Positions 1 through 64,000 of a stretch of DNA of 64,000 nt are shown here, in pieces (position 1 is the first letter of the stretch; each line of letters begins with the position of its first letter). Origin of the DNA: Puia dinghuensis (lineage in GTDB: Bacteria; Bacteroidota; Bacteroidia; Chitinophagales; Chitinophagaceae). The notes beneath the pieces were generated by a model, which did not search any database, was not told the origin of the DNA, and was given only the letters and a program-made list of their open reading frames with translations. Location: positions 1 through 64,000 of the forward strand of contig JAMFSL010000036.1 of NCBI GenBank assembly GCA_026225275.1. Direction: 5' to 3'. Position numbers and translations under genes: made by a program.

Positions 1-2241
1 CATCCGCAGAGTGCTGGGCGCCAGCGCCACCAGCATCGTCAGGTTGCTTTCGGCGGATTTCCTCAAATTAGTAGTTATTTCACTGGTCGTAGCCTCTCCG
101 CTGGCATGGTACCTCATGCACCGCTGGATGCCATCCATTCCGGGCATCTGATGGTCTGTAATGACCAGATCGAAAGGCTTGCCCTCCTGCACAGACTGCC
201 GAAGGACATCCAGCGCCACCCTGCCACTGTCGCAAATGACCACGGGAATCCGCAGATAGTCGAAAATACCCTGCATCAACGAACAGTTGGTGAGGTTGTC
301 GTCCACCACCATCACCTTATTCAGCGTTACTGGCGGAGACGGCTTCGCAGAAGGCAGCTTTTCGATAATCTCCAGCGGGAGACTAAAGGTAAATACACTG
401 CCTTTTCCAGCCTCGCTGGTCACCCTCAACTCGCCCCCCATCATCCCGGTCAGGTTTTTGGAAATGGTAAGACCAAGTCCGCTGCCGCCGTATTTCCGGG
501 TAGTAGAACTGTCGGCCTGCGTAAAGCTCTCGAAAATCTTATCCAGTTTATCCGCATCGATGCCAATCCCGGTGTCCCTGACGCTGATGGACAAATGACA
601 ATACTCCTTGCCTCCCTTTTTCTCCCGCGGACCGCCTTCCCGGACCTCGACAAATACATCGCCGGCATCCGTGAATTTAATCGCATTCCCCAGCAGATTG
701 ACCAGCACCTGCCTGATCCGGGCTGGATCTCCCTGGACCCGTACCGGCAGATGAGGATCGATTCGGCATACCAGTTCCAGCCGTTTCTCGAAGGCCCTTA
801 TGGTTACCATTTCAATCGTATCCTCTACCAGTTTCATGGGTGAAAAAGCCACCTGGTCTATCTCCATCTTGCCGGATTCAATCCGGGAAAAATCCAGGAT
901 ATCATTGATTAAGGATAACAGGTTTTGCGCCGACTTGCCCACATTTTCCAGATACTCTCTTTGCACCTCCTGCAATTGTGTCGTCAGAACAAGATCGGCA
1001 AAACCGATAATACCGTTCATGGGCGTCCGCAACTCATGACTCATATTGGCAATGAATTCGCTCTTGGCACGATTGGCGGCCTCTGCCACTTCTTTGGCTC
1101 GGATCAACTGCTCCTCGGTTTCTTTTCTTTCGATCACCACGCCTAACGTCGCGGCAAAAGATTGGAGAATGGAAAATTCCGTTGGAGTCCAGCCCCTTTC
1201 CCGGTGGCAATCGTTAAAGGTGACGAATCCCCAGAACCGTCCGGCGACAAAAATAGGAATGGCCGCCAAAGATTTGACATTTCGGCTCCGCATCAAACCA
1301 CGTAATGGCAGATCTTCCAATTCGCTGACAGTTCCTGAGTATATTTCATTCCGGCTGAGTATACTTAGCACCCCATGCATTATCTCCGCAGGAATATGCT
1401 GCATCGCAGGTGTCCGGTGTTCCATGGTATCGGAGTCGGCCTCCCAGCTGGCCAGCTGGTCAACAAAATTCTTCCCTGCGGTTTGTTCCGCATGACAATA
1501 AATATTCACTCTATCCAGCTGCATCGCGCTGCCCAATAAGGCAATGACTTTCCCGATAGCCGGCTCCAAATGCTGATTGCTGATCAATTCATATGTCGCG
1601 GTGACGACAGCTTGCAACAGCCGGTCCTTCTTCCGAAGGTCTTCTTCGGTTCGCTTGAGATCGGTAATTTCATGAACAAAATTTAATATGCCCGTTACTT
1701 CACCCTTCTCATTCTTCAGGGGAACCCTCATGTGCGTGACCACTATTTCCACACCGTTCCTTACAATGACCTGCTCAGGAATCCTTATTGCTTTACCGCT
1801 GTCTATCACGTCCTTTTCCATATCCCACAATCCCCGGATCCCTTTAGCTGGATTGCCTAATACGATCTCCTGGTCAAGACCAATATCCAAAGGCGTCTTG
1901 CCTACGTAATATGACGGCTCCCTCGCATCCTGCCTCACCGCGAAAGCCTTGTTCACCATCTGGTACCGGTGCTGCATATCGATAACAAAAATGAGATCCG
2001 GCGTGGAATCGATCATGGTCCGCAACAGAAATTCGGACTTCCTTGATTCCCCCAGTTCCGCCTTCAGCTTGCTGAACGCCCGCCATAAGGCAAAAAGACC
2101 AATAACCAGCCCCGCAAGGGCCAAACCAAAAATTGCCGCAGGGAAGGTTGTCAGCTGCGCGCACCCGCTGTGAAGTATAAAACCTGCCGCGAGGCCGGTC
2201 GCCAACAGAAAGACTGCATTCGAAAAAAAGAGGGGTTTCAC
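1..2241 (-). CDS. Hybrid sensor histidine kinase (PAS-GAF-HisKA-HATPase-receiver), 3' end broken
   Basis: A single open frame runs from a GTG at 2241 off the left edge (747 codons visible). In order: two hydrophobic segments (about residues 5-50), a PAS sensor domain (about 75-190), a GAF domain (about 205-375), the HisKA dimerisation domain with the H-box NMSHELRTPMNGI (His about 402), and the ATPase domain with N box, DTGIGI and GGSGLGL. A receiver domain follows, with VMVVDDN and the phosphoacceptor in VITDHQMPGMDG (Asp about 695). After GMDGI(Q), at about base 125, the frame reads through the antisense of an FtsX fragment, so the second half of the receiver, including its conserved Thr and Lys, is missing. 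The GTG start is preferred because an in-frame TGA lies just upstream and the first membrane segment begins at once. Expected role: sensing an unknown signal and phosphorelay. The intact part is typical; whether the gene works as it stands is doubtful. Confidence 0.85.
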   Translation of the reverse strand, partial: MKPLFFSNAVFLLATGLAAGFILHSGCAQLTTFPAAIFGLALAGLVIGLFALWRAFSKLKAELGESRKSEFLLRTMIDSTPDLIFVIDMQHRYQMVNKAFAVRQDAREPSYYVGKTPLDIGLDQEIVLGNPAKGIRGLWDMEKDVIDSGKAIRIPEQVIVRNGVEIVVTHMRVPLKNEKGEVTGILNFVHEITDLKRTEEDLRKKDRLLQAVVTATYELISNQHLEPAIGKVIALLGSAMQLDRVNIYCHAEQTAGKNFVDQLASWEADSDTMEHRTPAMQHIPAEIMHGVLSILSRNEIYSGTVSELEDLPLRGLMRSRNVKSLAAIPIFVAGRFWGFVTFNDCHRERGWTPTEFSILQSFAATLGVVIERKETEEQLIRAKEVAEAANRAKSEFIANMSHELRTPMNGIIGFADLVLTTQLQEVQREYLENVGKSAQNLLSLINDILDFSRIESGKMEIDQVAFSPMKLVEDTIEMVTIRAFEKRLELVCRIDPHLPVRVQGDPARIRQVLVNLLGNAIKFTDAGDVFVEVREGGPREKKGGKEYCHLSISVRDTGIGIDADKLDKIFESFTQADSSTTRKYGGSGLGLTISKNLTGMMGGELRVTSEAGKGSVFTFSLPLEIIEKLPSAKPSPPVTLNKVMVVDDNLTNCSLMQGIFDYLRIPVVICDSGRVALDVLRQSVQEGKPFDLVITDHQMPGMDGIQRCMRYHASGEATTSEITTNLRKSAESNLTMLVALAPSTLRM
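2..151 (+). pseudogene. FtsX-family ABC permease, C-terminal fragment, truncated
   Basis: The frame starting at base 2 reads IRRVLGASATSIVRLLSADF and continues through a membrane segment to a Met-His-Arg-Trp at about bases 116-127. This is the motif that opens the last part of MacB/FtsX-type permeases; compare IGIRKVLGASVPGI and MHQW near the end of the intact permease at 3858-6308. In the intact protein about 50 more residues follow, including a last membrane helix and the PIRSLR-type tail. Here only six unrelated codons follow before a TGA at 149-151. The break falls at the same place where the opposite-strand histidine kinase is broken. The upstream part lies outside the window. Seen: family motif and early stop. 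Inferred: a truncated, probably non-functional gene end, or an assembly chimera. Confidence 0.7.
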
Positions 2242-2383
2242 AAATCAAACTAACTGTCCGGCAGTGCTTTGTATTGCCGAATCAGTAGACAACTTTGAAA
2301 TCTAGTGACTTATACTTAGCTGTTCACGCCGATTGGCTTTACTTATTGCAGTTTCCGTAATATTGCTTCTCAAACCTAAAGGT

Positions 2384-3157
2384 ATGAAGATCGCCACCTA
2401 TAACGTGAATGGAGTCAACGGCCACCTTCCAGTCCTGCTCCGCTGGTTAGAAGAAACAAAACCGGACATCGCCTGCCTCCAGGAACTCAAGGCGCCCCAG
2501 GAAAAATTCCCGGAACAGGCCCTGCTGGACGCAGGATATAAGGCGCTCTGGCATGGGCAAAAAAGTTGGAACGGAGTCGCCATCCTCTCGCGTCACGACC
2601 AACCCGTCGAGATCCGGCGCGTGCTGCCCGGCGACCCTGAAGATAGCCATAGCCGATATATCGAGGCATCAGTCGGCGGCATCATTGTCGGCTGTCTCTA
2701 CCTGCCTAATGGCAATCCCGCCCCGGGACCGAAATTTGACTACAAGCTGAGTTGGTTCAATAGACTCACAGCCCACGCCGCCGATCTCCTCGCTTCGAAA
2801 CAACCTGTCGTGCTCACCGGCGACTTCAATGTCATGCCGACAGAACTGGATGTTTATAAACCGGAGAGCTGGACGGAAGATGCCCTGTTCCGCCCCGAAA
2901 CCCGCCAGGCCTTTGCAACGCTCATGGCGCAGGGTTGGACGGATGCTATCCGCAAACTCTACCCGGAAGAAAAGATCTATACCTTTTGGGATTATTTTCG
3001 CAACGCTTTCGGCCGCAATGCAGGCCTGCGCATCGACCACTTTCTGCTCAGTCCTCCTGTCAGTCATCGCCTGACCGCCGCCGGGGTCGACCGCCAGGTC
3101 CGAAGCTGGGAGAAAACCAGCGATCACGCCCCCGTTTGGATCGAACTCAGCGTATAA
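2384..3157 (+). CDS. xth: Exodeoxyribonuclease III / AP endonuclease
   Basis: A 257-residue enzyme of the Mg-dependent exonuclease III (EEP) superfamily, which removes 3' blocking groups and cleaves at abasic sites in base excision repair. Family motifs are in order: MKIATYNVNG at the N-terminus, the metal-binding Glu in LQELK, PNGNP, LTGDFNV with the catalytic Asp and Asn, RIDHFLLS, and the terminal SDHAPVW with the catalytic Asp-His pair. The frame extends upstream to 2333 with a hydrophobic stretch that is not family-like. The ATG at 2384 gives the canonical N-terminus and is chosen. It stands alone, divergent from the histidine kinase, and is cytoplasmic. High certainty on family; the exact substrate preference within Xth-type enzymes is not readable. 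Confidence 0.93.
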   Translation: MKIATYNVNGVNGHLPVLLRWLEETKPDIACLQELKAPQEKFPEQALLDAGYKALWHGQKSWNGVAILSRHDQPVEIRRVLPGDPEDSHSRYIEASVGGIIVGCLYLPNGNPAPGPKFDYKLSWFNRLTAHAADLLASKQPVVLTGDFNVMPTELDVYKPESWTEDALFRPETRQAFATLMAQGWTDAIRKLYPEEKIYTFWDYFRNAFGRNAGLRIDHFLLSPPVSHRLTAAGVDRQVRSWEKTSDHAPVWIELSV

Positions 3158-3244
3158 CCACGGAATTTATAGCAGAATTGGGCAATTAAAGGCAACTTTT
3201 GACGTTTTTGGTCTACAATATTCTATCATTCAAAGATTTATCCT

Positions 3245-3796
3245 ATGCCACGTCTGATTAGCCTATCCGCTTCCCTTTTCTTTGTCTATTTCTTACTCTT
3301 TGGTTTTCAAACAAGTTTCACCTCTTGTACCAAGACTACTACCCGCATCGACACCGTTACGTTGACCAAGATAGACACTACAACTACAATCAAGACAGAT
3401 ACAGTATCCGCAGCTGACACTACTCTTACACTCCAGATCCTGACCTCTAATACCTGGATAATACAGTATATCAGGTCCGTAACCGACAATACTATTGTCT
3501 ATTATACGCGGGGAGGATCATCCACCGAAAACTTTGATGCTGAATACCTGCTTTTTAATTCCAATCTCACCGGCACCCTTGTCGATCCCACAGGAGCTTC
3601 ACACACTATGACCTGGAGTTGGTCCAATGCGACAAATACACAACTAACATTTATCACTTCAAACCCCTCGCCTGAACCTTCTCAAACCACTATTTGGGAT
3701 AACCTGAGGATGAAGGGGGATTCGCTACTGTGCGATCAATACTTTACTTATCTGACGGTCAATTCCCAATCGGAAGTCGTCATGATTCCTCAATAA
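3245..3796 (+). CDS. Hypothetical lipoprotein with Thr/Asp-rich repeat
   Basis: 183 residues, not recognised. The N-terminus is hydrophobic and ends at SFTSC, with Cys28 a plausible lipidation site, so an envelope lipoprotein is likely. Directly after the Cys is a low-complexity stretch of repeated T-(K)-I/T-D-T units (about residues 30-60), probably a flexible linker. A Trp-rich, beta-strand-like domain follows (about 65-183; WIIQYI, MTWSW). This layout (lipobox, linker, small beta domain) resembles lipocalin-like surface lipoproteins of Bacteroidota, but no specific family is claimed. It sits alone between xth and the FtsX permease with its own 87-base upstream gap. Confidence 0.7.
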   Translation: MPRLISLSASLFFVYFLLFGFQTSFTSCTKTTTRIDTVTLTKIDTTTTIKTDTVSAADTTLTLQILTSNTWIIQYIRSVTDNTIVYYTRGGSSTENFDAEYLLFNSNLTGTLVDPTGASHTMTWSWSNATNTQLTFITSNPSPEPSQTTIWDNLRMKGDSLLCDQYFTYLTVNSQSEVVMIPQ

Positions 3797-3808
3797 TCTC
3801 CCATTGAA

Positions 3809-3825
3809 TATGACGAACGGTCATA
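3809..3825. repeat. Inverted repeat upstream of the FtsX permease
   Basis: TATGAC, 5-base spacer, GTCATA: a perfect 6-base inverted repeat in the 61-base gap before the permease. It lies 6 bases before a second, stronger palindrome. A dimeric regulator site is an inference from the symmetry. Confidence 0.45.
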
Positions 3826-3830
3826 AAACA

Positions 3831-3848
3831 TTACGAAACTTTTCGTAA
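3831..3848. promoter_or_regulatory. Candidate operator palindrome of the FtsX permease gene
   Basis: TTACGAAA CT TTTCGTAA is a perfect 8-base inverted repeat with a 2-base centre, ending 9 bases before the permease ATG at 3858. The position (5' UTR or promoter-overlapping), the perfect symmetry and the lack of a following T-run argue for a protein-binding operator rather than a terminator. The cognate regulator is unknown; none is encoded next to it. Confidence 0.5.
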
Positions 3849-3857
3849 GTTAGCTTC

Positions 3858-6308
3858 ATGTATAAGAACTACTGGCTCGTAGCCATCCGTAATATGAACC
3901 GCAGCAAAGTCTTTTCGCTGATCAATATCCTTGGTCTGGCCATAGGCATGACCTGCTGCTTCCTCATCCTGCTCTACGTCAGGGACGAAATCAGCTACGA
4001 CCGCTTCCATCAGAAGGCCGATCGCATCTACCGCATCACCTACCTGCCAAAATTTGCCGGCCTCACTAAACCCCTGCCGGTCCTTTCCCTGGCCGCATCC
4101 CCTCTGCTGAAAGATTACTTCCCGGAAATCGATACTTCCGCTCGTCTGTTCCAACGCACCGCCACCATTCAGCAAGGGATCTCGAAATTTAATGAAGACC
4201 GGTTTTTCTTCGCCGACCCTGCCATATTGAACATTTTTACTTTCAACTTCCTGCAGGGAAACCCCACCACAGCCCTGAAAAACACCTTCTCAGTAGTGCT
4301 CTCGGCCAAAACAGCCAAAAAATATTTCGGCAACGAACCCGCCCTCGGCAAAACCCTCCTGCTGGACGGCGAATATCCGCTCGTCGTCTCTGCCGTAGTC
4401 GCAGACTTCCCGGAAAATTCTCACATCCACCTCGACCTCCTGGCGAATTACGAAACTATGTTCGCTACCATTAACGAAGCAGCCAGAAAAAACCTCCCCC
4501 ATAATTGGATCATCAGTCATTCATTAACCTATGTCCTGCTAAAACCAGGTCAGCAGCCAGCCTCGGTCGATGCCCGCTTTCCGTCCTTTCTGCAGAAATA
4601 TGTTCCGCCGGAATTTTCCAGCAGCATCGAATATCGCCTCCAACCCCTGACATCCATCCATTTGCATTCGGATCTGGCCCTGGAGATCGAACCGGTCAGC
4701 AATATCCTGTATGTCTATATATTCCTCGGCATCGCCTTTATTACCCTGCTGATCGCCGGCATCAATTTCGTTAACCTGTCCACTGCCAGATCTCTCCGCC
4801 GCGCCAAAGAAGTGGGTATGCGCAAGGTGCTCGGCGCGGAAAAAAGACAGCTGATCGGCCAGTTTCTCGGCGAATCACTCCTGCTCAGCTTCGCAGCCTT
4901 CCTGTTGTCCGTTGTACTTGTCATCGTTCTCCTTCCCCTTTTCAATGACCTCACTCAAAAACAATTTACGCTGTCAGGTATTTTCGCCGACGGACTCCTG
5001 ATGTCTTCCTTTCTATTGATCTTTTTCCTGGTCGGAATACTCGCCGGCCTTTATCCTGCCTTCTTCTTGTCCGGATTCGATGCCACGTCAACATTGAAAA
5101 GGGATTTCACCGGCGGTAACAACCGGGGTGGCATATTACGTCGCGCCCTGCTGGTCTTCCAGTTCGCCGCCTCTGTCGCCCTCATGATCGCCACCCTGGT
5201 CGTATTTCGTCAGCTACAATTTATCCGGTCGGCAAACCTGGGCTTTCAGAAAGATGATGTACTCGTAGTATCCATCAAAACAAATAACCTCAATAATATT
5301 TTCGATTCGCCAAACGATACGCTCTTCCAGCGGCTGCAAAGCTTCCGGCAGGCTGTCCTGAGCAACCCGAAGGTAAAGGCAGTCACTTTATCGGATGGAC
5401 AGCCCGGCCAGGGCGGCATCTCTTTGGGAGTCATACCCGAAGGGTTCTCGGCAAAGGATAACCTCTTCGCTTTGGATATGAAGGTGGATGAGAATTTTAT
5501 CCCCGCTTATGGCATGCAGCTCGCCGCCGGCCGCAATTTTTCGACAGCCTATGGCTCGGACAAAAGCCAGGCCATCATCATCAACGAGACCGCCGTAAAA
5601 AGATACCATTGGAAAAGCCCCGCAGAAGCAATCGGAAAAACGATCGTCTTTTCCGGCCCTAACAACACGATAGGCAAGCAGACGAAAGTCATCGGCGTCG
5701 TCAAAGATTTTCATACGGAGTCGCTGTTCCAGCCCATCGACGTGGTGCTGATGGATATAGCCCCCAGCCGGTTCAACACCTTCTCGATCCGTATCCACCC
5801 TGATAACAGGGCCGCAACGATCGCCTTCCTCCAAAATAAATGGAACGTATTCTTCCCCAATAAAAACTTCACTTATGACTTCCTCGACCGGCAGCTCGAT
5901 GGTCAATATGCCAAAGAACAGCAGCTGGGCAAGATCATCGGAAATTTTTCCACTCTCGCCGTCTTCATTTCCTGCCTGGGCCTGTTCGGCCTCATCGCCC
6001 TTATCGCACAGCAACGCACCAGGGAGATCGGCATCCGCAAAGTACTCGGCGCCTCTGTCCCGGGTATCATCATGCTCGTATCGAAAGACTTCCTGAAATT
6101 GATCGTAGTGGCCATCGCCATTGCGATACCGGTCGCCTGGCTCGCCATGCACCAATGGCTGAACAGCTTTTACTACCGGACCTCTATCAGTTGGTGGATC
6201 TTCCTCATCGCCGGAATGGGCGCCATCGGCATCGCCCTCATCACGATCAGCCTCCAGGCCATCAAAGCAGCCCTCGTCAACCCGATCCGCAGCCTGAGAT
6301 CGGAATGA
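3858..6308 (+). CDS. ABC transporter permease, MacB/FtsX family
   Basis: 816 residues with the standard Bacteroidota layout: membrane helix at about 20-45 (NMNRSKVFSLINILGLAIGM), a MacB-type periplasmic domain (about 50-280), an FtsX domain with three helices (about 285-420), a second periplasmic domain, and a second FtsX domain with three helices (about 690-816) ending PIRSLRSE. The LGA motifs (RKVLGAEKRQL and RKVLGASVPGI) that precede each FtsX half are clear. Such duplicated permeases work with a separate ATPase in mechanotransmission, lipoprotein or peptide export. No ATPase gene is adjacent, so the partner must lie elsewhere. Two inverted repeats fill the upstream gap. Family certain, substrate unknown. 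Confidence 0.93.
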   Translation: MYKNYWLVAIRNMNRSKVFSLINILGLAIGMTCCFLILLYVRDEISYDRFHQKADRIYRITYLPKFAGLTKPLPVLSLAASPLLKDYFPEIDTSARLFQRTATIQQGISKFNEDRFFFADPAILNIFTFNFLQGNPTTALKNTFSVVLSAKTAKKYFGNEPALGKTLLLDGEYPLVVSAVVADFPENSHIHLDLLANYETMFATINEAARKNLPHNWIISHSLTYVLLKPGQQPASVDARFPSFLQKYVPPEFSSSIEYRLQPLTSIHLHSDLALEIEPVSNILYVYIFLGIAFITLLIAGINFVNLSTARSLRRAKEVGMRKVLGAEKRQLIGQFLGESLLLSFAAFLLSVVLVIVLLPLFNDLTQKQFTLSGIFADGLLMSSFLLIFFLVGILAGLYPAFFLSGFDATSTLKRDFTGGNNRGGILRRALLVFQFAASVALMIATLVVFRQLQFIRSANLGFQKDDVLVVSIKTNNLNNIFDSPNDTLFQRLQSFRQAVLSNPKVKAVTLSDGQPGQGGISLGVIPEGFSAKDNLFALDMKVDENFIPAYGMQLAAGRNFSTAYGSDKSQAIIINETAVKRYHWKSPAEAIGKTIVFSGPNNTIGKQTKVIGVVKDFHTESLFQPIDVVLMDIAPSRFNTFSIRIHPDNRAATIAFLQNKWNVFFPNKNFTYDFLDRQLDGQYAKEQQLGKIIGNFSTLAVFISCLGLFGLIALIAQQRTREIGIRKVLGASVPGIIMLVSKDFLKLIVVAIAIAIPVAWLAMHQWLNSFYYRTSISWWIFLIAGMGAIGIALITISLQAIKAALVNPIRSLRSE

Positions 6309-6365
6309 CCTGAGTATCCTCCCACAGCGCACGCCAGCCGTCGATCAGCCTCCATCCTTATCCTC

Positions 6366-8693
6366 TCACATCTCAACCGCCTGCCTCCCCGGATGCAGCG
6401 CCTTCTCCTGCCCATTCCAATAAAACACCCCTGAAATCCCAGCCGGCAAAGTAATCTCCCCGCTCACTCCCGTAGCTCCCTTTCGCACCAGATCTACCCT
6501 GATCACCCCATTCGGATGCGGCATTGCCCCATGCACTTCCTTTAATTCCCCCAACGCCGGCCGGATGCTCACCGTTTTGAAACCCGGCGAAGCTGGCGTG
6601 ATCCCGCAAAGTGTCGCCAGAAAATCGTAGATAGGACTCGCACTCCACGCATGGCAGTCGGACCGCGTAGGGTCAGGATTCTCCGCAAACGTCGTCAGCC
6701 CATTCGCGATCATACCCCTCCACGGCCCCAGCGAAGAATAATACAGCTCTCCCATCCCGGCTTTCACCAATGCCCGCGTCAGATAAAACCGGTAATAAAA
6801 AGTAGCCTGGCTCAAGGTGCTGTCATCCAACACATGATGCATCACGGCCTTGGCTTCCGAAGCGGGGATACTCCCGGTCAGTATCCCCATGATGCTCGCA
6901 TGCTGACTATAGCTCGTTCGCCCCGGTGTATTCGCCATCTCTCCTCTCCCCGGATCATAACACCATTTGTATGTCTGCGTCGTCAGCCTATTCGCCAGCC
7001 TTGTATAATGACCCGCCGTAGCGGTATCGGAATAATAATTGAAAAGTGCCGCCGCCTGCTGTAACGTATAAGCCAGTTGCAGCGTGATCACCGAACTATT
7101 CCCATCATTGGCCCCATCCGGCGTTCCACCAGGGAAATGATTGTTCCAGTCTACGAAATTCCACCACGTCATCGGCCCCAGCATGGACTTGTCGGGGTCG
7201 ATCTTTTTCTCATACCAGTTCAGCACATCTTTCACCGCGAATAACTTTTGCTGGATAAACGCATCGTCTGTCCGATGCATCCAATAGTCATACATCATAC
7301 TGATCCAAAACAAGGAGAAAGGCGGGATCACCTGCAGCCGGTTACTCGGATACCGCCCCTGTGTCAGTCCCTCCGCCACCCGCGAATTAAAAAAGTCAGT
7401 GATCGCCTTCCGCATCAGCCGGTCATCCCCCGCGATATATAAAGAAATCAGCGACTGTATCCTGGTATCGGCCTCATATTGCAATTGCTCATAGTAAGGA
7501 CAGTCGAAATAATTCTCGCCGGCACAAAGCCTCGCCGTCCGCCAGCCTATATCCCACAAACTGCGTAAACTGGTGTCATTACTGGAAAAACTTGCCTTCC
7601 GCTCAAACGGATAGCCCGTATACATTCCATACAGATCATTAAGAACTACCTCATCATCCCCCGTAATGATCTCCAGTTGTAAATACCGGTACGTCCGCAT
7701 CCACAATGGCCTGAACAGCCGCCGGCTCCCCCCATCCGGTCGGAATACATCATAATTCCCAAAAATCTGCTTCCCCTCGATCTCATTCCGGTTGCCCTTC
7801 TGCCGATGACTGTCGAATAGCGCTTCCGCATAGGTTATTTTAACCTTACTCCCTTTCCCTTTGCTGACCAGCAACTCGGGATACGCAATTGTTTCATAAC
7901 CCTGGTCCAGCAGGATCACCGCTGAATCATGCGGCGGTATCGTCATCTTCTTCACACCAGAGATCCGCTGCATCGTCTCCTCCATCAATGGGATCGTCCT
8001 CGGCGTCAGCGTCCACAAATTATCCGATCCATATCCCTCTGTCACCGGCCGCGTAATGTTCACGGCCTGTCCCCATCCCGCATCCCGATAACCAGGTTGC
8101 TCCCAGCCCCAGGGATACCGGGACCCTTCTACATCGTCTCCCGGCCCCACCACATAATAGGTTCGCAACACACTTCCCGCATCTGTCGAACACGGCTTGT
8201 ACGCACTATCCTTGATAACCTTCCAGCTTTGATTGGTATTGATGACCTCTTCGATGGCAGAATCCCCCTGCAACAAAAAAGCCGTTTGATTACTGATCTG
8301 CGCCACCGCCGCATACTCCCCCATATTCCACACTAGCGCCGCCACGGTATTCTCCCCCGTCTGTAGAAAAGGGGCAATATCGATGGTCTCGAAATTCCAA
8401 TGGGCCAGGTCGCTCCGCGCCGGCCCAAAACATACCGCCTTCCCATTCACAAACAACCGGTAACGATTGTCCGCAGATACATGCACAATAAAACGTCCCG
8501 GCGCGGTCGCCAATGTAAACGTCTTCCTGAAATGATAAACGCCATACGCACGCTGCGATACACCGGGACAACTGATCCAGTTGGCGGACCAGTTACCATG
8601 CATCAATGCCGCGCTGATTACCGGCCCGGCATCCTGCCCGTATGCCGACAGTATCCCGGCCAGCAACAAACAAAAAAACAATGACTTTTTCAT
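6366..8693 (-). CDS. Alpha-L-rhamnosidase-like glycoside hydrolase, family GH78
   Basis: 775 residues from the ATG at 8693 (MKKSLFFCLLLAGILSAYGQ, a signal peptide; an upstream in-frame start would put 19 polar residues before it). An N-terminal beta-sandwich (about 30-150, LFVNGKAVCFGPARSD) is typical of rhamnosidases. It is followed by further beta domains, an (alpha/alpha)6 catalytic barrel from about 380 with DCPYYEQLQYEADTR (about 395), and a C-terminal beta-sandwich (HPNGVIRVDL). The barrel motif corresponds to the acidic catalytic loop of GH78 but uses the YYEQLQY variant seen in one branch, so the exact substrate could differ from rhamnosides. Predicted periplasmic. It fits a pectin-use theme with GH28 and GH53 nearby. 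Divergent from the serine hydrolase at 8756, sharing a 62-base gap. Confidence 0.85.
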   Translation of the reverse strand: MKKSLFFCLLLAGILSAYGQDAGPVISAALMHGNWSANWISCPGVSQRAYGVYHFRKTFTLATAPGRFIVHVSADNRYRLFVNGKAVCFGPARSDLAHWNFETIDIAPFLQTGENTVAALVWNMGEYAAVAQISNQTAFLLQGDSAIEEVINTNQSWKVIKDSAYKPCSTDAGSVLRTYYVVGPGDDVEGSRYPWGWEQPGYRDAGWGQAVNITRPVTEGYGSDNLWTLTPRTIPLMEETMQRISGVKKMTIPPHDSAVILLDQGYETIAYPELLVSKGKGSKVKITYAEALFDSHRQKGNRNEIEGKQIFGNYDVFRPDGGSRRLFRPLWMRTYRYLQLEIITGDDEVVLNDLYGMYTGYPFERKASFSSNDTSLRSLWDIGWRTARLCAGENYFDCPYYEQLQYEADTRIQSLISLYIAGDDRLMRKAITDFFNSRVAEGLTQGRYPSNRLQVIPPFSLFWISMMYDYWMHRTDDAFIQQKLFAVKDVLNWYEKKIDPDKSMLGPMTWWNFVDWNNHFPGGTPDGANDGNSSVITLQLAYTLQQAAALFNYYSDTATAGHYTRLANRLTTQTYKWCYDPGRGEMANTPGRTSYSQHASIMGILTGSIPASEAKAVMHHVLDDSTLSQATFYYRFYLTRALVKAGMGELYYSSLGPWRGMIANGLTTFAENPDPTRSDCHAWSASPIYDFLATLCGITPASPGFKTVSIRPALGELKEVHGAMPHPNGVIRVDLVRKGATGVSGEITLPAGISGVFYWNGQEKALHPGRQAVEM

Positions 8694-8755
8694 ATGCAGA
8701 TAAAGGTAAAGCGCCTTCCCCGTTTTTTCCTTATTTTTAGTAAAAGCCAACTGCT

Positions 8756-10378
8756 ATGAGAAAATACCGGCTCGTCCTCTTTTTGTCATGGATCACCATG
8801 ACCGCATCGGCCCAATCACCGGGTACCCCGAACCCCACAAGCACCATTCCCCAACCCCTCTCCCCATCCGCCATCGACACCCTGGTCGAACGCACCCTGC
8901 GCAGCTTCGACGTTCCCGGCATCGCCGTCTGCATCATCAAAGATGGCAAAGTCATCCACTCGAAAGGTTATGGTGTCAGATCCCTCAACACCCGCCAGCC
9001 CGTGGACGAAAATACCCTGTTCGGCATCGCCTCGAACAGCAAAGCCTTTACCACGGCCGCCCTCGGTATGCTGGTCGACGAAGGGAAAATCAACTGGGAC
9101 GACAAAGTCAGAAAATATATCCCGGAGTTCAAGCTCTATGACCCCTACGTCACAGAAGAATTCACTGTCAGGGATCTCCTTTGCCACCGCAGCGGCATGG
9201 GCCTCGGCGCCGGCGATCTCATGTTCTTCCCGGATTCCAGCGATTTCACCATCCCCGATATCCTTCACAACCTGCAATTCCTGAAACCCGTCACCAGCTT
9301 CCGCTCTACCTACGCCTACGATAATAATCTTTACATCGTAGCCGGCGAAGTCGTCGCCCGTGTCAGCGGCATGAGCTGGGAAGACTTCATCGAGAAAAAG
9401 ATCCTCCAACCACTGGGTATGACGCATAGCGCCGCCTGCTACGACCGCCTGCACGACACTTCCGATGTCATCGACGGCCATTCGAACGTGGAAGGCAAAG
9501 TCATGGTCATCGCCAGAAGCCGCTCCAAAGTAGACCACGCTGCCGGTGGCATCTACTCGAGCATCGCCGATCTCAGCAAATGGGTACAATTGCACCTCGC
9601 CGGAGGAAAATATGGGGATGGTCAACAACTCTTTTCACCCGCAGTGTTGAACGAACGATGGTCGCCCCAAACTGTCATCGCCGTCGGCGGCCCCGGCACC
9701 TACAATACCCATTTCGCAGCCTACGCCCTCGGATTTCTCGTCAATGATGTCAAAGGATACAAACAGATCAGCCATACCGGTGGCCTCGAAGGCATGGTCA
9801 CCCAGATCACCATGATCCCCGAACTACAGTTGGGTATCATCGTCCTTACCAACCAGGAAGAAAGTGTGGCGTTCAGCGCGATCACCAACCAGATCAAGGA
9901 CGCCTATTTCGGCATCACCGGCACGGACCGCGTCACCCAATACGCCGCAATACGCAAGCAACAGCTCGCAGAGGCAAAACATATCACCGATTCAATTGGG
10001 AAAGAAGTCGCCGCCTTCCAGGCACAGCAAACCGCCTCAGTCTCTGGCCGCCATGGAGCGCCACTCCTCGTCGCAAAAGACCTCTCTATCTATATGGGTA
10101 CCTACCGTGACCCCTGGCTCGGAGAAATAGTCATCTCGATGAAAAACGGCAAGCCCTGGTTCGACAGCAAACGCTCCCCAAAGCTGACGGGCGAGATGCT
10201 GCCCTATAAAGGCAACTCCTTCATCGTCAAATGGCGCGACCGCAGTATGGGCGCCGACGCCTTTGTCCTCTTTACCCTCGACCAGCGCGGTATCGCCTCG
10301 GGAATAAAAATGCTGCCGGTGTCGCCGCTCACCGACTTCAGCTATGATTTCCAGGACCTCGATTTTCATCGGATATAA
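8756..10378 (+). CDS. Serine hydrolase, class C beta-lactamase-like (with DUF3471-type tail)
   Basis: 540 residues: signal peptide (to about residue 20, TMTASAQS), then the penicillin-binding/beta-lactamase fold. The nucleophile motif SxxK is SNSK in FGIASNSKAFTT (about 90), the YxN equivalent is YDNN (about 180), and the third motif is HTGG (about 341). The C-terminal about 110 residues (YMGTYRDPWLGEI onwards) look like the small beta domain found behind many such hydrolases. Family members are peptidases, esterases or D-amino-acid-specific enzymes rather than drug-inactivating enzymes, and nothing here shows beta-lactam hydrolysis. Periplasmic. Followed at 23 bases by a dipeptidase, so peptide processing is a reasonable inference. 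Confidence 0.88.
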   Translation: MRKYRLVLFLSWITMTASAQSPGTPNPTSTIPQPLSPSAIDTLVERTLRSFDVPGIAVCIIKDGKVIHSKGYGVRSLNTRQPVDENTLFGIASNSKAFTTAALGMLVDEGKINWDDKVRKYIPEFKLYDPYVTEEFTVRDLLCHRSGMGLGAGDLMFFPDSSDFTIPDILHNLQFLKPVTSFRSTYAYDNNLYIVAGEVVARVSGMSWEDFIEKKILQPLGMTHSAACYDRLHDTSDVIDGHSNVEGKVMVIARSRSKVDHAAGGIYSSIADLSKWVQLHLAGGKYGDGQQLFSPAVLNERWSPQTVIAVGGPGTYNTHFAAYALGFLVNDVKGYKQISHTGGLEGMVTQITMIPELQLGIIVLTNQEESVAFSAITNQIKDAYFGITGTDRVTQYAAIRKQQLAEAKHITDSIGKEVAAFQAQQTASVSGRHGAPLLVAKDLSIYMGTYRDPWLGEIVISMKNGKPWFDSKRSPKLTGEMLPYKGNSFIVKWRDRSMGADAFVLFTLDQRGIASGIKMLPVSPLTDFSYDFQDLDFHRI

Positions 10379-10395
10379 AATGTAGGATATAAAAT
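10371..10395. repeat. Short direct repeat GGATATAAAAT x2
   Basis: Two 11-base copies (10371-10381 and 10385-10395) separated by GTA. The first copy contains the stop codon of the serine hydrolase and the second lies just before the dipeptidase ATG. It looks like a small tandem duplication of a 14-base unit. Confidence 0.6.
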
Positions 10396-10401
10396 ACCGC
10401 T

Positions 10402-11619
10402 ATGCACCATCCCCGCCTTCGCTCCGCTTTCATCGCTGCCGTCATCGTCATCGTATCCGCCGGCAACACCAGTGCCCAGGAATACCTGAAATTGCATGAA
10501 AAAGCCATCTTCGTCGACACCCACAACGACGTACTGAGCACCGCCACGATGGCAGGAATGGATATTGAGACGGATCTCACCGGAAAAACGATGTCTGACC
10601 TTGCCCGCTTCAAAAAAGGCGGCGTCGACGTTCAGGTCTTTTCTATCTTCTGTGACGACAACTATGGAGTGGGCACGGCCTTTAAATACGCTAACCGCGA
10701 GATCGACAGCCTCTATGCCATCGCCGCCCGCAATCGGGACAAAATGGAAATGGTCACCGACGTAGCCGGCATCATGACGGCAGTCAAACATCATAAGCTC
10801 GCAGCCATGATGGGCGTGGAAGGCGGACACATGATCGAAGACAATATAGATTACCTGGATAGCTTCTTCCGGCGGGGTGTAAGATATATGACCTTGACAT
10901 GGAACAATAGCACTCCATGGGCCACCTCCGCATTCGAAGAATCCACGCACGCCTTTACTGTAACACCCTATGGGCTCACCGAAAAAGGCAAGGCCATCGT
11001 CCGGCACATGAATCAGCTGGGCATGCTCGTCGATCTGTCTCATGTAGGCGAACAGACTTTCTGGGATGCGATCCATACGGTTAGCAAACCGGTCATTTGC
11101 AGCCATAGCAGCGTATACGCCCTCTGTCCCGTGTTCCGCAACCTCAAGGACGACCAGATCAGGGCCGTCGGCGCCAACGGCGGTGTCATCCAGGTGAATT
11201 TCTATTCCGGCTTCCTCGACAGCAACTATGCGCCCAGGATGAATCGCTTTCTCGCCCGTCATAAAACAGAAATGGATAGCCTGACGACCGCCAAAGCCCC
11301 TAACTACGCCATCAACGAATTCCTCTCGAAGAAATATCCGCAGGAAGCCGACTCTCTCCGCGCACCCTTGTCACTCCTCATCGACCATATCGACTATATC
11401 GTCAAAATGATCGGCCCCGACCATGTTGGCATCGGCTCGGACTTCGACGGTATCGAGTCGCCGCCTCAGCAGTTGGATGATGTTACTACCTATCCCCTGG
11501 TTACCCGCGAACTCCTCAAACGGGGATACAAACCCGCAGATATCGAAAAGATCCTCGGCGGCAACTTCATCAGGGTCCTAAAAGCCAATGAAGCAGCCCC
11601 AACTCCTCTTTCAAAATAA
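10402..11619 (+). CDS. Membrane dipeptidase, peptidase family M19
   Basis: 405 residues with a signal peptide (cleavage near NTSAQE). This is the renal dipeptidase family, zinc enzymes that hydrolyse dipeptides, often with D-residues at the C-terminal position. Metal-site motifs appear in order: HxD in FVDTHNDVLST (about 36-38), the bridging Glu in MMGVEGGHMI, His in LVDLSHVG, His in VICSHSS, and the late Asp in IGSDFDGI. Length is normal. It begins 23 bases after the serine hydrolase and is followed 6 bases later by nudK, so the three are probably one transcript. Periplasmic. Confidence 0.93.
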   Translation: MHHPRLRSAFIAAVIVIVSAGNTSAQEYLKLHEKAIFVDTHNDVLSTATMAGMDIETDLTGKTMSDLARFKKGGVDVQVFSIFCDDNYGVGTAFKYANREIDSLYAIAARNRDKMEMVTDVAGIMTAVKHHKLAAMMGVEGGHMIEDNIDYLDSFFRRGVRYMTLTWNNSTPWATSAFEESTHAFTVTPYGLTEKGKAIVRHMNQLGMLVDLSHVGEQTFWDAIHTVSKPVICSHSSVYALCPVFRNLKDDQIRAVGANGGVIQVNFYSGFLDSNYAPRMNRFLARHKTEMDSLTTAKAPNYAINEFLSKKYPQEADSLRAPLSLLIDHIDYIVKMIGPDHVGIGSDFDGIESPPQQLDDVTTYPLVTRELLKRGYKPADIEKILGGNFIRVLKANEAAPTPLSK

Positions 11620-11625
11620 TCAAAA

Positions 11626-12213
11626 ATGATCAACCCTGAAATAAAAATCACCATCATCGATGACCGTATCCTCTCCGATAACTGGTACATCCTCCGCAAG
11701 ATCACCTACGATAAGACAACGCCGGACGATCACACCGTCCGCCAGGTTCGTGAAGTCTATGACCGCGGTAACGGCGCTACCATCCTCCTGTATAATAAGG
11801 AACAGCAAACGGTCATCCTCACCCGACAATTCCGCCTCCCGACCTATGTCAACGGCAACGACACTGGCATGCTGATAGAAGCCTGCGCAGGGTTGCTGGA
11901 CAAAGACAACCCTGAATCTGCCATCAGGCGCGAGGCCGAAGAAGAGACCGGCTATAAAGTCAACACCGTAAGAAAAGTAATGGAGGCATACATGTCCCCC
12001 GGCTCGGTCACGGAAATACTTTATTTTTTCGTTGCGGAATACACCAAAGAAATGAAGATCAGCGAAGGCGGCGGCCTGGAAGAAGAAAGCGAAAGTATCG
12101 AAGTACTGGAAATACCCTACCTGACAGCGTTAAACATGATTGACACCGGGGAGATCAAAGACGGCAAAACGATCATGTTATTACAATATGCCCAATTGCA
12201 TAAATCGATTTGA
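11626..12213 (+). CDS. nudK: GDP-mannose pyrophosphatase, Nudix family (NudK)
   Basis: 195 residues. The Nudix box lies at about 86-108 in the NudK form: [20 protein letters not shown] with two extra residues in the first half, followed by TGY. The downstream [18 protein letters not shown] and [12 protein letters not shown] segments also match E. coli NudK. The enzyme hydrolyses GDP-mannose to GMP and mannose-1-phosphate. Cytoplasmic. It lies 6 bases after the dipeptidase, and its last 33 bases overlap the 3' end of the convergent LytTR gene. Confidence 0.9.
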
Positions 12214-12816
12214 CCAGCCCGATGGATAAGCCTCATTGACGAGACATCCCCGGCTGGTATGAGCCAGCGGCACCGGCAGCCGCTCCTGAAAAGCCTGCAG
12301 ACTACCCGCTACCAGGTAATCGGCATCCCGCGTCTCTATCAGCAATTGCCCGCTTTCCCTGCTGACTTCCCTGATGTCGCAATACCGCACCGGCTGATAG
12401 CGGGCCCTGCATTTGATGAAAACAATATCCAGCGGCCTCGCGATAAAATATGCATCGGTCATTCTATTCCAGATTTTGGCCAGATGTCCCCCCCGATAGG
12501 GCGGCTGCAGGTGACCATCGACAGCCAATGCCAGATGCTGGGTGCATTTTTCATTCCTGCCGGACAAAAAAACAACCCGTCGCGGCAAATGCGATAAGGA
12601 ATGTGCCAATAATTGATAATCGTCCCAGGCGGTGATCCGGATAAAAAGCCATTCGACCGATTCTTCCCGCAGCATAGATGCGGCCGCTCGGACAGTGCCA
12701 TACACCAGCACCCGTAGGCCCTCTTGCCGGTTGCGCAACAATGTCGCCAACTCGCCGGCCGCCGTCTCATCCGGGTCAATGAGAATAATAGTATAAAGGT
12801 TTAGGTTGTCAGGCAT
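12181..12816 (-). CDS. LytTR-type DNA-binding regulator with a degenerate receiver domain
   Basis: 211 residues from the ATG at 12816 (a GTG two codons upstream is the alternative). The N-terminal about 115 residues have the rhythm of a response-regulator receiver ([16 protein letters not shown]), but the phosphoacceptor position reads [10 protein letters not shown] with no Asp at the end of strand 3. The C-terminal part (about 118-211) resembles a LytTR domain: [19 protein letters not shown], then [13 protein letters not shown], then [12 protein letters not shown], equivalent to the usual HRSYLVN. It would be a transcription regulator not controlled by ordinary phosphorylation. No partner kinase is adjacent. 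Its 3' end overlaps nudK on the other strand by 33 bases. Confidence 0.7.
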
Positions 12817-12882
12817 CTTCACAAAATAAGGGTATACTGATCGAATAAAATCCGGGTAGTAAAAGTCGTTCCCAATTTTAAG

Positions 12883-12894
12883 TTTTTGGGGGGG
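12883..12894. other. T5-G7 homopolymer tract upstream of the acyltransferase
   Basis: TTTTT followed by GGGGGGG, 75 bases before the acyltransferase ATG in a 153-base gap between divergent genes. A G7 run is unusual in this window. It could vary in length and alter promoter spacing; this is speculation from one sequence. Confidence 0.5.
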
Positions 12895-12969
12895 CTCTCG
12901 CTAAATGCTTCCCATTAAAAAAGGTCGGTTTCCGTATCTTCGCCGAAATAAATTTCGCACTTTCGCAGC

Positions 12970-14004
12970 ATGACCACTCTATCTCCGCTTCCCTCCAAAA
13001 GGCTCTATAATCTGGACTATCTCAGGGGCCTCGCAGCCTTGGGCATCATGGCCGTCCACCTGTCTACCCTGGCAGTTGGTCCGCTCTCTACCCAATCATT
13101 CCCAGGCCGTTATGGCGTATATGGGGTATCTATTTTTTATATATTGAGCGGACTCACCCTCTTCCTGGTCTATTTTGACCGGATGCAGCCCACCCGGCAT
13201 GACCTCGGCAATTATTTTCTCCGCCGTTTCCTCCGGATCTTCCCCCTGCTCTGGCTCGTTACCTTTTTGACGATGTTCGTGCGCGATATCGTCCCTTCGG
13301 ATGCCGGGCTGTTCTATAACCTGACGGGGCTTTTCGCCGTGACCGACCGCCACGGTTACATTGCCGCAGGAGCCTGGTGTGTCGGTAACGAACTGATCTT
13401 TTATCTGTTCTTCCCCATATTTGTCATCCTGGCCAAAAAGAGCCGGCTCGCCTTCTACCTTCTATCCTGCATTACGCTCATCGTCTATCTTTATTTTGCC
13501 TTCTTCCGGCTCAACCCTTCGGTCTCTTACCTGAATCAGTGGCTCGATTATATCAACCCGCTGAATCAGCTTTTTCTCTTTCTGGCCGGCTTCCTCATGG
13601 GCTATTTCTTCCATAAAAAGTCATTCCCCGCAATCGTCAGCCCCCTTTGCCTGGCCGCTGGCCTCGCACTCCTGTTCTTTTACCCCGCCGCAATCAATAT
13701 TGCCGCCGGTATACCCAGGATGGTCTTCACCGCCGCCAGCATCCTCATCTGTTTTGCTTTCTATAAGACCTCCTTCCGTTTCAAAGGCTTTTCCGACAAG
13801 ATCCTCACAACACTGGGCATCACGGGCTATTCGATCTATCTCCTCCATCCCCTTGTCTGGTACACCCTCCTCCATTTCCGCTTCCACCTGGCTACAATGC
13901 CTCTGATCATTATCTGCATGCTGATCACCCTGGTCCTTAGTTACTGTCTGCATAAATTCACAGCCCCCTTCAGCCGACCCCATAAAAATATCGCCTCTCA
14001 ATAA
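12970..14004 (+). CDS. Membrane acyltransferase, acyltransferase-3 family
   Basis: 344 residues, highly hydrophobic with about ten membrane helices. The N-terminal signature LYNLDYLRGLAALGIMAVHLS, with the conserved Arg and the proposed catalytic His, marks the OafA/NodX-type acyltransferase-3 family, which moves acetyl or other acyl groups from the cytoplasm onto surface sugars. The typical GVSIFYILSGL segment follows at about 55. No attached SGNH domain is present. The acceptor is unknown; polysaccharide or peptidoglycan are possibilities. The gene stands alone. Confidence 0.9.
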   Translation: MTTLSPLPSKRLYNLDYLRGLAALGIMAVHLSTLAVGPLSTQSFPGRYGVYGVSIFYILSGLTLFLVYFDRMQPTRHDLGNYFLRRFLRIFPLLWLVTFLTMFVRDIVPSDAGLFYNLTGLFAVTDRHGYIAAGAWCVGNELIFYLFFPIFVILAKKSRLAFYLLSCITLIVYLYFAFFRLNPSVSYLNQWLDYINPLNQLFLFLAGFLMGYFFHKKSFPAIVSPLCLAAGLALLFFYPAAINIAAGIPRMVFTAASILICFAFYKTSFRFKGFSDKILTTLGITGYSIYLLHPLVWYTLLHFRFHLATMPLIIICMLITLVLSYCLHKFTAPFSRPHKNIASQ

Positions 14005-14091
14005 AAAATCTGCAGCCGGTGAACGTACTAATAAAAAACTTAGTACATATCTGATTTTTTATAACTTTACCGGTATGTAGAGTAATAAGCC

Positions 14092-14682
14092 TTGAATACG
14101 CTATACAAAACATACCAGGACGAACAATTGCTGCCGTTACTTAGAGATAGTAATGAAGGGGCTTTTACTGAAATATACCAGCGCTATTGGGATAAACTGC
14201 TCGTGACAGCCATGCACCGCCTCGGAAATATGGACGAAGCCCGGGAAGTGGTCCAGGACGTTTTCTTTAATCTGTGGAAACGAAGAGATACCCTCCGGTT
14301 AGACTATTCACTGAATACCTACCTCGCCGTCGCCGTAAAATATGAGGTGCTTAACCGGCTGGCCGTCAAACACCGGCAGCAACGCTACCGGCTGCACCTC
14401 GCCCGCAACTGGGAAGAGGCCACCCCTGACACCGAAAACCTGCTCTCCTTTAACGAGTTACAGAAACAGCTAGCCCCCCTCGTCAAGGCCCTCCCCGAAA
14501 AGTGCCGCATCATATTTCAAATGAGCCGCGAAAAAGGCTATCCCCGCAAAAAGATCGCTTCCGAATTGGGTATCGCCGAAAAGACGGTCGAAGCACATTT
14601 GTCAACCGCCCTTCGCAAATTACGAAGTGGCCTCAGCCACCTGCTGACTCTCCTGCTGACCCTTATTTTCCTTTTCCGCTGA
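14092..14682 (+). CDS. RNA polymerase ECF sigma factor (locus 1)
   Basis: 196 residues. Region 2 is clear (GAFTEIYQRYWDKLL to VVQDVFFNLWKRRD, about 20-65) and region 4 follows after a short linker (LPEKCRIIFQMSREKGYPRK, then a helix-turn-helix AEKTVEAHLSTALRKLR, about 130-185). The C-terminus is hydrophobic (LLTLLLTLIFLF). The start is a TTG at 14092: no ATG or GTG lies between it and the conserved region, and the only nearby ATG upstream is followed at once by a stop. It opens a FecI/FecR-type locus: anti-sigma FecR, STN-domain SusC and SusD follow. The TTG start should limit translation. Confidence 0.9.
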   Translation: MNTLYKTYQDEQLLPLLRDSNEGAFTEIYQRYWDKLLVTAMHRLGNMDEAREVVQDVFFNLWKRRDTLRLDYSLNTYLAVAVKYEVLNRLAVKHRQQRYRLHLARNWEEATPDTENLLSFNELQKQLAPLVKALPEKCRIIFQMSREKGYPRKKIASELGIAEKTVEAHLSTALRKLRSGLSHLLTLLLTLIFLFR

Positions 14683-14745
14683 TTTTTTTTGGCCGGACTA
14701 AGGCAATCGCTTCCCTCGATTGGCTATAAGTACAAATCACTTCCA

Positions 14746-15960
14746 ATGGCCGATCTGCCTTACTCCGAAAAAATCCTCGAATTAGCCGGTAAATGGGCTG
14801 ACGGCACCATCACGGAATCCGAAAAACAAGCAGTCATCGATTGGTACAATCACTTCGATGACAAGGAATTACTATTGTCAAACGAATATGCCCCCCTGAT
14901 GGAAAGGATCGAAAAGGAGATGCTGGCCAATATCCGCTCCCGGATCGCCGCAGAGGCGCCTTCCCCTTCCCTGGAAGAAAAACAACCCGGTATATTATTC
15001 CGCATGAAATCCCGAAGGATGGCGGCCGCCGCTATCCTGGCAGCCATCACTCTTACCGGCGTCTTGCTGTTCACCCACACCAGGTTGACATCAACCCAGG
15101 CCATGGCACAACCAAAACGTTCCGATCTCAACGATATCCAGCCCGGTAGCAACAAAGCCGTACTCACCCTGGCTGACGGAACAACCATTAACCTGGATAG
15201 CGCCCGCACCGGTAACCTGACTAGTCAGGGCACAGCCAAAGTGCTGAAAATACAGGACGGTGAATTGAAATACGATGCCGCCAAAGCGGGCAACCACAGC
15301 AACACCAGCTACAATACGCTTTCTACACCCCGTGGCGGACAATACAGACTCCTCCTGGCCGATGGCACCCGCGTCTGGCTCAACGCAGCCTCTTCCATCC
15401 GCTATCCGACCAGCTTTACAGGCACCGACCGTGAAGTGGAGATCTCCGGCGAAGCTTATTTTGAAGTGGCAAAGAATCCAGCCATGCCCTTTCGTGTGCT
15501 GACCATCGACCACACGGGGGATACCGACCCGATGACCATCGACGTCCTGGGCACTCATTTTAACGTCAACGCCTATAGCGACGAGCCCGTGGCCCGGACA
15601 ACGCTCCTGGAAGGAATGGTGAAAGTCTCGAAAGGAAAGAACACAACGCTACTACAGCCGGGCCAGGCAGCTCAATTGCAGAAAGACGGCGCCATACAGC
15701 GGATATCGCACGCAGATCCCGAAGCTGCCGTAGCCTGGAAAGATGGCCGGTTCGAATTCAGTGATGAAGATCTGCCTGCCATCATGCGGCAGATCTCCCG
15801 CTGGTACGATGTCGATATCGAATATATAGGGGCTGTTCCGACGGATACATTCACCGGCAGCGTGTCCCGGAATACCACACTGTCGGGCGTGCTGAAGATT
15901 CTCAAACTCAGCGACATCAAAGTCTCTGTGTCGGATAACAAGATTATTATCAAATCTTAA
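14746..15960 (+). CDS. FecR-family anti-sigma factor (locus 1)
   Basis: 404 residues from the ATG at 14746 (a TTG at 14689 in frame would add 19 residues not found in the paralogue at 25533). The N-terminal cytoplasmic segment (LELAGKWADGTITESEKQAV) binds the sigma factor. One membrane helix lies at about 90-110 (MAAAAILAAITLTGVLLF). The periplasmic FecR domain (about 170-290) contains STPRGGQYRLLLADGTRVWL and ISGEAYFEVAKNP, and a C-terminal STN-like DUF4974 domain follows (about 335-404; FEFSDEDLPAIMRQISRWYD). It relays the signal from the STN domain of the outer-membrane receptor. 63 bases after the sigma gene. Confidence 0.93.
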   Translation: MADLPYSEKILELAGKWADGTITESEKQAVIDWYNHFDDKELLLSNEYAPLMERIEKEMLANIRSRIAAEAPSPSLEEKQPGILFRMKSRRMAAAAILAAITLTGVLLFTHTRLTSTQAMAQPKRSDLNDIQPGSNKAVLTLADGTTINLDSARTGNLTSQGTAKVLKIQDGELKYDAAKAGNHSNTSYNTLSTPRGGQYRLLLADGTRVWLNAASSIRYPTSFTGTDREVEISGEAYFEVAKNPAMPFRVLTIDHTGDTDPMTIDVLGTHFNVNAYSDEPVARTTLLEGMVKVSKGKNTTLLQPGQAAQLQKDGAIQRISHADPEAAVAWKDGRFEFSDEDLPAIMRQISRWYDVDIEYIGAVPTDTFTGSVSRNTTLSGVLKILKLSDIKVSVSDNKIIIKS

Positions 15961-16075
15961 ATAATAAAAGCCAATGGTAAAAAGATAGTGTTGGCCCAGA
16001 CGAAAAAACCGGGAACGTTAGTGGCGCCCCCGGCGATTAGCTGAGTCAACGTTTAGTTTAAACAATTTTCTAGGA

Positions 16076-16096
16076 ACTGCTTATTGTTAACCCAAA
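16076..16096 (+). promoter_or_regulatory. Shared element upstream of SusC 1
   Basis: ACTGCTTATT (16076-16085), four bases, then ACCCAAA (16090-16096), ending 13 bases before the receptor ATG at 16110. The same two blocks with a 5-base spacer and the same 13-base distance occur before the second SusC gene (26825-26846). Conservation and fixed distance suggest a functional site: an ECF promoter, operator or translation-control element. Confidence 0.55.
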
Positions 16097-16109
16097 TCAA
16101 ATCAAATTT

Positions 16110-19100
16110 ATGATTTCGACTGCTGTTTGCCAAATCGGGCCGGGAAGCCCATCAAGATCCTATGCCCCTTCCCGGCTATTAACCAAATGCTTGCTCATTA
16201 TGAGAATCACGGTTTTTCTATTGCTTGCCGCCTGTCTGCATGTCTCCGCTAAAGGCTATTCCCAAAAGATCAGCCTATCGGTCCGGGAAACCTCGCTGGA
16301 AAATGTATTCAAGGAAATTCAACGCCAAAGTGGCTATTCTTTCTGGTACAAGACCCGGCAGCTCGACCAGGCTGCCAAAGTTACCCTCGACCTGAAAAAT
16401 GCCAGCCTCGAAGAAGCCTTGCGCCAATGCTTCAAAGATCAGCCCTTCGATTATTTTATCGTCGAACAGAACGTGGTCATCCGGCCCCGCCTCGTAACAA
16501 CGGAAGATATCGCACCTCTCGTGCAGATCAAAGGCAAGGTCACCACGACCGGCGGCAAACCCCTCGGCGGGGTCAGCGTCACCCTCAAATCCACCAGAAA
16601 AGGGACAACGACGGACGAGAACGGTGATTTCTCCATCACCGTACACCGCGGAGACATCCTGGTCATTTCCTATGTCGGCTATGACTCCCGCGAAATAACG
16701 ATCGGCGATCAGGCCGCCCTGGAGATCGCCCTCACCGAATCCAACACCCAGCTCAACGAAATAGCAGTCATCGGTTATGGCCGCGCCAGCCACAAAAGCC
16801 TGACCAGCGCTATCACCACCCTGAAGCCGGAAGACCTCAACGCCGGCGCTATCACCGACGTCGGCCAACTGCTACAGGGTAAGGTGGCCGGCCTCAACAT
16901 CACGGCCAACGGTGACCCCAACCAGACTGCCGCAATCGTTCTCCGCGGAGCCTCTACCATCAATAGTTCCCAGGCGCCCTTTTATGTCATCGATGGAATA
17001 CCCGGCGCGGACATCTCCTTCATCGCCCCGGCAGATATCGTCTCCATCGACGTATTGAAAGACGCCGCAGCCACCGCCATCTATGGCAACCGCGCTTCCA
17101 ACGGCGTCATCATGGTGACCACCCGCAGAGGCAAGCCCGGCGATGCGCAAGTATCTTACAACGGCTATGCCGGCCTTGAAAATGTATCCAGGAACCTCAA
17201 AGTCATGACAGCCCCCCAGCTCCGGGCTTTTCTGACAGCCAATGGCGAGGCATTTTCCCCGAACGATGACCTGGGCGCCAATACCAACTGGCAGAAAGCC
17301 ATCGAAAAGGATAATGCCCTTTCCCAAAGCCATAACGTCGCCATCAGCGGTGGAACAGACCACAGCGATTATATCGCCAGCCTCAACTACGCCTACAAGG
17401 ACGGCATCCTGCTGGCAAGCTCTCTGCAAAGAGTCATCGCCCGCCTCGCCATCGACCAGTCCGCTATCAAAGATAAAGTCAAGCTCGGGCTGAACCTCAC
17501 GTATTCCAACAGTACTTCCGACGACATCCCCTATCGCAGCGTCACCCTCCTGCAGTCGGCCCTGTACCTCCCTGTATCGCCTGTCAAATTACCCAGTGGA
17601 GCCTACTTCGAAGACTTTACCAACACCGGCTATTACAACCCGGTCGCTATGACCAACAACAGTACCCTCAATACGAAGTACAGCAACCTCGTCGGCAACC
17701 TGACAGCACTGGTAAAGCTGCCTTTCTCGCTGACCTATAATATGGACCTCTCTTACCAATCCTATATCACCAACCAGGGTCAATATCTGGATAGTTATTT
17801 CACGGATAACTTTAACGATATGTACAACAACCCCAATCCCGGCTTCGGAGGGCATACCCAACAGGTATTCGGCCAGGGCGGACAAGCGTCCAGGTCTGCT
17901 TACACCAATACCTCTACTCTGTTTGAAGACTATCTGACCTGGGACAAACATTTCGGCGAACACCACATCAACGCAGTGGTAGGATACTCCTGGCAGGATT
18001 TTACCTATGGTGATGGTTTCCAGGTCACCACCGCCAATTTCCCCGTCGATAATATCTCGTATAACAACCTTTCTCTCAGCAACCCTTATGCCTTGAGCGG
18101 CTTCCAGGTAACATTCGGCGCCGATCAACTCTACTACCAGACCCGGCTCATCTCCGATTTTGGGAGGATCACCTATGACTATAATCAGAAATACCTGCTG
18201 CAGGCCTCTCTCAGGCGTGACGGCAGCTCCGTATTCGGGGCCGATCACCAATGGGGCTATTTCCCCTCCGTCGGCGTAGGTTGGCGCATCAGCCAGGAAA
18301 GGTTCATGCTGAACCAAAACCTGTTCACCGACCTCAAACTACGAGGCAGCTACGGCGTCACCGGCAACGCCACGGGCTTTAGCGCCTATACCGCCCAATC
18401 CATCGCCGGCGGCCTCGGCACCTTTTACTACGATGGTACCACCACCTCCGCGCTCGGCGCGACGCAACAGACCAATCCTGACCTTCAATGGGAAACGACC
18501 GCCACTGCGGACATCGGAGTGGATTTTACCCTGCTCAAAGGAATAGTCAGCGGAGCGATAGACGCATATAATAAGACGACTACCAAGATGATCTTTAACT
18601 ACCCGGTGGACGCCATTCTCGCCCCCTCTGGCGCTGTCACGGCCAACGGCGGCAAAATGAACAACAAAGGCATCGAACTGGCCCTTAGCGTAACGCCCGT
18701 AGCTACCAAAGCCTTCAAGTGGACCAGCAGCCTCAACCTGGCGCACAATACCAACAAGATCATAAGTCTCAAAAACCCGCTGTTCACCGGCGGCGACTCC
18801 CTCCTCCTGGCCGACCCCGAAGGCGCAGGCCAGTCCGGCAGCACGGTCGAGATCCTCAAATCCGGCAAACCCCTGGGACAGTTCTTCTCCCTCGAATATG
18901 CCGGGCAAAACGCCAGCGGCGTCTCTCAATACGTGTCCGCAACCGGCAAGCTGACGACTACGCCTACCCAGGGGGTGGATTATCACTACCTCAGCAACGC
19001 ACAACCGAAACTCCTGCTGGGCTGGGCCAATAACTTCAGGTACCAGAAATTCGACCTGAATATCTTCGTCCGCGGCACCTTCGGCAACCATATCTTCAAT

Positions 19101-19454
19101 GCCACCCGGGCTGACCTCTTCCGCCCCGCAACGGCACAATATGACAATATTTTAGAAGACGCGGCCCATGAAACCACGGCGGATTACAACTCTTACCTGT
19201 ATTCCTCCCGCTTCATCGAGAGTGGCAGCTACCTGCGCCTGGACAATGCCTCGTTGGGTTACACCCTGCGGAATGTGGGCGAATATGTCAAATCCCTCAG
19301 GATCTATGTGACGGGAAATAACCTGTTCGTCATCACGGGATACCGCGGCATCGATCCCGAGGTCAACCAGGGCGGAAACGCACCGGGAGTAGACTATAAT
19401 AATTTCTATCCCAAAACCCGCACCTTCCTGCTCGGCGCAAACATCTCTTTCTAA
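16110..19454 (+). CDS. SusC/RagA-type TonB-dependent receptor with STN domain (locus 1)
   Basis: 1114 residues. A long polar leader (about 30 residues) precedes the signal peptide core MRITVFLLLAACLHVSA; the paralogue at 26860 has the same arrangement, supporting this ATG. Next comes an STN signalling domain (about 50-125), a carboxypeptidase-regulatory-like domain (about 138-215, QIKGKVTTTGGKPLGGVSV), a TonB plug (about 225-345, with YVIDGIPG and SNGVIMVTTRRGK) and a 22-strand barrel ending in Phe (LLGANISF). It imports oligosaccharides with its SusD partner, energised by TonB. The STN domain links occupancy to FecR and the ECF sigma upstream. The SusD gene follows at 25 bases. Confidence 0.95.
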   Translation: MISTAVCQIGPGSPSRSYAPSRLLTKCLLIMRITVFLLLAACLHVSAKGYSQKISLSVRETSLENVFKEIQRQSGYSFWYKTRQLDQAAKVTLDLKNASLEEALRQCFKDQPFDYFIVEQNVVIRPRLVTTEDIAPLVQIKGKVTTTGGKPLGGVSVTLKSTRKGTTTDENGDFSITVHRGDILVISYVGYDSREITIGDQAALEIALTESNTQLNEIAVIGYGRASHKSLTSAITTLKPEDLNAGAITDVGQLLQGKVAGLNITANGDPNQTAAIVLRGASTINSSQAPFYVIDGIPGADISFIAPADIVSIDVLKDAAATAIYGNRASNGVIMVTTRRGKPGDAQVSYNGYAGLENVSRNLKVMTAPQLRAFLTANGEAFSPNDDLGANTNWQKAIEKDNALSQSHNVAISGGTDHSDYIASLNYAYKDGILLASSLQRVIARLAIDQSAIKDKVKLGLNLTYSNSTSDDIPYRSVTLLQSALYLPVSPVKLPSGAYFEDFTNTGYYNPVAMTNNSTLNTKYSNLVGNLTALVKLPFSLTYNMDLSYQSYITNQGQYLDSYFTDNFNDMYNNPNPGFGGHTQQVFGQGGQASRSAYTNTSTLFEDYLTWDKHFGEHHINAVVGYSWQDFTYGDGFQVTTANFPVDNISYNNLSLSNPYALSGFQVTFGADQLYYQTRLISDFGRITYDYNQKYLLQASLRRDGSSVFGADHQWGYFPSVGVGWRISQERFMLNQNLFTDLKLRGSYGVTGNATGFSAYTAQSIAGGLGTFYYDGTTTSALGATQQTNPDLQWETTATADIGVDFTLLKGIVSGAIDAYNKTTTKMIFNYPVDAILAPSGAVTANGGKMNNKGIELALSVTPVATKAFKWTSSLNLAHNTNKIISLKNPLFTGGDSLLLADPEGAGQSGSTVEILKSGKPLGQFFSLEYAGQNASGVSQYVSATGKLTTTPTQGVDYHYLSNAQPKLLLGWANNFRYQKFDLNIFVRGTFGNHIFNATRADLFRPATAQYDNILEDAAHETTADYNSYLYSSRFIESGSYLRLDNASLGYTLRNVGEYVKSLRIYVTGNNLFVITGYRGIDPEVNQGGNAPGVDYNNFYPKTRTFLLGANISF

Positions 19455-19478
19455 CGCAAAACTGTAAAAAGCAGCATC

Positions 19479-21104
19479 ATGAAAAAAACATTCAACTATA
19501 TGATCATGGCAGGACTGCTGACAGGCATGTTCTGTTCCTGTCACAAGCTCAGTATACCGATCACCTCCGAGCTCACCCCCAATGTCTTCCCGCAGGACTC
19601 CGCTCAATTCATCCAGGCGGAAGGACCGGCCTATGTAGCGCTGCGGGGCAGCTACGGCGTGGAATATTTCTTCATGCAGACCCTCAGCACCGATGAAGAG
19701 ATCCTCCCGGCCCGCGGTGGTAACTGGTTCAACTCGGGAGAAAACCAGCAATTGCACTACCATTCCTGGAACAGCGGGAATGCCTATATGGAAAGCATGT
19801 GGAGCTGGACATCCACCATCATCGGCCTGGCTACACAGGAGATGGCGCTGCTCAACGAAGATGAGCCCGCCACCACCGCCTCCAAATCGACCAGCATCGC
19901 AGAACTGCGCACCGTCCGCGCCTTTGCCTATTTGATGATGATGGATTTATTCGGCAGCGTGCCCATCGATACCGTCGCCGGCAGTTTCGTATCGCAGCCG
20001 CAGTCGCCACGGGCTACTGTAGCCGCCTTTATCGAATCGGAAGTCAAAGCGGCCCTCCCTTATCTCAGCTCTACCGTCGACATCACCACCTACGGCCGCG
20101 CGACTAAATATACGGCATACGCCTTGCTGGCCAAGCTGTACCTGAATGACGAATACTATACGGGGGGGACGGCACGCTGGAACGATTGCATCGCCGCCTG
20201 TGACAGCGTCATCAATTCCGGCCTCTTCACCTTACAACCGATGTCCACCTATTTTCAGCAGTTTGCCTACAACAACGGCCCGCAGGACCAGGAATTTATT
20301 TTTGCCATCCCGGAAAATCCCACCTTCGCCGATGGGCCCTGGGGCTTCCGCGGCACGAACCTCCACCAACGGTATGACCTGCCCCGCTCTGAAAAAGCGA
20401 AATATGACCTTAGCTTCGTGCCCAGCGCACCGGAGAGCACTATTCCCAGCTACTACGCCTATTTCTACGACCCGAATGATGTGCGGAACAACCAATGGCT
20501 GACCGGACTTCAGTATATGAAAGACGGAGTGACACCCGTAACGGTCACCACCACTAACCTCGGGTATAACCAGTTCTACACCGGTTCCGATCCCTCCGGC
20601 GTCTATACCTACCAGGTCAATATGACACCCGATATCATCCTGCGGCAGGATGTCGCCTCATTCGACTGCGGAAATGACGAGATCGCCTGGAACATGGGCT
20701 ACCGTTGTGCCAAGTTCTACCCGGACTCTACTTCCCCAAGTACGGCAATGAATAACGATATCCCTGTATTCAGATATTCTGACATCCTGCTGATGAAGGC
20801 GGAAGCGATCCTGAGAGGCGGAACGCCCACCCTCAGTCAGACCGCGCTTTCCCTGGCTAACGAATTGCGTGCCGCACGCACCACTTCGGCAGCCTGGACA
20901 ACTGTTACCCTCGATTCCATCTACAACGAACGATGCAGAGAGTTCACCCAGGAATCCTGGCATCGGAATGATATGATCAGGTTCGGATTGTATGAAGGTG
21001 CCTGGGGATTCAAGACGGATGCAAACCCTCAGCATGAGATCTATCCAATCCCTTTCACCGCATTGCAGTTGAACACCAAATTAGTCCAGAATCCTGGCTA
21101 CTAA
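19479..21104 (+). CDS. SusD/RagB-family glycan-binding lipoprotein (locus 1)
   Basis: 541 residues. A lipoprotein signal peptide ends at Cys19 or Cys21 (GMFCSC). The family pattern follows: N-terminal region with ALRGSYGVEYFF, the tetratricopeptide-like helices (RTVRAFAYLMMMDLFGSVPI, AKLYLNDEYY), the YSDILLMKAEAILRGG motif (about 430) and a C-terminal end NPGY. It caps the SusC barrel on the cell surface and presents the glycan. The start is 25 bases after SusC, so the two are co-transcribed, and a strong terminator follows at 21119. Confidence 0.95.
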   Translation: MKKTFNYMIMAGLLTGMFCSCHKLSIPITSELTPNVFPQDSAQFIQAEGPAYVALRGSYGVEYFFMQTLSTDEEILPARGGNWFNSGENQQLHYHSWNSGNAYMESMWSWTSTIIGLATQEMALLNEDEPATTASKSTSIAELRTVRAFAYLMMMDLFGSVPIDTVAGSFVSQPQSPRATVAAFIESEVKAALPYLSSTVDITTYGRATKYTAYALLAKLYLNDEYYTGGTARWNDCIAACDSVINSGLFTLQPMSTYFQQFAYNNGPQDQEFIFAIPENPTFADGPWGFRGTNLHQRYDLPRSEKAKYDLSFVPSAPESTIPSYYAYFYDPNDVRNNQWLTGLQYMKDGVTPVTVTTTNLGYNQFYTGSDPSGVYTYQVNMTPDIILRQDVASFDCGNDEIAWNMGYRCAKFYPDSTSPSTAMNNDIPVFRYSDILLMKAEAILRGGTPTLSQTALSLANELRAARTTSAAWTTVTLDSIYNERCREFTQESWHRNDMIRFGLYEGAWGFKTDANPQHEIYPIPFTALQLNTKLVQNPGY

Positions 21105-21118
21105 ACTTTTGATAAGCC

Positions 21119-21152
21119 AACCCCGGGGAAAAGATCCCCGGGGTTTTTTTTT
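21119..21152 (+). terminator. Rho-independent terminator after SusD 1
   Basis: A 10-base stem AACCCCGGGG / CCCCGGGGTT with a short A-rich loop, extended by one A-T pair and followed by nine Ts (21144-21152). It is the clearest intrinsic terminator in the window. It ends the sigma-FecR-SusC-SusD unit and separates it from the glycosidase gene 12 bases downstream. Confidence 0.9.
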
Positions 21153-21163
21153 CGATAATTTGC

Positions 21164-24100
21164 ATGGGTAAACCCGCCAATATGTTCCGTTTCTTCCTCC
21201 CGTTCCTCCTCGTCATCTCTCTTGCCGTTCACGCGCAGCAGGCCTCCTACGACCTCATCCGCCGCATCCTGCCCGACCACGCCAGCTCCTTCCTCATTGA
21301 AAACCTCCCTCCCTCAGCCGGCAAAGACAGCTTCGAACTGGAAAGTCGCGGCGGAAAAATTATCCTGCGCGCCAATAATGGCGTCGCCATCGCCTCCGCC
21401 TTGTACTATTATCTGAAAACTTATTGCCATTGTCAGATCACCTGGAATGGCGCCAACCTCCGGCTTCCCACCCCACTCCCGGCCATCACAGGCACTATCG
21501 GCAAAAAATCTCCCTACGCCGACCGCTATTACCTCAACTACTGCACCTTCAATTACAGCATGAGTTGGTGGGACTGGCCCCGGTGGGAAAAAGAGATCGA
21601 CTGGATGGCCCTCCATGGCATCAATATGCCGTTGGCGATCACCGGTGAAGAATATACCTGGGACGTCGTCTATAAAGAAATGGGCTTCTCGGACACAGAA
21701 TTGAATGCCTTCTTTTCAGGCCCCGCTTATTTTGCCTGGCTTTGGATGGGCAATCTCGACGCTTGGGGTGGGCCCCTCCCCCAACATTGGATGACCAGCC
21801 ACCGCGACCTGCAGCTGCGTATCCTCGAAAGAGAAAGGGCCCTGGGCATGACCCCTGTCCTCCCCGCCTTCACAGGCCACGTACCTCCCGGTTTTCAACA
21901 GCATTTCCCAAAAGCCAAACTCAAACGAATCAACTGGACAAACGGCTTCGCCGACACCTATATCCTCGATTCTCAGGATCCTCTATTCTCTGCAATAGGT
22001 AAAAAATTCCTGGAGGTGCAGACCCGACTGTTCGGCACGAATCATCTCTACTCCGCAGACACCTTTAATGAAAACGAGCCCCCCTCCGACGATCCCGCCT
22101 TCTTGACCGCACTGACCCGGCGGGTGTACGAAGGCATGCACCAGGTAGATACCGCAGCTACATGGGTCATGCAGGGCTGGCTATTCTATAACGATCGAAA
22201 GTTCTGGAAGACCCCACAGATCAAAGCCCTGCTGGATGCGGTGCCCGGCGATCACCTGCTGTTACTCGACCTCGCCGCCGAAATAGAGCCCATCTGGAAA
22301 CGGACGCATGCCTTCGATGGCAAACCCTGGATCTGGAATATGATCAATAATTTCGGCGGAAACGTCAACCTCTTCGGCCGCATGGACACCGTCGCCACCA
22401 GCCCGGCCCTCGCCCTGCACGACCCGACCTCCGGAAAAATGGCAGGCATCGGGCTGACGATGGAAGCCATCGCTCAGAACCCTGTCATCTACGAACTCAT
22501 GATGGACAATGCCTGGCAGTCCCGGCCGATTGACCTCGATGCATGGCTCCGCACCTATGTCCGCAATCGCTATGGCTTGGACAGCAAAGACCTGCTCGAG
22601 GCCTGGCAGATCCTCCGCCGCACAGCCTACACCGGCCGCGACATCCGCGACGGCGCCGAGTCGATCCTCACCGGACGCCCCACCTTCGACTCTACTACGA
22701 CCTGGACCCAAACGAAGCTCAACTATCCCCCGCATGATCTCCTGCCCGCATGGGACCTGTTCATCCACACCGCAACCACCGCCACATCCGCTGCGTCCGC
22801 AAGCACACCCACCGTATCCACCAGCACGCCGCCGGCATCTCCCACCGACGGCTTTCTTTTCGACCTCACCGACCTCACCCGCCAGGTCCTCGCCAACTAC
22901 GCAGATGAATTGCAAAAGAAATGGGTCACCGCCTTCCGCACCCACGACACCGCCGAATTCACGCTGTATAGCACTCAATTCATCACGCTCATAGATGACC
23001 TCGACCGCCTCCTCGCCACCCGCCGCGACTTCCTCCTCGGCCCCTGGATCGCCGAAGCCAGAAAATGCGGCATCACCAACGCGGAAAAAGATCTTTATGA
23101 AAGAAATGCCCGCGACCTGATCACGCTATGGGGCGACGCCGACAACCCCTTACATGAATACGCAAACCACCAGTGGAGCGGATTGCTCACAGGTTTCTAT
23201 AAACCACGCTGGCAGAAATTCTTCGCCCTACTCCACCAATCCCTCGAACGAAACACCCCTCCCGACCTCGCCGGCTTCGAAAAAAACATCCGCGCCTGGG
23301 AATGGCACTGGGTCAATGAACATCAATCTTACCCGACAACGCCCACGGGCGATAGCAGACAAATCGCACTCCAACTATACCATAAGTACCGTCAATCCCT
23401 ATTCGCCATTGACATCACTTCCCTCGGCGCCAAAGGCGACGCCCAAACCATGAACACCACCTTCATCCAACATGCGATCGACAGCATAGCGGCAAAAGGC
23501 GGCGGCATGGTACTCGTACCCGCCGGCAAATTCGTCACCGGCCCGCTTCACATGCGCTCAGGCGTAGAATTACACCTGGAGGATAGCGCATTTCTCCTGG
23601 CCACTACCAGCCGAATCGACTATGGCAGGGATCGCGCATCAGCCCTTATTCAGGCCGATGACCAGCATGATATCTCCATCACCGGCAATGGCGTCATCGA
23701 CGGCCGCGGCCGCGAAGTCGTGGCAGACCTCTACCGGCTGCTGAAAGAAGGAACCCTGCAGGACTCGGAATGGCAACATGAAAATCCCTGGCATCAAAAA
23801 AGGCCGAACGAATCCAACCGGCCCGGCATCATCGACTTCATATACTGCAACAACGTAAATATCACCGGCATCACCCTTAAAGATGCCGCCTGCTGGGTAC
23901 AAACCTATACCGAATGCACCCACCTTAGCCTGGAGAAGATGAAGGTTCAAAGCAACGCTTACTGGAACAATGACGGCATCGATATCGTCGACTGCCAGGA
24001 TGTTCGGGTCACCGGCTGTAACGTCAACGCCGATGACGATGGGATCTGCCTGAAATCCAGCAACGGCGCCAGCCGCTGCGACAAGGTAGTCATTGAAAAT

Positions 24101-24805
24101 TGTAAAATTCGTTCCAGCGCAAACGGCATCAAATTCGGCACCGCCTCCCATGGCGGATTCAGCAACGTAACGATCCGTTATAACACCGTCTACGATACCT
24201 ATCGCTCTGCCATCGCCCTCGAATCCGTCGATGGTGGCACCATCGAAAACGTACAGGTGCAGGACCTCACCGCCTGGAATACCGGCAACGCTATCTTTAT
24301 CCGCCTGGGCCATAGGCAGAAGATCTATACCCCGGGCATCATCCGCCATGTGACGATCCGTGACGTAAAAGTGGAAGTGCCTGCTGACAAACCGGACAAA
24401 GGTTATGAGATGGAAGGTACTGTCCTCTCGTATCCGCACAACGAATTTCCCTCCTCGATCGTAGGCCTGCCCGGTCATCCCGTGGAAGATGTCACATTGG
24501 AAAATATACAGATTTTATATCGGGGAAAAGACGATTCTACCGTCGCCAGATTTGGCCTGGATAGCATTGAAAAAGTGCCCGAAAACGAATCCGGCTACCC
24601 GGAGTATTCTATGTTTGGCGAATTGCCCGCCTGGGGTTTCTATGTGCGTCACGCAAAAGATATCCACTTTCACAACGTCTCCCTTCACCATGCACACCAA
24701 AGCTTTCGACCCGCAGCCATCTTCGACGACGTTCAAAACCTAACCCTCGACCACCTCGACGCCCCCGATGAAAAACCCGTCCCAAAATTCATCCATGTCC
24801 ACTGA
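21164..24805 (+). CDS. Two-domain glycosidase: GH89 alpha-N-acetylglucosaminidase fused to GH28 polygalacturonase-like enzyme
   Basis: 1213 residues. A signal peptide (MFRFFLPFLLVISLAVHAQQ) starts at a second ATG, 21182, which may be the real start. Residues about 25-745 match NAGLU/GH89: an N-terminal alpha/beta domain, the barrel segment DRYYLNYCTFNYSMSWWDWP, the acid/base Glu in YSADTFNENEPP (about 302), the nucleophile Glu in GLTMEAIAQNP (about 431), and a helical C-terminal domain. From about 750 (ITSLGAKGDAQTMNTTFIQH) a right-handed beta-helix of GH28 begins, with NNDGIDIVD (about 935), DDDGICLKS (about 956), ASHGG (about 995) and RLGHR (about 1046). These retain the three catalytic Asp, the His and a basic residue. 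A Thr/Ser/Pro/Ala-rich insertion lies at about 535-560. One open frame, no frameshift seen. It probably acts in the periplasm on products imported by the upstream SusCD. Confidence 0.88.
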   Translation: MGKPANMFRFFLPFLLVISLAVHAQQASYDLIRRILPDHASSFLIENLPPSAGKDSFELESRGGKIILRANNGVAIASALYYYLKTYCHCQITWNGANLRLPTPLPAITGTIGKKSPYADRYYLNYCTFNYSMSWWDWPRWEKEIDWMALHGINMPLAITGEEYTWDVVYKEMGFSDTELNAFFSGPAYFAWLWMGNLDAWGGPLPQHWMTSHRDLQLRILERERALGMTPVLPAFTGHVPPGFQQHFPKAKLKRINWTNGFADTYILDSQDPLFSAIGKKFLEVQTRLFGTNHLYSADTFNENEPPSDDPAFLTALTRRVYEGMHQVDTAATWVMQGWLFYNDRKFWKTPQIKALLDAVPGDHLLLLDLAAEIEPIWKRTHAFDGKPWIWNMINNFGGNVNLFGRMDTVATSPALALHDPTSGKMAGIGLTMEAIAQNPVIYELMMDNAWQSRPIDLDAWLRTYVRNRYGLDSKDLLEAWQILRRTAYTGRDIRDGAESILTGRPTFDSTTTWTQTKLNYPPHDLLPAWDLFIHTATTATSAASASTPTVSTSTPPASPTDGFLFDLTDLTRQVLANYADELQKKWVTAFRTHDTAEFTLYSTQFITLIDDLDRLLATRRDFLLGPWIAEARKCGITNAEKDLYERNARDLITLWGDADNPLHEYANHQWSGLLTGFYKPRWQKFFALLHQSLERNTPPDLAGFEKNIRAWEWHWVNEHQSYPTTPTGDSRQIALQLYHKYRQSLFAIDITSLGAKGDAQTMNTTFIQHAIDSIAAKGGGMVLVPAGKFVTGPLHMRSGVELHLEDSAFLLATTSRIDYGRDRASALIQADDQHDISITGNGVIDGRGREVVADLYRLLKEGTLQDSEWQHENPWHQKRPNESNRPGIIDFIYCNNVNITGITLKDAACWVQTYTECTHLSLEKMKVQSNAYWNNDGIDIVDCQDVRVTGCNVNADDDGICLKSSNGASRCDKVVIENCKIRSSANGIKFGTASHGGFSNVTIRYNTVYDTYRSAIALESVDGGTIENVQVQDLTAWNTGNAIFIRLGHRQKIYTPGIIRHVTIRDVKVEVPADKPDKGYEMEGTVLSYPHNEFPSSIVGLPGHPVEDVTLENIQILYRGKDDSTVARFGLDSIEKVPENESGYPEYSMFGELPAWGFYVRHAKDIHFHNVSLHHAHQSFRPAAIFDDVQNLTLDHLDAPDEKPVPKFIHVH

Positions 24806-24878
24806 CCTCCATGAAATGCGCACCCAATTCAGGTAATCTTTTGTATATTTATCAGACAACAACCAAAACTATCACGGC

Positions 24879-25457
24879 TTGCTCCCGTCATTATCTTCAT
24901 ATTCCGATCAGGAACTCATCCGCTTGATGAAACAAGATGAGGAGAGCGCATTTACCGCACTCTACAACCGCTATTGGGAAAAGCTCCTCTTCATTGCCGG
25001 CATAAAACTCAGAGACCTCGCCATCGCCGAAGAACTCGTCCAGGACATCTTCCTCGACCTTTGGAACCGCCGCGACCGGCTTGATATCTCCGGAGAACTG
25101 AGCCATTACCTCGCCACCTGCATGAAATATAAGGTGATCAATGCTCAGGCTAAACGCAAAAGGGCACAAGACTATGCCCAACTCACCGCTGCCCGCCTTG
25201 ACAGGGCGGATGAAAGCACCGATCACTGGCTGCAATTCGAAGATCTCAGACATCAACTCGCCAAATTGGTAGCCGGCCTCCCCGAAAAATGCCGCCTCAC
25301 CTATCAATTAAGTAGGGAGCAGGGGCTCTCCCAAAAAGAAATCGCCCATCGCCTCCGGGTCTCGGAAAAGGCGGTCGAAGGCAACCTCTCCCGTGCCCTG
25401 CGTGCGCTCCGCACCGGCCTCTCTCATCTCCAGATCTTCCTTCTCTTTTGGCTATAG
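24879..25457 (+). CDS. RNA polymerase ECF sigma factor (locus 2)
   Basis: 192 residues with sigma region 2 (SAFTALYNRYWEKLLF to LVQDIFLDLWNRRD) and region 4 (LPEKCRLTYQLSREQGLSQK, SEKAVEGNLSRALRALR). Like its paralogue at 14092, it starts with TTG (24879) and no nearby in-frame ATG offers an alternative. It ends in a hydrophobic tail (LQIFLLFWL). It heads the second FecR/SusC/SusD locus and should direct transcription of the receptor operon when released by FecR. A TATATTTA (24844-24851) upstream resembles a Bacteroidota -7 element with one mismatch. Confidence 0.9.
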   Translation: MLPSLSSYSDQELIRLMKQDEESAFTALYNRYWEKLLFIAGIKLRDLAIAEELVQDIFLDLWNRRDRLDISGELSHYLATCMKYKVINAQAKRKRAQDYAQLTAARLDRADESTDHWLQFEDLRHQLAKLVAGLPEKCRLTYQLSREQGLSQKEIAHRLRVSEKAVEGNLSRALRALRTGLSHLQIFLLFWL

Positions 25458-25460
25458 CCC

Positions 25461-25477
25461 GTTAAAAATATTTTAAC
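25461..25477. repeat. AT-rich inverted repeat between sigma 2 and FecR 2
   Basis: GTTAAAA ATA TTTTAAC, a perfect 7-base inverted repeat 3 bases after the sigma factor stop. It is AT-only apart from the ends and has no T-run, so it is a weak terminator at best and could be a regulatory site. Confidence 0.45.
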
Positions 25478-25532
25478 CCGGATATAGGGATTCGCCATTC
25501 CCAATTGCCTCTACTATATAAACAGGCACCAC

Positions 25533-26711
25533 ATGGCAGAACACCCGGACAAGTATTACCTGGAACTGGCAGAAAAATGGCTGCTCGGCACGATCACTCC
25601 CGACGAGATGCAGGAGTACGCCCGCTGGTACAATAGCATCGAGCCGGATGCCACCCTCGACATCCCTGCTTCGATCGCCGGCAACACCGAAGCCTACCGG
25701 TTACAACTCCTGCAAAAGATCAACGCCCGGCGCCTCGCCTCCCGCGAATCCGGTCTGCATCGACGAATGCTCATTCGCCGCTCCTCATGGGCCGCCGCAG
25801 CCATCCTGATCCTTCTGATGACCAGCCTCTATTATCAAAGGACCCTTCATCTGCCCGCACCAGCCATAAGCCAGAAAACCACCGTTCCATCGAAAGACTT
25901 CCCGGCAGGCACTAACCGCGCCATCCTTACCCTCGCCGGTGGCCGTACCATTGACCTCGACAGCGCTACCAACGGCACGCTGGCCCGGCAAGGCAACAGC
26001 AAAGTGCAAAAGCTCATGAATGGCCAGTTGTCTTACCTGCCCACGCATGATGTGACCTCCGCACCGCCAACCTTAAATACCCTGGCCACACCCAGAGGGG
26101 GACAATATAAGCTGCTACTCTCGGACGGAACAGTCGTCTGGCTCAACGCCGCCTCTTCCATTACGTATCCAACCACCTTCACCGGGAAAGATCGCTCCGT
26201 TGTCATCACGGGGGAAGTCTATTTCGAGGTGGCCAAAGACAAAAACAAGGACTTCATGGTCTTCGTCGGATCGCCCCGGGGTATGGCAGTGGACGTACTA
26301 GGCACAGAATTCAATATCAATGCTTATGAAGATGAAGGAGTGATCAGGACCACCTTGCTGAGCGGCAAGGTTAAGGTCCACGAAGGCGACCTCTCCGCAC
26401 TGCTCACCCCGGGACAGCAGGCTCAGGCTATCCGGAATGGCCCCCTGACGATCGCCCCACAGGTCAATTCCGAAGAAGTAATGGCTTGGAAGAATGGCCT
26501 CTTCCAATTCGAAGATGCCGACATCCGCTCTGTCATGCGCCAGCTCGCCCGCTGGTATGATGTAGAAGTCTCTTACGAAGGCCATGTCACCGAAGACCGG
26601 TTCGCCGGCAAGCTCCCCAGGGAAAACAGCGCCGCTGCAACCCTGCATATCCTTGAAAAAAATCAGGTTCACTTCCGTATCGAAGACAAAAAGATTATTG
26701 TCATGCCTTAA
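25533..26711 (+). CDS. FecR-family anti-sigma factor (locus 2)
   Basis: 392 residues, ATG start. Cytoplasmic sigma-binding segment (YYLELAEKWLLGTITPDEMQ), a membrane helix at about 88-105 (WAAAAILILLMTSLYY), a periplasmic FecR domain with ATPRGGQYKLLLSDGTVVWL and ITGEVYFEVAKDK, and a C-terminal DUF4974 domain (FQFEDADIRSVMRQLARWYD) that should contact the STN domain of the receptor. It aligns along its whole length with the FecR at 14746, so the loci are paralogous. It starts 75 bases after the sigma gene. Confidence 0.93.
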   Translation: MAEHPDKYYLELAEKWLLGTITPDEMQEYARWYNSIEPDATLDIPASIAGNTEAYRLQLLQKINARRLASRESGLHRRMLIRRSSWAAAAILILLMTSLYYQRTLHLPAPAISQKTTVPSKDFPAGTNRAILTLAGGRTIDLDSATNGTLARQGNSKVQKLMNGQLSYLPTHDVTSAPPTLNTLATPRGGQYKLLLSDGTVVWLNAASSITYPTTFTGKDRSVVITGEVYFEVAKDKNKDFMVFVGSPRGMAVDVLGTEFNINAYEDEGVIRTTLLSGKVKVHEGDLSALLTPGQQAQAIRNGPLTIAPQVNSEEVMAWKNGLFQFEDADIRSVMRQLARWYDVEVSYEGHVTEDRFAGKLPRENSAAATLHILEKNQVHFRIEDKKIIVMP

Positions 26712-26824
26712 AAAACGACACTATGCCATAAGAAACATCCACCGGGATACCCCGATAAAAAAGCCAGAAATGCAACGAACATCTCTGGCCGGCATCCGGG
26801 CATCTCATAAAAAAGTCGGCTAAG

Positions 26825-26846
26825 ACTGCTTATTCAATCACCCAAA
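26825..26846 (+). promoter_or_regulatory. Shared element upstream of SusC 2
   Basis: ACTGCTTATT (26825-26834), five bases, then ACCCAAA (26840-26846), 13 bases before the ATG at 26860. This is the same element as at 16076-16096. The rest of the two upstream gaps is largely unlike, apart from a CTA a few bases upstream and a TTATG at the start codon. Confidence 0.55.
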
Positions 26847-26859
26847 CGCCTGTAAAGTT

Positions 26860-29800
26860 ATGCAATTCAGACCTCATTCCCCACTGTGGGGATTACACAG
26901 CCTGCGTGTGTCTACCAAAACCCTGTTAATCATGAAAATGTACATTGTGCTATTGACGATGACTTGCTTACAGGTAAGCGCCAGGGGCCTCTCGCAGAAC
27001 GTTACCATCGATGTGACCGACGCCCCGCTGTCGGCCGTTTTCAAGTCCATCGAACGGCAAACCTCGTTTATTTTCTTCTACAAGCCCGCCCTGCTTCGCG
27101 AAGGCCGCAAAGTCACCCTCCATACCAAAGACGTACCGGTCAAACAAGTGCTCGATGAATGCTTCAAAGACCAGCCCTTCGTGTACTACGAGGAAGACCG
27201 CATCATCACCATCCAACCCAAAGGGCCGCCTGCGGCGAACCCCGCACCCGGCGACCAGGATAAACTGGCGGCCATACCAATCCACGGTAAGGTGACGGAT
27301 AGCAGCGGCGTGGCCATCGCCGGCGTCAGCGTCCGGATCAAAGGCTCGAAAGCCGGCACAATCACCGACGACGACGGCAAATTCACCCTTAACGTAAAAA
27401 AGGGCGACGTCCTGCTGTTCAGCTCACTAGGCTATGAAAGCCGCCAGGTCACCATCGGTAACGATGAAAGCCTGACTATCTCGCTGATCAAAAGTCCCCA
27501 GCAACTGACCTCCGTCGTGGTCACCGCCCTCGGCATCAAACGCGAAGCCCGGTCCTTGGGTTACGCCACGGCACAGATCGACAACAAAGACCTGAATTCC
27601 TCTCAACCTGTCAATATCGCAAACGGCATCACCGGCAAGGTCTCGGGCATGGACATCGCCCAGACGAACAGTGGCGTCGATCCCGACAATGTCCGCATCA
27701 CCCTCCGGGGTAACCGCTCCTTCCTCGGCAATAACGAACCTCTGCTTGTCGTAGACGGTATTCCGGTGGATATCTCCTACCTCGCCCAGATCAATTCGGC
27801 CGATATCGTTAGCGTCAATATCCTTAAGGGCGCTACCGCCGCCGCCCTCTATGGCAGCAATGCAGCCAATGGGGTGATGATCGTCAATACCCGCACCGGC
27901 AGCAAACGGCCCGTTGTCCAATATACCTCTACGGTCACCCTGGACAAAGTTTCGTTCCTTCCAAAAATGCAGGAGTCGTTTGGTTCCGCCTCTAACGAAT
28001 TTACCGCTATCGATGCTCTTTCATACTCGAATCCTACCAATAACCAGAACGGATTCGTCCCATTCGAAAATCAGGCCTTCGGTTCCCCCTTCGCCAACGG
28101 CTCCCCCTTCGGCGGTGACTCGATCGTACTGGGTTTCCCGGGACCGGATGGCCAGATCCAGAAAATACCTTATAAAGCCGATCCCAATGGCATCCGCGAC
28201 TTCTGGAAGACAGGTGTGACGGTCCGCAATGGCGTGTCCTATTCCCAGGGCGATGAAGACAATACGTTCTTCATCTCTGGCGAGAACATCGAACGCTCGG
28301 GCATCGTCCCCAAAGACCATTTCGCCCGCACCACCTTCCGGATGAACGCATCTAAAAAATTCGGAATTTTCAAGGCTACAGGCAACGTCAGCTACGGTGA
28401 ATCCGATCTCGACCAGACTGCCGCCCTCGGCTCCTTCTATTCCAGCATCCAGAACACCGCCCCCGAAGTACCGCTAACGAACTACCAGAATATCACCGCC
28501 GTATTCAGTGACTTGAATACTTATTTCAATGCCTATGCGGTGAACCCGTACTGGTTCATCAATAACGAAAGGCATACCCGCAATCGTAAAGACCTGCTCG
28601 CCAGCGGCGACCTTTCTCTGGACGCGCTCAAATGGCTGAATATAGACTTCCAGGGTGGTGTCGAAAATTACAATTATACTGAACAGACCGCCGTCGCCGG
28701 CTATGAATTCTCCGCCTATGGCCTGTTCCTGGGCAACACGGCCAATGACCTCAGCGGCAACCAGGCGACCTATTTCGCTAATGTTCCCCCCACCGTCACC
28801 TCGGATGATGTCAACAACAGCGAACTATACACGAACCTGAAGATCAACCTGCATCATCATTTCGGGAATTTCGGCACGCAGTTGATCCTGGGTAATTCCA
28901 TTCAACAGATAAATTATAATTATCTGCAGAACGGCTCTACCACCCTGCTCAATGTCCCCAACTTGTACAATGTTGCCTTCCGCTCCGGTATCCCTTCGGT
29001 GACGCAGACGCAATCTCTCAGCCGCCAGTATGGCAACTATGCCGACCTTAGCATCGACTATAAGAACTTCCTTTTCCTCCACGCCAGCGGCCGCCAGGAC
29101 AAGACCTCCCTCCTGGATGAAAGTGACCGAACCTTTTTCTATCCCGGATTCGACGTCTCCGCCGTCTTGAGCGATATCATTGGCGCGCTAAAGGAAAGTA
29201 AAGTCATTTCCTATCTGAAAATAAGAGGCGGTATCACGAAGACCGGCAACGTCAACATTGGTCCCTACCAGGTCCAGAATACCTACAGCATCGGCAACAA
29301 TTTCCCCTTCGGGCAGACCGCCGGGTTGACCACCTCCGGCATCTATGCCAAACAGAACCTCAAGCCGGAATTCACCAATTCTAGCGAAGTAGGCGCCGAA
29401 TTAGGCTTCCTGCAGAATAGAATCACTCTTAAGGGAACATACTTCTATGAAAAGACGACCGACGAGACAGTGCCCGTACAGGTATCGAACGCTACCGGCT
29501 ACAGTACCTACCTCGAGAATCTCGGTCGCATGGATAACTCCGGTGAGGAAATTGACCTCAATGGCGACATCCTTCGACTACCTAATGGCCTTCGCTGGAA
29601 TGTCGGCGTCAATTTCACCCACTATCACAACGTCGTAAGAAACCTGGGCCCCGTCAATTCCCTTGCCATCCCCAATTCCAATCCCGTCAACAATTCCAAT
29701 GCTTACGCCGTAGTAGGTCAGCCCTACCCTGTACTACAGGTGACGGACTGGGCGAAAGATCCGCAAGGTCAGGTCATCGTGAATGCCAACACCGGCCTGC

Positions 29801-30390
29801 CGCAGCAATCCGCAACGCTCGTCAATTACGGCCCTTCCAATCCTACCCGGGCACTCGGTATCAATACCACGATCTCCTATAAGGGATTCACATTTTCGGC
29901 AGTGGCCGAATACCGCGGCGGCAATGTGATCTATAATGGTGTCGGTACTGCGCTGGAAGTGAACGGACTGTCGCAACGGTCCGCGATGTTCAACCGGCAA
30001 CGCTTTGTTTACCCCAATTCTGTCATCCAGACGGCACAGGGGACTTACGTTCCCAATACCAACGTTACGGTCAACGATGGCGGCCTGGGATTCTGGGGCA
30101 TCTACGGCTATTTCCCTGAGTCGATGTATGTCACCAGCGCAGCCTTCTGGACGCTCCGCAACGCCAGCCTGTCCTACGACCTTCCCCAACGCCTGATCAG
30201 TCACATCAATCCTGTAAAGGCCGTGTCGATTGGGATACTGGGCTCCAACCTGCTGCTCCTGGTCCCTAAGCAGAATACCTGGACGGATCCTGAATTCAGC
30301 GAAGACACCGGAAATGCGACGGGTACGAACAGCACGAACCAGGCGCCTCCTACCCGCACCTTTGGCGCAAATCTCAAGGTCACTTTTTAA
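26860..30390 (+). CDS. SusC/RagA-type TonB-dependent receptor with STN domain (locus 2)
   Basis: 1176 residues. Long polar leader then signal core (LLIMKMYIVLLTMTCLQVSA), STN domain (about 46-120, VTIDVTDAPLSAVFKSIERQ), carboxypeptidase-regulatory-like domain (about 143-220, IHGKVTDSSGVAIAGVSVRI), plug (about 230-345, LVVDGIPVDISY, AANGVMIVNTRTG), then the barrel ending FGANLKVTF. Function as for the paralogue at 16110: TonB-driven import with SusD and signal transfer to FecR. It differs in sequence across the barrel, so a different ligand is expected. The SusD-like gene follows at 20 bases. Confidence 0.95.
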   Translation: MQFRPHSPLWGLHSLRVSTKTLLIMKMYIVLLTMTCLQVSARGLSQNVTIDVTDAPLSAVFKSIERQTSFIFFYKPALLREGRKVTLHTKDVPVKQVLDECFKDQPFVYYEEDRIITIQPKGPPAANPAPGDQDKLAAIPIHGKVTDSSGVAIAGVSVRIKGSKAGTITDDDGKFTLNVKKGDVLLFSSLGYESRQVTIGNDESLTISLIKSPQQLTSVVVTALGIKREARSLGYATAQIDNKDLNSSQPVNIANGITGKVSGMDIAQTNSGVDPDNVRITLRGNRSFLGNNEPLLVVDGIPVDISYLAQINSADIVSVNILKGATAAALYGSNAANGVMIVNTRTGSKRPVVQYTSTVTLDKVSFLPKMQESFGSASNEFTAIDALSYSNPTNNQNGFVPFENQAFGSPFANGSPFGGDSIVLGFPGPDGQIQKIPYKADPNGIRDFWKTGVTVRNGVSYSQGDEDNTFFISGENIERSGIVPKDHFARTTFRMNASKKFGIFKATGNVSYGESDLDQTAALGSFYSSIQNTAPEVPLTNYQNITAVFSDLNTYFNAYAVNPYWFINNERHTRNRKDLLASGDLSLDALKWLNIDFQGGVENYNYTEQTAVAGYEFSAYGLFLGNTANDLSGNQATYFANVPPTVTSDDVNNSELYTNLKINLHHHFGNFGTQLILGNSIQQINYNYLQNGSTTLLNVPNLYNVAFRSGIPSVTQTQSLSRQYGNYADLSIDYKNFLFLHASGRQDKTSLLDESDRTFFYPGFDVSAVLSDIIGALKESKVISYLKIRGGITKTGNVNIGPYQVQNTYSIGNNFPFGQTAGLTTSGIYAKQNLKPEFTNSSEVGAELGFLQNRITLKGTYFYEKTTDETVPVQVSNATGYSTYLENLGRMDNSGEEIDLNGDILRLPNGLRWNVGVNFTHYHNVVRNLGPVNSLAIPNSNPVNNSNAYAVVGQPYPVLQVTDWAKDPQGQVIVNANTGLPQQSATLVNYGPSNPTRALGINTTISYKGFTFSAVAEYRGGNVIYNGVGTALEVNGLSQRSAMFNRQRFVYPNSVIQTAQGTYVPNTNVTVNDGGLGFWGIYGYFPESMYVTSAAFWTLRNASLSYDLPQRLISHINPVKAVSIGILGSNLLLLVPKQNTWTDPEFSEDTGNATGTNSTNQAPPTRTFGANLKVTF

Positions 30391-30410
30391 AACCTTTAAA
30401 CGATCAAAGC

Positions 30411-31973
30411 ATGAAAACATTCATTATAGTCCTGATAGGTTTGACAGCACCAGCCCTCCTCAGCAGTTGCGGCAAGGGATACCTCAATGTCAATAATAAT
30501 CCCAACGCCCCTACCACCGGCGCCTCGGTCCTCATCCTGACGAACGCCCAGGTCCAGACGGCAGACATCATCGATTCGACTTTCTTCGAGCTTAATTATT
30601 ATATGGATTACACCTCACTGGTATACCTGCTGCTCAATTATGCCAGGAACAATATCACCAGCGCTGACTTTTCAGCCGTCTGGTCGGAGTCCTACCACAA
30701 CCTGCAGGATTATCGCTCTGTAGAACAGAACTCCGTAGGCGAGCCTTTCCTGAAAGGTATCGCCAAGACGATGGAGGCGCTGGACTTCCAGATGCTGGTA
30801 GATGCCTATAACAATGTGCCCTACACACAAGCACTCCAACTATCCGGCGGTATTACTAATCCTGCCTATGATTCAGGGCAGGTCGTTTACAATGGCTGCC
30901 TCGCCAAACTGGATTCGGCTATAGCCATTTTCGAGAGCGATAGCGTCACAGGTTTGGGGGCTTACAATCCCGGCACTGCCGACGTCATGTTCCAGGGCAA
31001 CGCATCCTCCTGGGTCCGGCTGGCTAACACGCTGAAGCTGCGGCTGATCCTGCACGAGATCAATGTCACCTCACAGGCCTCGGTCATCCAGGCCGAAGCT
31101 GCTAAAATAGCCGCCGACCCGAATGGCTGCATCGGCGCGGGACAGACGGCCTTTCTCAACCCGGGCTACGCCACAGATTTACAGGGACATTTCAATCCGC
31201 TGTGGAGCGCCATGGGCTACACCATCAACGGTACGGTATCGAATAACGAACAACGGGCCAATACCTACGTGATGGCGAAGCTCAAAGGATTTAACGATCC
31301 CCGGACACCTTACCTTTATTGCTCGACTACCGCGGGACAGGTGGAGGGCAATCCCACCGGTGATCCCAACAACGCCAATGCCACCTACGTAGGCAGCGGC
31401 CCCGGCCCCAGCGCCACCAACCTGAATCCTCCGCCATTCGCCATCAGTGGACCAACGAACTATGGCATCCTGCAAAGTCCTACTATGCCGGCTATTATCT
31501 TCTCCTCCTGGGAGAGCCTTTTCCTGCAGGCGGAGGCGACGGAACGGGGACTGCTGCCCGGCGGCGATGCGGCAGCGATGAATTATTATCAGCAGGCGAT
31601 CACCGAGCATTTCAAGTACCTCAACGTATACACGGACGGGGTGACGACCGGCGATGCAGCAACCTTTGCCGCGGCGTATTATTCGCAGAATATTCCCAAT
31701 GTGGGCTGGTCGGCCAGCACGGACAAACTACAGGCCATCATCAATCAGAAATACATCGCTCTCTGCTATACGAATGTGGAGGAGGCCTGGACGGATTACC
31801 GGCGCACCGGCTTCCCTTCGGATCTGGCAGTGTCCAATGATCCGGCCGTACTGTATCCTCACGTTCTGCGCTTCATTTACCCGCAGACGGAATACGATGC
31901 CAATGCAGCCAATGTGGCCCTGCAAGGGACGGTAACGCCGATTTCCCCGGTGATCTTTTGGATGAATAATTAA
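30411..31973 (+). CDS. SusD-like lipoprotein, SusD-like_2 branch (locus 2)
   Basis: 520 residues with lipobox ALLSSC (Cys20) and the N-terminal KGYLNVNNNPNAPTTG typical of the second SusD branch (SusD/RagB-like 2). Helical repeats with DFQMLVDAYNNVPYTQAL and WVRLANTLKLRLILHEINV are diagnostic, and SWESLFLQAEATERGLLPGG corresponds to the conserved motif before the C-terminal part. Surface-exposed partner of the SusC upstream. It is clearly from a different branch than the SusD at 19479, so the two loci did not arise by simple duplication of the whole operon. Confidence 0.93.
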   Translation: MKTFIIVLIGLTAPALLSSCGKGYLNVNNNPNAPTTGASVLILTNAQVQTADIIDSTFFELNYYMDYTSLVYLLLNYARNNITSADFSAVWSESYHNLQDYRSVEQNSVGEPFLKGIAKTMEALDFQMLVDAYNNVPYTQALQLSGGITNPAYDSGQVVYNGCLAKLDSAIAIFESDSVTGLGAYNPGTADVMFQGNASSWVRLANTLKLRLILHEINVTSQASVIQAEAAKIAADPNGCIGAGQTAFLNPGYATDLQGHFNPLWSAMGYTINGTVSNNEQRANTYVMAKLKGFNDPRTPYLYCSTTAGQVEGNPTGDPNNANATYVGSGPGPSATNLNPPPFAISGPTNYGILQSPTMPAIIFSSWESLFLQAEATERGLLPGGDAAAMNYYQQAITEHFKYLNVYTDGVTTGDAATFAAAYYSQNIPNVGWSASTDKLQAIINQKYIALCYTNVEEAWTDYRRTGFPSDLAVSNDPAVLYPHVLRFIYPQTEYDANAANVALQGTVTPISPVIFWMNN

Positions 31974-31993
31974 CCCTCTTAATTGTCATTAAC

Positions 31994-32962
31994 ATGAATA
32001 AAGTCATTTCCCTTCGTTTACTCCCGGCCTTCCTGCTGCTATCGCTTAGCGGCTGCTTCAAGAGTGCCCCGGGTACCACTGACTTCAACACGGTCAAAGC
32101 CGTGATCGAACAGCTGAATAGCCAGAATTATATCACGACCGCCAATAACGCCGGCGCCAATACCTACCCCTATTTCATGCAGGTACGCGTAGACAGCACC
32201 CATATCGGCATGGACTCTATTACGGTCAATATCGGCGGCCCGCTCATCGGCAAAGACATCACGGTGACGATGGGTCTCGATACGGCCGACTTCAACACCT
32301 TCAACGCCCTCAACAATAACAAATACAGCATCCTGCCGGCATCCTCGTACAGCTGGACAAACGGCAACACTGTCGTCATCAAAGCTAACACGCAGTCATC
32401 TCAGATCTACCTGACATTCAAGACTAACCTGATAGATTTTACCAAGTCTTACATTCTGCCGATCACCATCACCGACGCAAACGGCGAGACGATCAGCGGC
32501 AACTATGGAGCCACCATGTACACGATCATCCCGGGCAATCAATATATCGGACTGTATCATTCTGTCGGCCAAAGGGTCATCCAGGGCACATCCACTACCG
32601 CAACTATCGACGATTTGAAATATCTTTATGATATCTCTGCCTTCTACGTGTCTCAGGGTAGCTTCCCGACATCTGGTTACGGGCCGGCTGCCCTGGTGCC
32701 CAATGCTGTGGTCACGAACTGCGCCGACCAGTCGGTCTACACGTCTATCGGCGAGCAGATGGACCTGATCGTCAATCCGGACAACAGCGTGACAGTGACA
32801 AATGATACTTTGTATGGATTTGGTAAAGACACCTACTTGCTGCACTCGGGTAGCTCGTCCTATGATCCTGCAAAGCACGTTTTCACGCTCAGCTATGGAT
32901 TCGTCGACCCTTTTTCCGGGGATAGCTCAGTGGTGTCGGAAGTGATGACGAGACTGGATTAA
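31994..32962 (+). CDS. DUF1735-type surface lipoprotein
   Basis: 322 residues with lipobox LSLSGC (Cys21). The N-terminal domain (about 55-165) carries features of DUF1735 (ITVNIGGPLIGKDITVTMGL, FNALNNNKYSILPASSYSWT, PITITDANGETISGNY), found in lipoproteins of SusCD loci and thought to act as accessory glycan-binding or scaffold proteins. The C-terminal half (about 175-322) is a second beta-rich domain with no clear identity. Fourth structural gene of the locus, 20 bases after the SusD-like gene. Confidence 0.82.
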   Translation: MNKVISLRLLPAFLLLSLSGCFKSAPGTTDFNTVKAVIEQLNSQNYITTANNAGANTYPYFMQVRVDSTHIGMDSITVNIGGPLIGKDITVTMGLDTADFNTFNALNNNKYSILPASSYSWTNGNTVVIKANTQSSQIYLTFKTNLIDFTKSYILPITITDANGETISGNYGATMYTIIPGNQYIGLYHSVGQRVIQGTSTTATIDDLKYLYDISAFYVSQGSFPTSGYGPAALVPNAVVTNCADQSVYTSIGEQMDLIVNPDNSVTVTNDTLYGFGKDTYLLHSGSSSYDPAKHVFTLSYGFVDPFSGDSSVVSEVMTRLD

Positions 32963-32987
32963 GTACTTAACCTAATAAAAAAACCAA

Positions 32988-33890
32988 ATGAGATTGCACG
33001 CCTTCCAATTGCACACTCTTCTGAGAAAATTGCCTATCCTCATCCTGTCGGCCATGCCCATTCTCCTCCTGTCTTCGATCGCAACCGCCCAAACGTCCGC
33101 ACAGACCCGGACTCCGGCGCAAGTCTCTTATGGCAACAACCCCGCAGCAGGCCACTATCTTCAGACCCGCGGGTTCAAATTATATTATGAAGTTTATGGT
33201 AAGGGCGCCCCTTTGCTGCTGTTTCACGGCAATGGGGCGTCCATCTCCAGTATGGGCAATCAGATCCCTTACTTTTCCCGGGATTACCAGGTCATCGCCA
33301 TCGATACCCGGGCCCATGGCAAATCCAAAAACCCATCGGATTCCCTCACCTTCGAACAGATCGTGGATGATTTCAATGCATTGCTGGATACACTCCACCT
33401 GGATAGCTGTTATGTCATTGGCTGGAGCGACGGCGGTATCGACGCCCTCCTGCTGGCCATCCGTCACCCTGACAAAGTAAAAAAGATGGCCTTCACCGGC
33501 GCCAATCTATGGCCCGACACCACCGGCCTCACGCCGTTTGTATGGAATTCGATTGAACAGGGAAATATCGCCCTCCACAAGCAATCGCCAACACCCGAAG
33601 TCAAAAGGCAGCTCCAGATATCCGACCTGGACTACTATCAACCTCATATCACCCTCGACCAGTTGCATCACATCACTTGCCCAACACTGGTCATCGGCGG
33701 CGACCACGATGCCATCCCGGTCCTGCACACGGTCCTCATTGCACAGAATATCCCGCAGTCCTATCTCTGGATCGTACCGAACTCAGGCCATTCGGTCCCG
33801 GTATTCAAAAAGGATCAGTTCAATTCGCTGATCCATGATTTCTTTGCCAAACCGTACCGGAAGATCGAAGGAGCCGCGACATTCCAATAA
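32988..33890 (+). CDS. Secreted alpha/beta hydrolase
   Basis: 300 residues. Hydrophobic N-terminus up to about 36 (ILSAMPILLLSSIATAQT), a probable signal peptide. The fold motifs are present: HGNGAS oxyanion loop (about 80), nucleophile elbow GWSDGG (Ser about 146), acid in GGDHDAIP and catalytic His in NSGHSVPV. Substrate not readable; an esterase acting on side groups of the glycan imported by this locus would fit the position, 25 bases after the DUF1735 gene. No glycoside hydrolase is encoded in the locus, so this is its only enzyme. Confidence 0.85.
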   Translation: MRLHAFQLHTLLRKLPILILSAMPILLLSSIATAQTSAQTRTPAQVSYGNNPAAGHYLQTRGFKLYYEVYGKGAPLLLFHGNGASISSMGNQIPYFSRDYQVIAIDTRAHGKSKNPSDSLTFEQIVDDFNALLDTLHLDSCYVIGWSDGGIDALLLAIRHPDKVKKMAFTGANLWPDTTGLTPFVWNSIEQGNIALHKQSPTPEVKRQLQISDLDYYQPHITLDQLHHITCPTLVIGGDHDAIPVLHTVLIAQNIPQSYLWIVPNSGHSVPVFKKDQFNSLIHDFFAKPYRKIEGAATFQ

Positions 33891-33897
33891 CGCCCCC

Positions 33898-34689
33898 CTA
33901 TTTCACCGCCCCCGCGGCATTCTCCAACACCACATTGGACAACACCGCCGTATCAGCCTTCGCCGGCAAATGCGAGCAAAAACCTATGCCCACATAAAAG
34001 GGAGCGTCAATCTGCAACTGTACCGGATCCCCTACCTGGTGCATCGGTTCCCCATGCATGCTGATCCATACGGTAAAGGCATCCCCCTGCTTTTGGATTC
34101 CGATCCGCTTTGCCAGACCCATATTCAGGCTGTCCGTGGAATGATCCTTCCGGTGATTGACCCTCTCTTCCTTCATCATCGAATCCACATAAGGACGCCA
34201 TGCCAGGTGCATCAGCCCGGCGCCATGCAATGCCACCACCATCTCCTTGGAATCGTCGTTAAGGCTCTGCCGGATGACCAGGATAGCCTTCCGGTCATTA
34301 TAGCCTGCCGTGTCGGGGAAGGCAACATCCGCCGCCAGCGACACATCACCGGACATCTTCTTCCAAACGTACCGGAACTCATCCCGTTGATACCATACGT
34401 TATACCCCGCTGAGACAATGGTATACTGACCCGTCGCAGCATCATAGCTGGACGATCCGGGCACCAGCGCCGACCCTACATCGGTCTGACCTTTGAAAAT
34501 GCCGAGCTTCTTGTTCTCCGTCTTGGCAGGCCGGTGAAAATCCAGGGGAGGAGGGACTTGCTTATGAGTCGCAGATCCGGGCAATGCCCAATCCGGCACT
34601 TCCACACCCGAAGGGGATGTTTGCGCAAAGGTAGCAGAGGTGGCACTGAATAATAATAAGACAATGGACAGAAAAGACAATTTTTTCAT
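33898..34689 (-). CDS. Secreted concanavalin-like beta-sandwich protein, function unknown
   Basis: 263 residues from the ATG at 34689 (MKKLSFLSIVLLLFSATSATFAQ, a signal peptide; an upstream in-frame ATG at 34722 would add 11 residues). After a Pro-rich segment the protein has features of a DUF1349-like lectin/glucanase fold: YDAATGQYTIVSAGYNVWYQ, FRYVWKKMSGDVSLAADVAF and DRKAILVIRQSLNDDSKEMV. Similar domains stand in front of TolB-like propellers in other Bacteroidota, but no propeller is attached here. Function unknown, likely periplasmic or exported. Its upstream gap holds three phased repeats. Confidence 0.72.
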   Translation of the reverse strand: MKKLSFLSIVLLLFSATSATFAQTSPSGVEVPDWALPGSATHKQVPPPLDFHRPAKTENKKLGIFKGQTDVGSALVPGSSSYDAATGQYTIVSAGYNVWYQRDEFRYVWKKMSGDVSLAADVAFPDTAGYNDRKAILVIRQSLNDDSKEMVVALHGAGLMHLAWRPYVDSMMKEERVNHRKDHSTDSLNMGLAKRIGIQKQGDAFTVWISMHGEPMHQVGDPVQLQIDAPFYVGIGFCSHLPAKADTAVLSNVVLENAAGAVK

Positions 34690-34762
34690 GTGGCAATTTT
34701 TATTGATGAAACTCATGCACAAATAAAACTAACCCCTAATAACCGCTTTTGCCTGTTTAGTC

Positions 34763-34813
34763 CTACATCAATACTACATCATATCGCAATAACCCTATCT
34801 CTTTACTACATCA
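34763..34813. repeat. Three direct repeats CTACATCA, helically phased
   Basis: Copies at 34763-34770, 34774-34781 and 34806-34813. Start-to-start distances are 11 and 32 bases, close to one and three helical turns, so all three face the same side of the DNA. They lie 74-124 bases upstream of the minus-strand gene at 33898-34689 and just past the end of the gene at 34825. Possible activator binding sites. Confidence 0.5.
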
Positions 34814-34824
34814 CCTCCGGGTGC

Positions 34825-35286
34825 CTACTCCAGCTTTTTCAGCTCCTGCTCCATTTCCCTCCTGATCGCATGTTCATTATGCTGCTCATCAATAGAATGC
34901 GATTCGGTCAGCGTCCCCTGCTTCTTCGCAAATTCACTCAGCTTGGTATAGTATTTCTGGATGACCTTCAACTCCTCCTCTGTCATCCCCTCCACGTTCA
35001 CCAGCCTGTTACTGGCCGAACTATGCGCCGCCACCAGCTCGTTCAATTTCAACTGTATCGCCAGTGAATCCTTATTCTGCGTTTTCTGAATCAGAAAGAC
35101 CATGAGAATGGTAAAGACGCTGGACAGCGTTTGGATGATCATTGCCCACTTCTCGGAAAAATGAAAAAAAAGCCCGCTTACCGCCCAAACCCCCACGACA
35201 AAAAAACTGCATATGAGCGCCACATTGCTGCCGGCTACGTCAATGATCTTCAACGCGAGGTTCTCTACCCTTTTTGAAATGTGCAT
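34825..35286 (-). CDS. Small membrane protein, low-affinity iron permease family-like
   Basis: 153 residues with two membrane helices (about 23-44 ALICSFFVVGVWAVSGLFFH and 48-66 IIQTLSSVFTILMVFLIQ). They are followed by KTQNKDSLAIQLKLNELV and a long charged helical tail (about 95-153). This arrangement resembles the bacterial half-size members of the low-affinity iron permease family (PF04120). Metal transport is not demonstrated for most bacterial members, so the name should be held loosely. Inner membrane. Single gene. Confidence 0.72.
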   Translation of the reverse strand: MHISKRVENLALKIIDVAGSNVALICSFFVVGVWAVSGLFFHFSEKWAMIIQTLSSVFTILMVFLIQKTQNKDSLAIQLKLNELVAAHSSASNRLVNVEGMTEEELKVIQKYYTKLSEFAKKQGTLTESHSIDEQHNEHAIRREMEQELKKLE

Positions 35287-35328
35287 GGTATGGGTTTTGA
35301 TTAAGTACAGGTATAATAAGCATTATTT

Positions 35329-35523
35329 ATGCCGAAACCCATAGACCCAACATCCCCGGATCACCACGTCCGCACCGCGAACCGGCTCCTACTCGTCGCA
35401 GCCAGATTCAGTTGGTCAGCCTTCAAACTCATTGTCAAAACCGCCATTCGTATTCCCCGGCTCTTTGTCCATTCGAACACCCGGCCTCAACCACATGATC
35501 TGCCTAATACCCCCAAAAACTAG
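35329..35523 (+). CDS. Possible small cationic peptide, hypothetical
   Basis: 64 codons with ATG, divergent from the membrane protein at 34825-35286 with a 42-base gap. The middle (LLLVAARFSWSAFKLIVKTA and on to IRIPRLF) is a basic, amphipathic or membrane-seeking helix flanked by polar Pro-rich ends. A 7-base inverted repeat overlaps the stop. No family recognised. It could be chance, but the gap would otherwise be about 340 bases long without a gene, which is unusual here. Confidence 0.35.
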   Translation: MPKPIDPTSPDHHVRTANRLLLVAARFSWSAFKLIVKTAIRIPRLFVHSNTRPQPHDLPNTPKN

Positions 35524-35539
35524 TGTAAACCCTTACACT
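35522..35539. repeat. Inverted repeat at the end of the small ORF
   Basis: AGTGTAA ACCC TTACACT, a perfect 7-base stem with a 4-base loop overlapping the TAG of the small ORF and followed by a short T-run. It could be a weak terminator or an operator for the T9SS protein gene that starts about 85 bases downstream. Confidence 0.45.
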
Positions 35540-35623
35540 TTCCCTAGGGGCAAAGCTTAAAAAAAGCCCCCGCAGCGCAATAATATACCATATTTTGACG
35601 ATATATAGCCGTCCCTAAAAGCA

Positions 35624-37576
35624 ATGTCTTATTCTATGAACTATCGCCCCCTGACAACCCTTTGCGGATGTCTATTACTATTTTCTGCCCTCCATGCCCA
35701 AAACCCCGGCGGCATCGGAACGACCAACTTGATGTTTTGGCTCAGAGGTGATGCCGGCATTACCACAGGCGCCACCTTCACCTGGGCCGACCAATCAGGC
35801 CAGGGCAGGAATAGCACCCAATCCACCGCCGCCGATCAGCCAACGGTCACCACCGCTACCACTGATTTCATCAATTATAACCCGGGCATCAAGATCGTAG
35901 CCAACCAATGGCTGATCATGGCTAACGGCCTCAATAATGCAGGCACCACCGCCAATGAGATCTTCCTGGTCTATAAAGAATTGGCCGGCGCCCCCGATGG
36001 AATGGTCCTCGGAACGGAAGTGCCCGGTAACCGCAACTATTTCTATGGCAGCGGAGTCGTCCAATACGGGAATTCCAACAAGCCCACCACAGCAGCACCC
36101 GGCTATGTAGCGAACGCGCCGGATATCTTTGCCGGCAAATTCTTCAGCGCCACTGACGCAGCACAAGCCGCAAACGGAGCGGTATTCTCGGCCCTCGCGC
36201 CGGCCAGCGCACCCGCCAGTTTCAGCACACCCACCGCCATCGGAGTACAACCGTCGAATAGCGGTGGCTTTAACGCCTTCGGCTATTCGGGAAATGTCAT
36301 GGAATTGGTAGGCTATAACGCCGAGATCGATCTGACAGGCACCGAAAGACAACAGGTAGAAAGCTATCTCGCCATCAAATATGGCATCACCCTCGACAGC
36401 GTAGGAACCGGCGGGAACTATTACAACTCTGCCGGCAGCTCTGTCTACCAGGGCGGCGGCGGAACAGGTTACTTCAACGACATCCTCGGCATCGCCCGCG
36501 ATGACAACGAATCCCTCCTCCAGCGGCAATCGCATCTCCTATCGGATTCGATCCGGCTTTACCTGGGTGTCACACCCCTCGCCACCACAACCAACCAGGC
36601 CAATACCGCCACTTTCAGTACCGATAAATCCTATGTCGTCATGGGTGACAACCTGGGCAACTTATGTGGGTCAGGTAACAACGTCACCGCCAAACCTGTC
36701 GCCGTTGCCGAACGGCTGGATCGCGAATGGAAGATCACCTACAACACCACGGCCAACGTCTTTAATATGGACATCTTGCTGGCCTCATGCGCGCCCTTTT
36801 CTTCGGGTACCGGCAATACATCCGATCTGGAACTGCTCTATTCAACGACCTCCGCTGACCTCTCGACCGGCAGTATCATGGCCAACAATACCAACGGCAT
36901 GACAATTTCCCTTTCCTCCGGCGGTGTCGTCACGATCGCAGGACTCAACAACGCACTGGCGTCCATGGCTGCCGCGGTTTCCACGGGGACAACTGTTCAT
37001 TTTACCCTGGCGTCTAATCAACATGAAGTCCTTCCGCTGCAGTTGACAAATTTTTCGGCTATGGCTGAATCAGTGACTAAGTCGGTAGGGCTTAGCTGGA
37101 CAGCGACGGACGCAACCGGCCTGACCTCCTTCCAGGTGATGCGCTCTGCTGACGGCTCAAACTGGCAGCCAATCGGGCAGGTAGCCGCCTTGGAAAATGC
37201 CGCAGGGTCGAATAACTATTCGTTTACCGATTCGTCGCCACTCAGCGGCAACAATGATTATAGATTGATGATGGTCAATCTGGACGGCAGCTCATCCTGG
37301 TCATCGATTGTCAGCGTCGGCTTTCAGCCCACCTCTTCATCGATCATCCTATTCCCCAATCCTTCCTCTAACCAGGTCGTCATACAGTATCCCGGCCAGT
37401 GGCTATCGGCATCGACTATCCGTTTGTATTCGGCAATCGGCGAGGCGTTGCCCTTGCAGACCACCAGCGGCACCGGTATCGCAACCCTTTCCCTTACCGG
37501 ACTGGCACAGGGAGTGTATTTCCTGCAGGTAAAAACGCCGACGGGCTGGCAAACGCTAAGGTTGCTCAGGAATTAG
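35624..37576 (+). CDS. Secreted protein with type A T9SS sorting domain
   Basis: 650 residues. Signal peptide (LTTLCGCLLLFSALHAQN), then a lectin-like domain common at the start of such proteins (about 25-240; LMFWLRGDAGI, TFTWADQSGQGRNS, VESYLAIKYGITLD). A second beta domain is followed by a fibronectin-like segment (about 475-570; VGLSWTATDATGLTSFQVMR). The last about 75 residues are a Por secretion tail (IILFPNPSSNQVVI, GLAQGVYFLQVKT). The protein should cross the outer membrane through the type IX system and be anchored or released. ATG 35624 used; a second ATG at 35636 is equally good. The 3' end overlaps the convergent yihY-like gene by 11 bases. Confidence 0.85.
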   Translation: MSYSMNYRPLTTLCGCLLLFSALHAQNPGGIGTTNLMFWLRGDAGITTGATFTWADQSGQGRNSTQSTAADQPTVTTATTDFINYNPGIKIVANQWLIMANGLNNAGTTANEIFLVYKELAGAPDGMVLGTEVPGNRNYFYGSGVVQYGNSNKPTTAAPGYVANAPDIFAGKFFSATDAAQAANGAVFSALAPASAPASFSTPTAIGVQPSNSGGFNAFGYSGNVMELVGYNAEIDLTGTERQQVESYLAIKYGITLDSVGTGGNYYNSAGSSVYQGGGGTGYFNDILGIARDDNESLLQRQSHLLSDSIRLYLGVTPLATTTNQANTATFSTDKSYVVMGDNLGNLCGSGNNVTAKPVAVAERLDREWKITYNTTANVFNMDILLASCAPFSSGTGNTSDLELLYSTTSADLSTGSIMANNTNGMTISLSSGGVVTIAGLNNALASMAAAVSTGTTVHFTLASNQHEVLPLQLTNFSAMAESVTKSVGLSWTATDATGLTSFQVMRSADGSNWQPIGQVAALENAAGSNNYSFTDSSPLSGNNDYRLMMVNLDGSSSWSSIVSVGFQPTSSSIILFPNPSSNQVVIQYPGQWLSASTIRLYSAIGEALPLQTTSGTGIATLSLTGLAQGVYFLQVKTPTGWQTLRLLRN

Positions 37577-38486
37577 CTACCCGGCGCGCAGGCCGCACCG
37601 GATCTTTCCGGTAGGCGGCCCATGCCGCAGTGAAAGCAGCCCCATAATAAAGGATCAGCGAGACATAGAAAAGGAACAGCAGCACGATCACAAATGCGCC
37701 CGACGAGCCGTAGATGCGTTTGATGTTACTGGACACCAGTAACCATCCCAATAAAAACTTTCCCCCGGTGAACAACGCTCCGGTCAGCAGGGCGCCGCTA
37801 CAGGTGACACCGAAAGAAAATCGCCCGTCCGGCAAATAAAGGAATAGGACGGTGATCCATCCCGTAACGATAACAAATGATATCAGTTGCCGCAGGATAA
37901 AAGATACCGCATGCCCGGCCCCGGTCCCCAATTCACCGATAGAATGACGTAGTACCATTAAAAAAGTCCCTCCTGCCACATCCACCAGGAACAACAACCC
38001 GGCCAGTACGATCAGCACAATGGCCCGCAATCTTGGCAACAGCGTATCGGCTAGCCTTCCCCCGGTTGTCTGTACTGCCCACAATTGATTGATGGAATCC
38101 TTGATCACCTTGAACAGCGTAGTGACCACAAACAGGAGAAAGATAAATCCGCCGACAATGATATAGGTATTGGTAGCCAACTTTTGAAATCCTTGCAGTG
38201 TATCTCTGATCTGCCCCACGCCAGGATTGCCAAGGATATGGGATAGGCTCCTGAACAACCGCTCGCTGAGTTCGCCCCGGTTCAGCACGAGTCCGAAGAG
38301 CTGTATCAGGATGATGAGGATAAAAGGCAGTGAAAAACTGGTAAAGAAAGCCGTAGCCCCGGCCATCCGTAAAGGATCATTTTTTCTGAGTAGGATCAAC
38401 GCATTTCGCAGTATTTGCCATCCTCTTTTCAAGACCTGTCTTTCTTGTTCATACCGCAAAATACAACCCTTCCGCTCACTCCCCAA
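37566..38486 (-). CDS. YihY/BrkB-family inner-membrane protein
   Basis: 306 residues, six to seven membrane helices. The family signature is present near the N-terminus (ALILLRKNDPLRMAGATAFF) and in the helix-rich core (GFIFLLFVVTTLFKVIKDSI, NIKRIYGSSGAFVIVLLFLF). Once misnamed RNase BN; members are membrane proteins of uncertain function. The only start covering the conserved N-terminus is a TTG at 38486, with a second TTG at 38459 as the alternative, so the first 10-15 residues are uncertain. Convergent with the T9SS protein, overlapping it by 11 bases. Confidence 0.88.
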   Translation of the reverse strand: MGSERKGCILRYEQERQVLKRGWQILRNALILLRKNDPLRMAGATAFFTSFSLPFILIILIQLFGLVLNRGELSERLFRSLSHILGNPGVGQIRDTLQGFQKLATNTYIIVGGFIFLLFVVTTLFKVIKDSINQLWAVQTTGGRLADTLLPRLRAIVLIVLAGLLFLVDVAGGTFLMVLRHSIGELGTGAGHAVSFILRQLISFVIVTGWITVLFLYLPDGRFSFGVTCSGALLTGALFTGGKFLLGWLLVSSNIKRIYGSSGAFVIVLLFLFYVSLILYYGAAFTAAWAAYRKDPVRPARRVANS

Positions 38487-38572
38487 AATACCCTCTCTCC
38501 CCCACTCCCAATAAATACCAGTTTAGCCTAAATTAATGAACAGCAGGACAAACACAAAACCTTATCCCGTTC

Positions 38573-38580
38573 TAACTTTG
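38573..38580 (+). promoter_or_regulatory. -7 element of the GH53 gene
   Basis: TAACTTTG matches the Bacteroidota -7 consensus TAnnTTTG exactly, 23 bases before the ATG. No clear -33 TTTG is seen at the expected distance. Confidence 0.5.
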
Positions 38581-38603
38581 ACCCCTCAACTTTGCCTTGC
38601 TAT

Positions 38604-39677
38604 ATGAAATTAAATACTAATGCTTACCTCCCGGCATGGTTAATTACATGCTGTCTCCTGGTATTCGCCACCACCAGCTGTTCCAAAATGGCAGCCAAAA
38701 CCTCATCCTCTTCTTCTGACTCCAGTCAACCCGGCACGACGGCTACCGATACGACGGCTTCATCGTCCTTTGCCTACGGATCTGACGTCAGCTGGGTCAC
38801 CGAGATGGAGGATTCCGGTTATCAGTTCTATAATAATAGCGGCACCCAGCAGGACCTCTTCACCATCCTCGGCGGGAAAGGCATCAATGCGATCCGGCTG
38901 CGGGTATGGGTCAACCCCGCCGGCGGCTGGTGCAATACGGCGGATGTCGTCAATAAAGCGTTGAGAGCCACTGCCGTCGGAATGAAAATCCTCATCGACT
39001 TTCACTACAGCGATACCTGGGCCGACCCCGGTGACCAGAACATACCCGCCGCCTGGGCTAACGAAACTTTTACCCAACTGACAGCAACAGTATACAGTTA
39101 TACGGTGGGCGTCTTGGATACCCTCCGGCAAAACGGCATCACCCCGACCTGGGTACAGATAGGCAACGAGACCAACAACGGAATGCTCTGGCCCGACGGC
39201 GAGGCATCCCTCAACATGCCGCAATATGCCTCGCTGGTCAGTAGCAGCTACAACGCTTCCAAATCAGTATTTCCCTCATGTAAAGTGATCGTTCACCTGG
39301 CCAACGGCTACGACAGTACTGATTTTGAGTGGCTGTTCGATGGGCTCAAAGCCAATGGCGCTTCCTGGGACATCATCGGGATGTCTTTGTACCCAACTGC
39401 CGGTAATTATGCGACCTATGATGCCCAATGCCAGTCCAATATGCAGATAATGCAATCCCGTTACGGCAAGCAGGTTATGATCTGCGAAGTGGGCTTCGCG
39501 GAAAACGATCCCACGGATGCCGAAGCTTTCCTGAAAGATATTATCACCAAAACCCGGGAAGTAGGCGGCCTCGGCGTCTTTTACTGGGAACCGGAATGCT
39601 ACAATAATTGGCAGGGCTATGGCCTGGGCGCCTTCAGCAGTAACGGCGCACCGACCGCCGCCATGGACGCTTTCTAA
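38604..39677 (+). CDS. Arabinogalactan endo-beta-1,4-galactanase, GH53 lipoprotein
   Basis: 357 residues from the ATG at 38604. A lipoprotein signal ends at TTSC (Cys26) and is followed by a Ser/Thr-rich linker (about 30-57), so the enzyme is probably displayed at the outer membrane. The catalytic domain is GH53: FAYGSDVSWVTEMEDSGYQF, INAIRLRVWVNP, the acid/base Glu in QIGNETNNGMLWP (about 190) and the nucleophile in MICEVGFAE (about 295), ending GLGVFYWEPE. It cleaves beta-1,4-galactan side chains of pectin (rhamnogalacturonan I). It is not in either Sus locus but fits the GH78 and GH28 enzymes. Confidence 0.93.
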   Translation: MKLNTNAYLPAWLITCCLLVFATTSCSKMAAKTSSSSSDSSQPGTTATDTTASSSFAYGSDVSWVTEMEDSGYQFYNNSGTQQDLFTILGGKGINAIRLRVWVNPAGGWCNTADVVNKALRATAVGMKILIDFHYSDTWADPGDQNIPAAWANETFTQLTATVYSYTVGVLDTLRQNGITPTWVQIGNETNNGMLWPDGEASLNMPQYASLVSSSYNASKSVFPSCKVIVHLANGYDSTDFEWLFDGLKANGASWDIIGMSLYPTAGNYATYDAQCQSNMQIMQSRYGKQVMICEVGFAENDPTDAEAFLKDIITKTREVGGLGVFYWEPECYNNWQGYGLGAFSSNGAPTAAMDAF

Positions 39678-39790
39678 CCCTCCCAACTCCGCCAAGTTAC
39701 CCGTAAAAAAAATGTCAGATTCCGTGACCGCAAACCCATTTCTTTCGTTCCTATTCAGGTAGCTTTATAGACAATTACCAAACTTCCGCT

Positions 39791-41728
39791 ATGACTCGGC
39801 CGGAAATGAATGTATGGTTAGTAGTTTTAGCGATAATTTCCGCGCTGTCCGCAGCAGGACAATCGCAGTCCTGCCCGATCAATATCAATTTTTCCGCCGG
39901 CGCCCTTACCCATTGGCAGGCCTATACGGGTAACAATAAAGGGGGCAACGGACCCACCGCAATCATAGCAGTATATGATTCCAACCAATCAGCCCCCAAT
40001 GGAACGATCGGCGCAACCACCCTTCCTGAATACGACCTCCCGGGAGTCAGCGGTATCAGGGTCATCACCAACCAGGGTACCGACGCCTTTGGCGGCTTCC
40101 CGATGATTCCAACCATCAACGGCTATACCTACAATTATTCCATCCTGTTAGGATCGACATCTGTTTCTAATCAGCAAACAAATGAGCCACCCACCGGATC
40201 GCTGGCTGCGCCAGCCAGTGGTCCACAAGGCGGCTATGTCCGTGGGATAAGTTATCTTATCAATGTCCCCCCCGGCCCATCTACAGTTCCCTATACGATG
40301 ACGTATGCCTATGCCATGGTGCTGGAAAACGGCACCCATCCTTCGGACGAGCAACCGATGGCCCGGGCGATAGTAAGTATTCCCGGAGGGGTGATCGATT
40401 GTGCTTCGCCTGCTTATTTCCTTCCGACAGATGGTAATGGACTCGATTCCGCAACCGCCCGGGCCAATGGATTCTCCCCAAGTTCCGTACCTACCCCGAA
40501 TGCCTCGCATAGTCCGGGGGGTAATGCCGGAATGTACCTGCGGGATGTCTGGACAAAAGGATGGACAGAGGTTACTTTCGACCTGTCTCCTTATCGGGGG
40601 CAACAGGTATCGCTGACTTTCGAAGCGGACAATTGTGTGCCGGGCGGGCATTTTGCCTATGCCTATTTTGCCCTTAGAGATATTTGCGCGGGACTTCAGA
40701 TCAATGGAGATACGCTTGTCTGTACCAACAGCGTGGTACAATATTCCATTCCTTCCCTGAATGGTGCATCCTATAATTGGTCTGCTCCCGCCGGCTGGAT
40801 GATTGATTCCGGCGCCAACGGAAACATGGTCACCGTCACTGCTGGTCCGCAGCCCGGATGGATGGTCGCCAATGAGACGAATAGCTGCACAAGTTTGACG
40901 GACAGCTTATTCGTGCACCTATATAAAGGAGCTCTTCCTCAGGCAGAGATCGATCCCCGCGATACGACTGTCTGTTATGGCGAGACGGCGCCATTACACG
41001 CCCTCATTACAACCGGCACCTCCTACACCTGGATAAGCCCCGGACCCTTTCCCACGCGAAAGAACGGCGCCATCTCATCCTTGCCATTTACCACCACCTT
41101 CCCCGCTGCTCCCCGGCAAACGGCGGATTATATTTTGACTATCCTGAATGAGGGTTGCCCGATACCCCTTAGAGATACCTTTACCGTGACCATTGTCCCA
41201 CCCATCCGGGTGAACCCTGGTAATGATACCCTGGTGGTCGTCAATGAACCCCTCTACTTCCAGGCAACAAGCAGCGACGTGTATCTGGACACCTATCAAT
41301 GGTCTCCGTCCACGGATCTTAGCAACCCCGACACAGCAGACCCCATTGGCCTGTATGGATCTGATATGGACAGTATCTCTTATCTGGTAAAAGCAACCGA
41401 TATTTTCGGCTGTTACGGCACGGCTACGGTGAAAGTAACAATCGCACGCACGGCGGCGAACATTTTTGTGCCCAACGCATTCACCCCGACAGCAAATAGC
41501 AATAACCTGTTCCGGCCTGTTTGCTTCGGCATATCCTCGCTGGACTATTTCCAGGTGTTTAACCGCTGGGGCCAACTGGTATACAGCACCTCGCAAATTG
41601 GCCAGGGATGGGATGGCAGGATACAGGGAAAATTACAGGAAAGCAATGCCTATCTGTGGACAGTGAAGGGGACAGATTACACGGGCAGAGTCATTTCAAA
41701 AAAAGGAACAGTCGTACTGATCAGATGA
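39791..41728 (+). CDS. Secreted protein with type B T9SS sorting (gliding-motility C-terminal) domain
   Basis: 645 residues. Signal peptide (VVLAIISALSAAGQSQ), a jelly-roll-like first part (about 27-300), then PKD/Ig-like domains (about 305-545), and a C-terminal gliding-motility-associated domain (IFVPNAFTPTANSNNLFRP, FQVFNRWGQLVY, GWDGRIQGKL). The last is the type B T9SS signal. Such proteins are often surface adhesins. Cys pairs in the middle suggest disulfides. Single gene with its own upstream gap. Confidence 0.87.
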   Translation: MTRPEMNVWLVVLAIISALSAAGQSQSCPININFSAGALTHWQAYTGNNKGGNGPTAIIAVYDSNQSAPNGTIGATTLPEYDLPGVSGIRVITNQGTDAFGGFPMIPTINGYTYNYSILLGSTSVSNQQTNEPPTGSLAAPASGPQGGYVRGISYLINVPPGPSTVPYTMTYAYAMVLENGTHPSDEQPMARAIVSIPGGVIDCASPAYFLPTDGNGLDSATARANGFSPSSVPTPNASHSPGGNAGMYLRDVWTKGWTEVTFDLSPYRGQQVSLTFEADNCVPGGHFAYAYFALRDICAGLQINGDTLVCTNSVVQYSIPSLNGASYNWSAPAGWMIDSGANGNMVTVTAGPQPGWMVANETNSCTSLTDSLFVHLYKGALPQAEIDPRDTTVCYGETAPLHALITTGTSYTWISPGPFPTRKNGAISSLPFTTTFPAAPRQTADYILTILNEGCPIPLRDTFTVTIVPPIRVNPGNDTLVVVNEPLYFQATSSDVYLDTYQWSPSTDLSNPDTADPIGLYGSDMDSISYLVKATDIFGCYGTATVKVTIARTAANIFVPNAFTPTANSNNLFRPVCFGISSLDYFQVFNRWGQLVYSTSQIGQGWDGRIQGKLQESNAYLWTVKGTDYTGRVISKKGTVVLIR

Positions 41729-41736
41729 AAAAAAGT

Positions 41737-41744
41737 TACATTTG
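41737..41744 (+). promoter_or_regulatory. Possible -7 element of the DUF4833-like gene
   Basis: TACATTTG matches TAnnTTTG in the 41-base gap, 25 bases before the ATG at 41770. Confidence 0.4.
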
Positions 41745-41769
41745 GGACTAACCAGATTAACTCTTACGC

Positions 41770-42315
41770 ATGAACCGTCCTGTTCTTTTAATAGCCAGCC
41801 TTCTCTTGATTTGTATCACTATAAGATCCAGCGCACAGGATACCTTGAAATTTCCCACACCCACCGGCAACGACAATCAATTGTTTTTCTTACAGCGAAG
41901 TCAAAACACCAACACGGTGGTCTATGAATTGAACATAAAGAACGGCATGCCAGACTCGTTAGCACCTGTTCATATCTTTTGGATTTGTTATGCAGAGAAA
42001 TCACAAAGGGAAGAACTCACAGCGATTCAGCGAAAATATGCCTATGGGTTGTCGACCAAATACATCGCCAAAGACCATTATGAACTCAGACTCCTGGCCA
42101 AAAAAACCCATGTAATGGATTTAGTGATGGGGCCGGATCAAAAATTCCATGTCTACGATCAGATCAACGGCAAACGCGCCATCCTCTCCAGAATGTACCT
42201 TCAGATCCATGGCGGCTCCCCGTTTTCTCCCAACATCCAGTATGTGCTCCTCGACGGAATTGATCCTGAGACCGGGACGCCAGTCGAAGAAAAAAGAACC
42301 GGTGTAGCCCATTAG
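41770..42315 (+). CDS. Secreted DUF4833-like protein
   Basis: 181 residues with a signal peptide (LLIASLLLICITIRSSAQD). The mature part begins TLKFPTPTGNDNQLFFLQRS with NTNTVVYELNIKNG and ends in a beta-rich segment (MYLQIHGGSPFSPNIQYVLL, then DGID). This is the pattern I associate with DUF4833, a periplasmic family without known function. The final four bases overlap the 3' end of the convergent encapsulin gene. Confidence 0.65.
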   Translation: MNRPVLLIASLLLICITIRSSAQDTLKFPTPTGNDNQLFFLQRSQNTNTVVYELNIKNGMPDSLAPVHIFWICYAEKSQREELTAIQRKYAYGLSTKYIAKDHYELRLLAKKTHVMDLVMGPDQKFHVYDQINGKRAILSRMYLQIHGGSPFSPNIQYVLLDGIDPETGTPVEEKRTGVAH

Positions 42316-43118
42316 ACAATAGCCAGTGTCAGCGCTACCGCAGCCTCGGTCGTCAATAACCGGAAGGTGAAACTTTCCTGCAGATAGAGCCTGACGCTGG
42401 TCTCGGAATGACTAAGATAACCGATGGATATGTCCTGACCAAGATCCAACTCGAAATCACCCCCGCGTGTACTCAGCACGAAACCACCCTTGATCGCCGG
42501 AGCCCAGATGATATCCCCATCGATAAGCCGCTGAATATGCTGCAGAACAGGATACCCTTCATCACTGCCACCGAAGACAGCCGTGTAGGATTCGGCGCCC
42601 AGCACCAGCGCATAAGGACCATTGACCCCCGCAAGCCGTAATTGACTCACCGCCTGTGCAACTACATCCGGGTAACCCCGCACATTGGAAGGAAGCGTCA
42701 ATATCGGATTACTGGTACCCTGCCGGATACCCTGGATCCCCGCCGCATTGTATCCTTCGAAGACCGAGTTATCTTCCGCAAACGCTATTTTCTGCGCCGC
42801 ATCCTTCACCGCCGACCAGTCCGAATCCTCCGCGCCGCGTTCAACATCGTCAACCGCCTGGCGGGCGAGTTCGAATGGAACCCGAAGCTCCACCAAAGCC
42901 TTCACTTCGCGCCGCACAGCCTGGATCCCTTCACCAGGCGCCGGAATTCCCTGCGTATGCCCCGTGCCGACCGCCGGGAAGTCAAAACCTTTTGGGCCTT
43001 CTACATCCACTACCCGTCGTGCTGCCAGATGCCGCTTGAGGGTGCGCCGTGCTTCTTCTTCGATTTCCGCCCAGGCCGCGTCTGAAATAGGAGCTAGTTC
43101 CCGATAAAGATTATTCAT
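42312..43118 (-). CDS. Encapsulin nanocompartment shell protein, family 1
   Basis: 268 residues, the normal size of family 1 encapsulins (HK97-like fold; formerly linocin M18). Diagnostic segments: N-terminal LYRELAPISDAAWAEIEEEA, LKRHLAARRVVDVEGPKGFD, AVRREVKALVELRVPFELAR and the C-terminal DISIGYLSHSETSVRLYLQE. Many copies self-assemble into an icosahedral shell around a cargo enzyme. The cargo gene (DyP peroxidase) lies directly upstream and its 3' end overlaps this start by 8 bases, so translation is coupled. Cytoplasmic; role in oxidative stress inferred from cargo. Confidence 0.95.
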   Translation of the reverse strand: MNNLYRELAPISDAAWAEIEEEARRTLKRHLAARRVVDVEGPKGFDFPAVGTGHTQGIPAPGEGIQAVRREVKALVELRVPFELARQAVDDVERGAEDSDWSAVKDAAQKIAFAEDNSVFEGYNAAGIQGIRQGTSNPILTLPSNVRGYPDVVAQAVSQLRLAGVNGPYALVLGAESYTAVFGGSDEGYPVLQHIQRLIDGDIIWAPAIKGGFVLSTRGGDFELDLGQDISIGYLSHSETSVRLYLQESFTFRLLTTEAAVALTLAIV

Positions 43119-44136
43119 ATCCTGCTTCTTTTTTTAATGATCCGATAGATAATGACCCGTCGCCCACCCCAACCACAACAGGGGCAGAAGCAACGACCTC
43201 CGGAGCCGATGCCCCCGATGCAACATTCTTCAAAAAGGATGCCGTAGGAACAAAAAACAGACTCCCGGTCTTTGCTGTGCTGAAATCCAGCAACCGGTCG
43301 TAATTCCCTGCCGGCGAACCGATAAACATGGCATCCAGCATCTTCTTTACTGTGCTGAACGTACTCGCATAAGCGATGAAATAAGTACCCATCTCATTGT
43401 TGGACATATTCCCAAAAGGCATATTGTCCCGGAGGACCTTGAGATCGTCACCGACATTGGCCAGGGCACTATGAGAATTGGAAGGCTTTACTTCATCGGA
43501 CATTTCAACGTCATTCTCTTTATACCTTCCGAATACTTTTTCCTGTTCCTCGACAGGCAGCGCCTTAAACGCCTTCAGATCATGAATATACTTTTGAACA
43601 AACAGATAACTCCCCCCCTTATAGGCAGGATCATCATCGCCTATCAGCCCAAAAAAAGCACGTTTTTCGCCTTCAGGATTTTCGGTACCATCCACAAACC
43701 CCAAAATAGACCGGCCATCCCAATACCTGAACCCATGAACCTCTTCGACACTGACCGCCACCGGGTCCAGAATTTGAGCCAGGGCGGCCGCCATATCGTA
43801 ACAAATACTGCTGGTGGCCCCCTTGATATGGAAATGCAGATCGCCCCGGGTAGCCACGGCCGTGTGTTTCGCACCGGCGATGGGCATGAAATTCTCCAGT
43901 TCCTTTGGCAGCGGGACCGGGAGACCAAGCCGATGCCACGCATCATACCCAATCCCCATCACACAAGACGTCGCGGAGTGGGGAAATCGAATCTCGTTTG
44001 AATTATTAATATTGATAACTAATGCACAAATCCTTTCAAAAACGGCTCCGACATTCTGGTCCTTCTTAAAATTCCAGACCAGGAAGATGGTATTCTCACC
44101 AGGATAATCCAGTACATTCTGCGACTCTGGGTTCAT
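43111..44136 (-). CDS. DyP-type peroxidase with encapsulin-targeting peptide
   Basis: 341 residues from the ATG at 44136 (MNPESQNVLDYPGENTIFL, the usual N-terminus; the frame is open for 31 more codons upstream but those lie in the promoter). A haem peroxidase of the dye-decolourising family: catalytic Asp in GFVDGTENPEG (about 158), proximal His in SNSHSALANVGDD, and YDRLLDFSTAKTGSLFFVP near the end. The tail is an Ala/Ser/Val-rich linker followed by DGSLSIGSLKKEAGYE, which matches the cargo-loading peptide (DGSLxIGSLK) that docks in the encapsulin interior. First gene of the operon, coupled to the shell gene. Confidence 0.95.
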   Translation of the reverse strand: MNPESQNVLDYPGENTIFLVWNFKKDQNVGAVFERICALVININNSNEIRFPHSATSCVMGIGYDAWHRLGLPVPLPKELENFMPIAGAKHTAVATRGDLHFHIKGATSSICYDMAAALAQILDPVAVSVEEVHGFRYWDGRSILGFVDGTENPEGEKRAFFGLIGDDDPAYKGGSYLFVQKYIHDLKAFKALPVEEQEKVFGRYKENDVEMSDEVKPSNSHSALANVGDDLKVLRDNMPFGNMSNNEMGTYFIAYASTFSTVKKMLDAMFIGSPAGNYDRLLDFSTAKTGSLFFVPTASFLKNVASGASAPEVVASAPVVVGVGDGSLSIGSLKKEAGYE

Positions 44137-44142
44137 ATTTTG

Positions 44143-44173
44143 ACTATATACACACTGATATGTGTTTTGCAAA
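44143..44173 (-). promoter_or_regulatory. Promoter of the DyP-encapsulin operon
   Basis: On the minus strand TTTG (44173-44170), a 19-base spacer, then TATATAGT (44150-44143). The arrangement is that of Bacteroidota housekeeping promoters (-33 TTTG, -7 TAnnTTTG), with the -7 partly matching. The ATG is only 6 bases past the -7 element, so the mRNA would be almost leaderless. A 5-base inverted repeat ACACA/TGTGT (44150-44165) overlaps it. Confidence 0.55.
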
Positions 44174-44264
44174 TTTACGCTTTCTCTGATATCTGCTCCC
44201 CAAAGATCTCTAAAATTCCCTATCTTCAATACGCCGGTTGCTCGCTATTCACTCAACACCATCT

Positions 44265-47200
44265 ATGTCAATCAGGATAGCCATTAATCACAAAACTACT
44301 TACCGGTACGACCGCCTCGTCTCTCTGTCTCCCCATGTCTTCCGGCTGCGGCCAGCCGTCCATTCCCGTACCCCCATCGAATCCTACTCGTTCAAAGTCA
44401 CCCCCAAAGACCATTTCATCAACTGGCAGCAAGACCCCTTCGGTAACTTCCAGGCACGCGTCGTATTCCCCGAAAAGACAAAAGAACTCAGTATCGAAGT
44501 CGAAGTCATCGCCGACATGATCGTCATCAACCCCTTCGACTTCTTCGTCGAAGACTATGCCGAAAAATACCCGTTCAAATATGACTTGCAATTGCACGGT
44601 GAACTGATCCCTTACCTTCAGCAAACCGAAGGCGGCCCCCTTCTCGATCAATGGCTGAAAACCATCGACACCACCCCAAAAAACATCAACGACTTTCTCG
44701 TCTATATCAACCAAAAACTAAACCGCGATATCGCATACAACATCCGTATGGAGGTTGGCGTCCAAACCTGCGAGGAAACCCTCGGCAAGGCTCTCGGCTC
44801 CTGCCGCGACACCGCCTGGCTCCTGGTTCAGATCCTGAGAAGACTCGGCCTCGCAGCCCGGTTCGTCTCCGGCTACCTGGTCCAACTGACGGCAGATATC
44901 AAATCCCTCGACGGCCCGTCAGGACCGGAAAACGATTTCACCGACCTCCACGCCTGGACGGAAGTCTACATCCCCGGCGCAGGCTGGATAGGCATGGACC
45001 CTACCTCGGGACTCTTTGCCGGCGAAGGCCATATCCCGCTCGCCTGCACACCCGACCCTGTCAGCGCCGCACCAGTCGTGGGAGCGACGGATGAATGCGA
45101 AACGGAATTCTCTTTCTCTAATACTGTCACCCGTATCCATGAAGATCCCCGCGTGACAAAACCTTATTCGGACGAACAATGGGCCACGATCAATGCTACA
45201 GGGTATAAGGTGGACGAAGACCTTGAAAAAGGTGACCTGCGGCTGACGATGGGCGGTGAACCGACCTTTGTCTCTATCGACGACATGGAGTCCGCCCAGT
45301 GGAACACCGCCGCCGATGGCAAAGAAAAACGCGTCCTCGCCCACAACCTCATCTTCCGCCTCCGCGAAAAATTCGGCCCCGACGGCATGATCCATTATGG
45401 CCAGGGCAAATGGTATCCGGGCGAACTGCTCCCCCGTTGGCAATACGGCCTCTTCTGGCGAAAAGACGGCGTCCCAATCTGGAAAAATATCCGGTTGATC
45501 GCCCGCGAAGAACCTATCGAAAAAATCACTTCCGAAGCAACGACGAAAAAAACCTGGACGGCGGACGCGGCAACTTTCCTTCATGAACTCGCCCGCCACC
45601 TCGGCGTCAGCGAAGACAATATCACCCCGGCCTATGAAGATACTTTCTATTGGCTCTGGACGGAAGGAAAACTCCCGGTCAACATCGATCCCCTCAAGGC
45701 CGGATTATCAGATCCTATCGAACGCCGCAGCCTCGTCAAACTGCTGGACGCGGAACTGGATACCCCCGCCGGCTATACCCTGCCGTTAAAATTCAACCAC
45801 TGGACGGGTACCTGGAGCAGCTGCAAATGGTCGCTGAAAAGAAATCATCTGTTCCTCGTTCCCGGCAACTCGCCGATCGGCTTGCGCCTCCCTCTCGACT
45901 CTCTCCCCGCTGTAGCCAAAGACAAAGAGCCACAGCAGGTAGAACGTAGCCTGTTCGAAGAACTGCCTGCACTGGAGGACTACCGGGCGGCCGTCAATAG
46001 CCGATACATGCAGCATTTTCCTCCAATCGTCCCGCAACCCCCCAAAGAAGAAACGGAAGTCGAATCGATCAAAACTACCCTCTGCACGGAAGTTCGTGAC
46101 GGCATCCTCTATATCTTCCTTCCGCCCATGGACTACGTCGAGCATTATCTCGACGTGATCTCCTCTATCGAAGCCACCGCCGAAAAACTCAACATGCCGG
46201 TCCGCATCGAAGGCTATGAACCACCCCGCGACTATCGCATGGAACGCCTCGTCGTCTCCCCCGATCCGGGCGTCATCGAAGTGAATATCCAGCCCGCTAC
46301 CAGTTGGAAAGACCTGGTCCATACGATCGACACACTCTACGATCAAGCCTTTCAGTCCCGCCTCGGTACAGAAAAGTTCATGCTCGACGGCAGACATACC
46401 GGCACAGGTGGCGGCAACCATATCACGATCGGCGGATCAAAACCCGCCGACAGCCCGCTCCTGAGAAGACCCGATCTCTTAAGAAGCCTCATCACCTATT
46501 GGCAACACCATCCCGGGCTATCTTATTTGTTCTCCAGCGCATTCGTCGGCGCCACCAGCCAGGCGCCTCGTATGGACGAAGGCCTGGATGACCGAACATA
46601 CGAAATGGAACTGGCCTTCAGCCAGGTTCCCGAAGGTGGATTTATCCCCTTCTACCTCGTCGATCGCATCTTCCGGCATCTCCTGACGGACATCACCGGT
46701 AACACCCATCGTTCGGAATTCTGTATCGATAAATTGTATTCGCCGGACACCTCCGCAGGCAGACTCGGTATCCTCGAATTCCGAGCCTTCGATATGCCGC
46801 CTCATAAACAAATGAGCCTGGTGCAGATGCTGCTCATCCGCGCACTCATCGCAAAATTCTGGCGCCAACCTTATACACACGACCTCACAAGATGGGGAAC
46901 GGAACTGCACGACAAATTCCTTCTCCCGCATTACGTTCGGCAGGACCTGCAGGAAGTGGTTAATGATCTCAATGAAGCCGGGTATCCTTTTTCGCTCAGC
47001 TGGTTCGACCCTTTCCTGGAATTCCGCTTCCCACATTATGGCACGGTAAAGCTGCATGGGATGGAAATGGAAGTCCGCATGGGCATTGAACCCTGGAACG
47101 TATTGGGAGAAGAAATGTCCACCTCCGGCACCGCCCGCTATGTAGACTCTTCACTGGAAAAACTGGAGATCAAACTCAAAGGATTCAATGGCTCAAGATA

Positions 47201-47657
47201 CGCTCTGCTGTGCAACGGCCTGCGCGTTCCGCTGGTCGCCACTGGCATCAAAGAAGAATATGTCTGCGGGATTCGCTACAGAGCCTGGCAGCCCCCTTCC
47301 GCTCTCCATCCGACGATCGGCGTCGATGCCCCGATTACTTTCGACATTGTCGACACCTGGAATAGCCGCTCTATCGGCGGTTGCACCTATCATGTCGCCC
47401 ATCCCGGCGGCCGCGGCTATGAAGTATTCCCTGTCAATAGCTACGAAGCGGAATCGCGACGAGTCAGCCGTTTCACTACCACCTCATTCACCCCGGACCC
47501 CCTACCCCCCTCTCCCGCTCTGTCCGCAATACGACGTTATATCACCCGGGACCGCCTGCCCTTCCTCTGCGACCCGCCCGAAGAATCTGTCAGTAAGGAA
47601 TTCCCCTATACCCTGGACCTTAGGCGTTTCCGGAAGCCAAACACAAATCGTGGATGA
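44265..47657 (+). CDS. Transglutaminase-like protein fused to DUF2126
   Basis: 1130 residues from the ATG at 44265 (MSIRIAINHKTTYRYDRLVS, the standard start; an upstream ATG at 44238 is in frame). N-terminal beta domain (1-110), transglutaminase-like core with catalytic Cys in LGSCRDTAWLL (about 180), His in DLHAWTEVY (about 229) and Asp in WIGMDPTSGL. From about 319 a large DUF2126 region begins (DLRLTMGGEPTFVSIDDMES) and runs to about 1110, with GTGGGNHITIGGS and TDITGNTHRSEFCIDKLYSP. DUF2126 is related to the glutamine-synthetase/amidoligase-like enzymes. Cytoplasmic. Divergent from DyP and convergent with the rest of the cluster, overlapping the zincin gene by 38 bases. Confidence 0.9.
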   Translation: MSIRIAINHKTTYRYDRLVSLSPHVFRLRPAVHSRTPIESYSFKVTPKDHFINWQQDPFGNFQARVVFPEKTKELSIEVEVIADMIVINPFDFFVEDYAEKYPFKYDLQLHGELIPYLQQTEGGPLLDQWLKTIDTTPKNINDFLVYINQKLNRDIAYNIRMEVGVQTCEETLGKALGSCRDTAWLLVQILRRLGLAARFVSGYLVQLTADIKSLDGPSGPENDFTDLHAWTEVYIPGAGWIGMDPTSGLFAGEGHIPLACTPDPVSAAPVVGATDECETEFSFSNTVTRIHEDPRVTKPYSDEQWATINATGYKVDEDLEKGDLRLTMGGEPTFVSIDDMESAQWNTAADGKEKRVLAHNLIFRLREKFGPDGMIHYGQGKWYPGELLPRWQYGLFWRKDGVPIWKNIRLIAREEPIEKITSEATTKKTWTADAATFLHELARHLGVSEDNITPAYEDTFYWLWTEGKLPVNIDPLKAGLSDPIERRSLVKLLDAELDTPAGYTLPLKFNHWTGTWSSCKWSLKRNHLFLVPGNSPIGLRLPLDSLPAVAKDKEPQQVERSLFEELPALEDYRAAVNSRYMQHFPPIVPQPPKEETEVESIKTTLCTEVRDGILYIFLPPMDYVEHYLDVISSIEATAEKLNMPVRIEGYEPPRDYRMERLVVSPDPGVIEVNIQPATSWKDLVHTIDTLYDQAFQSRLGTEKFMLDGRHTGTGGGNHITIGGSKPADSPLLRRPDLLRSLITYWQHHPGLSYLFSSAFVGATSQAPRMDEGLDDRTYEMELAFSQVPEGGFIPFYLVDRIFRHLLTDITGNTHRSEFCIDKLYSPDTSAGRLGILEFRAFDMPPHKQMSLVQMLLIRALIAKFWRQPYTHDLTRWGTELHDKFLLPHYVRQDLQEVVNDLNEAGYPFSLSWFDPFLEFRFPHYGTVKLHGMEMEVRMGIEPWNVLGEEMSTSGTARYVDSSLEKLEIKLKGFNGSRYALLCNGLRVPLVATGIKEEYVCGIRYRAWQPPSALHPTIGVDAPITFDIVDTWNSRSIGGCTYHVAHPGGRGYEVFPVNSYEAESRRVSRFTTTSFTPDPLPPSPALSAIRRYITRDRLPFLCDPPEESVSKEFPYTLDLRRFRKPNTNRG

Positions 47658-48678
47658 ATCGCAGCTTCTCTATCACCTCTTTGGAAAGAATAAAAGGATA
47701 AAAATCGGCATGCCCCATACTGCGGTTCAGACTATTCACCGCAAAACACAACGGCAGCCATCGCTTGATCAACCGGTCGAAATTAACCCGGTCATACGGC
47801 TCCTGGGTAATCGCAGCCTTCAAACCATCGGCTTCAACCGGATCGATCCGGATGCCGAATGCCCATGCCGTTTCCAGCGTATCCATCATATGTAAATAAT
47901 GCGCCCAGGTCTCCGCCCAATCCTCCCAGGGATGCGAAGTGGCATAAGGACTGATAAAATGCTGGTTCCAGTCTGCCGGCGCACCGGAAGCATAATAGGC
48001 CTTGAGAGCCTCACTATAATCCTTCCGCTCATCGCCAAACAACTCCCGATACCGGCCAATCACCTTGTTATTATCTGAAACCAAAGCATCCCAGTAATAA
48101 TGACCGATCTCGTGCCGGAAATGCCCCAGCAACGTCCGGTACCGCTCGCCAAGATCAAGTTTGTGACGCACCCGCTCGGCTTCATCGGCCTCGTCGATAT
48201 TGATTGTGATGACGCCGTTATCATGCCCGGTCATCACATGCTCCCCCGCAGAGGCATTCTCCATAAAATCGAATACAATGGCTTCTTCCTGCCCACCATG
48301 ATTCACCCGTAAGGGTAGCCTCAATCGCAGCAGGGAATAAATCAATCGGTGCTTGGCCACCTCCAGGTTCCTCCAGCGCATCCGGTTCTGATCACTGGTC
48401 AGCGAAGGGATCACCCGGTTCATCGCACAGGCAATGCAAAAGCCATCCCCGGAATCCCCGCCCGCACCCGCGGAGCCGCCAGCCCCCGCGCTACCCGCAG
48501 GCAACAACCAATTGCACACCCCATACTCCGCATTCTTACAATACTGGTAAGCCCCATCCCCCAAATTCATCATCGTCAGCGTCACCGGATCGAAACCCAC
48601 CTGGTGATGACAATTCAAACACTCGCTGTTTTCAAAATACAGCGGGTTACGACAATTATTACAGGTATATACTCTCAT
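47620..48678 (-). CDS. Zinc-ribbon plus zincin-like metallopeptidase
   Basis: 352 residues. The N-terminus has two Cys pairs of a zinc ribbon (YTCNNCRNPL, SECLNCHHQV), then a second Cys set split by a Gly/Ala/Ser-rich stretch (about 62-80) before GFCIACAMNRVIPSL. The main domain carries HFRHEIGHYYWD (about 185), an HExxH zinc site, and a later WEDWAETWAHYLHMMDTL that may supply the third ligand. Putative zinc-binding metallopeptidases of this kind regularly accompany transglutaminase and ATP-grasp/alpha-E genes. Its ATG overlaps the stop of the transglutaminase gene (ATGA), so it is the last gene of a coupled operon. Confidence 0.87.
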   Translation of the reverse strand: MRVYTCNNCRNPLYFENSECLNCHHQVGFDPVTLTMMNLGDGAYQYCKNAEYGVCNWLLPAGSAGAGGSAGAGGDSGDGFCIACAMNRVIPSLTSDQNRMRWRNLEVAKHRLIYSLLRLRLPLRVNHGGQEEAIVFDFMENASAGEHVMTGHDNGVITINIDEADEAERVRHKLDLGERYRTLLGHFRHEIGHYYWDALVSDNNKVIGRYRELFGDERKDYSEALKAYYASGAPADWNQHFISPYATSHPWEDWAETWAHYLHMMDTLETAWAFGIRIDPVEADGLKAAITQEPYDRVNFDRLIKRWLPLCFAVNSLNRSMGHADFYPFILSKEVIEKLRFIHDLCLASGNA

Positions 48679-49529
48679 GAAACTCTTTTTACATCCACCG
48701 ACACCCTCAATCCATGTGACCCGCTGCTCAGGATGATTCCCTTCATAGGCGCAATATCCGCATAATCCCTTCCCCAGCCGATGGTAATATGCTGCTCCCC
48801 CGCTATCATATTATTGGTGGGATCGAAATCCATCCAGCCCATAGCAGGATCATATACACTGAACCATGCGTGACTCGCATCAGCACCGATCAGCTTTTCC
48901 ACACCCTCCGGCGGAACGGTCTCGATATAGCCGCTGACATACCGCGCCGGGAAGCCCATAGACCGGACGCAGGCAATCGCCAGGTGAGCGTAGTCCTGAC
49001 ACACTCCTTTCCTCTCTCTCATCACCACCACCACAGGCGTCGCAACAGTCGTAAACCCCGGCGTAAATTCAAAATCCGTATAAATACGTCGCATCAGATC
49101 ACCAGCCGCGTCCACCAAAGATCTTCCCGGCTGAAAAGAAACCCGCGCATAAGCCTCGATCTCCTCGTTCCACCCCGTCATCGGCGTTTCAAAAACATAC
49201 TGCCTCACTTCTTCGGGCGCCGAAGCCATCGGCGAAGGCGCCCCATTGCCCCCCCGCAACCCATCAAAAATCTCTACCTCGGACTGCACATCCACCGTCA
49301 ATCGCGCATGCTCCTTCTCGATAGAAAAATAGATCACCTTATTCCCAAAAAAATCCTCGTATTCGCGCATCGTATCCGGTTCCGGGCTGATCTTAACAGC
49401 AACATGACGACACACCTGCGTCAAAGTATCCCGCGGCGCCAGCCGCAACAGGTTATGACATACGCTCACCGGCTCGAAATACGTGTACGTCGTCCGGTGA
49501 CTGATTTTATATTTTCGGCGCCAATTCAT
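48675..49529 (-). CDS. Transglutaminase-family protein
   Basis: 284 residues. N-terminal beta domain (YKISHRTTYTYFEPVSVCHN) followed by the transglutaminase core: Cys in KGVCQDYAHLAIACVR (about 174), His in DASHAWFSVYD (about 219) and Asp in WMDFDPTNN. The C-terminus has HITIGWGRDYADIAPMKGII, typical for this branch. In such clusters it is presumed to act as a protease or amide-forming enzyme on peptides. It starts inside the 3' end of the ATP-grasp gene (23-base overlap) and ends in the start of the zincin gene, so all three are translationally linked. Confidence 0.92.
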   Translation of the reverse strand: MNWRRKYKISHRTTYTYFEPVSVCHNLLRLAPRDTLTQVCRHVAVKISPEPDTMREYEDFFGNKVIYFSIEKEHARLTVDVQSEVEIFDGLRGGNGAPSPMASAPEEVRQYVFETPMTGWNEEIEAYARVSFQPGRSLVDAAGDLMRRIYTDFEFTPGFTTVATPVVVVMRERKGVCQDYAHLAIACVRSMGFPARYVSGYIETVPPEGVEKLIGADASHAWFSVYDPAMGWMDFDPTNNMIAGEQHITIGWGRDYADIAPMKGIILSSGSHGLRVSVDVKRVS

Positions 49530-51990
49530 GCTTGAAATAAGTTTTGGAAATCACGTCCGGAATTCCCGACAGCAATACATACATCTTGGACAAAAAATCA
49601 TTCAGCACCCGATATTCCTTGTCCGCAGGACTCGCTAAGGTCAATTCATCTTTGTCGGCCAGCTTCAACAGACTATCCGCCTCCAGGATCAGCCGCTCAT
49701 ATTCGGTCAGCCAATACCCCGCCTGATTCTTCGGGAGATTCTTAAGATACACCTTCAATCGGTTGACCTGGTAAGTCAGCGACCGGGGATTATTCGGATC
49801 GAATAACATCAGATCCAGCACCAGTCCGATGGTGATGGGCATCCGATACTTATACCGGTAATTCACCAGGCTCTCATTACTCGTCAGTACACTTTGTTGC
49901 AAATGGTATTCCACGGGGTCGTTGGATCGGGGAACAAGGGTCGTCCGCAATAAGGTGATCAGTAAAAGGCTCGTCTCGATCTTTCGTCCCACATCCAGCA
50001 GTATCCACCCTTGCTCGCGGGAAATACTTTCCCTGTTCAGTCCTATAAAAGCTACAATAAAGGTGATCAGATTGTCCAGCGTACGCAGCATCTGCTGATG
50101 CCCCTGATGAGACAACGGAATATCCTGCCGGAACTCCTCATCCATGATCCTCAAAACCCGCCAGGTGTCGGTAGACCAATGCTCTCTCACCTCGTGTATC
50201 GCCCGGTGAAACTGCAAAAAATTGAACTTCAGACTGCCGGCCCTGTCCCCGTTCAGCAATACATCCCTCAATTCTGCCCAGGGACGCCCCAACCTCTCTT
50301 CACCGCCCTCTCCCGCAAAGCCAGGGTAAGTATAGCTGTATCGCGTCAACGCCACTAACAGACTCCGCTCTGTCTGGCCGGTCTGTTCAGTGATCTGTTT
50401 GTTACCCCCCGCCATGAACTGCATGACGGTCCGCAGGAATCGCGCATTCCCCAGCACTCTTTCCGTGTACCGCCCTACCCAGAACAGGTTTTCAGCCGCG
50501 TGACTCGGCAACATGTCGATAAAGGATAGCTCAGGCTTCTCCGGCACTGCCTTCAGCACGCTCAGTATCCGACCCGGCTCCGGCGATAGCACCCACGTAT
50601 CCTTGCTCACACCCCCTGTTTGATTGGAGATGATAAAATTACCGGCATCGGAAGAAGTTCTGCACAGGCCCCCCGCCATCGCTTCATAACCATGTTTATT
50701 CCCCACGAGAAAACTCCTGAAGAGCACCCGCCGGGATTCGATCTTTCCATTGATCAGCGCAGGCGTAGAAGCAATCTCGACTTTCTCCTGCCCGACGTAC
50801 AGGGTCGGATGAGCCTTGATCCGGTCTCTCCATTCACTCAGCTCCCTCGCGGATAACGCAGCGCCATCCACAGACGAAGTACCGGTCGGATTTCGGTTGA
50901 TCTTCTTGATGACCAGTGATGGCAGGTGGGCCAGTACGTAATCCAGCTCTTTGGGCTGCCCACACCACCATGAGGCAATGGTCGGCATCAAAAGGTCTTC
51001 CGATAAAAAATACTTAGCGATAGGCTGCAAAAAAGGTAGCAGGCCCGGATTCTCCAGGATGCCGCTGCCTATCGGATTGGCAATACTCACATTTCCGCTC
51101 CGGACGGCCTGCAGCAGACCCGGCACACCCAGTTGCGAATCTTCCTTCAGCTCTAACGGATCGCAATAAATATCGTCCATCCGGCGGAGGATCACATCGA
51201 CCCGCTCGAGGCCGCCCATGGTCTTTAACCAAACATGATTATCTTTTACTATCAGATCATTACCCTGCACGAGCGTAAAGCCAAGATAGGAAGACAGGTA
51301 GGAATGTTCGAAATAGGTTTCATTGCTGGAACCCGGCGTGAGAATGACGATCCGAGGATTGGGGCGCCCCCGGGGGGCAATATCATTCAGCCCGCTACGC
51401 ACCGCATGGAAATAAGGCGAAAGATGCCGCACGGATAATCCCTCAAAAAGCTCCGGCATTACCCTCGCCATGGCTGTCCTGTTTTCCAAAGCGTATCCCG
51501 AACCAGATGGCGCCTGCGTCCTGTCATTCACAACCCAGATGCTCCCGTCTTTGCTCCGCGCCAGATCGGCGGCATACAACACCAGCTGACGGCCGCCCGG
51601 GTGACGGATGCCTGAACACTGCCGGAGAAACCCGGCATGGTTATACACGACGTCGACAGGCAAAATGCCGTTCCTGATCAATCTCCTCTCACCATAAATA
51701 TCAGCTAATACCAGGTCCAGCAGCCGGGCCCGTTGTAAAAGACCCGCTTCGATCGCCGGCCACTCCTCCTGACTGACCAGGAACGGGATGATGTCTAGTG
51801 TCCAGGGGCGGTTCAATCCGGCCGGATCGCCATAGATATTATAGGTCACCCCATTCTCCTTCAGCAGCCGCATCATATCCTCATCGCGGCCGGAAATTTC
51901 ATCAGCGCCCAGCCGCTGATAAGACTGAAAAAAAGTCTCCCAGTGCGGGCGCAGTCGGCCATCTTCACGCAGTAATTCATCAAGCACCAT
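49507..51990 (-). CDS. Circularly permuted ATP-grasp protein fused to an alpha-E domain
   Basis: 827 residues. Residues about 1-480 form a circularly permuted ATP-grasp (type 2) domain: YNIYGDPAGLNRPWTLDIIP, VILTPGSSNETYFEHSYLSS, ERVDVILRRMDDIYCDPLEL, ANPIGSGILENPGLLPFLQP. From about 490 (SFIDMLPSHAAENLFWVGRY, then TERVLGNARFLRTVM) an all-helical alpha-E domain runs to the C-terminus. Elsewhere the two are often separate neighbouring genes; here they are one polypeptide. ATP-grasp enzymes join a carboxylate to an amine, so peptide or amide synthesis is expected. It is the first gene of the minus-strand operon. Substrate unknown. Confidence 0.9.
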   Translation of the reverse strand: MVLDELLREDGRLRPHWETFFQSYQRLGADEISGRDEDMMRLLKENGVTYNIYGDPAGLNRPWTLDIIPFLVSQEEWPAIEAGLLQRARLLDLVLADIYGERRLIRNGILPVDVVYNHAGFLRQCSGIRHPGGRQLVLYAADLARSKDGSIWVVNDRTQAPSGSGYALENRTAMARVMPELFEGLSVRHLSPYFHAVRSGLNDIAPRGRPNPRIVILTPGSSNETYFEHSYLSSYLGFTLVQGNDLIVKDNHVWLKTMGGLERVDVILRRMDDIYCDPLELKEDSQLGVPGLLQAVRSGNVSIANPIGSGILENPGLLPFLQPIAKYFLSEDLLMPTIASWWCGQPKELDYVLAHLPSLVIKKINRNPTGTSSVDGAALSARELSEWRDRIKAHPTLYVGQEKVEIASTPALINGKIESRRVLFRSFLVGNKHGYEAMAGGLCRTSSDAGNFIISNQTGGVSKDTWVLSPEPGRILSVLKAVPEKPELSFIDMLPSHAAENLFWVGRYTERVLGNARFLRTVMQFMAGGNKQITEQTGQTERSLLVALTRYSYTYPGFAGEGGEERLGRPWAELRDVLLNGDRAGSLKFNFLQFHRAIHEVREHWSTDTWRVLRIMDEEFRQDIPLSHQGHQQMLRTLDNLITFIVAFIGLNRESISREQGWILLDVGRKIETSLLLITLLRTTLVPRSNDPVEYHLQQSVLTSNESLVNYRYKYRMPITIGLVLDLMLFDPNNPRSLTYQVNRLKVYLKNLPKNQAGYWLTEYERLILEADSLLKLADKDELTLASPADKEYRVLNDFLSKMYVLLSGIPDVISKTYFKHELAPKI

Positions 51991-52015
51991 GCCTAAAAAT
52001 AGGTAATTTTATGGT

Positions 52016-53551
52016 ATGCAGCCCACAGGCGCCTATTGGCTCTCGCGCTTCCTCATTCTCCGCCTGTTAGGCGCCGTCTATGCCGTAGCTTTTCTTGCCA
52101 CGATCAACCAGATCGTCCCACTCATTGGCGCCCATGGCCTTCTTCCTATAAATATATTCATCCAAAGAGTCACCGACTCACTCGGCTCAACCACCGCCGG
52201 CTTCCTCCGCCTCCCCTCTCTCTTCTGGTTCGTCCATTCGGACACAGCACTCCTTACAGTAGCATGGATCGGCTTTATCCTCTCGCTCGTCGTACTCGCA
52301 GGCTTCGCCAACGCGCCCCTTATGGCCATACTCTGGTTCTTGTATATGTCCTTCGTTCACCTTGGCCAGGACTGGTATGGCTACGGTTGGGAGATCCAAC
52401 TACTGGAGACGGGCTTCCTCGCCATCTTTCTCTGCCCCCTTCTCGACCCTCGCCCCTTTCCCCGCAGAGCGCCCCCCATGCCGATCATTTGGCTGTTCCG
52501 CTGGCTGACCTTCCGCATCATGTTCGGCGCCGGAATGATCAAGCTCCGTGGTGATGAGGTGTGGCGAAATTCAACCGCCCTCTATTATCATTTTGAAACG
52601 CAACCCCTGCCTGGCCCGCTCAGCCGATGGTTTCATTTTCTACCCCGAACGGCACTAAAAATTGGCGTTTGGTTTAACTGGCTCGCAGAGCTCATTGCGC
52701 CATGGTTCGTCTTCTGGCCCAGGCCAGCGCGACACATCACAGGCGCTATCATTATCCTTTTTCAACTCAACCTCATCCTCAGTGGTAACCTCTCCTTCCT
52801 CAATTGGCTCACGATCATCCCCGCCCTGGCTTGTTTTGATGACGAATTATTGGCAAAAATTCTTCCCCGCCCGCTGGTCCGCAGGGCCAAAAACGCCGCC
52901 CTCGGTCGCCGAAGCGCCTCGCGAAGGCAACCCCACGCTCCCCCCTCCCGGCCTATGCTGATCACCGCCTGGACGGTCACCGGTATCATCGCATTACTCA
53001 GCATCCAGCCAGTACTAAATATGCTGTCGCGCCGCCAGATCATGAATACCTCTTTCGATCCTCTCGAACTAGTCAATACCTACGGTGCTTTTGGCTCTGT
53101 GGGACAGGAACGGCTCAACGTAGTATTCGAAGGAACGATGGACTCTATTCCTACCGATAGCGCCCAATGGATCGAATATCCATACAAAGCCCTCCCCGTC
53201 GCACTGGACAAACGACCGCCACAGATCGCCCCATACCAGCTGAGGTTGGATTGGCAAATGTGGTTCGCCGCCATGTCTACCCCCAATGAATACCCGTGGA
53301 CGCTACATCTCGTATGGAAACTCCTGCACAATGACCGGGGTACGCTTGGCCTCTTTGCCGCTAATCCTTTTCCCGGGAAGCCGCCGCTTTATATCCGCGC
53401 AGTACTGTATCGCTATTCCTTTGCACCACGGGGCAATCCCGATGGCCGGTGGTGGACCCGTCAACAGATTGGCGCCCCCTGGCTGCCCGCTATGTCCGCT
53501 GATGATCCCCAACTCATCGAATCCCTGAAAACCGAAGGCTGGATTCCTTAA
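52016..53551 (+). CDS. Lipase maturation factor (LMF1)-like membrane protein
   Basis: 511 residues with several membrane helices in the first 300 (RLLGAVYAVAFLATINQIVP, WIGFILSLVVLAGF, WLFRWLTFRIMFGAGMIKLR) and a C-terminal part from about 330 with family features (NTYGAFGSVGQERLNVVFEG, PYQLRLDWQMWFAAMS). The combination matches the lipase maturation factor family, of which animal LMF1 folds secreted lipases in the ER. The role in bacteria is unknown; help with folding or transport of secreted enzymes is a guess. Divergent from the ATP-grasp operon, and its 3' end overlaps the aminopeptidase gene by 38 bases. Confidence 0.87.
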   Translation: MQPTGAYWLSRFLILRLLGAVYAVAFLATINQIVPLIGAHGLLPINIFIQRVTDSLGSTTAGFLRLPSLFWFVHSDTALLTVAWIGFILSLVVLAGFANAPLMAILWFLYMSFVHLGQDWYGYGWEIQLLETGFLAIFLCPLLDPRPFPRRAPPMPIIWLFRWLTFRIMFGAGMIKLRGDEVWRNSTALYYHFETQPLPGPLSRWFHFLPRTALKIGVWFNWLAELIAPWFVFWPRPARHITGAIIILFQLNLILSGNLSFLNWLTIIPALACFDDELLAKILPRPLVRRAKNAALGRRSASRRQPHAPPSRPMLITAWTVTGIIALLSIQPVLNMLSRRQIMNTSFDPLELVNTYGAFGSVGQERLNVVFEGTMDSIPTDSAQWIEYPYKALPVALDKRPPQIAPYQLRLDWQMWFAAMSTPNEYPWTLHLVWKLLHNDRGTLGLFAANPFPGKPPLYIRAVLYRYSFAPRGNPDGRWWTRQQIGAPWLPAMSADDPQLIESLKTEGWIP

Positions 53552-55907
53552 TCTCTTTCCTATGTTTATCCTGCGCGTAGAAATAATCCATCAATTCCGA
53601 CGCCGGCCCGCTCAACCTGGTATTCGAACTCCTGATCGCCTCTATCAGATATCCCGTCAGCGGCTCACTAAAATAATCCATCCGCTTCAGCGCCGCCATC
53701 GCATTCACCCGCGTCCGAAACTCATAGGATTGACTCGTCATCTCCACCAACTGATCGGCATATTTCGCATCGCCATACGTCAACCACGCCAACTCCAGCC
53801 AACGCACCCTGACATTCCTCCCTATAACGCCTTCCACATCTTTCGTAACGTCGAGATAGTAAGGCAATCGGGTCGGCGCCAACATCGACAGTTTTTGAAG
53901 CGCCCCCTCTACAATCTCATAAGAAGAATCCTTCAGTAACGGCTCCAGCAACGGCGACAATTCCGCCGGCCCCATCGCATCGATAGTAGCCAGCGCCCCC
54001 TTCCGCACCGCTACATCCTTATCGTCCAGCGCCTCCCTCAAAATAGCACGACCGGCCTCCTCCCCTTCGCCGCCCAGTTGATTCAGCGCCTCGACCCGCG
54101 GCGCTGAAAATTTGTCTTCGTGAAAGACCCTCCGTAAAACCTCGGTCTTCTGCTCCGGCGGAAGACCCTTCATAGCAACCACCGCATCATAACGATCGAT
54201 CATCTTCTCAGCGCCTGTCGCCTGAGCGGTCAGCATGGCTGCCGGCCTGGGAAAAGAAACAGTTTTTAGAATGTGGCTGCCCGGATCGAACACCACAAAC
54301 GCGAGATGCAGCCCCGCACCCTTAGCCACCTTGACGATCTCTGTAGCATGTTCGACATTGACCGTTCGCCGCACGACGCTGCCATCGGAGTAATGCAGCT
54401 CGATCACCACTGGCATCTTAAACACTCCGTCTTTGAACCCTGTAATGGATCCCGGTATGACCTGCTGCGTGATAACCAATTCAGTCTCTGCCGCCTCGTC
54501 GGTCAGATCGACATGAAAATTAGGCTCGCCGCCGCGATACAGCCATTCATCCCAGAACCATTGGAGGTCTATTCCGCTACTCTCCTCAAAGGCAACCAGC
54601 AGATCATGACTGTCCACATTCCCATAAGCATATTTTTGCAAGTAATATTGCACCGCCTTATTATACGCTTCACGACCACCGACCACATACTTCAACATAT
54701 CGAGCACATACGCCCCCTTGCCATAGACGCGGTTGCCGCCACCCTCGCTGCTGGCGACGCCAAACAAATTGCGTTTCGAATCCTCAAGCGCGGCATTGCC
54801 GGCCGTTCGTTGTTCCCATTCAAAATGATCCTCCCCCAGCACCTCTCTTTCAAAAAGCTGATTATAATAAGTGGCAAAACTTTCCTGTAACCACCCGTCG
54901 GCGTCACTTCGCGCAGTAACATCATCCCCGAACCATTGATGCGCCAATTCATGGGCATCGACGGAGATATAAGAACGATCGAGGGTACCGCGCTGATCGA
55001 GCAAATAAAAGTCTCCGAAGACAGTGGCGGTAGTGTTTTCCATAGCGCCGTACATATAGTCCTGCACGGGGATCTGCGAATAGCTCTCCCAAGGATATTT
55101 GACGCCTGTCTCTTTCTCCATAAAGTCGACCATGGCCTCGGCGTATTGATAGGTAGGGCCGACGCGGTCCTTCCATTCGGGATAGTAATAAAGATGCAGC
55201 GGTACGCCGGAGGCGGAATGCGTTTCTCGGATATCATAATGGCCTACGCCCAGCATGATCAGATAATCGGCCATCGGATGATTCATCGCGTAGTGCCAGG
55301 TAATAGTGCCGTCGGAGTTTGTTTTTTTGTCAACGAGACGACCGTTCGACAGTACCTGATATGCTGCATCAAAATGTACGATCAGCTCGGTGATCAATTT
55401 GTCATTGGGTTCATCATAGAGGGGTATCCAGTGACGGTTATCGACGGCCTCACCCTGGCTCCAGATCTGTTTGCGGCTCAGGTTATGGGGATCGTTCCAG
55501 CCAATAAAGTAGAGCCCTTTGCGGGGCTTGGCAGAATACTGTATAGTGATGCTGTCATCGACATTCCAGTGAAGAGGCTTGCCGGGCACTATCATGATAC
55601 CCGCACTATCGACGTGAAATTTGACGGCCTGGCCGTTCAAGGTGATGGAGGCGACGGTCATACGAATACCATCGAGGAAGAAGCTGTCCACCTCCGGACG
55701 CAGCGGGCGGAAAGTCTCGGTCACCCTGCCCGTTACAGTACCGGCCTTGGGATCAGGCCAGAGTTCGAGCGTCAGATGGGTGAAATCAAGGTCATGAGCG
55801 TGCGGGCTAAGAGCGGGATCATCGAGATAATTTCTTGTCAGCGGCTGCTGAGCATCCAGCCCGGTCAGTAACAGACAGGCGATGGCCATTAAAAAAGCAT
55901 TCTTCAT
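53514..55907 (-). CDS. Secreted M1-family aminopeptidase with HEAT-like repeats
   Basis: 797 residues with signal peptide (AFLMAIACLLLTGLDAQQ). N-terminal beta domain, the substrate-binding GAMEN (about 281), the zinc motif HELAHQWFG (about 317) with the second Glu in WLQESFATYY, then a linker beta domain (about 450-560). The C-terminal about 200 residues are HEAT-like helical repeats (AGRAILREALDDKDVAVRKG, LEPLLKDSSYEIVEGALQKL). It removes N-terminal residues from peptides, probably in the periplasm or outside. Convergent with the LMF1-like gene. Confidence 0.94.
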   Translation of the reverse strand: MKNAFLMAIACLLLTGLDAQQPLTRNYLDDPALSPHAHDLDFTHLTLELWPDPKAGTVTGRVTETFRPLRPEVDSFFLDGIRMTVASITLNGQAVKFHVDSAGIMIVPGKPLHWNVDDSITIQYSAKPRKGLYFIGWNDPHNLSRKQIWSQGEAVDNRHWIPLYDEPNDKLITELIVHFDAAYQVLSNGRLVDKKTNSDGTITWHYAMNHPMADYLIMLGVGHYDIRETHSASGVPLHLYYYPEWKDRVGPTYQYAEAMVDFMEKETGVKYPWESYSQIPVQDYMYGAMENTTATVFGDFYLLDQRGTLDRSYISVDAHELAHQWFGDDVTARSDADGWLQESFATYYNQLFEREVLGEDHFEWEQRTAGNAALEDSKRNLFGVASSEGGGNRVYGKGAYVLDMLKYVVGGREAYNKAVQYYLQKYAYGNVDSHDLLVAFEESSGIDLQWFWDEWLYRGGEPNFHVDLTDEAAETELVITQQVIPGSITGFKDGVFKMPVVIELHYSDGSVVRRTVNVEHATEIVKVAKGAGLHLAFVVFDPGSHILKTVSFPRPAAMLTAQATGAEKMIDRYDAVVAMKGLPPEQKTEVLRRVFHEDKFSAPRVEALNQLGGEGEEAGRAILREALDDKDVAVRKGALATIDAMGPAELSPLLEPLLKDSSYEIVEGALQKLSMLAPTRLPYYLDVTKDVEGVIGRNVRVRWLELAWLTYGDAKYADQLVEMTSQSYEFRTRVNAMAALKRMDYFSEPLTGYLIEAIRSSNTRLSGPASELMDYFYAQDKHRKEIKESSLRFSGIR

Positions 55908-55979
55908 AGGTATAAATATAGGCCATACCCGTTAATATAGACCATCCCCCGTTACATATCCCCCGCCATACGCTCCCCA

Positions 55980-57590
55980 CTATTGAATGACATAAACTTT
56001 ACTCGCATATTCATCCTTGATCCAACCCTTCTGTTCCACAGCCTCCCAATAATGCCGGGTCGAAGAGTCCGCCAACATCCTGGGCAGCGTAGGAATGCGC
56101 GGATCGAAAACATAGATAAATTGCTTCACCCCATAGCTCTTCAGGAGCGGCAGCAACCGCCGAAGACTGTCGTCGCCGGACTCGGCAAAAAAATAATCCT
56201 TGTCGAACAAACACCCGAAGTCATAAGTCATAGACCCATGCGAGAAGATCACGACATTCCCGGGTTGGCTGTTGATCTGGTTATAGATCGGCCTGGTTCG
56301 CTGCGTATACCGCCATCTCAGTTCCTTGTAGCCGCCATTATGCGTATTTTGATAGAATGAACGGCAACCAATGACTACGATCAGCAAGGTTAACCATATC
56401 GGGATGCCGCCGTTCGTGATATTCCATTGCTTCGCCGCCAAAAAGAGCGCGAATACGGTGACGGGAATGATCGCCAGAAAATACCTCGGCCCCCATTGGA
56501 CGATGCCATCATTAGGCAGCATGAACGGGGTTAGCACGGAATACAGGATGACGATAGCCGCCAACAGCAACGGCCGCCAATCTGCCCTATCCTTTGAGGT
56601 AAAAAATTTATAAAGGAGGGGGAACAATAGCAGAAGGAATAAAAAATCCTTGATGGACAGCTTATTGATCTTGACAAGGTTCCGCCACCCGTTTTTCAAT
56701 CCCATCCTCGTATCCGGGTCATTGTCGTAAAGCACCTGCATACCATGCATGCCAAATATCGACCCATACTGGATATAGTTAAAAGCAAACCAAGGGATCA
56801 CGGAAAAAGCCAGCGCTGCGAGAAAGGCAATATAAATGCCCTTTCTTTCCCCGGTACCCTCTCCTTCCGGCTTACCCCATCTTTCGCGTACAAAAAGCAC
56901 CAGCACTGCCGCCCCATACAAAAGGTTCATCATCAGCGCCTCGGGCCTTAGCCAGATAGCCTGCCCTGAAACCAGCCCCAGGACCACAGCAGCCCAAATG
57001 GAAGAAGGCGTGTTGACAATAAAAGCCAGCCCGGCAAATAATAAGAGTACCGCTGGCAAATGCTCCCAAAACATTACTCCATATAACATCAGCGGCGAAC
57101 AAAATACCAGGACAAAGACGGCCAGTGCGATATTGAACGGCGTAACCCCACTACGTTTTAGCAATTGCACAGTCCAACCCAGCAGCCCCAGCGTGCACAG
57201 CATCGGTATAAAATACAATCCCGCAGTTCCCATGTGGGCATAAAAGAAGGAAGTGATGATTTGGAACATAGGGGGGTAAACGATAAGGTACCCCTTCGGC
57301 GAAGGATAAAAAAATGGCGGCTTCAACGGAAAATAACCGGCCTGCCAGACGGCCTTCACCCATTCGGGTTGCGCCAAATGCAGATACTTGAACCCATAGC
57401 CGGCCGCAATCTGTTTCACCTGCAGCGCCTTAAGGTCCTGATCCCCGGCATAGAAATTCCCCTCATGGATAGAGCAGGCCAGGTAGGCAAGATAACATAT
57501 GGAAAGCAGAAAGACGAAGTAGACGATGGAATAGTTCTTATTGAGCCGTTCGATTACAGCTCCGGGAAAGGTTTTTCTCTCGGAAGTCAT
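55980..57590 (-). CDS. Multi-pass membrane protein, GT-C glycosyltransferase-like
   Basis: 536 residues, about ten to twelve membrane helices. After the first helix, an extracytoplasmic loop with the acidic segment YAGDQDLKALQVKQIA occupies the place of the DE/DD motif of GT-C enzymes, and LIVYPPMFQIITSFFYAHMG follows as in dolichol-phosphate-mannose-type transferases. The last about 110 residues (YTQRTRPIYNQINSQPGNVV) are a soluble domain. This suggests a polyprenyl-phosphate-sugar-dependent transferase at the inner membrane; the sugar and acceptor are unknown. Single gene; no polysaccharide cluster around it. Confidence 0.65.
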   Translation of the reverse strand: MTSERKTFPGAVIERLNKNYSIVYFVFLLSICYLAYLACSIHEGNFYAGDQDLKALQVKQIAAGYGFKYLHLAQPEWVKAVWQAGYFPLKPPFFYPSPKGYLIVYPPMFQIITSFFYAHMGTAGLYFIPMLCTLGLLGWTVQLLKRSGVTPFNIALAVFVLVFCSPLMLYGVMFWEHLPAVLLLFAGLAFIVNTPSSIWAAVVLGLVSGQAIWLRPEALMMNLLYGAAVLVLFVRERWGKPEGEGTGERKGIYIAFLAALAFSVIPWFAFNYIQYGSIFGMHGMQVLYDNDPDTRMGLKNGWRNLVKINKLSIKDFLFLLLLFPLLYKFFTSKDRADWRPLLLAAIVILYSVLTPFMLPNDGIVQWGPRYFLAIIPVTVFALFLAAKQWNITNGGIPIWLTLLIVVIGCRSFYQNTHNGGYKELRWRYTQRTRPIYNQINSQPGNVVIFSHGSMTYDFGCLFDKDYFFAESGDDSLRRLLPLLKSYGVKQFIYVFDPRIPTLPRMLADSSTRHYWEAVEQKGWIKDEYASKVYVIQ

Positions 57591-57660
57591 TAAATAGGTC
57601 CAATTTTAACGGTAATTCAATAGTAGCTATCAAATATATCGCAAATTTCATTACCGATTC

Positions 57661-58507
57661 CTATAGCCCCGGAATGATCACATTTTCCACATTTTTTTGC
57701 CTGCACAATGCATTAAAGCCGGCCACATCCTTGTTTAGCAAAATATCCATCCGACCTTTTTCCATTTGCCACGCAGCATCCAGCTCCGCATACGCTTGCT
57801 TTTGTCCATTGGTGACGTATGGGACATTGGCTTCCAACTCCCTTTGATAAAAATATATCGGGCGCTCAGTTTGTTAACAAAATTGAACACATCATTACCG
57901 CTCTTCGCCTTGTTTTGCACCAATTCCTCCTCCCAGGCAAGCAATTTGCCGCTGACTACCCTCCCGCTGTCCCCCACCGATCGTACAGCCGCCCCCGTAC
58001 CCCCGGCTCCAATGGGGACTCCGCCATATAAGCCAACGTACAATAATTCTCTCCGCCTGCCCCCTCATTGGTAAAGGGGATACCACTCTGACCCATATGC
58101 GCTGTATCATGCCGGGTGAGGTCCGGTGAAATCACTTCCCAGGTCTTGCCCAGGTCGGACGTTCTGAAAACGCAGTTGCCGCCGGAATAAAAGGTATGAG
58201 GGTCGTACCGCGAACAGATCACCACCGCGCCGACGGAACCCGTCGTAAAATAGCCATCCGAAATATTGAACCAGGACCAGCCCGCATTTTCAGTCTTCCA
58301 AACGCCACCTCCGGTGGTGCCCATATAATAGACCTGCGGATCATTGATGACCCCGCATGCGGTGACAACCCTGCCCCCACGGAAGGGACCAATGTTTCTC
58401 CATCTTAAAGCTGCAAAATAGTGATCGAAAGAAGTCGGCTGGATTTTTTGCGCCCATCCATTGACGGACAGACAGAATATGCCTGTAAAAAAAAGGATGT
58501 TTCTCAT
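57661..58507 (-). pseudogene. Decayed BNR/VPS10-like beta-propeller protein gene
   Basis: From the ATG at 58507, a signal peptide (MRNILFFTGIFCLSVNGWAQ) and the first propeller blades are intact (LRWRNIGPFRGGRVVTACGV, YMGTTGGGVWKTENAGWSWF, CVFRTSDLGKTWEVISPDLT) up to about CTLAYMAESPLEPG at 58015. The frame then runs into unrelated residues and a stop at 57956. C-terminal pieces continue in other frames: KLLAWEEELVQNKAKSGNDV (around 57890-57950), then in a third frame YQRELEANVPYVTNGQKQAY to a natural-looking end ENVIIPGL and TAG at 57661. Such proteins are normally about 1000 residues, so roughly 700 codons are deleted and at least one further frameshift exists. Clearly non-functional. Confidence 0.82.
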
Positions 58508-58573
58508 GTCAGTTAGTCCATTTGGTAGATAGGGTTGAAGGTACAAAATTCCTTCGGCCTTCACCCATCCGGC

Positions 58574-59722
58574 TTAACCCCACCGCCCAAGAGAAAAAGC
58601 CTCCAGATCAAATCCCATCGGCCTATCCAACGCCCATTCGCTGAGGATCTTGCCTATCACGCTGCTAAACTTAAACCCATGCCCCGAACAGGGGCTGGCG
58701 ACAAAGATCCGATCACACCCGGGATAAACATCCAGGATAAAATCCTCATCGGGAGTATTGGTATACATGCAGACAGAAGAACGCACAAACACCGGATCAA
58801 TCGATAAATAGCGCCCCGCAATATCCGCAATGGCATCGATCTCCTCCGCACTGACATCCTGCCGCAACGCCGGCTCAAAAATTGGCTGGCCGCCATGATG
58901 AAAACCGATCTTAAGCCCCTCCCCCAGATCCGGAAACCCATAAAACATCTTGCCTCGCTCGTATTCCCAGATATAAATCGGCATACCCTGATTCTGCGCC
59001 GTCCGGTCCCCACTCGCTTGTCCTCCACCCGTTTGGCCGTCGCTAAACCAACACACCACCTGCCGCTCGATAACCAACGGCAGCCGCAGCTCCGGCAAAA
59101 GCCCCCCAACCCACGCCCCGGCACTCACGATCACCTTTTCCGCCCCATACCGTCCCCGGTCGGTCACCACTTCCACCACCCTGCCGCCCGCTTGAGGATG
59201 GATCGCCAACACCGTTTCGTCGCAATGAACTGAAGCCCCATTTAACACCGCCCCCTTCAGCTGCACCCTGATACATTCCTCCGGAAAAAGAATGCCCGCT
59301 CTCTTCTCCCAAACGGCAACGGTGTCGTCACCCGGGCGGAAAGCAGGAAATCGCTCCCTCAGCTCGGCAGCCTCCAGATAGTCATACGCAATACCATGCG
59401 TCTCCGCACTCAGCCGGGCGCCCATGACAACAGAACTATCAGCCGCGCCCAGCAAAAGCCCCCCGGTCTCGGTCAGCAACTTCTCTCCCGTCTCCTCTTC
59501 CAACGCTGACCACAAAGCATAGGCAGCCCTGACGAACGGTACATACACCGGATTCTCATGATAGGCTTCCCGGATGATCCGGCTCTGCCCATGCGAAGAC
59601 CCATACTCATGCGGCGGCGTATACCGGTCTATGCCCAGCACCTTCAGCCCGGTCTTGGCCAGATGATACAGCGCCGAACTGCCATGGGCTCCCAACCCTA
59701 TGACGATGACGTCAACTCTCAT
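58574..59722 (-). CDS. solA: FAD-dependent N-methyl amino acid oxidase (monomeric sarcosine oxidase / SolA type)
   Basis: 382 residues. N-terminal FAD-binding motif VIVIGLGAHGSSALYHLAKT, the His/Arg region YGSSHGQSRIIREAYHENPV typical of SoxA/SolA, and SPCSGHGFKFS (Cys about 340), the Cys that carries the covalent flavin. The enzyme oxidises N-methyl amino acids such as sarcosine or N-methyltryptophan, giving formaldehyde and hydrogen peroxide. Which substrate is used cannot be told from the sequence, so the symbol is tentative. Its ATG overlaps the stop of the upstream TonB-C gene (ATGA), so the two are co-translated. Cytoplasmic. Confidence 0.9.
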   Translation of the reverse strand: MRVDVIVIGLGAHGSSALYHLAKTGLKVLGIDRYTPPHEYGSSHGQSRIIREAYHENPVYVPFVRAAYALWSALEEETGEKLLTETGGLLLGAADSSVVMGARLSAETHGIAYDYLEAAELRERFPAFRPGDDTVAVWEKRAGILFPEECIRVQLKGAVLNGASVHCDETVLAIHPQAGGRVVEVVTDRGRYGAEKVIVSAGAWVGGLLPELRLPLVIERQVVCWFSDGQTGGGQASGDRTAQNQGMPIYIWEYERGKMFYGFPDLGEGLKIGFHHGGQPIFEPALRQDVSAEEIDAIADIAGRYLSIDPVFVRSSVCMYTNTPDEDFILDVYPGCDRIFVASPCSGHGFKFSSVIGKILSEWALDRPMGFDLEAFSLGRWG

Positions 59723-60450
59723 TGTAGACGAAAATTAACAGGCTGTACTTTATAGGTATTAACATTCTTCCCGTTCTGAAAGGCGGGCTCCCATTTCCCT
59801 GACTGTTCGACAATTTTCAGGGATTCCCCATCCAGGGAATATTCGACAGATTTGGCCACATATGGGTCTTTCACTACACCTTCCTTATCCACAATGAACA
59901 GAATACGTACCTCTCCCTCGATCTTGATATTGATAGCCCTATCCGGGTACTTCAGATTCTTATTTAAATACCTGCTCCACTTATTCACCCCACCCGGATA
60001 TTCCGATTCCTTCTCAACTTTAGATTCGACAGCCGAATCTTTTCTATTGGTAAAATCCTTCACATTGATCAGCGAATCACCCCTGTACAAATATTCGGTT
60101 TTCCATTTTAAACTATCGCCGTTCATCTTCCGGAAATACCCATCCTTTCTACCTCTTTTGTAACTGGCAGTAGAATCCAGCCAACCCCGTTCATTATAAA
60201 AGCGGGAGGATCCATCTAATTCATTTCCATCCTTATCGCGATATTGTTCGGTCTTGACCAAAGGACCGGTTATATGATAATAATCCCATTGCCAGCAGGT
60301 ATCATTCACTTCATGAACATGAAGAAGGAAATGGGCAGAGTCCAATTTGGTGGGCTTCCAATTGCCGTCGAAAACATAAAAAGATTCCTTGTTTTGCGCA
60401 ATAGCCGAAAGGGAAAAAGTCAGCAGTAAGAATAGTCCAATTACTTTCAT
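59719..60450 (-). CDS. Periplasmic protein with MORN-like repeats and a TonB C-terminal domain
   Basis: 243 residues with a signal peptide (KVIGLFLLLTFSLSAIAQ) in place of the membrane anchor and Pro-rich spacer of real TonB. The middle (about 65-125) has MORN-like repeats (DGNELDGSSRFYNERGWLDS, GRKDGYFRKMNGDSLKWKTE). The last about 90 residues are a TonB C-terminal domain (YPGGVNKWSRYLNKNLKYPD, EGEVRILFIVDKEGVVKDPY, WEPAFQNGKNV). It cannot energise transport in the usual way. Translationally coupled to the oxidase. Function unknown. Confidence 0.82.
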   Translation of the reverse strand: MKVIGLFLLLTFSLSAIAQNKESFYVFDGNWKPTKLDSAHFLLHVHEVNDTCWQWDYYHITGPLVKTEQYRDKDGNELDGSSRFYNERGWLDSTASYKRGRKDGYFRKMNGDSLKWKTEYLYRGDSLINVKDFTNRKDSAVESKVEKESEYPGGVNKWSRYLNKNLKYPDRAINIKIEGEVRILFIVDKEGVVKDPYVAKSVEYSLDGESLKIVEQSGKWEPAFQNGKNVNTYKVQPVNFRLQ

Positions 60451-60500
60451 AAACTCAAAATAATAAAAAACTTCATATAATTTCAGTATCCTCTCATCAT

Positions 60501-61622
60501 TTAAATCGAGACCTGCGTATTGAACTTGACCATTTGCTGAACGACAAACTCATCTTCAAACACCTTAGTAAGAAGAACATTGACCCCTCTCGCCGCCCAA
60601 TCACTCATCAGGTTCTTAAAAGACCAGTAATCAGCAAATTCATCCAAAATAAAAGTAAAATCAATCACCTCCCCCTTGAACTTGAACGATATCTTGTTAT
60701 TATCGCCCGGACTGATTGTAATGTTCCCTCCCATAACCACCCGCTCCTGGTATTCAAATCCTTGGAAAGACTCGAGATAGACGACTGCCGCGTCGATATC
60801 ACCGATAGAATAAAATTCGTCCTTGTATTGCACACCGGTGGTGGAGAAAAGAAGACTCCCCTGGTCGGGTATTTTCGCTTTGAAGGTTGGGTTTCTTGTA
60901 TTTTGCACAAATACAGGTACGAATACCACCACCATTCCTAAAAATATAATGCCGGGCCCTGCGGACCTTTCCGTCACCAGAATTTTAAAAAACCAATAGA
61001 GGGGAATAAAATACGCCACAAAGATCCCAATCGCATTCGGATTGAATTTATAATCACTCGCACTGACCTCTGTCTTTTGAAACACATCAGCCTCAGTCCC
61101 AATCCTCTTTTTCAAAGCCAGCTCCGCTTCGGAAGATGGACCGTCTGCTATATCATGTCCATCATAGTCCTCAATAATATTCTTTTCAATCCGTATGAAC
61201 GGGCTTTTGCCCTGAACGATGATGACAGCCTGATCGCCGATGATATCCTTTCGGATAAATAAGACGGCGGTAACCAGCGATAGAAATATAAAAAACACCA
61301 GTGTGTATCCCCAGTTACCGGCAAAGCTATTTTTCCGGGAAATATCCGGCGCAAAAATAAGATACCTGATTTCACAATAGCCGTTCGACACATCCAGTTC
61401 ATTTCTGAAATACGAACTATGGTAGGTGATGTCGCCTACAGTATAGGTCGTATACATCCTGGGGATACTTCTCCTTCGGCCATACCCGCTTCTGGCCTCA
61501 TCCGCGGCATAGATGTCCGCCTTCATCGTTTGACTGAATAGCCATAGGGATTGATAGAGTAAGGATAAGATCAGCCAAATGGCCATAGTGATAAGGAACG
61601 CCCGACGCTTATTAAATGTCAT
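60501..61622 (-). CDS. Unknown membrane protein
   Basis: 373 residues, no family recognised. A membrane helix at about 8-30 (FLITMAIWLILSLLYQSLWL), an extracytoplasmic part (about 35-100), a second helix (about 104-122, WGYTLVFFIFLSLVTAVLFI), a charged segment, two more helices (about 200-240, IGIFVAYFIPLYWFFKILVT, IIFLGMVVVFVPVFV) and a soluble C-terminal domain of about 125 residues. ATG start at 61622. Divergent from the GNAT gene with a 62-base gap; 50 bases upstream of the MORN/TonB-C gene, so possibly in one operon with it. Confidence 0.72.
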   Translation of the reverse strand: MTFNKRRAFLITMAIWLILSLLYQSLWLFSQTMKADIYAADEARSGYGRRRSIPRMYTTYTVGDITYHSSYFRNELDVSNGYCEIRYLIFAPDISRKNSFAGNWGYTLVFFIFLSLVTAVLFIRKDIIGDQAVIIVQGKSPFIRIEKNIIEDYDGHDIADGPSSEAELALKKRIGTEADVFQKTEVSASDYKFNPNAIGIFVAYFIPLYWFFKILVTERSAGPGIIFLGMVVVFVPVFVQNTRNPTFKAKIPDQGSLLFSTTGVQYKDEFYSIGDIDAAVVYLESFQGFEYQERVVMGGNITISPGDNNKISFKFKGEVIDFTFILDEFADYWSFKNLMSDWAARGVNVLLTKVFEDEFVVQQMVKFNTQVSI

Positions 61623-61671
61623 AAAGCTAATATCTGGCTAAATTTAATAAGATTATTTTAATCCTATCGGG

Positions 61672-61679
61672 TATATTTG
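61672..61679 (+). promoter_or_regulatory. -7 element of the GNAT gene
   Basis: TATATTTG fits TAnnTTTG exactly and ends 5 bases before the ATG at 61685, implying an almost leaderless transcript. Confidence 0.5.
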
Positions 61680-61684
61680 GCCAC

Positions 61685-62209
61685 ATGAATGTCAATTGGC
61701 AACCCCGCCTCGAAAATGACCTGATCATCCTGCGGCCGCTCAAAGCCGACGATTTCGACCCGCTCTTTAACGTCGCCTCAGACCCGTTAATTTGGGAACA
61801 GCACCCGACCAAAAACCGCTCCACCAAAGAAGGATTCGACATCTATTTCAAAGAAGGCCTCGCCTCCAACACCGCATTCGCCGTGATCGATAAAAAATCG
61901 GGCGCCATCATCGGCAGCACCCGGTTCAATCCCGTCATAGAATCAACCAACGCCATTGAAATCGGCTGGACCTTCATCGGTCGCCAATATTGGGGCTCGG
62001 ACTGCAACAAATCCATGAAGACCCTCCTGATGGACTACGCCTTTCAATTTGTAGACAACGTCCTGTTCTATATCCATGAAAGTAATTACCGCTCGCAGAA
62101 GGCGGTAGAAAAGCTCGGCGCCACAAAGATCACCCAGTTGGACGGTGTCACCTTATCGACCCGCCCCACGGCCAATGTCATCTACAAAGTCCGTAAAATT
62201 CAGGGCTGA
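61685..62209 (+). CDS. GNAT N-acetyltransferase, RimJ/RimL type
   Basis: 174 residues. The N-terminal LENDLIILRPLKADDFDPLF, the beta-4 strand GAIIGSTRFNPVIESTNAIE, the acetyl-CoA loop region IGWTFIGRQYWGSDCNKSMK and the late NYRSQKAVEKLGATK segment are all typical of RimJ/RimL-like acetyltransferases acting on proteins or small amines. Single-domain, normal length. It lies 76 bases before the AbiEi ATG on the same strand, but that pair has its own -7 element, so a functional link is not implied. Substrate unknown. Confidence 0.9.
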   Translation: MNVNWQPRLENDLIILRPLKADDFDPLFNVASDPLIWEQHPTKNRSTKEGFDIYFKEGLASNTAFAVIDKKSGAIIGSTRFNPVIESTNAIEIGWTFIGRQYWGSDCNKSMKTLLMDYAFQFVDNVLFYIHESNYRSQKAVEKLGATKITQLDGVTLSTRPTANVIYKVRKIQG

Positions 62210-62273
62210 TGCCTGAATTATGTATTATTTTAATAGGAAAACCGAAATAAATCAGATTATCCTATTATTTTTA

Positions 62274-62281
62274 TACATTTG
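62274..62281 (+). promoter_or_regulatory. -7 element of the abiE operon
   Basis: TACATTTG matches TAnnTTTG exactly, 4 bases before the chosen AbiEi ATG at 62286. It also argues against the in-frame ATG at 62220, which lies upstream of it. The region 62210-62285 is markedly AT-rich compared with its surroundings. Confidence 0.55.
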
Positions 62282-62285
62282 CAAT

Positions 62286-62924
62286 ATGGGCTTAACTCAA
62301 TCCATACAGCAATATGCATCTTATCCCATTCCTCATCACTTAATGGCATGGCTTCTTAGGGAATACAACGAACCCAATGACAAAATACATTATTTGATAA
62401 AGAACGGAACATTGCAGCAGATAAAGAAGGGTTTATATTCTGCCGGTCCCGGCATCTCATCCTCAAAACCGGAACCGTTCTTAGTTGCCAATCATATCTT
62501 AGGCCCGAGCTACGTCTCGATGGAAAGTGCCCTGTCTTATCATGGCCTGATCCCCGAAAAGGTGTATGAAATATCTTCAGTGACAACTAAAGCTGCACGC
62601 AAGTTTTCTACCCCCCTCGGAGTATATAGTTTTAACCGGCTGCCTTTGCCTTATTATACCTACGGTATAAGGAGTGTGGAAATAGACCAGCAGCATCGGT
62701 TTTTAATTGCCTCCCCTGAAAAGGCACTATTTGATAAGATCATTACTACTGCAGGAGTGATCTTCAGAAGCAAGACCAGTGCACTTGCTTATCTGGAAAA
62801 AGATCTGCGTCTCGACATGGACATGATCGGGAACATGGATATAGCTGCTATGCAAAGCTGGATACCCACCTCTCCAAAAAAGAACACCTTATCTATGTTG
62901 ACCGACACAATCCAACAAAGATGA
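62286..62924 (+). CDS. abiEi: AbiEi-type antitoxin / transcriptional regulator
   Basis: 212 residues from the ATG at 62286. The N-terminal winged-helix part (SIQQYASYPIPHHLMAWLLR, IKNGTLQQIKKGLYSAGPG) is followed by the AbiEi core (FLVANHILGPSYVSMESALS, YHGLIPEKVYEISSVTTKAA, IASPEKALFDKI). In type IV toxin-antitoxin systems this protein represses its own operon and neutralises the nucleotidyltransferase toxin AbiEii without the two necessarily binding. Its stop overlaps the toxin ATG by 4 bases. Lower GC than the neighbouring genes, which suggests acquisition by transfer. Confidence 0.9.
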   Translation: MGLTQSIQQYASYPIPHHLMAWLLREYNEPNDKIHYLIKNGTLQQIKKGLYSAGPGISSSKPEPFLVANHILGPSYVSMESALSYHGLIPEKVYEISSVTTKAARKFSTPLGVYSFNRLPLPYYTYGIRSVEIDQQHRFLIASPEKALFDKIITTAGVIFRSKTSALAYLEKDLRLDMDMIGNMDIAAMQSWIPTSPKKNTLSMLTDTIQQR

Positions 62925-63787
62925 TCAAAGAATGGCTTGACTCATATAAACCCTCTGACAGAGATCAGGCAACGGCTGCTTTACGCGAGATTATGCAAGA
63001 GGTAGCCTTAGCAGGCCTGTATCGGGCCGGCTTTTATGAAAAAGCAGCATTTTACGGAGGGACAGCCCTGCGCATATTTTATGGCCTGGATCGATTTTCA
63101 GAAGATCTTGATTTTTCTCTGCTCGCTGACAACCCGAATTTTTCTTTTCAACCCTATATAGACGCCATCATCACAGAATTTGATTCCCAGGGAATGCAGG
63201 TCTCGGTTCGGGAAAAAACTAAAGCCGTGCAAACCAATGTTGAATCAGCATTTCTAAAGTCGGAAACGATTTGGAAAGAACTTGTGCTGGACGGGATACT
63301 CCCGCAACAGGGGATGGGCCAGGTCGCTAACATCAAAATTAAAATAGAAGTAGACAAACGGCCGCCCCTGGGTTTTGATACGGAAGAAAAGCTCCTGACA
63401 CAGCCTTTCTCTTTTTATGTAAAATGCTTTACCTTAATCGATCTGTTTGCCGGAAAGATGCATGCCTTATTATTCCGAAAATGGCAGAATAACGTCAAAG
63501 GTCGTGATTGGTACGACATGGAATGGTATATTAAAAAGGGAATACCCCTGAATCTGTCCCATTTCCTTGCCCGGGCTATAAGCAGTGGCCACTGGAAAGG
63601 CAGCACTATGACCGAACAAGAATTCAGAAACCTTCTAAAGCAAAAGATAGATTCTGTAAATATGGACAGGGTAAAAGAAGATATCAGACGCTTTATTCCG
63701 AACCAAGATCGCTTAAAAATATGGTCACCACAATACTTTCATGACCTGGCCGAAAAAATGATAGTCGATAATAGCAAACAGCCATGA
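62921..63787 (+). CDS. abiEii: AbiEii-type nucleotidyltransferase toxin
   Basis: 288 residues of the AbiEii/AbiGii family (DUF1814), a DNA-polymerase-beta-like nucleotidyltransferase. The active-site pattern is FYGGTALRIFYGLDRFSEDL followed by DFSLL: the GG-T/S motif and the DxD (about 46-68), with conserved LIDLFAGKMHALLFRKW and KGRDWYDMEWYIKKG further on. Such toxins stop growth, by modifying tRNA or using NTP in other cases, and give abortive-infection phage resistance. Coupled to the antitoxin by an ATGA overlap. AT-rich relative to the window. Confidence 0.92.
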   Translation: MIKEWLDSYKPSDRDQATAALREIMQEVALAGLYRAGFYEKAAFYGGTALRIFYGLDRFSEDLDFSLLADNPNFSFQPYIDAIITEFDSQGMQVSVREKTKAVQTNVESAFLKSETIWKELVLDGILPQQGMGQVANIKIKIEVDKRPPLGFDTEEKLLTQPFSFYVKCFTLIDLFAGKMHALLFRKWQNNVKGRDWYDMEWYIKKGIPLNLSHFLARAISSGHWKGSTMTEQEFRNLLKQKIDSVNMDRVKEDIRRFIPNQDRLKIWSPQYFHDLAEKMIVDNSKQP

Positions 63788-63805
63788 TAAATCGGCTCCC
63801 CGCGA

Positions 63806-64000
63806 TTAATCCGCCCGCAAACTCTTCACCGGATTCACCATAGCCGCCCTCACCGACTGCCAGCTCACCGTCAGCAGCACAACCAGCAGCACACCTCCTC
63901 CCGTCCCGGCAAAGATCCACCAGGGAATGCCCGCATGATAGGGATATTGTTGCAGCCAGTGATGCATAGCATAAAACGCCAATGGCATGGCGATAAGAAA
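63806..64000 (-). CDS. FtsX-family ABC permease, C-terminal end (partial, runs off the window)
   Basis: The frame entering from the right edge reads FLIAMPLAFYAMHHWLQQYP, a loop, then a membrane helix (GGGVLLVVLLTVSWQSVRAA) and MVNPVKSLRAD before a TAA at 63808-63806. This is the final helix and the characteristic tail of a MacB/FtsX-type permease, as in the complete gene at 3858-6308 (PIRSLRSE). The rest lies beyond the window. 18 bases from the convergent abiEii gene. It appears intact at this end, unlike the left-edge fragment. Confidence 0.9.
   Translation of the reverse strand, partial: FLIAMPLAFYAMHHWLQQYPYHAGIPWWIFAGTGGGVLLVVLLTVSWQSVRAAMVNPVKSLRAD

Follow-up and report, generated by a model that had tools for sequence, protein, structure and literature searches.

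A predicted GH89-GH28 fusion enzyme behind a SusC/SusD pair in Puia dinghuensis, with a tentative link to inositol-linked glycans

In a 64,000-nucleotide stretch of Puia dinghuensis DNA (the window), we found that a GH89 alpha-N-acetylglucosaminidase domain and a GH28 domain are encoded in a single open frame, as a preliminary description of this DNA had claimed, and both domains score above the Pfam cut-offs. The explanation that we consider probable is one exported protein with two exo-glycosidases, GH89 and an unusual GH28, born of the loss of a NagX-like gene. Two catalytic domains within one continuous frame are the layout of a multicatalytic CAZyme, and by its predicted domains the window protein is an enzyme of this known kind, with a testable substrate idea.

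The fusion gene and its locus

The fusion gene lies directly behind genes for a FecR-type anti-sigma factor, SusC and SusD, and no other gene separates these from the next regulator (Table 1). The SusC and SusD genes are adjacent on the same strand (16110-21104), as expected of a polysaccharide utilization locus (PUL). The window SusD is 93% identical to the SusD beside a separate GH89 gene in the closest relative, G301, and the hairpin stem between SusD and the next gene is the same in that genome. The SusC copy of G301 is split over two frames.

Table 1. Features of the fusion gene and its locus (window positions)
Feature	Position	Strand	Basis
FecR-type anti-sigma factor	14689..15960	+	Pfam FecR and FecR_C above cut-off; same place in G301, 76% identity
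SusC-like TonB-dependent transporter	16110..19454	+	Pfam plug, barrel and STN; G301 copy 90% identical
SusD-like glycan-binding lipoprotein	19479..21104	+	Pfam SusD_RagB and SusD-like_3
Terminator-like hairpin between SusD and fusion gene	21119..21153	+	11-bp stem, 8 GC pairs, T run
GH89-GH28 fusion gene	21164..24805	+	Open frame, 1213 aa; 1207 aa from probable true start at 21182
N-terminal signal peptide	21182..21235	+	Residues 7-24, read by eye
GH89 alpha-N-acetylglucosaminidase half, Glu303 and Glu434	21239..23386	+	Residues 26-741; Pfam, PDB alignment
Junction (~7 residues), the proposed site of the deletion	23387..23407	+	Comparison with G301
GH28 beta-helix half	23408..24775	+	Residues ~749-1204; Pfam, alignment, predicted model

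The first ATG of the fusion gene is ACG in G301 and the second is conserved, so we take the second as the probable start. Besides the signal peptide that follows, no other was seen in the fusion, the GH28 half having none of its own; the product is probably one exported protein, presumably periplasmic. When the domain search proposed in the preliminary description was run, the protein matched NAGLU_N (residues 26-107), NAGLU (121-452, E = 1e-143), NAGLU_C (461-741) and GH28 (783-1125, E = 2e-18), all four above curated cut-offs. The join is tight, as NAGLU_C ends at residue 741 and the beta-helix begins at about 749. CE15-GH8 of Bacteroides eggerthii is a multicatalytic PUL enzyme that likewise has two catalytic domains and a very short linker in one PUL-encoded chain, although its families differ from those of the window fusion and the other enzymes of its PUL act on xylan (PMC8417218).

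Origin of the fusion from separate genes

In G301 the order is SusC-SusD-GH89-NagX-like-GH28, with every gene separate; its GH89 and GH28 are 79% and 73% identical to the window halves, and a NagX-like protein of 396 aa is encoded between them. NagX belongs to a family of membrane glucosamine N-acetyltransferases. Against the NF046061 equivalog cut-off of 480 bits, the genes of G301, L098 and L130 score 356.9, 325.4 and 370.1 bits, and for this reason we call them NagX-like only. Judged from the comparison with G301, the window fusion is derived from separate genes. An in-frame deletion of some 1.2 kb in a GH89-NagX-GH28 stretch would have removed both the NagX-like gene and the signal peptide of GH28, and it is likely that this happened as a single event.

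A search for the same fusion in other genomes, which had been recommended, found a second GH89-GH28 fusion in locus L156; this one ends at the contig end, with the GH89 catalytic domain outside the visible sequence. Its sister G318 has the same three-gene order with a NagX-like gene between. In the GH28 tree, the window groups with G301 (SH-aLRT 99) and the L156 fusion with G318 (98), indicating two separate fusions, each with a sister that has a NagX-like gene between. Even if the substrate proposed below is wrong, neighbouring operon genes clearly fused twice here, with the same intervening gene lost each time. We rejected G311 as a further fusion: one 1266-aa frame had been reported there, and a TAA at L080 13231-13233 divides it into two genes in the same frame.

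The window assembly is a draft of 365 contigs and the genes are separate in the closest relative, as would be seen if an assembly error had dropped a NagX-like gene. However, the join is in frame and at domain borders, and because an independent fusion exists in L156 and the window's own genome holds no close NagX-like copy (best match 53%, in another context), we regard such an artefact as very improbable. Of two observations that the preliminary description would jointly count against the fusion, relatives with separate genes do exist, and a collapsed deletion is unlikely. Its statement that no enzyme with this layout was known to have been described agrees with our literature search of titles and the starts of abstracts, in which no GH89-GH28 enzyme was found; the layout itself is not unique, given the L156 fusion and other GH89 fusions in the genus. 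GH89 in other relatives is joined to GH35, GH92, GH20, GH123, GH29 or an esterase. The GH89-GH35(-GH92-LamG) fusions found in this genome and elsewhere in the genus (L003, L088-L091) resemble the window fusion in having an N-terminal GH89 followed by another enzyme; the partners differ, and the copy in the window's own genome is 55% identical in GH89.

Across 294 genomes of the family, GH89 is present in 52, this GH28 in 63 and both in 32 (odds ratio 10.9, p = 1e-12, with relatedness ignored). For 20 of the 80 GH28 loci, the stretch that was fetched also contains GH89, fused in one case; of 11 genus stretches that hold GH89 from this clade, only 3 have GH28 closely after it on the same strand.

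Predicted activities of the two halves

The GH89 half has the NAGLU fold and both catalytic Glu regions that had been described for it: three domains are present, and in an alignment with human NAGLU (4xwh) Glu303 falls on chain position 293 (counted by hand) and Glu434 on 423, which we take to be E316 and E446 on the assumption that the chain starts at residue 24. The three-domain layout and both Glu residues are common to 4xwh, the Clostridium-type 2vc9 and the window GH89; unlike the other two, the window protein carries a second enzyme at its C-terminus. We predict that this half is an exo-acting alpha-N-acetylglucosaminidase, and its activity is likely.

The GH28 half scores 67 bits against a Pfam cut-off of 22.9, and its predicted model (pLDDT 88) has as best solved matches the GH28 exo-enzymes 3jur and 5olp. 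Of the Asp, His and basic motifs attributed to it earlier, only the first is there: the catalytic residues Asp937, Asp958 and Asp959 are unchanged in all 20 sequences aligned. In the alignment, Ala986 occupies the place of the active-site His of polygalacturonases, and the R and K of the carboxylate-binding RIK motif are Ala1018 and Glu1020. An SHGG string was rejected as the GHG motif. The relatives of the window GH28 also lack both; the loss of His and RIK is subfamily-wide, and the residues that replace them are conserved. We suggest that this half acts as an exo-alpha-uronidase and belongs to a GH28 subfamily with a +1 site unsuited to galacturonate.

The replaced His and RIK could also mean that activity was lost and that one half is a passive module for binding or stability, with a single half catalytic. 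This is improbable, as the Asp residues and the replacements Arg1014, Glu1020 and Asp1023 are all invariant (20 of 20), and omega is low for both halves (0.125-0.147, each half against its relative, over a span that includes time before the fusion). An alignment that combined fusion, GH89 and GH28 sequences in 40 rows was dropped, as its invariant columns mix both halves. There is a good chance that both halves are active. SusC/SusD would import an oligosaccharide ending in alpha-GlcNAc, GH89 would remove the terminal alpha-GlcNAc, and GH28 would then remove the uronic acid that this presumably exposes.

Candidate substrates

Both suggestions of the preliminary description, a glycan with both residues or an unusual GH28 specificity, fit the evidence. 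The best NCBIfam model for the GH28 half is the BT4146 rhamnogalacturonidase (NF049898), at 258.5 bits against an equivalog cut-off of 500. The beta-helix and an LE(T/S)VDG string in the RIK stretch are common to the window GH28 and the BT4146 type (the string in 5 of 5 sequences above the cut-off); in contrast, the catalytic stretch is NNDGID rather than DRDGFD or NRDGVD, and the window GH28 is joined to GH89. The likeness, together with KduI/KduD and GH51 near L105-L108 and a GH78-type rhamnosidase in the window (6369-8753, minus strand), would suit an RG-I-like pectin or a microbial polysaccharide with alpha-GlcNAc near alpha-GalA, cut by a rhamnogalacturonidase-like GH28. We consider this substrate unlikely. 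GH105, GH106 and pectin lyase were absent among the neighbours scanned, which were a part of all neighbours, and a plain pectinase is disfavoured because His and RIK are missing and because links to MIOX, iol and NagX genes would go unexplained.

These links come from the clusters of relatives, in which genes for GH92, a symporter, phosphoesterases and enzymes that use inositol occur as well. L098 has a one-strand operon MIOX-SusC-SusD-NagX-SSF-GH89-GH28-GH92, and L132 (Mucilaginibacter) one of SusC-SusD-GH89-NagX-GH28-SSF-MIOX-GH92. A complete iol set lies between GH89 and GH28 in L109, further sets occur in L099, L161, L189 and L222, and a metallophosphoesterase is found in 8 of 123 loci. 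When homologues of the window SusD were scored for MIOX or iolD within 15 kb, we found one or the other beside 13 of 16 at ≥55% identity, 10 of 17 at 48-54%, none of 17 at 39-47% and none of 79 at 30-38%, as well as 7 of 8 split SusD hits. The close homologues thus differ from the most distant (23/33 versus 0/79, p = 2e-16) and from all more distant ones (0/96).

Based on the cluster contents and SusD counts, our bold reading is a glycan linked to inositol, with the head groups of plant or fungal glycosyl inositol phosphorylceramide (GIPC) as the most likely candidate; MIOX in L132 and the family-wide SusD test raised it and lowered pectin, and we hold it tentatively, at somewhat less than an even chance. 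GH92 and other enzymes would trim outer sugars, NagX would acetylate glucosamine, GH89 would remove GlcNAc, an unusual GH28 would cut the uronic acid off inositol, and the inositol would be used through MIOX or the iol pathway. We know of no GH28 that acts on glucuronate, and uronosyl-inositol activity would, to our knowledge, be new for the family. GIPCs are described as more abundant than any other sphingolipids in plants and fungi, and GIPC-type sugars are Man, GlcN, Ara, GlcA and GlcNAc (PMC8366399).

Several observations weigh against an inositol-linked glycan. The window locus has no inositol-using gene, and genome G000 lacks iolD and has its MIOX on another contig, away from SusC/SusD. 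MIOX is widespread, with 84 of the 294 genomes carrying it, and neither iol nor MIOX is present in most of the 80 GH28 loci. In the stretches sampled for the G190 and G077 iol operons, GH89, GH28 and a close SusD are all absent. By genome, iolD occurs with GH28 in 8 of 16 (p = 0.009) and with GH89 in 5 of 16 (p = 0.17). KduI/KduD and GH51 accompany some clusters as in pectin loci, and SusC/SusD could serve another inositol compound.

The pairing of a NagX-like gene with GH89 in the relatives resembles the HGSNAT-NAGLU step of heparan sulfate breakdown and bacterial NagX; in contrast, the window lineage lost its NagX-like gene here and has GH28 directly after GH89 (PMC9007349). A heparan-type substrate, raised by this pairing, was rejected, as GH92, GH28 and the inositol genes do not fit.

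The fusion acts as a Rosetta stone that ties this GH28 subfamily to GH89 and, through the relatives' clusters, to NagX-like genes, GH92 and inositol use. With slightly less confidence than for the substrate itself, we propose that SusC/SusD with GH89-GH28 may be a locus type for glycosyl inositol (phosphate) head groups, in which a GH28 subfamily became a uronosyl-inositol hydrolase, two lineages independently dropped the acetyltransferase and fused the glycosidases, and the inositol goes to MIOX or iol. If the substrate is GIPC, these clusters would supply enzymes and a pathway for its breakdown; a literature search for GIPC combined with PULs or glycoside hydrolases returned no paper. An inositol-linked glycan is compatible with the two-glycosidase explanation.

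Architecture of the GH89-GH28 protein

The preliminary description had reported one chain carrying a GH89 and a GH28 enzyme, and this is true: the gene is a single frame with all its Pfam domains over cut-off (see table). Pfam also confirmed the SusC, SusD and FecR genes upstream. By phmmer, human NAGLU (4xwh) matched fusion residues 32-743 (E 4e-170) and the exo-galacturonosidase 3jur matched residues 749-1069. The two catalytic Glu of the GH89 half are Glu303 and Glu434, whose human NAGLU counterparts we take to be E316 and E446. Translation probably starts at the ATG at 21182, because it is the sole start ATG kept in the closest relative. Read by eye, the fusion has an N-terminal signal peptide; the GH28 half has none of its own, so it would leave the cytoplasm solely as part of the fusion.

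An AlphaFold2 model of the GH28 half (residues 738-1213; 20-row input alignment) had a mean pLDDT of 88 and a pTM of 0.89, and its top solved-structure matches (3jur, 5olp and 2uve) are all GH28 enzymes. Asp937, Asp958, Asp959, Arg1014, Glu1020 and Asp1023 are invariant (20/20 rows). In profile alignments, Ala986 aligns with the active-site His of 5olp, and Ala1018 and Glu1020 align with the R and K of the 3jur RIK motif, at what we take to be the positions of these motifs within the two structures. With these residues at the motif positions, the His and basic motifs that the preliminary description had placed in the GH28 half are absent, both in the fusion and in the aligned relatives, and that part of the description is corrected here. 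It is natural to infer that the +1 site would not be meant for galacturonate.

The best NCBIfam model for this half is BT4146 rhamnogalacturonidase, at 258.5 bits, below the cut-off of 500. Five genus-relative sequences over that cut-off share LE(T/S)VDG with it (LALE in four, LDLE in one), but these five carry DRDGFD or NRDGVD at the place of NNDGID in the window's GH28 subfamily. A passage of PMC8002723 names BT4146 as a GH28 rhamnogalacturonidase of RG-I breakdown.

Positions of the fusion gene, its domains, nearby window features and other fusions
Feature	Position or locus	Detail
GH89-GH28 gene	window 21164-24805 (+)	single frame, 1213 aa
NAGLU_N	residues 26-107	Pfam, over cut-off
NAGLU	residues 121-452	Pfam, over cut-off
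NAGLU_C	residues 461-741	Pfam, over cut-off
GH28	residues 783-1125	Pfam, over cut-off
GH78-type alpha-L-rhamnosidase	window 6369-8753 (-)	upstream, opposite strand
Terminator-like hairpin	window 21119-21153	SusD / enzyme gene interval
Same hairpin in G301	L078 about 6863-6833	loop inverted (AAAAGAT vs ATCTTTT)
ECF sigma factor, FecR-like gene (by place), SusC, SusD	window 24879-31973	second set, after fusion gene
SusC of G301	L078:8545-11965 (-)	split over two overlapping frames
GH89-GH35	L003:9243-13742	window's genome, contig C195; its second GH89; runs off contig end
GH89-GH35-GH92-LamG	L088, L089, L090	genus relatives; about 2700 aa
GH89-GH35	L091	genus relative
GH89-GH20	L092, L093	genus relatives
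GH20-GH89	L095	genus relative
GH89-GH123	L094	genus relative
GH89-GH123	L033	family
GH89-GH29	L034	family
GH89-esterase	L035, L036	family
GH89-GH123	L125	elsewhere in phylum
Exo_endo_phos-GH89	L127:1418-4282 (-)	elsewhere in phylum; Exo_endo_phos in front
GH97, then BT4146-type GH28	L209:1-2889 (+)	genus relative
GH97, then BT4146-type GH28	L210:1480-4314 (-)	genus relative
Sulfatase-GH28	L103:6063-9296 (-)
GH28-FAD oxidoreductase	L104:7552-10992 (+)

Origin and recurrence of the fusion

In the closest relative, G301 (same genus; contig C449, L078), we found FecR, SusC, SusD, GH89, a 396-aa membrane protein and GH28 on one strand, with identities to the window of 76% (FecR), 90% (SusC), 93% (SusD), 79% (GH89) and 73% (GH28). 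The split of its SusC is either a frameshift or a draft error. The membrane protein matches DUF5009 and scores 356.9 bits against NagX, below the cut-off of 480; part of PMC9007349 describes human HGSNAT as a distant relative of NagX. The G301 GH89 ends ...LYQKYRQPISAAYE-stop and its GH28 opens with a signal peptide followed by LDITTLGAKGDGQT; across the junction, the window fusion reads LYHKYRQSLFAIDITSLGAKGDAQT. A single in-frame deletion of ~1.2 kb would explain the fusion from a G301-like order. NagX-like matches in the window's genome are only 53, 36 and 34% identical and lie on other contigs.

A search for the same fusion in other genomes, as the preliminary description had suggested, found one, in L156 (MAG SZAS-43), among at least 80 GH28 loci taken from the species collection; Pfam confirmed NAGLU_C and GH28 in its frame, and the contig breaks off before it reaches the catalytic domain of GH89. 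In a GH28 tree (103 rows, quick method), the window groups with G301 (SH-aLRT 99) and L156 groups with G318 (SH-aLRT 98), in different clades. The gene order in G318 is GH89, a middle protein and GH28; the middle protein has no Pfam hit but shares 69% identity with its G301 counterpart. These separate clades, each with a three-gene sister, show that the fusion arose on two or more occasions, in both cases next to a lineage in which a NagX-like gene separates GH89 from GH28. GH89-GH28 is a derived state, reached twice by joining neighbours in an operon.

We sought further fusions in 33 genus, 294 family and 395 phylum genomes. Both halves occur in one uninterrupted frame nowhere in the genus genomes besides the window. 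In the family genomes, the window's was the only GH89-GH28 among six GH89 frames of at least 1000 aa, and two other GH28 frames of that length, from the best five candidates per genome, were not GH89-GH28; nor were three frames of 955-1302 aa from the phylum. A genus candidate, G311 (L080), was ruled out by the TAA at 13231-13233 that alone separates its same-frame GH89 and GH28.

The pairing is not universal in the genus: GH28 lies ≤1.2 kb behind GH89 on the same strand in 3/11 genus stretches with GH89 of the window's clade (L078-L081, L083-L085, L087, L096, L112, L113). Among the family genomes, GH89 is present in 52/294, GH28 of this subfamily (threshold E 1e-60) in 63/294 and both in 32 (odds 10.9, p 1e-12, ignoring relatedness). 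Pairwise omega, which includes pre-fusion time and is rough because dS exceeds 1 in 3/5 comparisons, was 0.147 (GH89), 0.144 (GH28) and 0.112 (SusD) for the window versus G301, and 0.125 and 0.146 for L156 versus G318.

Inositol genes and the candidate substrate

NagX-like, SSF symporter and GH92 genes are neighbours in other lineages; within the fetched stretches of the GH28 loci, GH89 occurs in 20/80, GH92 in 30/80 and NagX-like genes in 23/80. A calcineurin-type phosphoesterase is found in 8/123 loci, and L105-L108 and L129 carry GDPD, KduI and KduD with glycerol kinase.

Myo-inositol oxygenase (MIOX) converts inositol to glucuronate. L132 (Mucilaginibacter) reads SusC-SusD-GH89-NagX-like-GH28-SSF-MIOX-GH92 (MIOX 350 bits), and L098 reads MIOX-SusC-SusD-NagX-like-SSF-GH89-GH28-GH92-GH28; MIOX-SusC-SusD loci include these two, L236 and L237. 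MIOX is present in 84/294 family genomes. The L132 MIOX as a BLAST query matched in 8/129 stretches, so most GH28 loci have no MIOX within reach. In L109, a myo-inositol operon lies between GH89 and GH28 (score/cut-off: IolB 320/205 bits, IolC 372/300, IolD 916/715, IolG 419/355, MMSDH-type IolA 549/449; IolE 211/290, below), with a class II aldolase that received no Iol name, followed by a melibiase-type gene. Parts of the set occur in L099, L161, L189 and L168, the last on the same contig as L109 by length and sequence, and L222 reads SusC-SusD-iolJBCDAEG, then melibiase, GH29 and GH28. iolD was found in 16/294 family genomes; it lies ≤15 kb from this GH28 in three and from a close SusD homologue in four (one split hit), six genomes altogether.

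SusD homologues at least 55% identical to the window's lie ≤15 kb from MIOX or iolD in 13/16 cases (10 MIOX, 3 iolD), as do 10/17 at 48-54% and 7/8 split hits. At 39-47% (0/17) and 30-38% (0/79), none lies within 15 kb of either. The comparison of 23/33 versus 0/79 gives p 2e-16, ignoring relatedness, and MIOX and iolD are never both within 15 kb of one homologue. An inositol compound is the target suggested by this SusCD lineage, and GlcN(Ac), Man, Ara and a uronic acid are the sugars suggested by GH89, GH92, GH51, the NagX-like gene and the unusual GH28. In glycosyl inositol phosphorylceramides (GIPC), GlcN(Ac) is linked alpha to GlcA. A section of PMC8366399 lists Man, GlcN, Ara, GlcA and GlcNAc as GIPC-type sugars, and one of PMC6743777 describes GlcA attached to inositol phosphorylceramide.

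A pectin-like or microbial glycan is also a possible substrate. The window locus carries no inositol genes and either lost them or never had them. iolD was not found in the window's genome in the search of the 294 family genomes, and its one MIOX is on contig C276, with no SusC or SusD there. A GIPC-type glycan matches the gene set better than pectin does. We infer the function of the fusion protein from sequence, and an inositol-glycan substrate is a bold but testable proposal.

GH89 is also fused to other partners (see table), and the window layout belongs to a recurrent kind of GH89 fusion. One such partner, Exo_endo_phos, is a family that includes sphingomyelinase-like enzymes.
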